34,978 nucleotides of DNA from Planctomycetaceae bacterium (GTDB lineage Bacteria > Planctomycetota > Planctomycetia > Planctomycetales > Planctomycetaceae), in NCBI GenBank assembly GCA_002726205.1, contig PBSL01000073.1:1-34978 (forward strand). The letters are read 5' to 3'. This document shows positions 1-34,978 of the stretch, piece by piece; position 1 is the first letter of the stretch; every line of letters starts with the position of its first letter. The translations under genes were made by a program, and so were the position numbers. The notes under the pieces are model-generated. The model was not told the DNA's origin, made no database searches, and saw only the letters and a program-made list of their open reading frames with translations.

Positions 1-2
1 AA

Positions 3-86
3 CGCCCCGAACTCGCCCGCTCGATCGCGACCGCCATGGGTGTCGAGCACCTGCTCCCCGCACACGGAAAGGAGGTGGCTGTATGA
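3..86 (+). CDS. C-terminal tail of an upstream gene, possibly a MoxR-type AAA ATPase (partial)
   Basis: An open frame enters from the left edge and ends with TGA at 84-86, giving 27 residues ending in ...GKEVAV. The stop overlaps the ATG of the next gene as ATGA, and the sequence AAAGGAGG just before it serves as a strong ribosome binding site for that gene. The fragment is too short for a family call. DUF2201-type metallopeptidase/VWA genes usually follow a MoxR-like AAA+ ATPase gene, so that is the likely identity, inferred from context only. The overlap makes translational coupling with the downstream gene likely. Confidence 0.6.
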   Translation, partial: RPELARSIATAMGVEHLLPAHGKEVAV

Positions 87-1324
87 CACGCCACGCTGTG
101 CAACACAAGCTGCAGGAGGCCCGCTGCCTGCTGTTGAACCATGAGCCCTGGTACGGCCACGCATCGATGCGAATGACGTGGCACGAGTTGGACCGGATCG
201 AGACGATGGGTGTCCGCGTTATCAACGGCGGCGATGTCGAATGCGCCTACAACCCGGGCTTCGTCGAATCCCTGACGCCGATGGAACTCGCGGGCGTGAT
301 CCAGCACGAGATCAACCATGTCGTCCGTTGTCACTGCATCCGCCGGGGCGATCGCAATCCGACGGCCTGGAATGTCGCCGCCGACATGACCGTCAATGGC
401 CACCGGCAGAACCCCCGGATTGGACTCTGGGATCCCGACACGCAGCAACGCGTGATCCCGCTCAACGGGAACATCATCTGGATCCCCGAGGGCTGGCCGC
501 CGGACGCCAGCACCGAGGAGTTCTACGAGCGAATCACAATCCACGGGAACCCCTGTGCCGGATCCGGGCAGACCGACGATCACTCGATGTGGGACGAGTC
601 CGACTGCAGTGCCGAGGAGCTCAAGACGGTGCTGCAGGGATTCTTCTCGGGGCTGAAGTCGCAGGGCCATCATGCCCCGTCCCACATGCGCGACGCGATC
701 GAATCAATCGCGTCGCCGCAGATCAACTGGCGATCACTCCTGCGCCAGAATCTCGGCCGAGCCCTCACGCCGCACCGCCGACGGCCGACCGTCTCGCGAC
801 CGCCCCGGCGACGAACCGGCTTCGGGCTGCGTGGTGTCAGGCGACGTCAACGCTGCCGCGTCGTCGCCATCATTGATGTCAGTGGCTCGATCTCGGAATC
901 CGACCTCCAGCTGTTCTTTGCTGAGCTCGAGGAGATCTGCCGGCTGCGGGGCACCCACATCAGCGTCCTGCTCTGGGACGATGAACTCCAGGGCTACATC
1001 GAGGACTACCAGCCGGGTGACTGGAACACCATCTCGCTGGCCGGCGGAGGTGGCACCGACATGATCGCTCCCTTCGATTGGCTCGAAGACAACGGCCGGA
1101 TCGGCGATTGCACCATCCTGTTGACCGATGGCTTTTGCGATTGGCCGAAACCACGCAGCACGCCACTGGTGACGGTCATTCGAGGCGAGTCGATTCCGCG
1201 CGGCACGCCGGGGTGGGGAGTCGTGATCCAGCTCGACGAAACCGCCTCCGCAGTTTCGTTCGCTCTCGCGTCGGGGTTGACTGGTGCTCGGTTCGTGAGA
1301 GATGTCGACGGATCGTTGATGTGA
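83..1324 (+). CDS. DUF2201-type putative metallopeptidase with C-terminal VWA-like domain
   Basis: The 413-residue protein has two recognisable parts. The N-terminal half carries a zinc-peptidase-like helix HEINH at residues 75-79, followed closely by H84. The C-terminal part from about residue 258 is a von Willebrand A-like domain with an intact metal-ion site, D265-x-S267-x-S269, a later GGGGTDM segment and a LTDG strand. This pairing is the DUF2201 arrangement (putative metallopeptidase plus VWA-like). Such proteins usually act with a MoxR-family AAA+ ATPase, and the upstream fragment overlapping its start by ATGA fits that place. The start is supported by AAAGGAGG about 7 bases upstream. 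Real substrates of the family are unknown. The basic Arg-rich linker at about 240-258 may bind nucleic acid or simply connect the domains. Confidence 0.88.
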   Translation: MTRHAVQHKLQEARCLLLNHEPWYGHASMRMTWHELDRIETMGVRVINGGDVECAYNPGFVESLTPMELAGVIQHEINHVVRCHCIRRGDRNPTAWNVAADMTVNGHRQNPRIGLWDPDTQQRVIPLNGNIIWIPEGWPPDASTEEFYERITIHGNPCAGSGQTDDHSMWDESDCSAEELKTVLQGFFSGLKSQGHHAPSHMRDAIESIASPQINWRSLLRQNLGRALTPHRRRPTVSRPPRRRTGFGLRGVRRRQRCRVVAIIDVSGSISESDLQLFFAELEEICRLRGTHISVLLWDDELQGYIEDYQPGDWNTISLAGGGGTDMIAPFDWLEDNGRIGDCTILLTDGFCDWPKPRSTPLVTVIRGESIPRGTPGWGVVIQLDETASAVSFALASGLTGARFVRDVDGSLM

Positions 1325-1398
1325 ACTGATAACCGCAGTCACCAATGCGCCTGCAAGCTCCCAAACCGCAAGCAACTTTCCTGGAGGTCAATCACACT

Positions 1399-1674
1399 AT
1401 GCAGTTTCTTCGAGCCTTGGCTTTATTCTACGGAGTGTCCCTGTTGCTCTCGGGTGTCGGCATGGCCGCCTATTGCCTCGCATCCGACAACCCCTTTCCC
1501 ACTCGACAGGGTCAAGACGCCGTCATGGACATCCGCATGTTCTACCTGACAGCCGGACCGGTCATGACCGTCGGCCTCGGGTCGATGCTGATCTGGTGGG
1601 GTATCGGCCGTCGCGCCCGCAAGAGAGCCCTGAGTGGCCTACGGCAACTCGGGCAACAGCTGTTGGAAGCATGA
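1399..1674 (+). CDS. Small membrane protein, two predicted helices, function unknown
   Basis: A 91-residue protein. The ATG at 1399 is preferred over the in-frame ATG at 1345 because GGAGG lies at 1383-1387, about 11 bases before it, and because the first residues then begin a hydrophobic segment. Two membrane spans are visible, roughly residues 3-28 and 50-70, joined by a short polar stretch, and the C-terminus is basic (GRRARKRA). No family is recognised. It sits 74 bases after the metallopeptidase/VWA gene and 49 bases before the DUF429-like gene on the same strand, so it may be part of that unit. It could be a membrane anchor for a neighbouring complex, but nothing in the sequence shows this. 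Confidence 0.65.
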   Translation: MQFLRALALFYGVSLLLSGVGMAAYCLASDNPFPTRQGQDAVMDIRMFYLTAGPVMTVGLGSMLIWWGIGRRARKRALSGLRQLGQQLLEA

Positions 1675-1723
1675 ACAGCACGATCCGGTCATACTCCCAA
1701 GCCACTTACCGAAAGGCCCACTC

Positions 1724-2575
1724 ATGCTGTTTCATGGAATCGACTTCGCGAACAGAGACAACAATATTGGCCGCTGCTGGCTGCAAGATGACGGCGTCTC
1801 GCTGCAGCTTCACCTGCAGCCGCCTGCCGAAGAGGCGGCGGACACCCGGACTGCCGTGGACTGTCCCTTCGGCACTTCACGGGGATTCGGGAGGATCCTC
1901 CAGGGCCTGCTGCCGCCTGACGAAGGCGACGACGGCTACAAGACTCGCGAGACCGAGCGATGGCTCCGCCACCATATCGGCCAATTTGACACACACCAGG
2001 AGTGGCGAAACCGCACGGATGCAGAGAGGGAATTGTTCCGTCGCCCGAACTACTACCATCCCACGGCCCACGTCCAATCGACGCTGGGACTGCAAATCGT
2101 ACCCGAATGTCTAGCCTGGCTCATGGAGACGCTCGCCCCCGACACCGAGCCGGACATTCGCCTGGAATTGCTTGCGTCGGCTCGAAAGGGCGAATCGCAA
2201 ATCGTCGAGGCTCATCCGCGTCCGTTCCTCTACTCAGCAATCGAGCGGCTGTTTCACCACAACAACCAACTGGTCACTCTCCAGGTGCTAGAGACGGTTG
2301 CGGACTACAAGGAGAGGCCCGGTGATCCCCATGTTGCGCAGCGAGGCCAGATCTACAGGTTGCTGCAACAACACACCCAGTGGATTCGACAGGCACGTGC
2401 CATCTTGCCTGCAGAACCGCCCGACGAACTGATTGCCTCGGACCACACATTCGATGCCTGGCTGTGTTGTCTCACCGCATGGGCACACCACCAGAACCAG
2501 ACAATCACATGGCAGGCAGCCGGACTTGATGAGGCGGCTGTTGCGTGCGAAGGACACATCCTGGTGCTGAGCTAG
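1724..2575 (+). CDS. DUF429-like protein (predicted RNase H-fold nuclease)
   Basis: A 283-residue protein. The start at 1724 has GAAAGG 7 bases upstream and puts the motif GIDFA (D7) at the very N-terminus, as in DUF429 proteins where this first beta-strand Asp is part of an RNase H-like active site. A CPFGTSRGF segment at about residues 47-55 also resembles that family. The C-terminal half is helical and conserved in style but not recognised. An upstream in-frame ATG at 1634 would overlap the previous gene and lacks a good ribosome binding site. Codon choice here (more A/T-ending codons and CAA/AAC runs) looks different from the housekeeping genes to the right, which suggests acquired DNA. 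The family call is moderate; nuclease activity is an inference. Confidence 0.6.
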   Translation: MLFHGIDFANRDNNIGRCWLQDDGVSLQLHLQPPAEEAADTRTAVDCPFGTSRGFGRILQGLLPPDEGDDGYKTRETERWLRHHIGQFDTHQEWRNRTDAERELFRRPNYYHPTAHVQSTLGLQIVPECLAWLMETLAPDTEPDIRLELLASARKGESQIVEAHPRPFLYSAIERLFHHNNQLVTLQVLETVADYKERPGDPHVAQRGQIYRLLQQHTQWIRQARAILPAEPPDELIASDHTFDAWLCCLTAWAHHQNQTITWQAAGLDEAAVACEGHILVLS

Positions 2576-2724
2576 AATCGGTCAGTCGATCCAGAAACTG
2601 AACAGCCGTGACCGGGTCAGCTCGAACTTCAACCGGAGCCACACCGCCTCCGGCAGCCGAGGACTCCGGATTAGCCCTGGCGCTCCCAACACCCTTTCTC
2701 ACACCACACCTCCCGGGGAACGAC

Positions 2725-3573
2725 ATGAAAGGCCTTTACTCTCGACGTGAAGCTCTCCTGGGCATGGCGGCCATCCCACTTTCTGCGACAGTCTGGCCGC
2801 GGTTCGCTACCCTTTCTGCAAACACCTTGCGCCCATCCCTACGCAAGTTGCTCGAACTTCAGGGCCCTGTCGTCGTGGTCCCGGAACTCTCGTCCCTGCT
2901 CAAGTTCCAACTGGGTCCAGACGCCTGGAGCGAAACTCCATCACCGGCAGCGACAAGGGGCTGGAACGCACTTTGGGTGCAACCAGAACAGGACACACTC
3001 TGTCTCCACTATGTCGGGAGTTTCTTCGAGAGCGTACTACAGGAACTGGGGGCTGGAGGCCAAGCCTCGGCGACACTCTCCGGCCTCTCAGCGCAACAGG
3101 TCATGAAACTCGCAGAAGTTTGTCTCGATCAAGCACGTCGTGCCGGGCTCTTCATTTCTCCTCCAGGCAATCCGGCGGTGATCGATGAGAAGCTATTACA
3201 GCTGCTGTCGCTGATACGAGAGTCCCCTCACGGGAACCCCGATCCTGACCTCTGCGGCCTGGACGTCATTTTCACCGAAGTGGGACATTTCGAAACCGTC
3301 ATCCGTCGTTCAGGAGGGCGGTACCACATTTGCACCAGTCCGGCTCTCCAACACCTCACTGATCACCGTGGCGATCTCATGGCCTCGAAGTGTGTCCATC
3401 CCTTACTCGTGCTTGAGCGCAGATTACGTCCGCTGCCTTGTCACTTCACACAGAGTGCCTTGATCCACCAGTTGCATCTCGTTTGCGAGGTCAAGAGTCA
3501 GGCACAGGCTCTATCAGTCTTGTCGAAAACGAGCCGTTGTACGTGGAGCGGTTGCCGGGCTGGCCGCGCATGA
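2725..3573 (+). CDS. Tat-signal protein of unknown function
   Basis: A 282-residue protein. The ATG at 2725 is chosen because it is followed by a twin-arginine-like leader, SRREALLGMAAIPLSATVW, starting at residue 6, with a hydrophobic core and an Ala-rich end. An in-frame GTG at 2608 would bury this leader. The mature part holds short alpha/beta segments (VVVVPELSSLL, CLHYVGSFFESVLQELG) but matches no family I can name. The last 20 or so residues are Cys/Arg-rich and look unlike the rest, so the true C-terminus may be altered by a frame change. It ends 4 bases before the tRNA terminator hairpin on the other strand. Likely exported folded, with a cofactor or partner unknown. Confidence 0.55.
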   Translation: MKGLYSRREALLGMAAIPLSATVWPRFATLSANTLRPSLRKLLELQGPVVVVPELSSLLKFQLGPDAWSETPSPAATRGWNALWVQPEQDTLCLHYVGSFFESVLQELGAGGQASATLSGLSAQQVMKLAEVCLDQARRAGLFISPPGNPAVIDEKLLQLLSLIRESPHGNPDPDLCGLDVIFTEVGHFETVIRRSGGRYHICTSPALQHLTDHRGDLMASKCVHPLLVLERRLRPLPCHFTQSALIHQLHLVCEVKSQAQALSVLSKTSRCTWSGCRAGRA

Positions 3574-3596
3574 GAAAACCCCTGTTTTGCAGGGGT
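3574..3596 (-). terminator. Intrinsic terminator of the tRNA-Leu transcript
   Basis: Read on the minus strand, a perfect 7-bp stem ACCCCTG/CAGGGGT (3590-3596 with 3578-3584) encloses a 5-base loop and is followed by TTTT. It lies about 36 bases past the tRNA 3' end. Read on the plus strand there is no T run, so it mainly serves the tRNA. Confidence 0.7.
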
Positions 3597-3600
3597 CTGC

Positions 3601-3629
3601 GACCGGGTGCGAAGCGGTGCACCCCGGTC
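3601..3629 (-). other. Hairpin in the tRNA-Leu 3' trailer
   Basis: The stem GACCGGGTGC (3601-3610) pairs with GCACCCCGGTC (3619-3629) with a single bulged base. It starts only 4 bases after the mature tRNA 3' end and precedes the terminator, so it probably forms in the precursor and may guide 3' processing or add to termination. Confidence 0.5.
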
Positions 3630-3632
3630 GAG

Positions 3633-3718
3633 TGCCCAAGAGAGGACTCGAACCTCCACGGGAAATAAATCCCACTAGGTCCTGAACCTAGCGCGTCTGC
3701 CAATTCCGCCACTTGGGC
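3633..3718 (-). tRNA. tRNA-Leu, anticodon CAG
   Basis: The reverse complement folds as a class II tRNA. The acceptor arm is GCCCAAG/CTTGGGC with discriminator A at 3633. The D arm is GCGG...CGC with the GG pair of the loop. The anticodon stem is CTAGG/CCTAG around the loop TTCAGGA, whose CAG anticodon is encoded at 3682-3684. There is a long variable arm (GGGA...TCCC), and the T arm has the loop TTCGAGT. The 3' CCA is not encoded, so CCA-adding enzyme is needed. It reads the CUG codon, heavily used in this GC-rich DNA. Confidence 0.96.
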
Positions 3719-3731
3719 CCGTGCGAAATCA

Positions 3732-3760
3732 AGAATACGCACTGGCCGTGGCCTTGGCAA
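3732..3760 (-). promoter_or_regulatory. Sigma70-like promoter of tRNA-Leu
   Basis: On the minus strand TTGCCA (3755-3760) is followed after 17 bases by TATTCT (3732-3737), matching the consensus at 5 of 6 and 4 of 6 positions. Transcription would begin about 7 bases before the mature tRNA 5' end. It lies in the short gap after the NHL/VCBS gene stop, so the tRNA is an independent unit. Confidence 0.6.
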
Positions 3761-3782
3761 GTTGCCGCTTCGGCCCGATCGG

Positions 3783-6044
3783 CTATCGTTTCTGCAGCAG
3801 GACGTTGACGCCCTTCTTGTTCGACAGGGCGATGTCGGAGAGTCCGTCGCCGTTGACATCGGTGACCAGGAACTGGGTTCCCACGCCGGTCCCCAGCCCC
3901 TCGGTGATCTCGTGCGGCACGAACTGCGGAGCCTGTCCCTTCCGCTTGCGGACCTCGTACCAGTACATCTTCACCGGGTCACGTCCACCCGGGTCTCCGC
4001 CGTTGTGTGCGAAGAACCGCTTGCCAGTGACCAGGTCACGGGTGCCGTTGCCAGTGATGTCGACCCACTCCATGGCGTGCGTCTGCGAGTACGACTTGTC
4101 GATCAGGTGGTATTTGAATTTCGGCCGGCTGTTGCCGCCGGTGTTTTCGAACCACCACACACCGAATGTATGGGCCGAGCTCATGACCAGGTCGTTGTCG
4201 CCGTCGAGGTCGAAGTCGTCGACATAGATGTTGGCTGCCTTGACCGGGGGACTTGCCGCGTTCTTGGCCAGGTGCAGCGGGTGAAATTCCCAGGTGGCAG
4301 CGGTCGGCTTGGCCGGGGCCTCCCACCAGCCGTGCGGGATCACGACGTCGGATCGTCCGTCGCGGTTGACGTCGCCGACGCCCAGGCCGTGGTAGTACTT
4401 GAAGGTACCGTTCTTCATCGGGTCGCCCTTGCGGCTGATCGCGCGGAAGGGCCACTTGCCGGTCGGCAATGTTGATCCCGGCAGTTGCAGGTAACCCATC
4501 CGGCTTTCCGGCTGCGACCCGAAGATCAGCTCGGGCCGACCGTCTCCGTCGAGGTCCTCGAACTCGGGCGACTCGTTGCAGATGCTGCTCCAGACGATGT
4601 GTTGTTTCCAGTGTCCGCCCCCGCGTCCGGGGTTCTGGTACCAGTGGAAGGGGTCGCCGGGAAAGCCGATGTAAAAGACATCCTGCCAGCCGTCGCGGTT
4701 GATGTCCCAGCCGAACATCGCGAAGCAGTTGCTGTAGCCCTTGCCGGCGACAAACTCGCCGGGCTTGCGGATTTCATGGACGGTCCACTTCGGTCCGGCG
4801 TACCAGACATCGCCGGCGATGATGTCGTTGAAGCCGTCGTGGTTGACGTCGAAGACGGCCACGCCCTCGGAGCGAAAGCGGGCGTCGAGTTTCAGCCGTC
4901 GCCAGCCGACCTGCTTGCCGGAAATCGCCGCGGCGTCCTCGAGTACCCGCACGCGGTGATTGGAACTGTCGCCGATGTAGACCCGGCTCTTGGCATCAAC
5001 GAAGACGCCGTGCGGACGGGCAAGCCGACAACTGCGGGGATCACCGTCGGGACCGTCGGCCTGTTGTCCGTCGCCGACAAGCGTGTGGATCGTGCCGGTC
5101 TTGTGGCGGATGACCCGGATCGTGTGGCTCTCGGTATCCGCCAGGTAGATGTCGCCACCCGGACCCGCCGCAATTCCCTTGGGACCACTGAGCAGGGCCT
5201 GGCGGGCATCGCCACCGTCTCCGGCGTAGCCCTTCTTGCCGGTGCCGGCCACGTGGTGCAGTGTCTGCTTGTCCAGGTCGATGCGGTACACGGCATTGCC
5301 TTCGCGCAGAGCGAGGACGAGGTTGCCGTGGCCGTCGTAATCCAGCGCCCGGGGTCCGTTCAGCGGCGTGCCCGCCAGCGGGGCACCGTCGGGGGTCGGT
5401 TTTCGAGCCCCGGTTCCTGCGAACGTCGAGATCTTTCCGGTCTTGAGTTCGACACGGCGAACGCGGTGGTTGCCGATGTCGCAGATGTAGAGGTTGCCGC
5501 GGTCGTCGAGTGCGATTGAATGGGGGGCTTTCAGGCGAGCCCTGGTGGCCGGACCCCCGTCACCACCGAAGCCGGGTTGGCCGGTTCCGGCGACGGTCGA
5601 GATTTTTCCGGTCTTCGCATCGACGCGACGAACAAGGTGGTTGACCATCTCGACGAAGAACATGTTTCCCGCCGCGTCGAATCGCACCTCGTAGGGTTCA
5701 TTACAGGCCGCGTCGGTTGCGGAACCGCCGTCACCGGCGTAGCCCTTTCTGCCGCCGGCGACGGTCGAGATCAGGCCGGTGCGGCGATCGATCCGTCGCA
5801 CACAGTGGTTGCTGATCTCGCAGACATACAACGCTCCGTCGGGACCCAGCGTGACACCGAAGGGACCACCGACGGTCGCCCGCGATGCCGGGCCGCCGTT
5901 GCCGGTGTAGGCCGGCTTGCCGTTGCCGGCCACCGATACGACCCGGCCGGCCGCCGATGCGGTCACCGGCAGGCAGCCCATCAACACTAGCAGGGCCGAG
6001 AAGACGGGGGCTGGACGGACCGCTCGCGAAAGACCACCGATCAT
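3783..6044 (-). CDS. Exported NHL-repeat plus VCBS/FG-GAP double beta-propeller protein
   Basis: A 753-residue protein with a signal peptide (hydrophobic residues about 14-28, ending ASA-A) for transport out of the cytoplasm. Residues about 33-375 contain six NHL-type units (each with a VAGxG...GDGG turn and a hydrophobic N/S-H-x-V/I-R-R-I/V strand), enough for one six-bladed propeller. Residues about 390-753 contain seven VCBS/FG-GAP units with calcium-binding loops such as DVNHDG, DINRDG, DLDGDG, DVNRDG, DFDLDG, DITGNG and DVNGDG, enough for a seven-bladed propeller. The start at 6044 is chosen over 6092 because GGAG lies 8 bases upstream and the signal peptide then begins directly. No catalytic domain is visible, so the likely role is extracellular or periplasmic binding. 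Confidence 0.88.
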   Translation of the reverse strand: MIGGLSRAVRPAPVFSALLVLMGCLPVTASAAGRVVSVAGNGKPAYTGNGGPASRATVGGPFGVTLGPDGALYVCEISNHCVRRIDRRTGLISTVAGGRKGYAGDGGSATDAACNEPYEVRFDAAGNMFFVEMVNHLVRRVDAKTGKISTVAGTGQPGFGGDGGPATRARLKAPHSIALDDRGNLYICDIGNHRVRRVELKTGKISTFAGTGARKPTPDGAPLAGTPLNGPRALDYDGHGNLVLALREGNAVYRIDLDKQTLHHVAGTGKKGYAGDGGDARQALLSGPKGIAAGPGGDIYLADTESHTIRVIRHKTGTIHTLVGDGQQADGPDGDPRSCRLARPHGVFVDAKSRVYIGDSSNHRVRVLEDAAAISGKQVGWRRLKLDARFRSEGVAVFDVNHDGFNDIIAGDVWYAGPKWTVHEIRKPGEFVAGKGYSNCFAMFGWDINRDGWQDVFYIGFPGDPFHWYQNPGRGGGHWKQHIVWSSICNESPEFEDLDGDGRPELIFGSQPESRMGYLQLPGSTLPTGKWPFRAISRKGDPMKNGTFKYYHGLGVGDVNRDGRSDVVIPHGWWEAPAKPTAATWEFHPLHLAKNAASPPVKAANIYVDDFDLDGDNDLVMSSAHTFGVWWFENTGGNSRPKFKYHLIDKSYSQTHAMEWVDITGNGTRDLVTGKRFFAHNGGDPGGRDPVKMYWYEVRKRKGQAPQFVPHEITEGLGTGVGTQFLVTDVNGDGLSDIALSNKKGVNVLLQKR

Positions 6045-6134
6045 GATCGAGACTCCGGGCTGGGACACCAGGTTTTCGTCAGGGCGATCCATGGTATCGC
6101 CGTCGCGATCGGTTCGCCACGCGGTGCCCGGCGG

Positions 6135-6743
6135 CTAGGAGTTTTCGACCCGGACCCGGGCATAGGCCGGTGTGTCCCGCGGCAGAAGAGCCAGGGAACT
6201 GAACACGATCGGGGTGAAGACGGCCGTTGCCAGCAACGAGTTGCGGAAGAACGGCAGCGCCATCTCGAAGCAGATCGCCAATCCGCCGAGGTCATGCGAG
6301 TACATGCCGCTGCTTGACCACACGCCGACATTGGTGACCAGGAAGAACAGCGTTTCGGCGGCCACGGCCGTTCCGCCGATCGTCCACGCGGTACGCTCGC
6401 CTCGCAGCAGCATCCCCAGCGAGGTGCTCAGGACAAACGCGGCGTAAACCACCAGCGTGTTGGAATGAAACGCGTTGTCGATGCTGCCACCGAGCAGGCC
6501 GATTCCGGTATCGGTCACCAGCATCACCAGCAGGGGGCAGAGACAGGCCACCGCGCGGTGTCGGAAGTGGGCACCGGCGAACAGGCACAACGCCGTCAGT
6601 GGGACGAAGTTCCACGGGTAGACCATCCGCTCGATCGGGATCTCGACTCCCGTGGCCCGCAGCAGCCAGGGCAGCAGCCTGACGAGGACGGCGTAGGCGA
6701 CAAAAGCCACCACGAACCAGGTACGGGGACGACGCATCGGCAA
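6135..6743 (-). CDS. DUF6580-like multi-pass membrane protein
   Basis: A 202-residue protein with about five to six hydrophobic spans (for example residues 8-30, 41-60, 64-85, 95-112, 120-142 and 170-190). The length, span pattern and the YPWNFVPLTALCLFAGA segment near residues 42-58 fit the DUF6580 family, which resembles the substrate-binding S component of ECF-type importers. GAGG lies 9 bases before the ATG at 6743; a second ATG two codons on is also possible. It is on the same strand as the NHL/VCBS gene 90 bases downstream and could share its transcript. No partner ATPase genes are nearby, so its substrate cannot be inferred. Confidence 0.7.
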   Translation of the reverse strand: MPMRRPRTWFVVAFVAYAVLVRLLPWLLRATGVEIPIERMVYPWNFVPLTALCLFAGAHFRHRAVACLCPLLVMLVTDTGIGLLGGSIDNAFHSNTLVVYAAFVLSTSLGMLLRGERTAWTIGGTAVAAETLFFLVTNVGVWSSSGMYSHDLGGLAICFEMALPFFRNSLLATAVFTPIVFSSLALLPRDTPAYARVRVENS

Positions 6744-6884
6744 GATCCTCGGATGTTCCGCTCAGCTTCAACAGGCTGGCCTGACGGATCCCTAATTACC
6801 ACATCAATTCCGCCAATGGAATCCATAGCTGGTTCGGATCCGGGCAACCCTCTAGACTGCCGCGGTTAATCAGGGGGATCGACG

Positions 6885-7613
6885 ATGAGCGAAACGCTGG
6901 AAGACCGGGTGGCGATCGTGATCGGGGCCACCAGTGGCATGGGCCGCGCGACGGCTTTTGCACTGGCGCGTGGTGGAGCAAAAGTGACCGCCGCGGGGCG
7001 CCGCGAATCCCGCCTGGAATCACTGGTGGTGGAGTCGGCGGCCGAGGGACTTGTGATCGACACCTGTGGTTGTGATGTGATGGTCGAGGAAGAGGTCGAG
7101 GGTCTGGTCGGGCAGGTCGTTGGGGCCTACGGGCGAGTCGATCTGCTGGTGTACGCGACGGGGACGAATATTCCCGGGCGGAGCCTGGAGGTGATCACCC
7201 CCGAGACCTGGGACATGATGCTCGCCACCAACCTCAGCGGGGCCTTCCACGCAACCCGCGCGGTCCTGCCCACGATGCGTTCGGCCGGCGGTGGACTGAT
7301 CGTGTACCTCTCGACCGCCGCGGTGCAAATGCCCGATGTCTCGGGCGTTGCCTACCAGGCCAGCAAGCACGGCTTGTCGGGCCTGGCCCATGGCACGCGG
7401 GCCGAGGAACAGGCCAACGGGATCCGAACCTGCGTGATTTTTCCCGGGTTGTGCGACACCGAGATCCTCGAAAAGCGTCCCGTCCCGACGCCTCGCGAGA
7501 TCCTCGACCAATCACTCGACCCCGGGGACGTCGCCGACGCGGTGCTTTTCGTTGCCGGGCTGAACCCGCGGGCCGTCGTGCCGGAAATGCAGCTGTTGCC
7601 GAGTCGACTCTGA
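6885..7613 (+). CDS. SDR family NAD(P)-dependent oxidoreductase
   Basis: A 242-residue classical short-chain dehydrogenase/reductase. The nucleotide-binding turn GATSGMG (G14, G18, G20) follows a first beta strand, and the catalytic residues are N116, S143 and Y157-x3-K161. The usual NNAG structural motif reads VYATG at 89-93, a mild departure. The residues R39 and R40 after the second strand favour NADP(H), by family analogy. The ATG has GGGGG about 9 bases upstream. The gene is alone on the plus strand, divergent from the DUF6580 gene and convergent with the DUF1990 gene. The substrate, an alcohol or ketone, cannot be told. Confidence 0.9.
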   Translation: MSETLEDRVAIVIGATSGMGRATAFALARGGAKVTAAGRRESRLESLVVESAAEGLVIDTCGCDVMVEEEVEGLVGQVVGAYGRVDLLVYATGTNIPGRSLEVITPETWDMMLATNLSGAFHATRAVLPTMRSAGGGLIVYLSTAAVQMPDVSGVAYQASKHGLSGLAHGTRAEEQANGIRTCVIFPGLCDTEILEKRPVPTPREILDQSLDPGDVADAVLFVAGLNPRAVVPEMQLLPSRL

Positions 7614-7646
7614 GTCGACCGGGTCGGTGTCGGTCAGTCGCTCCAG

Positions 7647-7677
7647 GCGAACAGGCCGGGCCGCGTTAGCCTGTCGC
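7647..7677. terminator. Possible bidirectional terminator between convergent genes
   Basis: An imperfect hairpin GCGA-A-CAGGC / GCCTGTCGC with one bulge and a 12-base loop lies midway in the 76-base gap between the stops of the SDR and DUF1990 genes. There is no T run on either side, so termination is only suggested by position. Confidence 0.3.
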
Positions 7678-7689
7678 TGTCGCCGTTGT

Positions 7690-8298
7690 TTACTGGCTTG
7701 CCCGCTCGACCGCTCTCTGCATGGCCGACTGGGATTGCCGGGCAAACCGTTTTTGCATTGCCCGGGCGATCGGGTAGCCCAGTCTTGTCAGCGGGTGACT
7801 GGGACGTGAAATGGCCGAGAGGTCGTACCAGCAGACCCCCGCGTCATCCTGTTCGACCAGGAACCGTTCTTCTCCACGCTCGGCATGATCGGGCAGAGTC
7901 CCGTAGGCGAACCCGAAACGGCGTCGTGGTTGCGATTCGTCGATCACGTAGACCACGCGGCAGGCGTTGAGCCACCAGGCCAGCGGGAGATTGATCAGCA
8001 GTCCGATTGTCATGCCCTCGGCCGGATCCGAGGGGGACATGGTTGATGTTCCCGACGAGGGGTCGAGGATCGTGACCCAGTCGATGTCGAACATTGCCCA
8101 GCGTCTCAGGGCATCGCGGGCCGCATCGAAAACCGCATCGCCCTCTCCCAGCCGGGTCCGGTAGTGGTCGAATACGAATCCATCCGGAACCTGCTGCGAT
8201 CGAGTCGCACCGACGGCCTCGTAGGTGAACTCCAGGGGCGCCTGCTTTTCGAGGAACCGGATGATCGATGTGTCAGCGGGTCGTCGACAGGTGAGCAT
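7690..8298 (-). CDS. DUF1990 (UPF0548) family protein
   Basis: A 202-residue protein. Its body matches the DUF1990 pattern of an alpha/beta START-like barrel: the segment FVFDHYRTRLGEGDAVFDAARDALRRW at about residues 42-68 and the C-terminal GEERFLVEQD...VCWYDLSAISRPSHPLTRLGYPIARAMQKRF block are typical. The open frame extends further upstream, but that part overlaps the sua5 gene in another frame. The ATG at 8298 begins 23 bases after the sua5 stop and is therefore preferred, although no clear ribosome binding site is seen. It is the last gene of the lpxL-Rieske-sua5 set. The family's biochemical role is not established. Confidence 0.82.
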   Translation of the reverse strand: MLTCRRPADTSIIRFLEKQAPLEFTYEAVGATRSQQVPDGFVFDHYRTRLGEGDAVFDAARDALRRWAMFDIDWVTILDPSSGTSTMSPSDPAEGMTIGLLINLPLAWWLNACRVVYVIDESQPRRRFGFAYGTLPDHAERGEERFLVEQDDAGVCWYDLSAISRPSHPLTRLGYPIARAMQKRFARQSQSAMQRAVERASQ

Positions 8299-8321
8299 GG
8301 GCTGTTGTACCGGTGAAGTGG

Positions 8322-9284
8322 TCAGCTGCCGGCGGCTCGATCGAGTCGGTTGTTCAACGCCAGCCCCAGTCCGGAATCGGGAAACGGCAAGGCAATGATC
8401 CGGTCGAGTCCGGCATCGTCCAGGCGGTGCAGTGCAGCGAAGAACCCGGCGGCAGCCTCGACCAGGTCGCCGGTTTCCGAGAGCACCTCGACGTGGGACC
8501 AGTCGTGGTTGGACGCGGGCCGATGCAGTGTCAGCAGGCCAAGGCGACCGGCGGGAAGGGAATCGATTGTGTCGGTGACCGTTACCGGGGTGGCTGGCGA
8601 GTAGTGTCGGGCGAGCATTCCCGGAGCCGGTGCGGCCTCGCCGGTGGGTAAGTGTTCGGTGGCGACGGTGATCGGTCCGATGGCCGCTTCGAGTTCCTCC
8701 CGGGTGAGGCCTCCCGGCCGCAGCATCACCGGAAGCGGGCCACTGACATCGAGAACCGTCGATTCGACACCGATCCGGCACGGACCACCGTCCAGGATTC
8801 GTTCGATCCGATCACCGAGCTGCGAGACGACGTGCGCGGCGGTGGTGGGGCTGATTCCACCGAAACGGTTGGCGCTGGGGGCGGCGATCGGACAGCCGGC
8901 CAGGGTGATCAGGCGGCGGGCCGAAGCGTGTGCGGGGACACGGACCGCGACGGTGGGCAGATCCGAGGAGACGATCGCGGGAATCGTGTCCGCTCGTGGC
9001 ACGACCAGCGTCAGCGGTCCCGGCCAGAAGGTCTCGGCCAGGCTGGCCGCCGTCGGGGAGACAGCGGTGGTGACCGTTGCCAGCTGTTCGGGATCGGACA
9101 GGTGCACGATCACCGGGTCAAAGCGAGGGCGTTGCTTGGCCGCGAAGATCTTCGCGACGGCCCGGGCATTGGTGGCATCACCACCGAGCCCGTAGACGGT
9201 CTCGGTGGGAAATGCGACCAGTCCGCCGGATCGCAGGATCTCTGCAGCTTCGGTCAACTGATCGTCGGTGAGGGAAGTGGTCAC
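8322..9284 (-). CDS. tsaC/sua5: L-threonylcarbamoyladenylate synthase (Sua5 type)
   Basis: A 320-residue cytoplasmic enzyme that makes threonylcarbamoyl-AMP from threonine, bicarbonate and ATP for the t6A37 modification of ANN-reading tRNAs. The YrdC domain covers about residues 5-190, with the signature FPTETVYGLG near residue 25, KxRP (KQRP) about 25 residues later and the SAN motif (APSANRFGG). A linker with GMLARHYSP at about residue 205 leads into the C-terminal Sua5 domain, so this is the long form, not the short TsaC form. The GTG start at 9284 overlaps the Rieske stop as GTGA. The longer frame to 9398 lies inside the Rieske gene and is unlikely. Confidence 0.92.
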   Translation of the reverse strand: MTTSLTDDQLTEAAEILRSGGLVAFPTETVYGLGGDATNARAVAKIFAAKQRPRFDPVIVHLSDPEQLATVTTAVSPTAASLAETFWPGPLTLVVPRADTIPAIVSSDLPTVAVRVPAHASARRLITLAGCPIAAPSANRFGGISPTTAAHVVSQLGDRIERILDGGPCRIGVESTVLDVSGPLPVMLRPGGLTREELEAAIGPITVATEHLPTGEAAPAPGMLARHYSPATPVTVTDTIDSLPAGRLGLLTLHRPASNHDWSHVEVLSETGDLVEAAAGFFAALHRLDDAGLDRIIALPFPDSGLGLALNNRLDRAAGS

Positions 9285-9631
9285 GGCAGATCGACCAGCA
9301 CGTCGTCCCCGTCGATGGTGACCGGAAACGATGGCTGCCGGATCGCCTCGGTCAGGCAGTGTTGCCCGGTGCTGGCATCGAATTGCCAGCCGTGCCACGG
9401 GCAGGTGACGATGCAGCCGTCGAGTTGTCCCTTGCCCAGCGGTCCTCCGGCATGCGGACAGACGCCGTCGAGAGCGTAAAGTGTTCCCTCGACGTTGTAG
9501 AGCGCGATCACGCGACCGCCGGCGATCAACTCGTGGGAGGACCCGGGAGGTATGTCGGACAGGGCAGCGATTCGAACTTGTTCGGACATGTCTTTCATGT
9601 TCGAGAGGTCCGGCCGCGGCGTCAACGCCAT
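9281..9631 (-). CDS. Small Rieske [2Fe-2S] ferredoxin-like protein
   Basis: A 116-residue protein with one Rieske cluster site: C58-x-H60 and C77-x2-H80, in CPHAGG and CPWHGW. No other domain is present, so it is of the NirD/ferredoxin-component type that passes electrons to an oxygenase or reductase not encoded here. Starts are ambiguous. The ATG at 9631 overlaps the acyltransferase stop as TGATG and is favoured for coupling, while ATGs at 9598 and 9589 give 105 and 102 residues, closer to the family norm. Its stop overlaps the sua5 start as GTGA. The link to lipid A acylation or tRNA modification is only positional. Confidence 0.87.
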   Translation of the reverse strand: MALTPRPDLSNMKDMSEQVRIAALSDIPPGSSHELIAGGRVIALYNVEGTLYALDGVCPHAGGPLGKGQLDGCIVTCPWHGWQFDASTGQHCLTEAIRQPSFPVTIDGDDVLVDLP

Positions 9632-10584
9632 CAGGCGGCCCAAGACGTCGCCGAAACTGTCGGACCGCGGCGACTGCGACGGCGGCCGGGTTGGCTCTTC
9701 CATCGTCGATGAATCCAGAAGTACTGTTCGGGAGCTCGATGGATCACCCGTTCCAGTGCTGCGGTGTATTGCCGTGTCAGTGCCAGGACGGGATTCTTGT
9801 CGTCGATCGCGCCGGCATCGATCAGTTCCTCGCAGCCGACCTCGAAGCGTTCCGGACCGTTGTTGCGATCAAGCCGGATGGCGTAGCCGACGCAGATGAT
9901 TGCCTCGTGCCGCAGGGCCAGCAGGGCGATCGACTTGAACGTCGAGGCCGGGTGCCCGAAGAAATCGACGAACAGACCGTGAGATCCCGCGTCCTGGTCG
10001 CAGAGCAGTGCCAGGCGGCCGGCCGATTCCAATCGCTCGATCATCTCGCCGCTGGCACCGGACTTGTCGAGCAGGTCGTGGCCGGTGTTGCTGCGGAAGC
10101 GGATGAAGTAACGATCGAGATAGGGATTGTCCAATCGTCGGGCGACGACACCCATCGAGAACCCGAAAAGACCGAAGATCCAGACGGCCAGTTCCCAGTT
10201 GCCAAGGTGGCCGCTGAGCATGATCACGGGGCGGTCCGAGCACAGCGCGGCGACGACCGGGTCCCGATTACGGAAACGGATGTAACGCAGGTAGCTGGTT
10301 CGGGAAAGTCGACGTTGCAGGTGAATGATCTCACCGATCGTCCGGAACAGGTGCTGCCACATCTGGCCGATGATCCGGTCAGTGTCGATCGAATCACCGA
10401 AGGCGCGGTGAAGGTTCTCGACGGCGATCTCGCGGCGGGTCAGTCGCCCGGGCAGCAGGCGATGGATGACGAAGGCCAACACGGTCGAGCCGGCATCGAT
10501 CAGGCGAAGCGGCATCGCGTGAATCACGGCCACCAGCCCGCGAAAGGCGGCGTATTCCAGCAGGTGACGGAAATGGCGTGTCAT
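9631..10584 (-). CDS. LpxL/LpxM-like lysophospholipid acyltransferase
   Basis: A 317-residue membrane-associated acyltransferase of the HtrB/LpxL family, which transfers a secondary acyl chain to lipid A precursors at the inner face of the cytoplasmic membrane. The catalytic HxxxxE box HLGNWE is near residues 124-129 within LSGHLGNWE. A later D-x-D...G...F-F-G-x-P-A segment (DQDAGSHGLFVDFFGHPAST) and a C-terminal E-Q-Y-F-W-I-H-R-R-W match the family. AAGGA lies 7 bases before the ATG. Its presence fits an LPS-bearing outer membrane. The precise acyl chain and acceptor cannot be told from sequence. It heads the lpxL-Rieske-sua5-DUF1990 unit and has its own promoter candidate. Confidence 0.9.
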   Translation of the reverse strand: MTRHFRHLLEYAAFRGLVAVIHAMPLRLIDAGSTVLAFVIHRLLPGRLTRREIAVENLHRAFGDSIDTDRIIGQMWQHLFRTIGEIIHLQRRLSRTSYLRYIRFRNRDPVVAALCSDRPVIMLSGHLGNWELAVWIFGLFGFSMGVVARRLDNPYLDRYFIRFRSNTGHDLLDKSGASGEMIERLESAGRLALLCDQDAGSHGLFVDFFGHPASTFKSIALLALRHEAIICVGYAIRLDRNNGPERFEVGCEELIDAGAIDDKNPVLALTRQYTAALERVIHRAPEQYFWIHRRWKSQPGRRRSRRGPTVSATSWAA

Positions 10585-10632
10585 CCCGGCGTCCTTGCCG
10601 TGGATCGTGTGGGGGACTGGCGACGTGCTGAG

Positions 10633-10661
10633 AGTGTGCCGCTGTTGGCAGCGAGGGTCAA
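10633..10661 (-). promoter_or_regulatory. Candidate promoter for the acyltransferase operon
   Basis: On the minus strand TTGACC (10656-10661) precedes CACACT (10633-10638) with a 17-base spacer, 49 bases upstream of the acyltransferase ATG. The -35 box is 5 of 6, the -10 box only 3 of 6. It lies in the gap after the oxidoreductase stop. Confidence 0.45.
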
Positions 10662-10695
10662 GATGGATGCGGAAGTCGCCGGTTCGTGTCGCGTC

Positions 10696-11787
10696 CTACT
10701 TCTTCCTGCGAACCGCCGCGGGGATCCGTGGATCACGTTTCAACGGCAGCGAGACCTTCCGTCCGGTCCACGCTGACTGGTAGATCGCCAGGATGATCTC
10801 GACGCTCTTGCGACCCTCCTTGTCGTCAACCATCGGTTTGCCACCACCCCGGATCGACTTGATGAAGTCCTTGAGTTGTTCGGTGTGACCATCGTAGGAA
10901 ATGGCCGTCGGGTCGCTGGCCCCGCTGCCACCGACATCGTCCCCGCCGAAGCGGCGGCGAGTGGCCGCGTCGCTGCTTCGGCCGCTGGCGAAGTCCCAGG
11001 TCACCAGCCGGTCTTCCTCGACGACCGCGGTGCCGCAGGTCCCGTGGATCTCGACCTTCTTGGAGAACCCGGGATAGGCCGCGGTGGTGGCTTCGATCGT
11101 GCCCAGTGCACCGTTGCGAAACCGTAGCGCCGCCACGCCGACGTCCTCGACCTCGATCCGCTTGTGGGCCAGCGTGTCGGTCATCGCCGTGACCTCGGCG
11201 ACGTCGCCCATCAGGTAGTACATCAAGTCGACACTGTGGATCGCCTGGTTCATGTAGGCTCCACCCCCGTCGAGATTCCAGGTTCCCCGCCAGCCACCGC
11301 TGTCGTAATATTCCTGCGTTCGCCACCACTTGACGTAGCTGTCGCCCAGCGTCAGGCGGCCGAAACGGCCCTGGTCGATTGCTGCCTTCAGCGACTGGTT
11401 GATGCCGTGGTAGCGCGACGGAAAGATCGTGGTCAACCCGACCTTGTTGCGGCGGCACGCCGAGATGATCGCATCGCAGCGGGCGAGGGTGATCTCGAGC
11501 GGTTTTTCCACGACGACGTGCTTGCCCGCGTTGGCGGCCGCGACGGCCGGGTCGCGGTGCGCCCCGCTGGGGGTGCAGATCGTCACCACGTCGACCGATT
11601 GATCGTCGAGCATCTCGTCGAGTCGCTCGTAGGCGGTTACCCCGGGATTGGCCGCGGCAAATCGCTGGGCCGCCGCCGGGAACGTGTCATAACACGCGGT
11701 GATCTTCGCTCCACGGATGTCGCCGACGGCCAACGCGTGGAAGTTGGCGATCATGCCACAGCCGACCATCCCGAATCCTGTTGCCAT
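10696..11787 (-). CDS. Gfo/Idh/MocA family oxidoreductase
   Basis: A 363-residue NAD(P)-dependent sugar or inositol dehydrogenase-like enzyme. The N-terminal Rossmann domain starts with MVGCGMIANFHA (GxGxxA) at residues 7-18, and the family lysine motif EKP is in VVVEKPLEIT near residue 95. The C-terminal alpha/beta domain holds the substrate-site segment GGGAYMNQAIHSVDLMYYLMG. No signal peptide is visible, so it works in the cytoplasm. GAGAGA precedes the ATG by about 9 bases. It follows the tyrosyl-tRNA synthetase gene by 50 bases on the same strand. The substrate is not inferable; the family oxidises a sugar hydroxyl at C3 or similar position. Confidence 0.92.
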   Translation of the reverse strand: MATGFGMVGCGMIANFHALAVGDIRGAKITACYDTFPAAAQRFAAANPGVTAYERLDEMLDDQSVDVVTICTPSGAHRDPAVAAANAGKHVVVEKPLEITLARCDAIISACRRNKVGLTTIFPSRYHGINQSLKAAIDQGRFGRLTLGDSYVKWWRTQEYYDSGGWRGTWNLDGGGAYMNQAIHSVDLMYYLMGDVAEVTAMTDTLAHKRIEVEDVGVAALRFRNGALGTIEATTAAYPGFSKKVEIHGTCGTAVVEEDRLVTWDFASGRSSDAATRRRFGGDDVGGSGASDPTAISYDGHTEQLKDFIKSIRGGGKPMVDDKEGRKSVEIILAIYQSAWTGRKVSLPLKRDPRIPAAVRRKK

Positions 11788-11837
11788 GATGAAATCTCTC
11801 TGGTGATTGTCGCGGGAAGAGTCGGCGGCTTGATGTG

Positions 11838-13061
11838 CTAGTTGTTCTCGAGCGCAACACGGCAGAGCCGTTTCTTACCGACCCACAGCATCAATCCGTC
11901 GGTCACGGTGACCGGCGTGTCGTGACTGTCGAATCGCTGCTTGTCCTCGCCGAAGTAGGCACCGCCCTGGGCGATGGCCCGGCGGGCTTCGCTGGTCGAT
12001 CCGCACAGCCCGGCCAGTTGCAGCAAGCGGGCCGCCGGGAGGCAGCCGTCTTGCAGGTCTGCTGTCGAGAGGGTCACCTCGGGAATATCCTCGGGGCGGC
12101 GGCCCTCGCCGATTTCCCGCTGCCAGCGATCGGCGGCCTCGAGAGCCTCCTGGGCCGAGTGGTACTCGGTGATCACCGCTCGGGCCAATGCCAGCTTGCA
12201 TTCCTTGGGATGCCCGGCCAGCAACGAATCGACTTCCTCGAGCGGAACGTCCGTCAGCAGTTCGAAGTACATCCGCATGCAATCGTCGGGCACCTGCATG
12301 AACTTCTTCATCTTCTCGTAGGGCGGTTCGGCAATGCCGATGTAGTTGTCCAGGCTCTTGCCCATCCGTCGCTGGCCGTCCAGGCCGACCAGAATCGGCG
12401 ACATCACGCCGACCTGTCCGGGTTGCCCCTGGTTCTTCTGGAGATCGCGGGCGAGCATGAAACTGTAGAGTTGCTCGGTGCCGCCCAGTTCGACGTCGGC
12501 GCGGACCTCGACAGAATCCCAGGCCTGCATGACCGGGTAGAGGCACTCGTGCAGGTAGATTGGCGATTCGGCCTTGTATCGTTTCGAAAAATCATCGCGG
12601 GTCAGCAACTGCGCCACGGTCACCTTGCTGGTCAACTCGAGAGTGTCCTGGAAGCTCATCGCCGAAAACCAGTCACCGTTGCGAACCACCTCGGTCCGCT
12701 CCAGGTCGAGGACCCGATCGAGTTGTCCGAGATAATCGACCGCGTTGGCTTCGACCTGTTCGATGGTCAACCGGGCACGCGTCTCGTCGCGGCCACTGGG
12801 ATCCCCGACCAGGGCGGTGTAGTTGCCGATGATGATCACCGCCTGGTGCCCCAGTTCCTGGAACTGCCGCATCTTTCGCATCGGGACGGTGTGTCCCAGG
12901 TGCAGGTCGATCCCGGTCGGATCGATCCCGTACTTGACCCTCAACGGCGTGTCGGTCTCGCGGCTCCGCTCCAGCTTCTCGACCAGTTCCGATTCCGGCA
13001 CGATCTCCTCGATCCCGCGACGGATCACGGCCAACTGGTCGGTGACGGGAGCAAACGGCAT
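11838..13061 (-). CDS. tyrS: Tyrosyl-tRNA synthetase (class Ic, with S4 domain)
   Basis: A 407-residue enzyme that charges tRNA-Tyr. The Rossmann core has the HIGH-like motif HLGHT near residues 53-57 and the KMSKS-like loop reads RRMGKS near residue 235, keeping the second lysine and serine but with arginine in place of the first lysine. The tyrosine-site segments GGTEQLYSF and YPVMQAWD are present. The C-terminal about 60 residues form an S4 RNA-binding domain (GLCGSTSEARRAIAQGGAYFG). The length fits the TyrZ-like type rather than the E. coli TyrS type. The ATG at 13061 (GGAAC upstream) is preferred; the longer frame to 13124 adds a Pro/Ser/Arg-rich stretch not expected in the family. Confidence 0.94.
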   Translation of the reverse strand: MPFAPVTDQLAVIRRGIEEIVPESELVEKLERSRETDTPLRVKYGIDPTGIDLHLGHTVPMRKMRQFQELGHQAVIIIGNYTALVGDPSGRDETRARLTIEQVEANAVDYLGQLDRVLDLERTEVVRNGDWFSAMSFQDTLELTSKVTVAQLLTRDDFSKRYKAESPIYLHECLYPVMQAWDSVEVRADVELGGTEQLYSFMLARDLQKNQGQPGQVGVMSPILVGLDGQRRMGKSLDNYIGIAEPPYEKMKKFMQVPDDCMRMYFELLTDVPLEEVDSLLAGHPKECKLALARAVITEYHSAQEALEAADRWQREIGEGRRPEDIPEVTLSTADLQDGCLPAARLLQLAGLCGSTSEARRAIAQGGAYFGEDKQRFDSHDTPVTVTDGLMLWVGKKRLCRVALENN

Positions 13062-13173
13062 CGGCGATGTTCCAATCGGCACGGGGGCGGTGGACCGCCT
13101 TGTTCGGGACCGGGCCGCGACCACAAACCTACCAACCCCCTCCGGGAGTGGCCAGCGTTGTCCGTGGATGCCG

Positions 13174-14034
13174 TCAGTTGGGGATGCCCTGCCAGAGAAC
13201 CAGCGTGATGTTGGTGGCGTTGAACAGGAGGTGCGTCATCACGACGGCCGGGTAACTGCCCGAACGGTGGTAGGTGATGCCCAGGATCAACGCCAGCGGC
13301 AGCAGCGCGATGCGGTCTGGCCAGTTTGGATGCACCATGGCGAAGGCCAGGGCGGTCAGGAAGATCGCGGCCGCCGGAGGACACCACCGCAACAGCGATC
13401 GCTGCACGATCACACGGAATGCCAGTTCCTCGACCAGCGGTGCCAACACCACCGCGCTGACGATGATCGTGATCCGCGTGATCGGGTCGGGGTCGAACTC
13501 GATCAATTTCAGCAGGGGATGCAGGTCGTCGACGGTTCGCAGCGGGGTGGTCAGCCACAGGGCAATGATGGTCGGCAGCACACAGGCCAGGAAGCCGACA
13601 GTTCCCCAGGCGATCTGCCGCGACCAGGGGCCAGGCCGGAGACCGACGGGTGAGGACTCGGACCCGGCCACTTCGGTCCCGGCCAGTTGGACCAGGGCCG
13701 TGAGGACTCCGAACAGGACCGCCAGGGCCACACAATTCTGGATGAGTGTCTCGCGGGCCGAGGCGGCGTCGAACGACGGGTTGGAAAGGGAGGGGTCCGG
13801 CAACGGCCGCACCAGCAGCAGTGGCAGAACGAGCCAGCAAAGAATCGTCACCGGCAACAGCCAGGCCGGCCAGGGGCGCGGTTGCTGGTCGGGTGGCCCC
13901 GGGAACGGCTGGCCTGGCCGCGCGTTTCGCAGCAGCAACCCCCAGGTCACCGTGCTGGCCAGTACCAGCAACGCCAGGACAATCAGAGCGGGGGGCGTGA
14001 CCATGGGAGGATGATTTCCGGAAGGCACTGTCAT
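13174..14034 (-). CDS. CPBP family intramembrane glutamic protease (Abi/CAAX-like)
   Basis: A 286-residue multi-span membrane protein. The conserved motifs of CPBP (Abi) proteases are seen near the C-terminus: EE-x3-R in VEELAFRVIVQ, then F-x3-H in FAFAMVHPNW-like context (FAMVH), and H-x3-N in HLLFNATN. These residues coordinate water or metal for cleavage inside the membrane. About seven or eight hydrophobic segments are present. The ATG at 14034 has no ribosome binding site; an ATG at 14004 (276 residues) is an equally good start. It is the first gene of the minus-strand set with tyrS, 112 bases apart. In bacteria such proteins have been linked to bacteriocin immunity or protein processing, but the role here is open. 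Confidence 0.86.
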   Translation of the reverse strand: MTVPSGNHPPMVTPPALIVLALLVLASTVTWGLLLRNARPGQPFPGPPDQQPRPWPAWLLPVTILCWLVLPLLLVRPLPDPSLSNPSFDAASARETLIQNCVALAVLFGVLTALVQLAGTEVAGSESSPVGLRPGPWSRQIAWGTVGFLACVLPTIIALWLTTPLRTVDDLHPLLKLIEFDPDPITRITIIVSAVVLAPLVEELAFRVIVQRSLLRWCPPAAAIFLTALAFAMVHPNWPDRIALLPLALILGITYHRSGSYPAVVMTHLLFNATNITLVLWQGIPN

Positions 14035-14097
14035 TGTAGTCGTAGAACGGCCAATCGCGACCCGCTACTGACTACTGGCAGGCGGTGATCGACTGTT

Positions 14098-14901
14098 ATG
14101 ATCTGCCGCGTGGCGACCATCCTGGACACGATTGTCGAACGGAAGCGCGAGGAAATTGTCGCGGCACGAGCGGCGTGTCCGGCGGTGGAACTCGAGGCCC
14201 GACTGGCCGATGCGCCAGCACCTCGAGGATTCGTGCAGGCGATCCGGCAGTCGGCCACCGTGGCCTTGATCGCCGAAGTCAAGAAGGCCTCACCGTCAGC
14301 GGGCCTGATCCGTGCGGATTTTGACCCGGTCGGACTGGCCCGGACCTATGCCGAGGCCGGGGCGACCTGCATCAGTTGCCTGACCGACGAACCGTTCTTC
14401 CAGGGACGGCTCGAGGACCTGGCGGCGATTCGCGGGGCGGTTGATCGGCCGATTCTGAGAAAGGACTTTCTGCTGGATCGTTACCAGTTGCTCGAGGCGC
14501 GGGTTGCCGGTGCCGATGCGGTGTTGTTGATCGCCGAGTGCCTGGACGAGTCCAGGTTGCCCGAACTGTATCACGCTGCCGGCGATCTCGGGCTGGATGT
14601 GCTCGTCGAGCTCTACGAGCCGGAGAACCTGGAACGGGTGCTGGCACTGGATCCCCCGCTGCTGGGAATCAACAACCGGAACCTGGCGACGTTTGAAACC
14701 GACCTGGGACACACGCTGCGGCTGGCCGGGATGGTCCCGGAGCGAACGACGCTGGTCGCCGAGAGCGGGGTCCGGACGCGGGCCGACGTACAACGGTTGG
14801 CCGCCGGCGGCGTGAAGGCGATCCTGGTGGGCGAGACATTGATGCGGGCCGAGTGCGTGGCTGAGAAGACTTGTGAGCTTGTCGGTGTAGCGTGTGGCTG
14901 A
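14098..14901 (+). CDS. trpC: Indole-3-glycerol phosphate synthase
   Basis: A 267-residue TIM-barrel enzyme of tryptophan synthesis that closes CdRP to indole-3-glycerol phosphate. Family landmarks are [15 protein letters not shown] near residues 55-69, the catalytic-lysine strand [10 protein letters not shown] near 119-128, VLLIAECL near 142-149, [10 protein letters not shown] near 191-200, and the phosphate site [10 protein letters not shown] and ILVGETLM near the end. The ATG at 14098 is used; a GTG at 14110 is possible, and ribosome binding sites are weak for both. It stands alone among trp genes here; the only other possible trp gene, the amidotransferase, is 15 kb away on the other strand. 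Confidence 0.96.
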
Positions 14902-14938
14902 CCGGCAACGAAGACCGTTGAAGACCCAGGGAGAGAAA

Positions 14939-15562
14939 ATGACTGCCGAAAACCCGGTCGAGCACGTGCTGGTTGTGCCGACGAGCCTGTTTCACGAGAT
15001 CGGACATTTCCAGGGCTTCTGTCCGGAAATTGACGAGTACCTGCGGCGATTGCTCGACCCGGCCCGGATGCGATTCGAGCCCCGTGACACGGTCGAGGAC
15101 GATCCCAGCCTGAAACAGTTGATTCCCTACTGCGTGTTCCGTCACCAGGGACAGATTTTCCACTACCGGCGGGGAACCCAGCAGGGAGAGGGACGGCTGC
15201 ACAGCAAACGGTCAATCGGCATCGGTGGACATATTTCCTCCGATGATACCCGGGCCGGAGGGTCGCCCTACCAGGAGGGGATGAAGCGGGAAATCGACGA
15301 GGAAGTGTTCCTGGAGACGGAATTCACCGAGCGGTGTGTCGGTTTGATCAACGACGACCTGACCGATGTGGGCCGCGTGCACCTGGGCGTTGTTCATGTT
15401 TTCGATCTGGATGAGCCCAAAGTTCGCCCGAGGGAAGAGTCGATAATTGGGACAGGGTTTTCTGCTCCCGATGAACTGATTGCCGACCGGGATTCCTTTG
15501 AAACCTGGTCTCAGATTTGTCTGGAGTACCTGTTGGGAGAGGCGGCTGCAGGAAGCGGCTGA
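14939..15562 (+). CDS. Nudix hydrolase-like phosphoesterase (COG4112 type)
   Basis: A 207-residue soluble protein. The Nudix box is present in modified spacing: G96-G97 ... E113 ... R117-E118 ... E121-E122, i.e. GGH followed by an insertion and then [11 protein letters not shown]. The N-terminus [21 protein letters not shown] and the [16 protein letters not shown] lead-in are typical of the predicted MutT-type phosphoesterases of COG4112. The ATG at 14939 has GGGAGAG about 5 bases upstream and is clearly better than the frame start at 14894, which overlaps trpC. The substrate is unknown, presumably a nucleoside diphosphate linked to another group. It follows trpC by 37 bases and probably shares its transcript. 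Confidence 0.82.
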
Positions 15563-15587
15563 CGAATCGACAAGGGAGTGTTCGACG

Positions 15588-16169
15588 ATGCGGGCTCGTG
15601 CGGCGTGGGGTGTAACGGGAGTCCTGGTCGTCCTGGCCGCGTGGGCGGTCGACTGGACCGATGCGGCCGATGTTTCCAGGACCGGTGCGGTCACAACCGA
15701 GGGGCTTGGCCGGATGCTGCGGTCGTTGGGGGTTACCCCCCGGTCGGCCGGCACCCGTTTCGATTTTGACTTCAAGTCCCGGCAAGGCGAGCAGGAGTGG
15801 GACTTCTCGATGTCGGTGGTCCTCAGCCAGGACGGGCAGACGATCTGGTTGATGGCCTGGCTGGAAGAGATGCCCAAGATGGCTTCTCGAGTTCCCGCTG
15901 CCGCGTTGCTGCGACTGCTCTCGGAAAACGACCGACTGGGCAACGGCAAGTTCTTTGCCTATGACCGCCGCAACCGGCGTTTCCTGATGCAACGGGTGCT
16001 CAGCAACCGGGGGATTTCCTCGGCGGTGCTGGCCGCCGCGCTCAAGGACGTTGCCGGGGGCGTGATGAACAGCTACCCGGCCTGGTCGGTGGCGAAGTGG
16101 AAACCGGGAGCGACGGTCCGGCAGTCCTCGGTTCCCCCGGCCCCACCGTCTGAAATTCGTCGCCGCTAG
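15588..16169 (+). CDS. Exported YbjN/CesT-like protein, function unknown
   Basis: A 193-residue protein. The ATG at 15588 has AAGGGAG 9 bases upstream and opens a signal peptide (MRARAAWGVTGVLVVLAAWA, then a cleavage-like site about residue 26). The mature part has a helix, four to five amphipathic strands and a helical end (TEGLGRMLRSLGV, FDFDFKS, WDFSMSVVLSQDG, IWLMAWLEE, AALLRLLSEND, FFAYDRRNRRFLMQRV), the arrangement of the YbjN / type III chaperone-like fold. The match is by pattern only. It is 25 bases after the Nudix gene and 126 bases before the DUF1549 gene. The C-terminus is Pro/Arg-rich. A role as a periplasmic adaptor is speculation. Confidence 0.6.
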   Translation: MRARAAWGVTGVLVVLAAWAVDWTDAADVSRTGAVTTEGLGRMLRSLGVTPRSAGTRFDFDFKSRQGEQEWDFSMSVVLSQDGQTIWLMAWLEEMPKMASRVPAAALLRLLSENDRLGNGKFFAYDRRNRRFLMQRVLSNRGISSAVLAAALKDVAGGVMNSYPAWSVAKWKPGATVRQSSVPPAPPSEIRRR

Positions 16170-16191
16170 TCGCGGCCCGTTCAGGCTCTTC

Positions 16192-16220
16192 TTGTTGACG
16201 GTTTGGCCCCGTGGTAAACT
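16192..16220 (+). promoter_or_regulatory. Weak promoter candidate for the DUF1549 operon
   Basis: In the 126-base gap before the DUF1549 gene, TTGTTG (16192-16197) is followed after 17 bases by TAAACT (16215-16220). An overlapping better -35, TTGACG (16195-16200), has a spacer of only 14. The gap's position and the A/T-rich step make it the most likely promoter site, but the match is poor. Confidence 0.33.
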
Positions 16221-16295
16221 GGGGAAACGATGGTCGGATTTCGGCCATGCCTGCCTCCCTTGGCCTGCCACACCCTCCGTTTGCCAAGAAAACTC

Positions 16296-17927
16296 ATGAG
16301 ATCATCCCGTCCGCTGGTGCTGGCGTTGATGCTGGCCGTGTCCGCTCAGGGCAGTGCCGCTGAACTGGTCGACGCTGGTCGACCGGTCAACGAGGTGATC
16401 GACCACTACATCCGGGCCGGTTGGGCGGACGCGAAGATCTCGCCGGCGGCGGCCATCGACAGTGCCGGGCTGGTCCGTCGCATGACACTGGACCTGGCGG
16501 GTCGGATTCCGACCGTGGGCGAGACGAGGGTCTTTCTCGATTCGAAGTCGCCGACGAGGTGGACCCGCCTGGCCGACGGGTTGCTCGAGGGTGCGGATTT
16601 CGCTTTTCACCACCGCAACGAACTCGACCTGTTGCTGTTGGCTTCCAGGAAGAACGACGGGGAATTCCGCAAGTACCTGTTGAAGGCGTCGCGTGAGAAT
16701 CGGACATGGAACGTGATGTTTCGGCAGATGATGATTGGTCGCGAGGAGAATGCCGACGAGCGGCCCGCGTTGGCTTTCCTGAAAGCCCGTGCCGCCAACC
16801 TCGACGACCTCACCAATGACACCAGCGTTCTGTTCTTTGGCGTCAACGTCAGTTGTGCCAAGTGCCACGACCATCCGCTGGCCGAGGACTGGAAACAGGA
16901 TCACTTCTACGGGTTGGCTTCGTTCTTCACGAGGACCTACCTGACGAAGAAGAACACGCTGGCCGAAAAATACAGTGGTGGGATCAAGTTCAAGACGACC
17001 AAGGGGGTCGAGAAGCAGGCTCGCTTCATGTTCCTGTCGGGGACGTCGATCAAGGAACCCCCGAACAAAAAGACCAAGGAGCAGCGAAAGGCCGAGGAGG
17101 CCGAGGTCAAGCGGCAGATGAAGGACGCAAAGGCGGGGACGCCCAAGCCACCGGCCTTCAGTCCGCGGGCCCAGCTTGTCGAGGTGTCCCTGCGTCCCGG
17201 CGATCGCCGTTTCTTTTCCCGGGCGATTGTCAATCGTCTCTGGCTGAGACTGATGGGTCGGGGCATCGTCGATCCTCCCGACCAGATGCACTCGGGCAAC
17301 ACCGCGTCGCACCCCGAATTGCTCGAATGGCTCGCCCGTGACCTGGTCGAGCACGGCTACGATCTCAAACACCTGATCCGCGGGATCGTGCTCAGCGATG
17401 CCTACGCACTGAGCAGCCGCTACAGCGGTTCGGGAGAACCTCCGAGTCCCGAGACGTTCGCGGTTGGCTCGATCCGGCTGTTGACGCCGCGGCAGTACTC
17501 GCTGTCATTGATCGTCGCCGCTTCGGATCCGAAAAAGATTGCCAGCGAAGCGGCCTCGGAAAACTGGTTGGCCCGTCGTGAGCAACTCGAGAACGAATCG
17601 AACGGTTTTGCCGGCCGGATCGAATTGCCAGGCGACAACTTCCAGGTCAGCGTGGACGAGGCGTTGCTGCTGTCCAACGACAAGTCGATCCAGGACAACC
17701 TGCTCAAGGATTCCGGCAACCGGTTGGTCGGCATACTCAAGCCGATCAGCGATCGTCAACTGCTGATTCGCACGGCATTCGAATCGGTGTTGTCCAGGAG
17801 GCCGGACACCGAGGAACTGGCCGCGTTCGAGGCGTTCTTGAAGAAAAGAGAGCAGGACCGTGTCGGGGGCATCCAGCAACTGGTCTGGGCGTTGCTGACG
17901 AGTCCGGAGTTGCGGTTCAACCACTGA
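16296..17927 (+). CDS. DUF1549/DUF1553 domain protein with CxxCH site
   Basis: A 543-residue exported protein of the planctomycete-type cytochrome family. After a signal peptide (residues about 1-23) comes a DUF1549 domain with the site CAKCHDHP at residues 187-194, a c-type heme motif. A highly charged Lys/Glu insertion follows at about 255-285 (KKTKEQRKAEEAEVKRQMKD). The DUF1553 part from about 300 has the signature FSRAIVNRLWLRLMGRGIVDPPDQM and ends in LTSPELRFNH, the usual close. The ATG at 16296 is preferred over 16230 because the signal peptide starts there. The protein is the short form without an added PSD1 or LamG domain. It is followed 66 bases later by a DUF1501 gene, the standard partner. 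Confidence 0.92.
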   Translation: MRSSRPLVLALMLAVSAQGSAAELVDAGRPVNEVIDHYIRAGWADAKISPAAAIDSAGLVRRMTLDLAGRIPTVGETRVFLDSKSPTRWTRLADGLLEGADFAFHHRNELDLLLLASRKNDGEFRKYLLKASRENRTWNVMFRQMMIGREENADERPALAFLKARAANLDDLTNDTSVLFFGVNVSCAKCHDHPLAEDWKQDHFYGLASFFTRTYLTKKNTLAEKYSGGIKFKTTKGVEKQARFMFLSGTSIKEPPNKKTKEQRKAEEAEVKRQMKDAKAGTPKPPAFSPRAQLVEVSLRPGDRRFFSRAIVNRLWLRLMGRGIVDPPDQMHSGNTASHPELLEWLARDLVEHGYDLKHLIRGIVLSDAYALSSRYSGSGEPPSPETFAVGSIRLLTPRQYSLSLIVAASDPKKIASEAASENWLARREQLENESNGFAGRIELPGDNFQVSVDEALLLSNDKSIQDNLLKDSGNRLVGILKPISDRQLLIRTAFESVLSRRPDTEELAAFEAFLKKREQDRVGGIQQLVWALLTSPELRFNH

Positions 17928-17993
17928 TTTCCGACGATGCCGGCGATCGGTTCCAGTGACCGGGAGCCCAGGGCGGACAAGGAGTCGTACACG

Positions 17994-19304
17994 ATGACAC
18001 GCTTGACGAAACCGGGTTTTTGTGGCTCTACCGAGCACGTGACACGTCGAGGTTTTCTGGGGACGGCGGCGGCGGGAGCTGCGGCAGCCGGGCTTGCCCA
18101 GGACATGACGGTCCTGGACGTGCTGAAGAATCCGCTGGTGGCCGCCGAGGTCAAGAAGAACCAGAAGAGCGTCATTTTGCTGTGGTTGGCCGGCGGGGCA
18201 AGTCAGTTGGAGACGTGGGATCCGAAGCCGGGGCGTCCGACCGGTGGTCCATTCCGCCCGATCTCGACCAACGCGACCGGCGTGCAGATCAGTGAGTTGT
18301 TGCCGAAGATGTCGCAGCGGATGCAGGACACGGCAATCCTTCGCAGTCTCAGTACCGGGATCGGTGATCACGGTGGTGGGGCGTCGCTGATGGAAACCGG
18401 CAAGCGTCGCGAACAGGGCCTGCCGTTTCCCGACCTGGGCGCGATCATCTCGCGGGAACTGGGACGGGCCGACAGCCAGGTGCCCGACTACGTCAGCTTC
18501 TACACGTCGACCGAGGGTCGTCGGAAAGGCACGTCGGGGTTCCTTGGTGCCCGCTTTGCTCCGATGTTTCTTGCCGACAGCATGATCCCACCGAACATCC
18601 GTCGTCTCGAGGCGGTTGCCGACATCGACCACAAGGAACGCGCCGACCTCCGCAACCTGCTGGCCAGGCGATTCAGCCAGGGGCGACGCAGTCAGGTGCT
18701 GGGCACCCACACCAGCGCCTACCAAAGGGTCCGGGGCATCATGGCCAGTGAGCAGTTGTTCAACATCGAGGACGAGCCGGCGAAGGTCCGGGCCCGTTAC
18801 GGGCCGACCCAGTTTGCTCAGCAGTGCCTGGCCGCCCGGCGACTGGTCGAGGCGGGCGTGCCGTTCGTCAAGGTGGCGCGGGCGTGGTGGGACAGTCACG
18901 GGCAGAATTTCGAAACTCACCAGGAACTGTGTGCGGACCTGGACCAGTCGATGTCGGTTCTGCTCGACGATCTCCACGAGCGTGGTCTGCTCGAGAACAC
19001 GCTGGTGATCACGCTGGCCGAATTCGGCCGGACACCAAAGATCAATCCCAGCCTCGGTCGCGACCACTTTGCCAACGCCTGGAGTGCGACATTGTCCGGG
19101 TGTGGGGTCAAGGGCGGGGCGGTTCACGGCAAGACCGACGCCGATGGTCAGAACGTGGCCGAGGGCAAGATCGGGGCCAAGGACCTGTTCGCAACGACCT
19201 TCAAGGCGCTGGGGATCGACTACGAGAAGGAGTACAGCATTGGCTCGCGACCGATTCCCCTGGTCGATTTCGGAGCCAAGCTGATCGAGACGGTCCTGGC
19301 CTGA
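17994..19304 (+). CDS. DUF1501 family protein with Tat signal
   Basis: A 436-residue protein of the alkaline phosphatase/sulfatase-like fold, partner of DUF1549/DUF1553 proteins. A twin-arginine leader TRRGFLGTAAAGAAAAGLA at about residues 17-35 directs folded export. Signatures are LLWLAGGASQLETWDPKPG near 61-79 and EFGRTPKINPSLGRDHF near 346-362. The ATG at 17994 has AAGGAG 9 bases upstream and is preferred over 17937, which lacks one. The metal-site residues of the superfamily seem mostly replaced, as is usual in DUF1501, so hydrolytic activity is doubtful. It is the middle gene of the DUF1549-DUF1501-WD40 set. Confidence 0.94.
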   Translation: MTRLTKPGFCGSTEHVTRRGFLGTAAAGAAAAGLAQDMTVLDVLKNPLVAAEVKKNQKSVILLWLAGGASQLETWDPKPGRPTGGPFRPISTNATGVQISELLPKMSQRMQDTAILRSLSTGIGDHGGGASLMETGKRREQGLPFPDLGAIISRELGRADSQVPDYVSFYTSTEGRRKGTSGFLGARFAPMFLADSMIPPNIRRLEAVADIDHKERADLRNLLARRFSQGRRSQVLGTHTSAYQRVRGIMASEQLFNIEDEPAKVRARYGPTQFAQQCLAARRLVEAGVPFVKVARAWWDSHGQNFETHQELCADLDQSMSVLLDDLHERGLLENTLVITLAEFGRTPKINPSLGRDHFANAWSATLSGCGVKGGAVHGKTDADGQNVAEGKIGAKDLFATTFKALGIDYEKEYSIGSRPIPLVDFGAKLIETVLA

Positions 19305-19364
19305 CCGATTGTCTGGCCGGCACCACCGGCAACCAAGTACGCACGAAACGGAGAGCCACCCGTC

Positions 19365-20444
19365 ATGGCCGCCGATCCCAAGCAACTCAAGATCGTCAAG
19401 AACCTCAACTCCCGCGGGATTGCCTTCGCGATCGATCGCGTCCCCAAGACCAACCGGGTCTTCTACGGCAGTTCGGATTTCAAGGTCTATGAACTCGACG
19501 TTGGTGCCAAAAAGCCGGATTCGAAAGCCCTCGAGGGGGCCGGTCACCAGAGTTACGTGACCTGCGTGGTTCTGGCAGGCAAGTCGATTGTCACCGGCAG
19601 CTACGATTGCCAGCTCGTCTGGTGGGATGCCGGCACGAAGAAACAGGTCCGGGCCGTCAAGGACGCTCACGCGAAGCGGATCCGTCGGCTGGCCGCCAGC
19701 CCCGATGGCCTGATCGTGGCCAGCGTCTCCGATGACATGGACGTCAAGCTCTGGGACGTCGCCACCGGAAAGCTCAAGGCGACGTTGAAGGACCACAAGC
19801 CGATGACGCCGCACCACTACCCGTCGATGCTGTACGCGGTCGCGTTTTCGCACGACGGAAAGCTGTTGGCGACGGCGGACAAGGTCGGGCACATCGTTGT
19901 CTGGGACGTGGCGACGGCCAAGAAGGTCAAGTCGCTCGAGGCCCCGGTGATGTACACCTGGGATCCCCGGCAACGACGGCACTCGATCGGCGGCATCCGC
20001 AGCGTCGCCTTCAGCGGCGATGACCGACTGCTGGCCGTCGGTGGCATCGGCAAGATCGGCAACATCGATCACCTGGGCGGTCCCTCGCGGATCGAGATCT
20101 TCGACTGGAAGGCGGGCAAACGGCTGCACCAGATCGAGGACGGCAAGTTCAAGGGCCTGGTCGAACAGATCTCGTTTCACCCCGACGGCAACTGGTTCGT
20201 CGTCGCCGGGGGCGATCACAACGGGTTCATCTCGATCTACGAGACGAAGTCCGGCAAGCTGATCAAGCAGGAAAAGGCCCCGATGCACGTCCACCAGTTC
20301 GTGGTCAACGAGGACCACGACACCATCTTTGCCGTCGGGCACCAGAAGGTGGTGACCTGGGAGATGAAGGTGCCCGAGCCCAAGAAGAAGCCGGCCGAGA
20401 AGAAACCCGCCGAGAAGAAGCCGGCCAAGAAGAAGAAGGGCTGA
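19365..20444 (+). CDS. WD40-repeat protein with Lys-rich tail
   Basis: A 359-residue protein with no signal peptide. About seven WD-type blades are visible, with strands ending VYELD, LVWWD, VKLWD, IVVWD, IEIFDW, ISIYE and VVTWE, so a single seven-bladed propeller fits. The last 24 residues are a low-complexity basic tail built from KKPAE units (PKKKPAEKKPAEKKPAKKKKG). Such lysine/alanine/proline tails resemble histone H1-like tails and may bind acidic partners or nucleic acid, by analogy only. GGAG lies 11 bases upstream of the ATG. It follows the DUF1501 gene by 60 bases and ends 21 bases from the convergent BNR gene. Confidence 0.9.
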   Translation: MAADPKQLKIVKNLNSRGIAFAIDRVPKTNRVFYGSSDFKVYELDVGAKKPDSKALEGAGHQSYVTCVVLAGKSIVTGSYDCQLVWWDAGTKKQVRAVKDAHAKRIRRLAASPDGLIVASVSDDMDVKLWDVATGKLKATLKDHKPMTPHHYPSMLYAVAFSHDGKLLATADKVGHIVVWDVATAKKVKSLEAPVMYTWDPRQRRHSIGGIRSVAFSGDDRLLAVGGIGKIGNIDHLGGPSRIEIFDWKAGKRLHQIEDGKFKGLVEQISFHPDGNWFVVAGGDHNGFISIYETKSGKLIKQEKAPMHVHQFVVNEDHDTIFAVGHQKVVTWEMKVPEPKKKPAEKKPAEKKPAKKKKG

Positions 20445-20465
20445 GAGTCGGCAAAGGGGCCGCCT

Positions 20466-21569
20466 CTAGGAGACACCCAGCCGCACCCAGCGGGTGTGGG
20501 TGACGCCGCCGCTGGTGCACCAGAAGTAGGTCAGCAGCGTGCCGGTGTCGGGTTCGAAGTGGCCGCAGGGCTTGCCGAAGCCGATCAGCAGGTGTTCCTC
20601 GAAGAAGGTGTCGGTCGAGGTTTCCCCGAGTTGTGCCTCGGCTCCCGCGTCGAACACGACCACCTCGTTGTCGCGGTCGAACGTCTCCAGATCCTCGCTG
20701 AGGGCGACGTGGATCCCGTGAGGGTCGTGGCGATGGTTGTAGATGGCCGCCACGCGACCGTCGGGCAGGGGGATCGGGCTGCAGACCTGGCCGGGAAGGT
20801 TGGTCGGTCGCGGTGCTGACCAGGTCAGTCCGCCATCCTCCGACACGCTCCAGTGGTTCTCCAGGTCGTTCTTGGTTCCGTGGACGTGTGTCCAGAACAT
20901 CGCGTAGATCCGGCCGTCGGGCAGCACGCACTCCATCATGTCCCAGTACAGCAGCCGACCGCTGGTGTCGTCGGCCACGACGGTGAAGTCGTTCCAGGTT
21001 CGGCCCTGGTCGCTCGACACGACAAAGGCGGCCTTCTGGTCGGGCGGTCCGTCGTAGCCGGTGGGCTTCCAGGTTTCGACGAAGAACAGCCAGCGATCTT
21101 CGGCCAGCTGCAGAAAGCGTCCGGCCCCGTTGGCGGTGTATTTCTCGGGTGGCAGGGCGTCGATGGTCAACAGCTGCGGGTCACTCCAGCTGTGCCCGCG
21201 GTCCTCCGACCAGTACAGCAACAGTTCGGGCCGCTCGAGTGCTTCGGTTTCGAGGTCGAAGAGGTGTGTGCCCTCGTTGTGGAATCGGCAGGCGGCCATC
21301 AGCAGTCGCCCGTCGGGCAACTCGCTGATCTCCGGGCCACGGTAGGCGAACCCGTCGTCGTCTCCGCCGTGAAACCTGCCGCGGCTGTTCCAGGTCCGGC
21401 CGCGGTCGGACGAGTCGAGTATCTCGATATCGTTGTCCGGGCTGGCCAGCGCGGTTCCCACGTGCTGACAGGCCAGCCATTCGCCACTTGAAAGCGGCGT
21501 GATCACCGGCATGAACGCCGCTCGGCTGGAATCCCGGGAGATGACATCCTGATCAAGGATTTGCAGCAT
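20466..21569 (-). CDS. Cytoplasmic BNR-repeat (sialidase-like) protein
   Basis: A 367-residue six-bladed propeller of the sialidase/neuraminidase fold with four Asp-box motifs: SSDRGRTW near 53-60, SEDRGHSW, SSDQGRTW and SEDGGLTW. No signal peptide is present, unlike the other BNR protein at 22733-23887. The RIP motif of true sialidases is not seen; YRGPEIS occupies the corresponding position, so sialic acid cleavage is doubtful and another uronic or acidic sugar is possible. The ribosome binding site is AAGGTG, 7 bases before the ATG, preceded by a run of nine A. Upstream lies a promoter candidate. Neighbours are a Gfo/Idh/MocA oxidoreductase and the exported BNR protein, which points to acidic-carbohydrate use. 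Confidence 0.86.
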   Translation of the reverse strand: MLQILDQDVISRDSSRAAFMPVITPLSSGEWLACQHVGTALASPDNDIEILDSSDRGRTWNSRGRFHGGDDDGFAYRGPEISELPDGRLLMAACRFHNEGTHLFDLETEALERPELLLYWSEDRGHSWSDPQLLTIDALPPEKYTANGAGRFLQLAEDRWLFFVETWKPTGYDGPPDQKAAFVVSSDQGRTWNDFTVVADDTSGRLLYWDMMECVLPDGRIYAMFWTHVHGTKNDLENHWSVSEDGGLTWSAPRPTNLPGQVCSPIPLPDGRVAAIYNHRHDPHGIHVALSEDLETFDRDNEVVVFDAGAEAQLGETSTDTFFEEHLLIGFGKPCGHFEPDTGTLLTYFWCTSGGVTHTRWVRLGVS

Positions 21570-21590
21570 CGGGTTGCACCTTTTTTTTTG

Positions 21591-21619
21591 ACCCTATCCG
21601 GGGCGATGGATCGAGTCAA
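21591..21619 (-). promoter_or_regulatory. Promoter candidate for the cytoplasmic BNR gene
   Basis: On the minus strand TTGACT (21614-21619) is followed after 17 bases by TAGGGT (21591-21596). The start of transcription would be some 15 bases before the BNR ATG at 21569. The -35 box is 5 of 6, and the same TTGAC-N17-TAGG form occurs before the beta-helix gene. Confidence 0.5.
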
Positions 21620-21700
21620 ACACGAGCGGCCCGGGCGTCGACTCCGAGACATACCGTGGAAGAGCGGTAACTCGAAAAGACCGGGACGGTTAGCGATGTC

Positions 21701-22699
21701 CTACAGCCGCACGACCTCACCGGTCGCCGCCGACTGCTCGGCGGCCAGGCAGGCCTCGACGGCCGCCAGTGATTCCTCCGGCGAGATGATCTCCGGCTGC
21801 CGACCCTCCTGCACGCAGGTGGCAAAGTAGGCCAGTTCCTCGACCAGGGCCCCCCGGAGCCGCCCGAAGTGGGTCGGCCAGTAGGTCGTGTCCGGTGATC
21901 TCCAGCCGTCGGCGTCGACGATCGAGAAGTTGGGGTGGGTTTCCTGGACGTGGATCGATCCCTCGGTGCCGATGATCTCGAGCCGCTCGTCGATCTGGAA
22001 TGGCGTCTGGTCGGGCAGGCACCAGACGTTTTCCAGGACACCGATCGCTCCGGAGGAAAAACGGTACATCGTCCAGCCGAGATCGGGGTAGGTCTTGCCG
22101 CGGAACGAGAGTGACTGGGCGTAGGCCGAGACGATCTTGTCACCGGAGTACCAGAGCATCAGGTCGGTGTCGTGGACGCCGTCGCCGATGATCGGACCGA
22201 TCTTCTCGAGGATGTCGGTGGTGACCGCGGCAGGAATATTCCGTCGGGCGTACATCGAGAGGATGCGGCCGATTCCCCCGTCGGCGATCTCCTGTTTGGC
22301 CGCGGCGTAACGCGGGTTGAACCGACAGATGTGACCGACCATGAATGCCGACTCACCGGCCCGGGCTGCATCGACAATGGCCTGGCAGTCGGCGACCGAG
22401 GAGGCCATCGGTTTTTCCAGGAAGACGTGTTTTCCGGCCGCCAGTGCGGCCAGCGTGGGTTCAACGTGCTGGTCCCACATCGTGACGATACTGACGGCAT
22501 CGATCTGGGGGTTGGCCAGCAGTTGCCGGTAATCGGTGTACCTGGCTTCGACGCCAAACCGGGTCGCCACTTCCTCGAGCCGCGACGGGGTGCGGGTGCA
22601 AACAGCCGCAAGTTCCACGTGCGGGATTGCCGCCAGGGCCTCGCAGTGTTTCTCTCCGAACCAACCCAGTCCAATCACGCCCACGCGGACACGGTCCAT
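21701..22699 (-). CDS. Gfo/Idh/MocA family oxidoreductase (second copy)
   Basis: A 332-residue cytoplasmic dehydrogenase-like protein. The Rossmann turn is GVIGLGWFGEKHC at residues 7-19, and the family lysine motif is FLEKPMASS near residue 95. The C-terminal domain contains VHDTDLMLWYSG near 195-206, the usual substrate-site histidine region. It is shorter and not closely similar to the copy at 10696-11787, so the two are separate paralogues with different substrates. It lies between the two BNR genes on the same strand (33 bases after one and 131 bases before the other), which suggests action on a sugar released by them. Confidence 0.91.
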   Translation of the reverse strand: MDRVRVGVIGLGWFGEKHCEALAAIPHVELAAVCTRTPSRLEEVATRFGVEARYTDYRQLLANPQIDAVSIVTMWDQHVEPTLAALAAGKHVFLEKPMASSVADCQAIVDAARAGESAFMVGHICRFNPRYAAAKQEIADGGIGRILSMYARRNIPAAVTTDILEKIGPIIGDGVHDTDLMLWYSGDKIVSAYAQSLSFRGKTYPDLGWTMYRFSSGAIGVLENVWCLPDQTPFQIDERLEIIGTEGSIHVQETHPNFSIVDADGWRSPDTTYWPTHFGRLRGALVEELAYFATCVQEGRQPEIISPEESLAAVEACLAAEQSAATGEVVRL

Positions 22700-22732
22700 C
22701 CTGTTTTCCTCGCAAAGTGTTCAGCCGGGTCT

Positions 22733-23887
22733 CTAGCCGGTCAAGCGCCACCGCGCCATTCGCAACACGGCCATCGGCGACTGTTTCAGACGTTCGTACC
22801 ACGCGGTCACCAGCCCGTCATCGACTTCGACGGTCGACGGGTAGCCGAGATCGCCGCCGGCACCGTCTCCGGAGAGGATCAGTGGTGATGACCAACTGGC
22901 CCGGGCGTCGGAACTGATCCGGACCTGGTTGCCGAAGGGAGGACGCCGGTGACCATAGCTCATCAGCAGTCGCCCGTCGGCGAGTCGCAACAGGTGCGAC
23001 GGGAGGCCCCAGACGCCGATCGAGTGCAACATTGTCCAGCTGCGGCCACCGTCTTTCGATTCACTTTGCAGTGTCTCGCCCGCATTTTTCGGATTGTGGT
23101 TGCGGATGTGAGCGACCAGGTGGCCCGGTCGGGATTCGACAACGTGCAACTCGTGGTACTGGTTGTGATCGTCTCCGGGACGTGTCGGAATTGTCGCCAG
23201 CCATTTCCAGGTGACACCGTCGTCGTTTGAGACCGACACCCCGATGCGGGATTTGCCATGGTAGAGTGCCTTGCCGGCATAGAGCACCCGGCCGTCGGCG
23301 AGTGCGATTGGGCCGTGAGGGCTGTTGATGCCGCAGCGGAAGGGAGCCGTCCAGTTCTGGCCGCCGTCGGTCGACCGAATCATCCATTCGCCCAGCATTT
23401 TCTCGCGGACGGCTTTTGGGACGCGGTCCCGGGCGGCTTTCCAGCGGGCCACCCGCTGCGGGTCACCCTTCGCGAAGTAGTTGGATTTTTCGAAGGCCAG
23501 TGATGTGAAGGTCGTCACCAGCAGGCTGCCTGCAGCCGTTTCGACCACGCCCGCGTCGCGATCGTCGATGGCGGAATCGATCAGTGTTTGCGGCCAGGTC
23601 CACGTGGCCCCGTTGTCGTCGCTCCGCATCAACTCGACGCGACCAAACGGGCAGACATGCGATTCTCTTCCTCCCGAACAGACCAGCAACAACTGTCCGT
23701 TCTTTCGCTTCGCCAGTGTCGGCCAGCCATGGTAACGGTGAGACAGGTGGCTGATGACGCGGCGTTCGAGGATCTTGAGGCCGGGTGTCTTCTGTGCGGA
23801 GGCCGATGAGGTGAGTCCGCAGGCGAGGCCTCCGGCTCCCAGTGCCAGCAGCGTGCGGCGGTCGAAAGTCGTCTGGTGGTCAGTCAT
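22733..23887 (-). CDS. Tat-exported BNR-repeat (sialidase-like) protein
   Basis: A 384-residue protein. The ATG at 23887 has GAGGAC 8 bases upstream and opens a twin-arginine leader DRRTLLALGAGGLACGL near residues 9-25; the longer frame to 23950 would hide it. The body is a sialidase-type propeller with Asp boxes SDDNGATW, STDGGQNW, SNDDGVTW, SKDGGRSW and the degenerate SSDARASW. The classic RIP motif is replaced by HGWPTLAKR near residues 50-58, so the sugar cleaved is uncertain. Export by Tat implies a periplasmic or cell-surface site. It precedes the second Gfo/Idh/MocA gene by 33 bases and starts 34 bases after the VWA stop. Confidence 0.9.
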   Translation of the reverse strand: MTDHQTTFDRRTLLALGAGGLACGLTSSASAQKTPGLKILERRVISHLSHRYHGWPTLAKRKNGQLLLVCSGGRESHVCPFGRVELMRSDDNGATWTWPQTLIDSAIDDRDAGVVETAAGSLLVTTFTSLAFEKSNYFAKGDPQRVARWKAARDRVPKAVREKMLGEWMIRSTDGGQNWTAPFRCGINSPHGPIALADGRVLYAGKALYHGKSRIGVSVSNDDGVTWKWLATIPTRPGDDHNQYHELHVVESRPGHLVAHIRNHNPKNAGETLQSESKDGGRSWTMLHSIGVWGLPSHLLRLADGRLLMSYGHRRPPFGNQVRISSDARASWSSPLILSGDGAGGDLGYPSTVEVDDGLVTAWYERLKQSPMAVLRMARWRLTG

Positions 23888-23921
23888 GGTTGCTTGTCCT
23901 CGAACGGTCCCTGTGGTTGCA

Positions 23922-25058
23922 CTACATCGTCTGTCTCTTGCGACGTCCATCGATGAAACTGTCGATCACCATGTTGCCCAGGTCCTGGGCGTTGCAGTAC
24001 GCGGCGACTCCGCCGGAGACCTGGGCCATCTGCTCGACGAAGTTCACCAGGTCCAGGTAAAAGTAATCCTCGATCAACGCGAAGCTCGACAGGTGGATGC
24101 CCTCGCTGGCACAGCGTTTCACTTCCTGAAGCGTGATCCGGGCGGTCTTTTCGGCCGGTGGGTAAATCAGCACCACCTCGCGGCCCTCGATGTGAGCCGT
24201 CGGTTCGCCGTCGGTGATCGTGACGATCTGCTTGTTCTCGGCCGGTTGACGCTTGAGCATTCGGCGGGCGAACTGCAGTCCGGCCTGGATGTTCGTGAAG
24301 TGTTCGGGAACGAATGACGGAGGGTTGTCGAGTGGGATTCGCAGCCGCACCCGCGGATCGAAAATGCTGACGGGCTTGGGAGCCGCGTAGAGCAGTTCAC
24401 GTTCCGAGAGTGGTGTGGCGTAGGTATAGAACCCGACGATCTGCAGGAAGTCGCCCCGGTAGCGACCGCGGACCAACGAGTTCATGGCCAGGGCGACCTT
24501 CTTGGCCTGTCCAAACTTCCCGTAGCGGGACATGCTGCCGGACATGTCCAGCAGGACGATCGTCGCGCAGGCGGCCTGGTATTGCGTGTCGTGCACAACC
24601 AGGTCGTCGTGGTTGATCCGGATCGGTGTTCCGCCGCCCTGGCGGGCCAGGGCGTTGCGAAGTGTCTGGTGCAGGTCGAGGTTCGAGACAGGATCACCGA
24701 ACTCGTAGGGTCGAGATTCCTCCTGCAGCGTTTCTCCCGGACCACGAAAGGCCGTGTCGTGTTTGCCGAGCTTTCCCTTTTCGCCGACCAGCAGGAGTTC
24801 TTCGAGTGCCTTGTTCTCGACACGGCGGATTCCCCGGGGTGTGACATGAAAGCGTCCGCTTTCGTCTTTTTCGATCAGCCCCCGCTTCATCAATAACTCG
24901 ACCACGTCGGGGTGCTCGTCCTCCCAGTCATCGAGGTTCTGCATCAGTTCCTGACCGTGATCGAGCAGGTATTCTCCGAACTGGTCGAAGATCTTGTCGG
25001 CCGACTGGGGTGTAAACTGCTGCTGGCCGTCCCAGCGCGAGTATTCGAACGTGCTCAT
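23922..25058 (-). CDS. VWA domain protein, orphan of its usual AAA partner
   Basis: A 378-residue soluble protein. The N-terminal about 80 residues form a helical, possibly winged-helix-like region (FDQFGEYLLDHGQELMQNLDDW and VELLMKRGLIEKDESGRFHVTPRGI). The central to C-terminal part is a von Willebrand A domain with an intact metal site D171-x-S173-x-S175 in LLDMSGSMS, and later TDGEPTAH. The ATG at 25058 overlaps the obg stop as ATGA, so it is translationally coupled. Related proteins often follow a magnesium chelatase-type or MoxR AAA+ gene; none is adjacent here. Role unknown; a metal-dependent assembly factor or protein-complex remodelling helper is the family-based guess. Confidence 0.85.
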   Translation of the reverse strand: MSTFEYSRWDGQQQFTPQSADKIFDQFGEYLLDHGQELMQNLDDWEDEHPDVVELLMKRGLIEKDESGRFHVTPRGIRRVENKALEELLLVGEKGKLGKHDTAFRGPGETLQEESRPYEFGDPVSNLDLHQTLRNALARQGGGTPIRINHDDLVVHDTQYQAACATIVLLDMSGSMSRYGKFGQAKKVALAMNSLVRGRYRGDFLQIVGFYTYATPLSERELLYAAPKPVSIFDPRVRLRIPLDNPPSFVPEHFTNIQAGLQFARRMLKRQPAENKQIVTITDGEPTAHIEGREVVLIYPPAEKTARITLQEVKRCASEGIHLSSFALIEDYFYLDLVNFVEQMAQVSGGVAAYCNAQDLGNMVIDSFIDGRRKRQTM

Positions 25059-26053
25059 CGGTCGTCGTCCTCGGAGAGAGCGACGAGGATTGCTCCGATC
25101 AATTCCCTGATTCCTTCCCCGGTCGCGGCCGAGATCTGGCGGACCGGACCGGGTAGGGCTTCGGCGAGCCGTGCGGCGGTCTTGTCGGCGGGTGGCAATT
25201 CGCACTTGGTGACCAGAACCAGCTCGGAGCGTTCGAGTAGCGATTCGTTGTACAGCCTCAACTCGTCGCGGATCGAACGATAGTTCTCGAGCGGATCGGT
25301 CTGGTCCATCGGTTCGGGTTCGACCAGGTGCACCAGGATCCGCGTGCGTTCGACATGCCGCAGGAACTCGTGGCCCAGTCCCACTCCACCGTGGGCTCCC
25401 TCGATCAGGCCGGGGATGTCGGCGACGACGAACTGGGCGTCGTAGTCGACCCGAACCAGGCCGAGGTTGGGGTACTTGGTGGTGAACGGGTAGGCGGCGA
25501 TTTCCGGGGTGGCGTGGGAAAGGCGGCTCAGCAGCGTGGACTTGCCGGCATTGGGTTTGCCGATGAGTCCGACATCGGCGATGAGTTTCAGTTCGAGCTG
25601 GACCTGGCGGGTTTCTCCGGTCTCCCCGGGTTCGTACTCGCGTGGCACGCGGTTCGTTGAAGTCGCAAAACGCTTGTTTCCCAGCCCGCCCTTGCCGCCA
25701 CGGGCGACGATCACCTGTTGGCCTGGCTCGTCAAGGTCCTTCAGCAGATGCCCGCGACTGGCGTCGCGGATCAGTGTCCCCGGTGGAACCAGGATCACGG
25801 TGTCTTCTCCCGAGCGGCCGGTCTTCAACTGGCCCTGGCCGTGCTGTCCCCGTTCGGCCCGCCAGTGCCGGTGGCCAGCCAGCGGGGCGAGGCTGTCGAT
25901 ATTCTCCTCGGCGCGGATGATGACATGACCACCGCGTCCCCCGTCGCCCCCGTCGGGTCCACCCCGCGGCACGTGGGACTCTCGACGAAAACTCAGGCAG
26001 CCGCTGCCGCCGTCGCCGGCCAGGCAGCGAATTGTAATACGGTCGAGAAACAT
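25055..26053 (-). CDS. obg: Obg/CgtA family GTPase
   Basis: A 332-residue ribosome-associated GTPase needed for late large-subunit assembly and growth control. The N-terminal Obg fold (about 1-158) has the glycine-rich segments GDGGSGCLSFRRE and GGDGGRGGHVII. The G domain has G1 GKPNAGKST near 162-170, G2 in FTT, G3 DIPGLIEGA and G4 VTKCE. The usual Asp of the N/TKxD motif is Glu here. The OCT domain is absent, as in several lineages. The ATG at 26053 is chosen because the family starts at this point (MFLDRITI); the frame upstream to 26131 is not family-like. It overlaps the VWA gene as ATGA. Confidence 0.95.
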   Translation of the reverse strand: MFLDRITIRCLAGDGGSGCLSFRRESHVPRGGPDGGDGGRGGHVIIRAEENIDSLAPLAGHRHWRAERGQHGQGQLKTGRSGEDTVILVPPGTLIRDASRGHLLKDLDEPGQQVIVARGGKGGLGNKRFATSTNRVPREYEPGETGETRQVQLELKLIADVGLIGKPNAGKSTLLSRLSHATPEIAAYPFTTKYPNLGLVRVDYDAQFVVADIPGLIEGAHGGVGLGHEFLRHVERTRILVHLVEPEPMDQTDPLENYRSIRDELRLYNESLLERSELVLVTKCELPPADKTAARLAEALPGPVRQISAATGEGIRELIGAILVALSEDDDR

Positions 26054-26156
26054 GAGGTGGGCATTCCCGACGGGTTGTGCAGAACTGCGATGGTAGTTAC
26101 CAGTGTCGCGGGTCATCCCCGTTGCACGCAACCGGTTGTGGAAGTTCCTGCCGGGA

Positions 26157-28010
26157 TCAGCTGTCCGGCGAGCCTGCCACAGATTTGTCGCGACGACGGC
26201 AGAGCCTGGCGGCGGTGGCGAGGATGACGATCAGGCAGGCGAGACCGCAGCCGCCGGCGAACCAGTCACCGGTGGCGACGTAGATGCTGCGTCGATTGTC
26301 GAGCGGGATCACGTCAACCAGGACGGCGTTGAGCTGGCGTTGCCAGCGGCCGGTACGGGGATTCTGCAGCGAGGTGCGGCGGGCCGCTTCGATCATCTCC
26401 AGACGCGCTTCTCGTGCTTCCCGGTCAAGCGATTCGTCTCGCAGTGCCTGTTCCCGTGCCATTTCGGCATCGCCGTCGATGAACATTTCCGGTTCGCGGA
26501 TGACACCGTCGCCGTCGATGATTGCCGAGATGCCGGTGTTGACCGCGCGGACCATCGGCGTTCGGCACTCGACCGAGCGGAACGCCGCGGTGACGAGGTG
26601 CTGGTCGAGTTCGCTGGAACCGTGGAACCAGCCGTCGTTGGTCAGGTTGACCATCACGTCGGGACGGCGTTGTTGCTGGTCGGCCCGGGAGACGATGCTG
26701 CGGACCAGGTGCGGCACGGTGTCTTCAAAACAGATCAGCGGCAAGAGTTGCCAGCTCCGGTGGCGAAAGACCGTGGCCGCATTGCCGGCGGCCACCCCGT
26801 AATCGGCAGGGAAGGGGGTCAGGTGGTGCAGCCAGGGCAACAGGTCCGTCAGCGGGATGTACTCGCCGAAGGGCACGCGATGCAACTTGTCGTAGCGGCC
26901 CACCAGGCCGGTATCGGGGCGGACCAGGACCGCGGAATTGAAGGTCTTCATCTGCCGGGGTTCGGCCTCGATCCGCTCCAGCCCCACGACCAGTGCTGCG
27001 CCGGCTTCGGAGGCCAGGTCGCCCAGCAGTTCGCGAACCAGCGGATTTTTCCACTCCTGGGGCGGGACCCGCGGCGCTGCCTGCCGCAGTTGCTCGTCGG
27101 TCATCCCCTCGGCCGATTCGAGCAAAGGCCAACGGAACATCGTCTCGGGCCAGACAATCACGTCGGGCTGTTCACGGACGGCCAGGCCCGTCAGCCGCCG
27201 GTGGATGGCGACGATGCGACCACGGGCCGCCGGGTCGTGCTTCAACGACGAGAGGAAGTTGCCCTGGACGAGTGCGATCCGGGGTCCGGCGGTGAATTCG
27301 GACTGCCCACGGCGACTGACGCCGTAGGCCACCACGAGTCCGAGCAGGGACAAAGCGGCCACGGTGGTTGCCCTGGGCCTGTTGCGGTTGCTGGTTGCCT
27401 GCTGGAGATGCTGGGTCGGCAGCCAACCCGATCCAACCAGCCAGCGGGCCGGCAACGTCACCGCCAGTGCCGTGGCACACAGGGCCACCACGAAGCTGAC
27501 ACCGTAGGCGCCGACGAGGTCGCTGACCTGGATCAACTCGGTCCAGCGGTACTGGGTGTGGCCGAGAAAGTACCAGGCGAACCCGGTCAGCAGGTGGGCT
27601 CGAGCGAACTCGGCACCGATCCAGGTCACCGGTCCGGCAATTCCAAGCGGTACCCGGTAGCGGTGAACGGCCACCCGCGTGATGGCCACGAACAGTGGGA
27701 CGTAGGTCGCCGTGTAGGCCGACAGCGCCAGCCAGGCGGGGATCATCCAGGTGTCGCCCAGTCGCATCCACTGCAGTGACGCGGTCGTGCCGGCCAGGGC
27801 GGCCAGGTAAAGGGCCCGGTAAAGATGCCGTGGCGGTGTGGTCAGCCTCGCCAGCAACAGCAGCGGGACGGGGTAGATCCAGCCAAGCATTCCCCAGTCC
27901 AGGGGAAAAAATGCCGCCCAGGTGAGAGTCGCTGCGGCCATGGCGGCCCACCAGGCGGTCCGGGCCGGGGGGGGCGGGAGCGGGGATTCCGACTGCGGTA
28001 CGGATGCCAT
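26157..28010 (-). CDS. lnt: Apolipoprotein N-acyltransferase
   Basis: A 617-residue inner-membrane enzyme that adds the third acyl chain to the N-terminal cysteine of lipoproteins. An N-terminal membrane part of about six helices is followed by a carbon-nitrogen hydrolase (nitrilase) domain. The catalytic triad is visible: Glu in VIVWPETM near residue 286, Lys in YDKLHRVPFGEYIP near residue 374 and Cys in PLICFEDTV near residue 427. A further membrane helix is near the C-terminus (GGCGLACLIVILATAA). It is longer than typical (about 510), mainly by loops in the nitrilase part and an added C-terminal segment. AAGGA precedes the ATG. It follows moeA by 54 bases. Confidence 0.94.
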   Translation of the reverse strand: MASVPQSESPLPPPPARTAWWAAMAAATLTWAAFFPLDWGMLGWIYPVPLLLLARLTTPPRHLYRALYLAALAGTTASLQWMRLGDTWMIPAWLALSAYTATYVPLFVAITRVAVHRYRVPLGIAGPVTWIGAEFARAHLLTGFAWYFLGHTQYRWTELIQVSDLVGAYGVSFVVALCATALAVTLPARWLVGSGWLPTQHLQQATSNRNRPRATTVAALSLLGLVVAYGVSRRGQSEFTAGPRIALVQGNFLSSLKHDPAARGRIVAIHRRLTGLAVREQPDVIVWPETMFRWPLLESAEGMTDEQLRQAAPRVPPQEWKNPLVRELLGDLASEAGAALVVGLERIEAEPRQMKTFNSAVLVRPDTGLVGRYDKLHRVPFGEYIPLTDLLPWLHHLTPFPADYGVAAGNAATVFRHRSWQLLPLICFEDTVPHLVRSIVSRADQQQRRPDVMVNLTNDGWFHGSSELDQHLVTAAFRSVECRTPMVRAVNTGISAIIDGDGVIREPEMFIDGDAEMAREQALRDESLDREAREARLEMIEAARRTSLQNPRTGRWQRQLNAVLVDVIPLDNRRSIYVATGDWFAGGCGLACLIVILATAARLCRRRDKSVAGSPDS

Positions 28011-28064
28011 CGGGGCGGGTCCTTCCTTGGGTGCCCGTTCTCTGTCTGCTTCCCGTCCCTGATC

Positions 28065-29285
28065 TCAGCTGCCGCCGGTCCAGCCGAAGACATCGACCCA
28101 CTCGCCCGACTTGTACGACCGGTCTCCGGCAGGAAAGAAGATCATTGCGTTGGCGTCGGTGGTACTGCGGAGATCCGATGACCCGTGCCAGGAAATCGGC
28201 GTGACATGAGGGCCCTCGCCGTCGGAGCCGCACTGGCTGGGAAAGTAAGTCGGTCGATCTCCGCGAAACTCGAAATCGGTGCTGAGCCGGGCGGCAAACG
28301 GCGTGGGTTGGGCGGGTAAGATGCCCGAGATTTTTCGCAGCGCCGTTCGTACGAACAACTCGAAACAGACCATACTACTGACCGGATTGCCCGGCAAGCC
28401 GAATACCAGGCAGCCCTCGGTGGCCCCGAACCAGACGGGTTTGCCCGGCTTGATCCGGACCCGGTGGAAGATCTCGCTGACGCCGGCGGCGGCGAGCTGT
28501 CCGGGAACAAGGTCGAGTCGTCCGGCCGAGACGCCTCCGGAGAGCAGCAGGACATCACATCGCAGGCCTTCGCCAATCTTCTCGGCAAGGTCCTCGGGCG
28601 TGTCGCGGGCGATTCCCAGTTCCCGGGCAACCGCACCGCAGGCACGCACCTGTGCAGCGAGCATCGCCTCGTTGGAATTGCGGATCTGTCCGGGACCGGG
28701 TACCTGGTCGATCGTCACCAGTTCATCCCCGGTGGCGAGTACTCCGACGGTGATTGCCTGGCGGACCGCCACGTTGGGGTGTCCGAGTTCAGCCAGGAGT
28801 CCCAGTTCCTGGGGCCGAAGTCGTCTGCCGACTGGAAGCACGGTGTCACCCTGTCGCATCGACGTTCCCTGTCGGACCAGATCCTGGCCGACGGTGGCCG
28901 GCCGGGTATCGATCACGACCGTTTGGGAGTTGTCCGGCCCGGTCTGGATGCGGGTGTCTTCGATTCGGACAACGGCGTCGGCTCCTTCGGGAATCGGCGC
29001 CCCGGTCATGATCTGGATTGCCTCGCCGGAGGCGATGGGTTTTGAAGCGACCTGGCCGGCCGTGACTTCGTCGATCAGCCGCAGGGTCGCCTGTCCATCG
29101 GCGACATCGGCCGCCCGCACGGCGAAGCCGTCCATCAAGGCCTTGTCGAACGGCGGCGAGTCGATGCTGCTGGTGACCGATTCGGCCAGGACACGTCCCA
29201 ACGACTCACCCAGCGGCACGGTTTCGATCCGTCCGCTGGGGACATGTGTTTCGATGGCGGCGAGGGCCTGGTCGATGTTGAGCAT
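28065..29285 (-). CDS. moeA: Molybdopterin molybdenumtransferase
   Basis: A 406-residue enzyme that inserts molybdate into adenylated molybdopterin to make molybdenum cofactor. The N-terminal domains show PPFDKALMDGFAVRAAD near residues 43-59 and IMTGAPIPEGADAVVRIED near 92-110. The MPT-binding domain has GVLATGDEL near 180-188, LLLSGGVSAG near 249-258 and FGLPGNPVSSMVCFELFV near 297-314. The C-terminal domain (about 335-406) is complete. It begins 7 bases after the pabA/trpG stop on the same strand, so the two are likely co-transcribed. No other molybdenum-cofactor gene is in the window. Molybdoenzymes are not visible here. Confidence 0.95.
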   Translation of the reverse strand: MLNIDQALAAIETHVPSGRIETVPLGESLGRVLAESVTSSIDSPPFDKALMDGFAVRAADVADGQATLRLIDEVTAGQVASKPIASGEAIQIMTGAPIPEGADAVVRIEDTRIQTGPDNSQTVVIDTRPATVGQDLVRQGTSMRQGDTVLPVGRRLRPQELGLLAELGHPNVAVRQAITVGVLATGDELVTIDQVPGPGQIRNSNEAMLAAQVRACGAVARELGIARDTPEDLAEKIGEGLRCDVLLLSGGVSAGRLDLVPGQLAAAGVSEIFHRVRIKPGKPVWFGATEGCLVFGLPGNPVSSMVCFELFVRTALRKISGILPAQPTPFAARLSTDFEFRGDRPTYFPSQCGSDGEGPHVTPISWHGSSDLRSTTDANAMIFFPAGDRSYKSGEWVDVFGWTGGS

Positions 29286-29292
29286 GGGCGGT

Positions 29293-29892
29293 TTACCCGG
29301 GCGAAGGAACCTCGAGAGCCAGGAAATTCCTCAGCAACGTGATGCCCTCGACCGTCAGGTAACTCTCCGGATGAAACTGCACTCCCCACAGCGGCCAATC
29401 GCGGTGTCGAATTCCCATCAACTCGGGGGGGTGATCCGGATCCTCCGACCAGGCGCAGGCCTGGATTTCCTCCCCCAGCGAGTCCTCGGGCACGATCAGG
29501 CTGTGATAGCGGGTGGCATCAAACGGGTTGGGCAACCCGGCGAAGAGTCCCTGACCGTCGTGACGGACCCTCGAGACCTTGCCATGCATCAGGCGGCTGG
29601 CCAGTTCGACTCGTCCTCCCAGTGCCTCGGCAATCGACTGATGACCCAGGCAGACACCCAGCAGCGGGATGCGTGGTCCGAACCGGGTCACGACATCCTT
29701 GCTGATGCCTGCTTCGGTGGGTGTACACGGTCCCGGCGAAATGATGATCCGCTCGGGAGCCAGTTCTTCGATTTGCCCGAGGTCGATCTGGTCGTTCCTC
29801 GCGACCTGGATCTCCAACGTTGGGTCAATCTCACCAAGCCGTTGAACCAGGTTGTAGGTGAACGAATCGTAGTTATCGAGGACGAAGATCAT
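29293..29892 (-). CDS. pabA/trpG: Glutamine amidotransferase subunit of anthranilate or aminodeoxychorismate synthase
   Basis: A 199-residue class I glutamine amidotransferase that releases ammonia from glutamine for a chorismate-using partner. The catalytic residues are C81 in GVCLGHQ and H174 with E176 in QFHPES, and the N-terminal DNYDSFTYNLVQ and oxyanion ISPGPCTP near 51-58 are family-typical. It cannot be told from sequence alone whether it serves tryptophan (TrpG) or folate (PabA) synthesis, and one protein may serve both. No TrpE or PabB is in the window. The start has no clear ribosome binding site. It is 62 bases after tadA and 7 before moeA. Confidence 0.93.
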   Translation of the reverse strand: MIFVLDNYDSFTYNLVQRLGEIDPTLEIQVARNDQIDLGQIEELAPERIIISPGPCTPTEAGISKDVVTRFGPRIPLLGVCLGHQSIAEALGGRVELASRLMHGKVSRVRHDGQGLFAGLPNPFDATRYHSLIVPEDSLGEEIQACAWSEDPDHPPELMGIRHRDWPLWGVQFHPESYLTVEGITLLRNFLALEVPSPG

Positions 29893-29954
29893 GGGAACAA
29901 GTTCACTCTAGCAACCACGCCGGCAGCGAGAAATGCGAGGCGGCAGCGGACGGG

Positions 29955-30446
29955 CTATTTCTTTCCCTGGGCCCGCTGCTCCTGAAAGAACTCGGTCAGA
30001 ATGTTCCCGCAGTCGTCGACGAGTACTCCTCCCATCACGACCGAGCGGTGGTTGAGTCGTTCGTCGTTGGTGATTGCATACAGCGACTGGCAACCGCCAC
30101 CCTTGGGATCGGCGGCGCCGAAGATCACCGTTGGCAGTCGCGCCTGCACGATTGCTCCGGCACACATCGGGCAGGGTTCGAGCGTGACGTAAAGCGTGCA
30201 CTCGCCCAACCGCCAGCTGCCCAGTGACTCGGCAGCCTGGGTGATCGCGATCATCTCGGCATGAGCGGTCGGGTCGTTGAGTTGCTCTCGCTGGTTGTGG
30301 GCCTTGGCGATCGCCCGTTCCTCGTGAACGACCACGGCACCGACGGGAACCTCGCCCTGTTCGAATGCCGCGCGGGCCTGGTCCAATGCCATCCGCATCC
30401 AGAAGTCATGCGGTTGGAGCGGGTTATCAGCGGGTTGTGCTGTCAC
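29955..30446 (-). CDS. tadA: tRNA-specific adenosine deaminase
   Basis: A 163-residue zinc deaminase that converts wobble A34 to inosine in tRNA-Arg(ACG). Zinc ligands and the catalytic Glu are H62-A-E64 and C92-x2-C95 (PCPMCAGAI). The C-terminal helix with [15 protein letters not shown]-like end ([18 protein letters not shown]) is family-typical. The start is GTG at 30446, overlapping the stop of the beta-helix gene as GTGA, an arrangement that implies translational coupling. The length is normal. With tyrS, sua5 and the tRNA gene it adds to the translation-related genes of this region. Confidence 0.95.
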
Positions 30447-31717
30447 GGTGAAGATTTCGTTTTCGGATTGGAAGTTGGCGTTGGGGAGGATTCCAGGACA
30501 GTGCCGATTGACGGTTTGTCGAGGCGGCTGTGGTCACTCTCGACATCGACAAGTACGTTGTCACCGAAGAGCACGTGCCGGCTGGGTGTTCCTTTGATCT
30601 CGACAGCTTTCGGTCGGATGCTCGAGAAGAGGTTGCCACTGATCGTCAGATCTCGGGTGCTCTCGAGTGTCAGCCCCGCGGCTGCCTCGTCGTTCTTCCG
30701 TCGTTTGATTCCACCCTCGCCGATGTAGCTGTTGGAAAAGTTGTTGCCGGTGATAGTGATCCGGCCGCTCCCGGGTCCGACCCGAACGGCGTTGGTCTTC
30801 ATGATCGTCAGTGTGTTGGCACTGATCGTACAGCCGTGGGCGTCTCGCAGGTCAATTCCTCCACCGTTGTGGGCGATGACGTTGGCCGAGAGCGTGTTGC
30901 CGTAGCAGTCGCGATCGAGAATGACCGCGGTGCCGTTGCATTCCTCGATCATGTTGCCCGAGACGACCGATCCGTAGGTGTTCTCGATGATGACGCCGTG
31001 GCGGAGATGATCGTCGAGGCAGTTGCCGGTCATGCAGAGGTTGTAGCCGTCGGTGCAGCTGATCGCGTCGAGGTTCTCCTCGAACTGGTTGGCGGCGACG
31101 ACGATGTCGTGGCAACCCAGCAGGTTCAGGCCCGTGGCCTTGTTGTAGGTGATCAGGCTGTCGCTGATCCGAGGGTCCTCGTAGCAGTGATCCAACCGCA
31201 GCCCGTCAGCCCCGTGGTAACTGATGGTGAGCCCCTGCACGAACAGTTCGTTGATCCAGGTGGCGACGATGCCGTGCCCGCTTTTCTCGTTCCCGGTCAG
31301 TCGGAAATCGGCGATTCGCACCCGCCACAAGCGATCATCTGCCTTGACGGCCTCACCGTCGGGATGCCGGATCAGCAGGGCCGGCTGGCCTTCGATGTTG
31401 GCGTTGTGAATGTGCGTGGCGGCGCCGGCGCCGACGAGCGTGACATCCGAGCGTGAGAGGACCAGTGGTTTCGTGATTTCGAACCGCCCCGGGGGCAGGC
31501 GGACCAACCCTCCCTCGGCGGGAACCGCATCAAGGGCCGCCTGCAGGGTCGGGTAGCGGGAGGCGTCGATTTCGGTTCGGGCCCCGGGCAGACCGTTCCT
31601 GACCGGCTTGGCCAAAAGTGGTGACAGGAACAGCAGGCCACACAGGCCCAGGCCGAGGGTGATCAGCGGGGCCAACCAGGATCGCGGGACACGAGTGCAA
31701 AAGGGCAGGCTGAGCAT
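30443..31717 (-). CDS. Exported right-handed parallel beta-helix protein
   Basis: A 424-residue protein. A hydrophobic signal or anchor segment covers about residues 14-36. From about 48 the sequence [22 protein letters not shown]-like start ([17 protein letters not shown]) opens a pectate-lyase-type beta-helix with many short N-x-I/V turns ([103 protein letters not shown]). The fold is that of polysaccharide lyases and glycan-binding proteins, but no lyase active site can be named. The stop overlaps the tadA start by GTGA. A TTGACC-N17-TAGGCT promoter lies upstream. The role is likely surface or periplasmic carbohydrate binding or cleavage. Confidence 0.88.
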
Positions 31718-31762
31718 CGGGAAACCCTCGGGAGGTCCAACCGGACGAATAACGCGGTTGGC

Positions 31763-31791
31763 AGCCTACGAGGGTCTTGAAACCCGGTCAA
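31763..31791 (-). promoter_or_regulatory. Promoter candidate for the beta-helix/tadA unit
   Basis: On the minus strand TTGACC (31786-31791) precedes TAGGCT (31763-31768) with a 17-base spacer, 46 bases before the beta-helix ATG. The form matches the candidate before the cytoplasmic BNR gene. Confidence 0.5.
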
Positions 31792-31805
31792 GCAGCCAGG
31801 GCTGA

Positions 31806-32297
31806 TCAGTGGCGACGATCGCTGGATCGATTGACCGGCCGGCAGTCGCCGTTGGGAAACAGCCTCAAGGCCGGGCCGGCCGAATCCGGGGCCACCGACA
31901 GTAGCCGGACACAGACGGGATGACCCGAGACGGAACCAAGGACCGAGATGTAGGACCGGTCTCCGAACTTGTCAGCGACGGCGCCGGGAAAGACACTCCA
32001 GCGAATACGCTCGACGTCTTCGAACAACTCGAGCAGTCTCCGCAGGTCGAAGCAGAAGCCGAGCGGATCAATCCGCCCATCCTCGCAACCTCCGATGATC
32101 TCCGTGTCGCCCAGGAACAGGCAGACGGTCCAGTCTTCCTCTGTCGGCCAGCAGTCGTACCCGACACGCGAGACGCCGGCGTGTGGTTCGAAGAGCTCTG
32201 CCGTCCGGTCGATCAATTCGACCAACCACTGCGGTCGGATTTCACCTGATCGAGGCTCTCGATTTTCGAGACTGCTCAACAGGTGGTTGATGGGCAT
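31806..32297 (-). CDS. Conserved-looking hypothetical protein
   Basis: A 163-residue soluble protein with no signal peptide or membrane span. The ATG at 32297 starts [11 protein letters not shown]; the frame is open to 32660, but the upstream part is rich in Pro/Ser/Arg and lies over the argB promoter. The body alternates predicted strands and helices ([50 protein letters not shown]), suggesting a small alpha/beta fold. No family is recognised. It is the most upstream gene of the long minus-strand block and is divergent from argB. Confidence 0.6.
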
Positions 32298-32725
32298 GTG
32301 CGAGTGGCTCACGGAGAACTCCGAAGACGGCAACGCTCTGGGAAGGGAATCAACGGGGGGCAGGATGTGTATCGGGGATTCCGCTTTCTGGCACACACCA
32401 GAAATCTCGGTTGGCTCTGCGAACGTCCAACCGCGTGCCGGAGGGTCCGAACGTAGCGAGAGTGTCAATCGGTAGCAGGGGGAGACGTGGTCGGGCCAAG
32501 CCGGGTAGGACGGGGAGAGAACGTCCTGGACCCGTCTTTTCTCGTGTTTGGGGCGAAGTAATGGAGAACGCGGTCGAGGGCAGAAACTCCGGTGGTCGGA
32601 AGATGCCAGTTGCACCGGATAGACCGACCGAGTCGCCACGGTTTGAATCACCCAGATCACACTCTACAATCGTACGTTTCCCTCTCGAAAAACCGGATTC
32701 CGAGCCAGAAGGACTCAACCCAACC
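32298..32725. other. 428-base divergent intergenic region upstream of argB
   Basis: No coding signal is convincing here. Both strands are open for long stretches, yet the translations are Pro/Ser/Arg-rich and unlike known families. The region holds the argB promoter candidate near its right end. If argB instead began at the ATG at 32561, the right third would code for a 55-residue disordered extension. No repeat or riboswitch fold was recognised. Confidence 0.5.
32643..32670 (+). promoter_or_regulatory. Sigma70-like promoter of argB-argD
   Basis: TTGAAT (32643-32648) is followed after 16 bases by TACAAT (32665-32670), 4 of 6 and 5 of 6 to consensus. Transcription would start near 32677, giving a leader of about 49 bases before the GTG at 32726, with AAGGAC in it. 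This placement argues against the upstream ATG start at 32561. Confidence 0.55.
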
Positions 32726-33610
32726 GTGGACCAGGCGATCCGCAAGGCGAGAGTGTTGATCGAGGCTTTGGGCTGGATTCGCCAGTTCCGTGACCGGTAT
32801 GTCGTGATCAAGCTCGGTGGCAGTGCGCTGGAGACGACCGAGAGCGTCAACAGCCTGCTGACGGACGTGATCTTCATGGAGGCCGTCGGGGTGCGACCGG
32901 TGTTGGTGCACGGTGGTGGCAAGTCGATCAGCCGGGCGATGGACGAGGCGGGAATCGAGTCGCGGTTTGTGCAGGGACGGCGTTTCACCGACGAGGCCAC
33001 CCGGGAGATCGTTGTCAGGGTGCTGGCCGAGGAAATCTCCGGGTCGTTGATTGATGAGATCCGCAGGCAAGGGGGGCGTGCGGAGCGGCTGTCAGGACCA
33101 GGTACGAATTGCCTGGTCGCCGACCGTTTGACACTGGCCGGAGACGATGGTGAGCCGCTGGATCTGGGACTGGTCGGACAGGTGATTGAAATTGACGTCG
33201 GGATGATCGAGGAGGCCTGTGACGAGCGGACGATCCCCGTGGTGCCGAGCGTAGCCGTCGATCGGGACGGAGCGTTGTTGAACGTCAACGCCGATTCGGC
33301 CGCCGCGGCCGTGGCCCGGTTGCTGAAAGCCGAGAAGCTGGTGTTTCTCAGTGATGTCCCCGGCATTTTCCGGGATCTCGACGATCCCGAGAGCCTGTTG
33401 AGTCACCTCGACATGGCCGCCTGCCAGGAGTTGAAGGAGGAGGGAGTGATCGAGGCCGGCATGCTGCCGAAGGTCGATGCGGCCTTGGAGGCGTTGCAGG
33501 CGGGAGTGCGGAAAGTTCATATCGTCGATGGCCGGATGCCTCATTCGGTTCTCCTGGAAGTCTATTCGGACACCGGTGTCGGCACCGAGATTGTCCTCCG
33601 ATCCCCGTAA
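32726..33610 (+). CDS. argB: Acetylglutamate kinase
   Basis: A 294-residue amino-acid kinase of arginine synthesis that phosphorylates N-acetylglutamate. The first glycine loop is [11 protein letters not shown] near residues 27-37, the second is [11 protein letters not shown] near 59-69, and the acetylglutamate site is in [12 protein letters not shown] near 188-199. The C-terminal [10 protein letters not shown] block and the final [12 protein letters not shown] are family-typical. The GTG at 32726 gives the usual family length and N-terminus ([18 protein letters not shown]), with AAGGA upstream and a promoter just before it. ATGs at 32561 and 32603 would add 55 or 41 disordered residues. argD follows after 27 bases. 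Confidence 0.93.
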
Positions 33611-33637
33611 GAGCTGTCTCTGGTTGAGGAGTGAGTA

Positions 33638-34978
33638 ATGGACGCTTCCGCAAAGCGCTCGAGTCAGGACACGATTGCACAGTTTCAGCAGCACGTGATT
33701 CCCAATTACGGTCGGTATCCGATCAGCCTGGTCCGTGGTGAAGGGTCGTGGGTCTGGGATGCCGAGGGCAATCGGTATCTGGATCTTTTCCCCGGCTGGG
33801 GTTGCAACATCCTGGGGCACTGTCCGCCGCGGGTGGTCGATGCCGTGCGGGAACAGGCGGGCCGGTTGGTCCACATTCCCAACACCTGGTACACCGAACC
33901 GCAGGGTGAGTTTGCCGAGGCATTGTGTTCTCGCGGATTTGGTCAGGCGTTCTTCTGCAACAGCGGAGCAGAGTCGATCGAGGGAGCGATCAAGCTGGCC
34001 CGTTTGCACGGTTCCGAAACCGGTCGGCACCGCATCATCACTTTCTACGACGGTTTTCATGGACGGACTTTCGGGGCCACCACCGCCACGGCACAGCCGA
34101 AGTACCACGAGGGCGTTGGTCCGCTGATGGCCGGATTCGATTACGCGCCGTTCAATGACCTGGACAGCGTTCGGGACCTGGCGGGATCCGAGACGTGTGC
34201 GATCCTGGTCGAGCCGATCCAGGGTGAGGGTGGGGTGAACCTGCCGGCCGACGGTTACCTGCAGGGCCTGCGAGAGATCGCTGATGCCTGCGGTTGCCTG
34301 CTGATTTTCGACGAGGTGCAGACCGGTATGGGACGGACCGGCAGTTGGTACGGGTACCAGCACTACGGTGTCCAGCCGGATGTGCTCACGATGGCCAAGG
34401 GGTTGGCCGGTGGTGTGGCCTGTGGCGCGGTGATTGCCGACCACGAGTTCGCCCCGAGCCTCAGACCCGGCATGCATGCCAGCACGTTTGGAGGCAACCC
34501 GCTGGCTATGGCCGCCGGCATGGCCACCGTTGAAACGATCGAGGGTGATGGTCTGCTCGAAAACTGCCAGGTGATGGCCGACCGCTACCGTGAACGCTTT
34601 GGGTCTCTGCAGGACGATCTGCCGATCATCCGCGAACTCAGGATCGAAGGCATGCTGGTCGGCGTCGACCTTTCGATTCCAGCAATGCCAGCCGTTGGCA
34701 AGTGCATGGAACGGGGTGTGCTGGTCAATGCCACGCACGACACCGTTTTGCGACTGCTGCCGGCTTTGAACGTGACGGCCGCGGAGGTCGACGAGGGCTT
34801 CGAGGTCATTGCCGCGGTGCTGAGAGAAATGGCTGACGAGGCCGATGCCGCGGCCTCGGCAGCTGCGGCAACCGTGCCCAATCCGATTGAAGAAGCAGAA
34901 GCTGGCGAGGAAGCTGGCGAGGAAGCTGGCGAGGAAGCTGGCGAGGAAGCTGGCGAGGAAGCTGGCGAGGAAGCTGGC
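33638..34978 (+). CDS. argD: Acetylornithine aminotransferase with repeat tail (partial, runs off the end)
   Basis: The frame has 447 codons and no stop before the window ends. It is a class III PLP aminotransferase that converts N-acetylglutamate semialdehyde to N-acetylornithine. Landmarks are [17 protein letters not shown] near residues 107-123, [14 protein letters not shown] near 133-146, EPIQGEGG near 193-200, [11 protein letters not shown] near 226-236 and the PLP lysine in TMAKGLAGG near 251-259. GAGGAG lies 7 bases before the ATG. After the normal end near residue 405 comes an Ala/Glu-rich extension of at least 40 residues, finishing in EAGE repeats. Such a tail is not part of the family, and the true end is outside the window. 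Confidence 0.93.
34898..34978 (+). repeat. 12-bp tandem repeat GAAGCTGGCGAG in the 3' part of argD
   Basis: Six exact copies (34898-34969) and a 9-base partial copy reach the window edge. The unit is in frame and encodes Glu-Ala-Gly-Glu. The copies are identical at every base, including wobble positions, which points to recent expansion by slippage. The true copy number lies beyond the window. Confidence 0.95.

Follow-up and report, generated by a model that had tools for sequence, protein, structure and literature searches.

MoxR-type AAA+ ATPases paired with a protein in which a metallopeptidase is joined to a von Willebrand factor A (vWA) domain are described for jumbo phages (Iyer et al. 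2021, PMC7824862) and for N4-like phages, where the pair corresponds to N4 genes 24 and 25 (PMC4193335). The account of vWA-MoxR ternary conflict systems in PMC7159879 names a third core component, such as VMAP, an FtsH-type protein or iSTAND. Proteins with a DUF429 domain are assigned in PMC3985635 to the RNase H-like superfamily. Here we describe a planctomycete locus where genes of these kinds lie beside a tRNA gene. The window (the whole stretch of DNA analyzed, 34,978 bases) is an entire contig (G000:C74), and its left edge is the contig end. As the earlier note had described, genes 1 to 4 are present together with a tRNA-Leu gene, identified here as a minus-strand tRNA-Leu(CAG), the 3′ end of which points left, and the block abuts that end, gene 4 stopping 58 bases short of it (Table 1). 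We consider it likely that positions 1 to 3631 are accessory DNA at the 3′ side of the tRNA, a mosaic rather than one system.

Table 1. Features at the left end of the window
Feature	Position	Strand	Basis or remark
Upstream gene, C-terminal 27 codons and stop; probably MoxR-type AAA+ ATPase	3..86	plus	frame read
Gene 1, zincin-type metallopeptidase + vWA, N4 gp25/jumbo-phage type	83..1324	plus	Pfam, PHROG 1314, alignment
Gene 2, 91-aa hydrophobic protein	1399..1674	plus	preferred start 1399, GGAGG upstream
Gene 3, DUF429 (RNase H-like superfamily)	1724..2575	plus	Pfam PF04250
Gene 4, ORFan, Tat-like N terminus, composition outlier	2725..3573	plus	open frame
Terminator-like hairpin of tRNA trailer	3578..3596	minus	fold of minus strand
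tRNA-Leu(CAG)	3632-3718	minus	ARAGORN; 3′ side is integration site in relatives
NHL/FG-GAP protein, tRNA neighbor	3783..6092	minus	Pfam; begins side common to window and G012

The same tRNA adjoins a homolog of the NHL/FG-GAP gene in 6 of 14 relatives examined. In G012, a Pfam-confirmed integrase adjoins the tRNA, whose 3′ end recurs about 51 kb away as a direct repeat (44 nt, 97.7%), giving a 51-kb element, while G003 has an integrase at the tRNA, a 20-nt exact repeat of the tRNA 3′ end 7.5 kb away (a 7.5-kb element) and, behind its tRNA-Leu, a hairpin comparable to that in the window. Integrase-bearing elements with tRNA 3′-end repeats were thus found at this site in two of five informative relatives; no such repeat was found in G001 or G017 (76 kb read in each), and none was seen in G417. 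What lies downstream of the tRNA varies, with no similar pair among 49 proteins from the five relatives (at most 12 kb per genome; 5.3 kb in G417), and genes 1 to 4 were absent from the site in all five, so they are not a fixed feature of this place in the family. G012 keeps eight genes colinear with the right side of the window (6135 to 15562), about 22 kb from its tRNA, and the gene order common to the two breaks at the tRNA. Elsewhere, right-side matches came to one gene each in G417, G003, and G413, and there were none within 20 kb in G017 and G001.

Because content varies and G012 and G003 carry elements there, the 3′ side of tRNA-Leu(CAG) is an integration hotspot in this planctomycete family, at which tyrosine recombinases would insert elements, and the block in the window is most likely accessory DNA. 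The island origin proposed in the earlier note is accordingly favored by site use in two of the five relatives and by the break in gene order at the tRNA, whereas the window's own genome shows neither integrase nor repeat; for the window's own block, we infer an island origin as most likely from the sequences of its relatives. Poor synteny in the family could mimic a variable region, as the long flank is common to G012 only. Leftward extension of the block is not possible, as the contig ends with the window. No integrase is encoded in positions 1 to 3631, the 3.6 kb of the block that remain where sequence further left is missing. A search of the own assembly with the 22-nt tRNA 3′ end, allowing up to 3 mismatches, found no repeat beyond tRNA-Leu(GAG), the sequence left of the block being missing here too. 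A protein from beyond the G012 element has no match in the window's own genome, and no ancestral left neighbor could therefore be placed there.

One stretch, C38:323-415, was evaluated as a candidate far boundary of an island because it matches the trailer of the tRNA, together with a tRNA-like 3′ end, at 80%, and it was rejected: its acceptor stem differs when inspected by eye, and ARAGORN calls no tRNA. The same contig carries a second trailer copy at 8452-8509. We take C38:323-415 to be what remains of an old trailer or tRNA rather than a fresh attachment repeat.

As the reference for codon usage, 208 open reading frames (ORFs) were taken from 20 stretches of the window's genome. With a gene caller that favors high-GC3 ORFs and may exaggerate the contrast, gene 1 (GC3 of 0.80) falls at the 91st percentile, genes 2 and 3 (0.725 and 0.696) fall at the 36th and 22nd, and gene 4 (0.603) falls at the 1.9th, with a codon index below those of all 101 length-matched ORFs. 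Tetranucleotide usage puts positions 1 to 3631 at the 85th percentile of 92 comparison windows and genes 2 to 4 at the 97th percentile of 146. Gene 4 is the only clear composition outlier of the block. The less GC-biased codon choice that the earlier note saw throughout the block therefore applies to gene 4 and weakly to genes 2 and 3, but not to gene 1, which is normal in composition.

These values bear on a second reading, in which the block is ordinary lineage-specific chromosome, kept vertically in a poorly sampled genus, and its position at the tRNA is coincidental. The 30 and 40 relatives listed in full include no other genome of this genus, gene 1 has typical codon usage, genes 2 and 3 are within range, and poor family synteny overall and the lack of a repeat or an integrase in the own genome are also as this reading expects. 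It is at odds with the elements that G012 and G003 received at the same site, with a gene 1 family that phages often carry and that is also known from elements, and with genes 3 and 4, for neither of which a clear relative turned up among the other 391 genomes sampled from the phylum. On balance, we regard it as rather unlikely and retain accessory DNA as our preferred reading.

Gene 1 is, as had been proposed, a metallopeptidase fused to a vWA domain. It matches DUF2201_N (E of 3.5e-23) and the DUF2201 VWA-like domain (E of 4.3e-15) in Pfam and carries an HExxH motif (HEINH, residues 75 to 79) and a MIDAS motif (DVSGS, residues 265 to 269). An alignment of 11 proteins shows H75, E76, H79, D265, S267, and S269 among its invariant positions. 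The match of gene 1 to PHROG 1314 (E of 1.8e-51) comes with the label “HNH endonuclease,” which we rejected as a function, the Pfam matches over the cutoff being the two DUF2201 domains. Gene 1 is the kind of protein that is paired with MoxR ATPases. It is rare, with homologs in 11 of the other 391 genomes sampled from the phylum and, within the family, in 3 of 169 others. In a tree, it forms a clade (support of 100/100) with two proteins from Planctomycetaceae metagenome-assembled genomes (MAGs) and with proteins on five IMG/VR contigs of 178 to 408 kb, on three of which a MoxR gene lies near the clade member. A first tree, built without the later viral sequences, had put gene 1 with a G008/G295 group (88/94); that placing was dropped because adding those sequences moves the gene to the large-phage and MAG clade.

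The gene cut off by the contig end overlaps gene 1, as noted earlier, by four bases (ATGA, 83 to 86) in a different frame. Its C terminus, RPELARSIATAMG, resembles RPALARRVASAMS, the C terminus of the MoxR protein at MAG locus L243, which adjoins a relative of gene 1 (score of 40; 0 of 2,000 shuffles). Comparisons with five other MoxR proteins gave 29, 59, 273, 810, and 1,102 of 2,000 shuffles, and in a profile search the 27-residue peptide could not be told apart from shuffles. The AAA+ partner suggested in the earlier note thus gains one match to a MoxR C terminus but not a positive profile test, and from these 27 residues and the single pairwise match, the cut-off gene is probably the MoxR partner of gene 1. 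MoxR genes in the viral loci are on the same strand in 56 of 56 cases. A MoxR query from G008 retrieved two ordinary MoxR genes from the own genome (on contigs C63 and C16) and a weak match on C59; the C63 and C16 genes were inspected as continuations of the cut gene, and neither continues it.

We postulate that the visible block would comprise the end of a MoxR gene and the overlapping gene 1, together with unrelated passengers, genes 2, 3, and 4. If the pair follows established MoxR-vWA behavior, gene 1 would catch a substrate peptide at its vWA MIDAS site, the MoxR ring would drive remodeling of the substrate, and the fused zincin domain may cut it. This predicted activity is drawn by analogy.

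Of the seven proteins that join gene 1 in its clade, five are those on the IMG/VR contigs, which invites another explanation: that the window's left end marks the border of a large-phage segment, either integrated or in decay, with MoxR and gene 1 derived from a huge phage and genes 2 to 4 as phage or satellite cargo. Two of the contigs were checked; one has weak collagen-like tail-fiber matches nearby, and the other has a homing-endonuclease/Mom-like gene. Genes 2 to 4, however, have no relative in 90 viral loci, and scans of viral contigs with genes 3 and 4, which detect close relatives only, were empty. Gene 1 has a host-like GC3, whereas three phage stretches have a GC content of 0.40 to 0.45. 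The gene is also carried by two planctomycete MAGs, where Pfam named no phage structural family among ten neighbor proteins, finding a NADAR domain and a NYN domain. A phage remnant is in our view distinctly unlikely, and we continue to favor a mosaic of accessory genes.

The products of genes 2 to 4, for which the searches made gave no convincing close relatives, could be characterized to different extents. For gene 2, described in the earlier note as a two-helix membrane protein, hydrophobic stretches are present, but only the first exceeds the Kyte-Doolittle threshold of 1.6, which makes two helices plausible; its Pfam matches were all below the cutoff, and it has no relatives in the loci compared. 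Gene 3 was correctly recognized as DUF429-like: it matches PF04250 (E of 1.3e-7; 32 bits against a cutoff of 23), has the motifs GID, VDCPFG, VEAHP, and FDAW by eye, and on sequence grounds is a diverged DUF429 (RNase H-like) protein. A search of 392 phylum genomes returned gene 3 itself and one weak match with stops, and searches of GTDB contigs, plasmids, phages, and viral contigs gave no match, the contig scans being sensitive to close relatives only. Its single-sequence AlphaFold2 model (mean pLDDT of 37) was unusable, and that of gene 4 had a mean pLDDT of 35. Gene 4, noted earlier as a Tat protein, is an open frame starting with SRREALLGM, which, reading by eye, we take to be a Tat-like motif. 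Its coding score is poor (3.8th percentile), and one antisense frame scores slightly higher; an open frame as long arose in 2 of 500 shuffles. It is probably, though not certainly, a real gene.

The earlier note had also inferred a joint function for the four genes, which could form a single system, for example, an anti-phage one in which the MoxR-vWA-peptidase gates the DUF429 nuclease, with membrane or exported partners. They share a strand and are separated by 74, 49, and 149 bases, MoxR-vWA pairs occur in the predicted conflict systems cited above, and gene 3 has a weak best match to the PADLOC model PDC-S44 (E of 3e-4 over 55 of 257 positions). Genes 1, 2, and 4, in contrast, have no PADLOC match, and gene 1 and gene 4 differ in composition. 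Pfam named no VMAP, FtsH-type, or iSTAND component in genes 1 to 4, the sequence to the left being missing. No MoxR or VWA gene was found at any of eight other DUF429 loci (stretches of about 1.5 kb per side where the contig allowed), and no relative of genes 2 to 4 was found near the gene 1 homologs tested; at two MAG loci, a gene 1 relative and MoxR are arranged in this way, with genes 2 to 4 absent. This lack of co-occurrence elsewhere argues against joint action; the data do not support a single four-gene system, which we hold to be highly improbable.

One well-supported protein clade, on sequence evidence, links planctomycete genomes to very large phage contigs, and the link makes a host prediction testable for the phages of those contigs. 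We speculate, giving the idea a very small chance of being right, that the MoxR and peptidase-vWA machine has been exchanged between huge phages and Planctomycetaceae and that a captured, codon-adapted copy serves the host at the tRNA-Leu hotspot, with the DUF429 protein as a second effector. If so, the huge phages would likely be parasites of planctomycetes, and the host copy could, for example, interfere with virion assembly of related huge phages. Since the tRNA-Leu(CAG)/NHL/FG-GAP site takes up elements, it is also a place to seek mobile and defense genes.

Compared with known systems, the locus most resembles several in part. With the jumbo-phage and N4 pair it shares the same zincin-vWA fusion, a probable MoxR neighbor, and a grouping of gene 1 with proteins of large viral contigs that have MoxR nearby in three of five cases; unlike that pair, gene 1 is on a planctomycete contig, with host-like codons, beside a tRNA, and with no virion genes in view. 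Gene 3 resembles DUF429 proteins in its Pfam match and expected motifs, but at 32 bits it is very diverged. In RuvB-like-MoxR-VWA modules of planctomycete elements (loci L090 and L088), MoxR likewise directly precedes a DUF2201 protein, yet those DUF2201 proteins form a clade separate from gene 1, and the RuvB-like AAA+ gene and phage-like replication genes are theirs. Finally, the block differs from tRNA-associated genomic islands and integrative and conjugative elements (ICEs) in that no integrase or direct repeat is seen where its left end is missing, whereas its position at the 3′ side of a tRNA, the variable content of the site, and the occurrence, in two relatives, of elements with an integrase at this tRNA are features that it shares with them.

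Accessory DNA is the best reading of positions 1 to 3631, the stretch to the left of tRNA-Leu(CAG), a tRNA whose use as an integration site is demonstrated in relatives. The 34,978-base contig C74 of the Planctomycetaceae genome forms the entire window, with no readable sequence left of position 1, which falls inside a cut gene whose final 27 codons run into an ATGA overlap with gene 1. At the other end of the block, 58 bases separate gene 4 from the tRNA.

Features of the block and of its right-hand border
Feature	Coordinates	Strand	Place or occurrence	Content	Basis
Gene 1	83-1324	+	left of tRNA-Leu(CAG)	zincin (HExxH) and vWA protein; DUF2201_N and DUF2201 (Pfam)	gene reading
Gene 2	1399-1674	+	left of tRNA-Leu(CAG)	hydrophobic, 91 aa; no Pfam family over cut-off	gene reading
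Gene 3	1724-2575	+	left of tRNA-Leu(CAG)	DUF429 (Pfam)	gene reading
Gene 4	2725-3573	+	left of tRNA-Leu(CAG)	Tat-like start; no Pfam family over cut-off	gene reading
tRNA-Leu(CAG)	3632-3718	-			tRNA call
NHL/FG-GAP neighbor	3783-6092		homologue in 40/40 genomes searched (own included)		

We checked the surroundings of the NHL/FG-GAP homologue for a tRNA in 14 of 39 relatives. tRNA-Leu(CAG) adjoins it in six genomes (G017, G001, G012, G417, G413, and G003) and was absent beside it in the stretches read for the other eight; the G413 contig stops just past the tRNA, leaving five informative sites. In G012, an integrase adjoins the tRNA (Phage_integrase, E = 2.4e-19) and the tRNA 3' end is repeated about 51 kb off (44 nt, 97.7%), outside any tRNA called by ARAGORN. 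G003 likewise has an integrase at the tRNA (E = 2.5e-11), with an exact 20-nt repeat of the tRNA 3' end 7.5 kb off. These two sites support the island origin inferred in the earlier note. No tRNA-end repeat of at least 14 nt was found in G001 or G017 (76 kb read per genome), and G417 gave a single 14-nt match (93%, E = 0.72; 27 kb read, just 5.3 kb of it downstream). An integrase-like gene occurs in G001 only about 48 kb away, adjoining tRNA-Phe, and none was found within the stretches read in G017 and G417.

Downstream of the tRNA (up to 12 kb compared per relative, 5.3 kb in G417), the 49 proteins of the five relatives yielded no similar cross-genome pair, compared with three pairs among 47 proteins on the opposite side; the contrast between the two sides is therefore small. 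G012 shares eight right-side genes with order and strand kept (window 6135 to 15562, reaching about 22 kb from its tRNA), and genes 1 to 4 are absent at that tRNA. One right-side gene matched in each of G417, G003, and G413, and none within 20 kb in G017 and G001. Synteny across the family is generally short, and the island comparison rests mostly on G012.

A caspase-protein kinase fusion (Pfam) lies downstream of the tRNA in G001 (locus L096, 3137 to 5335); the site may hold conflict genes. The ~51-kb element of G012 (loci L106, L105, and L097) encodes an integrase and coupling-protein-like genes; SulP-, DabA/DabB-, and carbonic anhydrase-like genes are apparently present by eye, a likeness that makes inorganic-carbon uptake a possible cargo function.

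Searched against the genome that the window comes from, with up to 3 mismatches allowed, the 22-nt tRNA 3' end matched only tRNA-Leu(CAG) itself and tRNA-Leu(GAG). No far-end repeat for the block is visible in this assembly; it may sit in the missing left part. Two copies of the tRNA-Leu trailer/terminator occur on another contig of this genome, C38 (locus L007, 323 to 415 and 8452 to 8509). Both follow a tRNA-like 3' end, CGGGGGCACT, but no tRNA gene was called at either; perhaps these are old attachment or tRNA remnants.

Codon composition was ranked against 208 ORFs drawn from 20 stretches of this genome. The less GC-biased codon choice previously ascribed to genes 1 to 4 holds mainly for gene 4 (1.9th GC3 percentile), but not for gene 1, which is typical to high (GC3 of 0.80, 91st percentile); genes 2 and 3 fall at the 36th and 22nd percentiles. 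The codon index of gene 4 is lower than that of all 101 length-matched ORFs. Frame scoring rated gene 4 a weak coding frame, although a frame of its length appeared in just 2 of 500 shuffles. Tetranucleotide distance reached the 85th percentile for 1 to 3631 (92 windows) and the 97th for genes 2 to 4 (146 windows).

Gene 1 retains HEINH and the DxSxS MIDAS motif. Homologues occur in 12 of 392 genomes of the phylum and 4 of 170 of the family (own included in both), in 46 of 72,556 plasmid records, and in 73 of 50,697 phage records, every one below 60% identity. Scans of IMG/VR with an 11-protein alignment and then with three close proteins placed relatives, among the matches listed, on viral contigs of 178, 256, 341, 356, and 408 kb; identity there reached 43% in the best match over the full length. 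The 408-kb contig also carries an adenylosuccinate synthetase-like gene by eye (L249, 12996 to 14411), possibly PurZ-like. Among GTDB contigs, four loci were related: two from Planctomycetaceae MAGs (L243, 41%; L245, 35%), one from a Tepidibacillus MAG (28%), and one, partial, from a Thermoplasmata MAG. In a tree that left out the latter two proteins, a single clade (support, 100/100) united gene 1 with both planctomycete MAG proteins and the five viral proteins. Branching inside it is not firmly resolved, so a transfer, if there was one, may have gone either way. Two phage members of the clade, L166 and L252, have lost the catalytic glutamate (HMINH and HCINH).

A MoxR gene lies near the gene 1 relative in three of five viral and both MAG loci, following the VWA gene in L243 instead of preceding it. 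With profiles built in this analysis, whose inputs included 5 MoxRs and 6 VWA proteins of the tested planctomycete loci, the VWA protein was recognized in 16/16 of those loci (one weakly) and a MoxR inside 13/16. A MoxR was also present in all six viral contigs first found (two helped build the profile), in 5 of 6 annotated phages, and inside 65 of 78 further viral loci, 56 of the 78 having one on the same strand within 3 kb upstream. The cut upstream peptide, RPELARSIATAMG, resembles the C terminus of the L243 MoxR, RPALARRVASAMS (0 of 2,000 shuffles). Against five other MoxRs adjoining gene 1 relatives, 29, 59, 273, 810, and 1,102 of 2,000 shuffles did as well; many shuffles outranked the peptide in the profile search, and seven comparisons with longer C-terminal stretches gave nothing significant. 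Giving the family's frequent MoxR neighbor equal weight with the peptide match, we consider it highly probable that the cut gene encodes a MoxR.

Besides itself, gene 3 had one weak match with stops in the 392-genome phylum sample; searches of 29 other near relatives and of GTDB contigs, plasmids, phages, and IMG/VR gave no match. The DUF429 family at large occurs in 9 of 30 relatives (own included). Gene 4 had, besides itself, one weak match with stops and none in IMG/VR; gene 2 was compared with the fetched loci. The earlier note had also inferred a joint function for genes 1 to 4. No MoxR or VWA gene occurred in the fetched stretch of the eight other DUF429 loci, and the tested homologues of gene 1 had no relatives of genes 2 to 4 nearby; on this evidence, a system made up of all four genes is unlikely. 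The preferred reading of the block is a MoxR-coupled peptidase-vWA protein of a known kind, the large-phage type, plus unrelated passengers.

The available text of a jumbo-phage survey reports a peptidase-vWA fusion with MoxR and proposes a role in virion assembly and proteolytic processing (PMC7824862); general MoxR-vWA action is covered in a portion of PMC7159879. The homologue in Acinetobacter phage Presley is annotated as N4-like gp25 and is the second gene after the ATPase, and N4 genes 24 and 25 figure as N4-like phage core genes in a section of PMC4193335. PHROG 1314 and RefSeq phage records (e.g., NC_023581, NC_071039, and NC_023719) label this metallopeptidase-vWA family "HNH endonuclease," apparently a misannotation.

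Similar modules occur on other planctomycete elements. G008 has, in order and with other genes interspersed, an integrase, DUF1580, a RuvB-like AAA+, MoxR, VWA, a DnaB-like gene, and a family A DNA polymerase. In G295, the RuvB-like, MoxR, and VWA genes share a contig with a DnaB-like gene and a PD-(D/E)XK nuclease, and an integrase lies about 18 kb from them. At L090 and L088/L159, in two planctomycetes, a RuvB-like AAA+ gene sits directly 5' of MoxR and VWA, and the contigs concerned also carry integrases and replication genes of phage-like type. No integrase-like gene was found in the stretches read around the G330 and G436 copies. The G008 and G295 modules suggest that the DUF2201/VWA family rides planctomycete elements; unlike gene 1, their proteins, with those of G326 and G330, fall outside its clade, and the G008 and G295 modules belong to a separate one.
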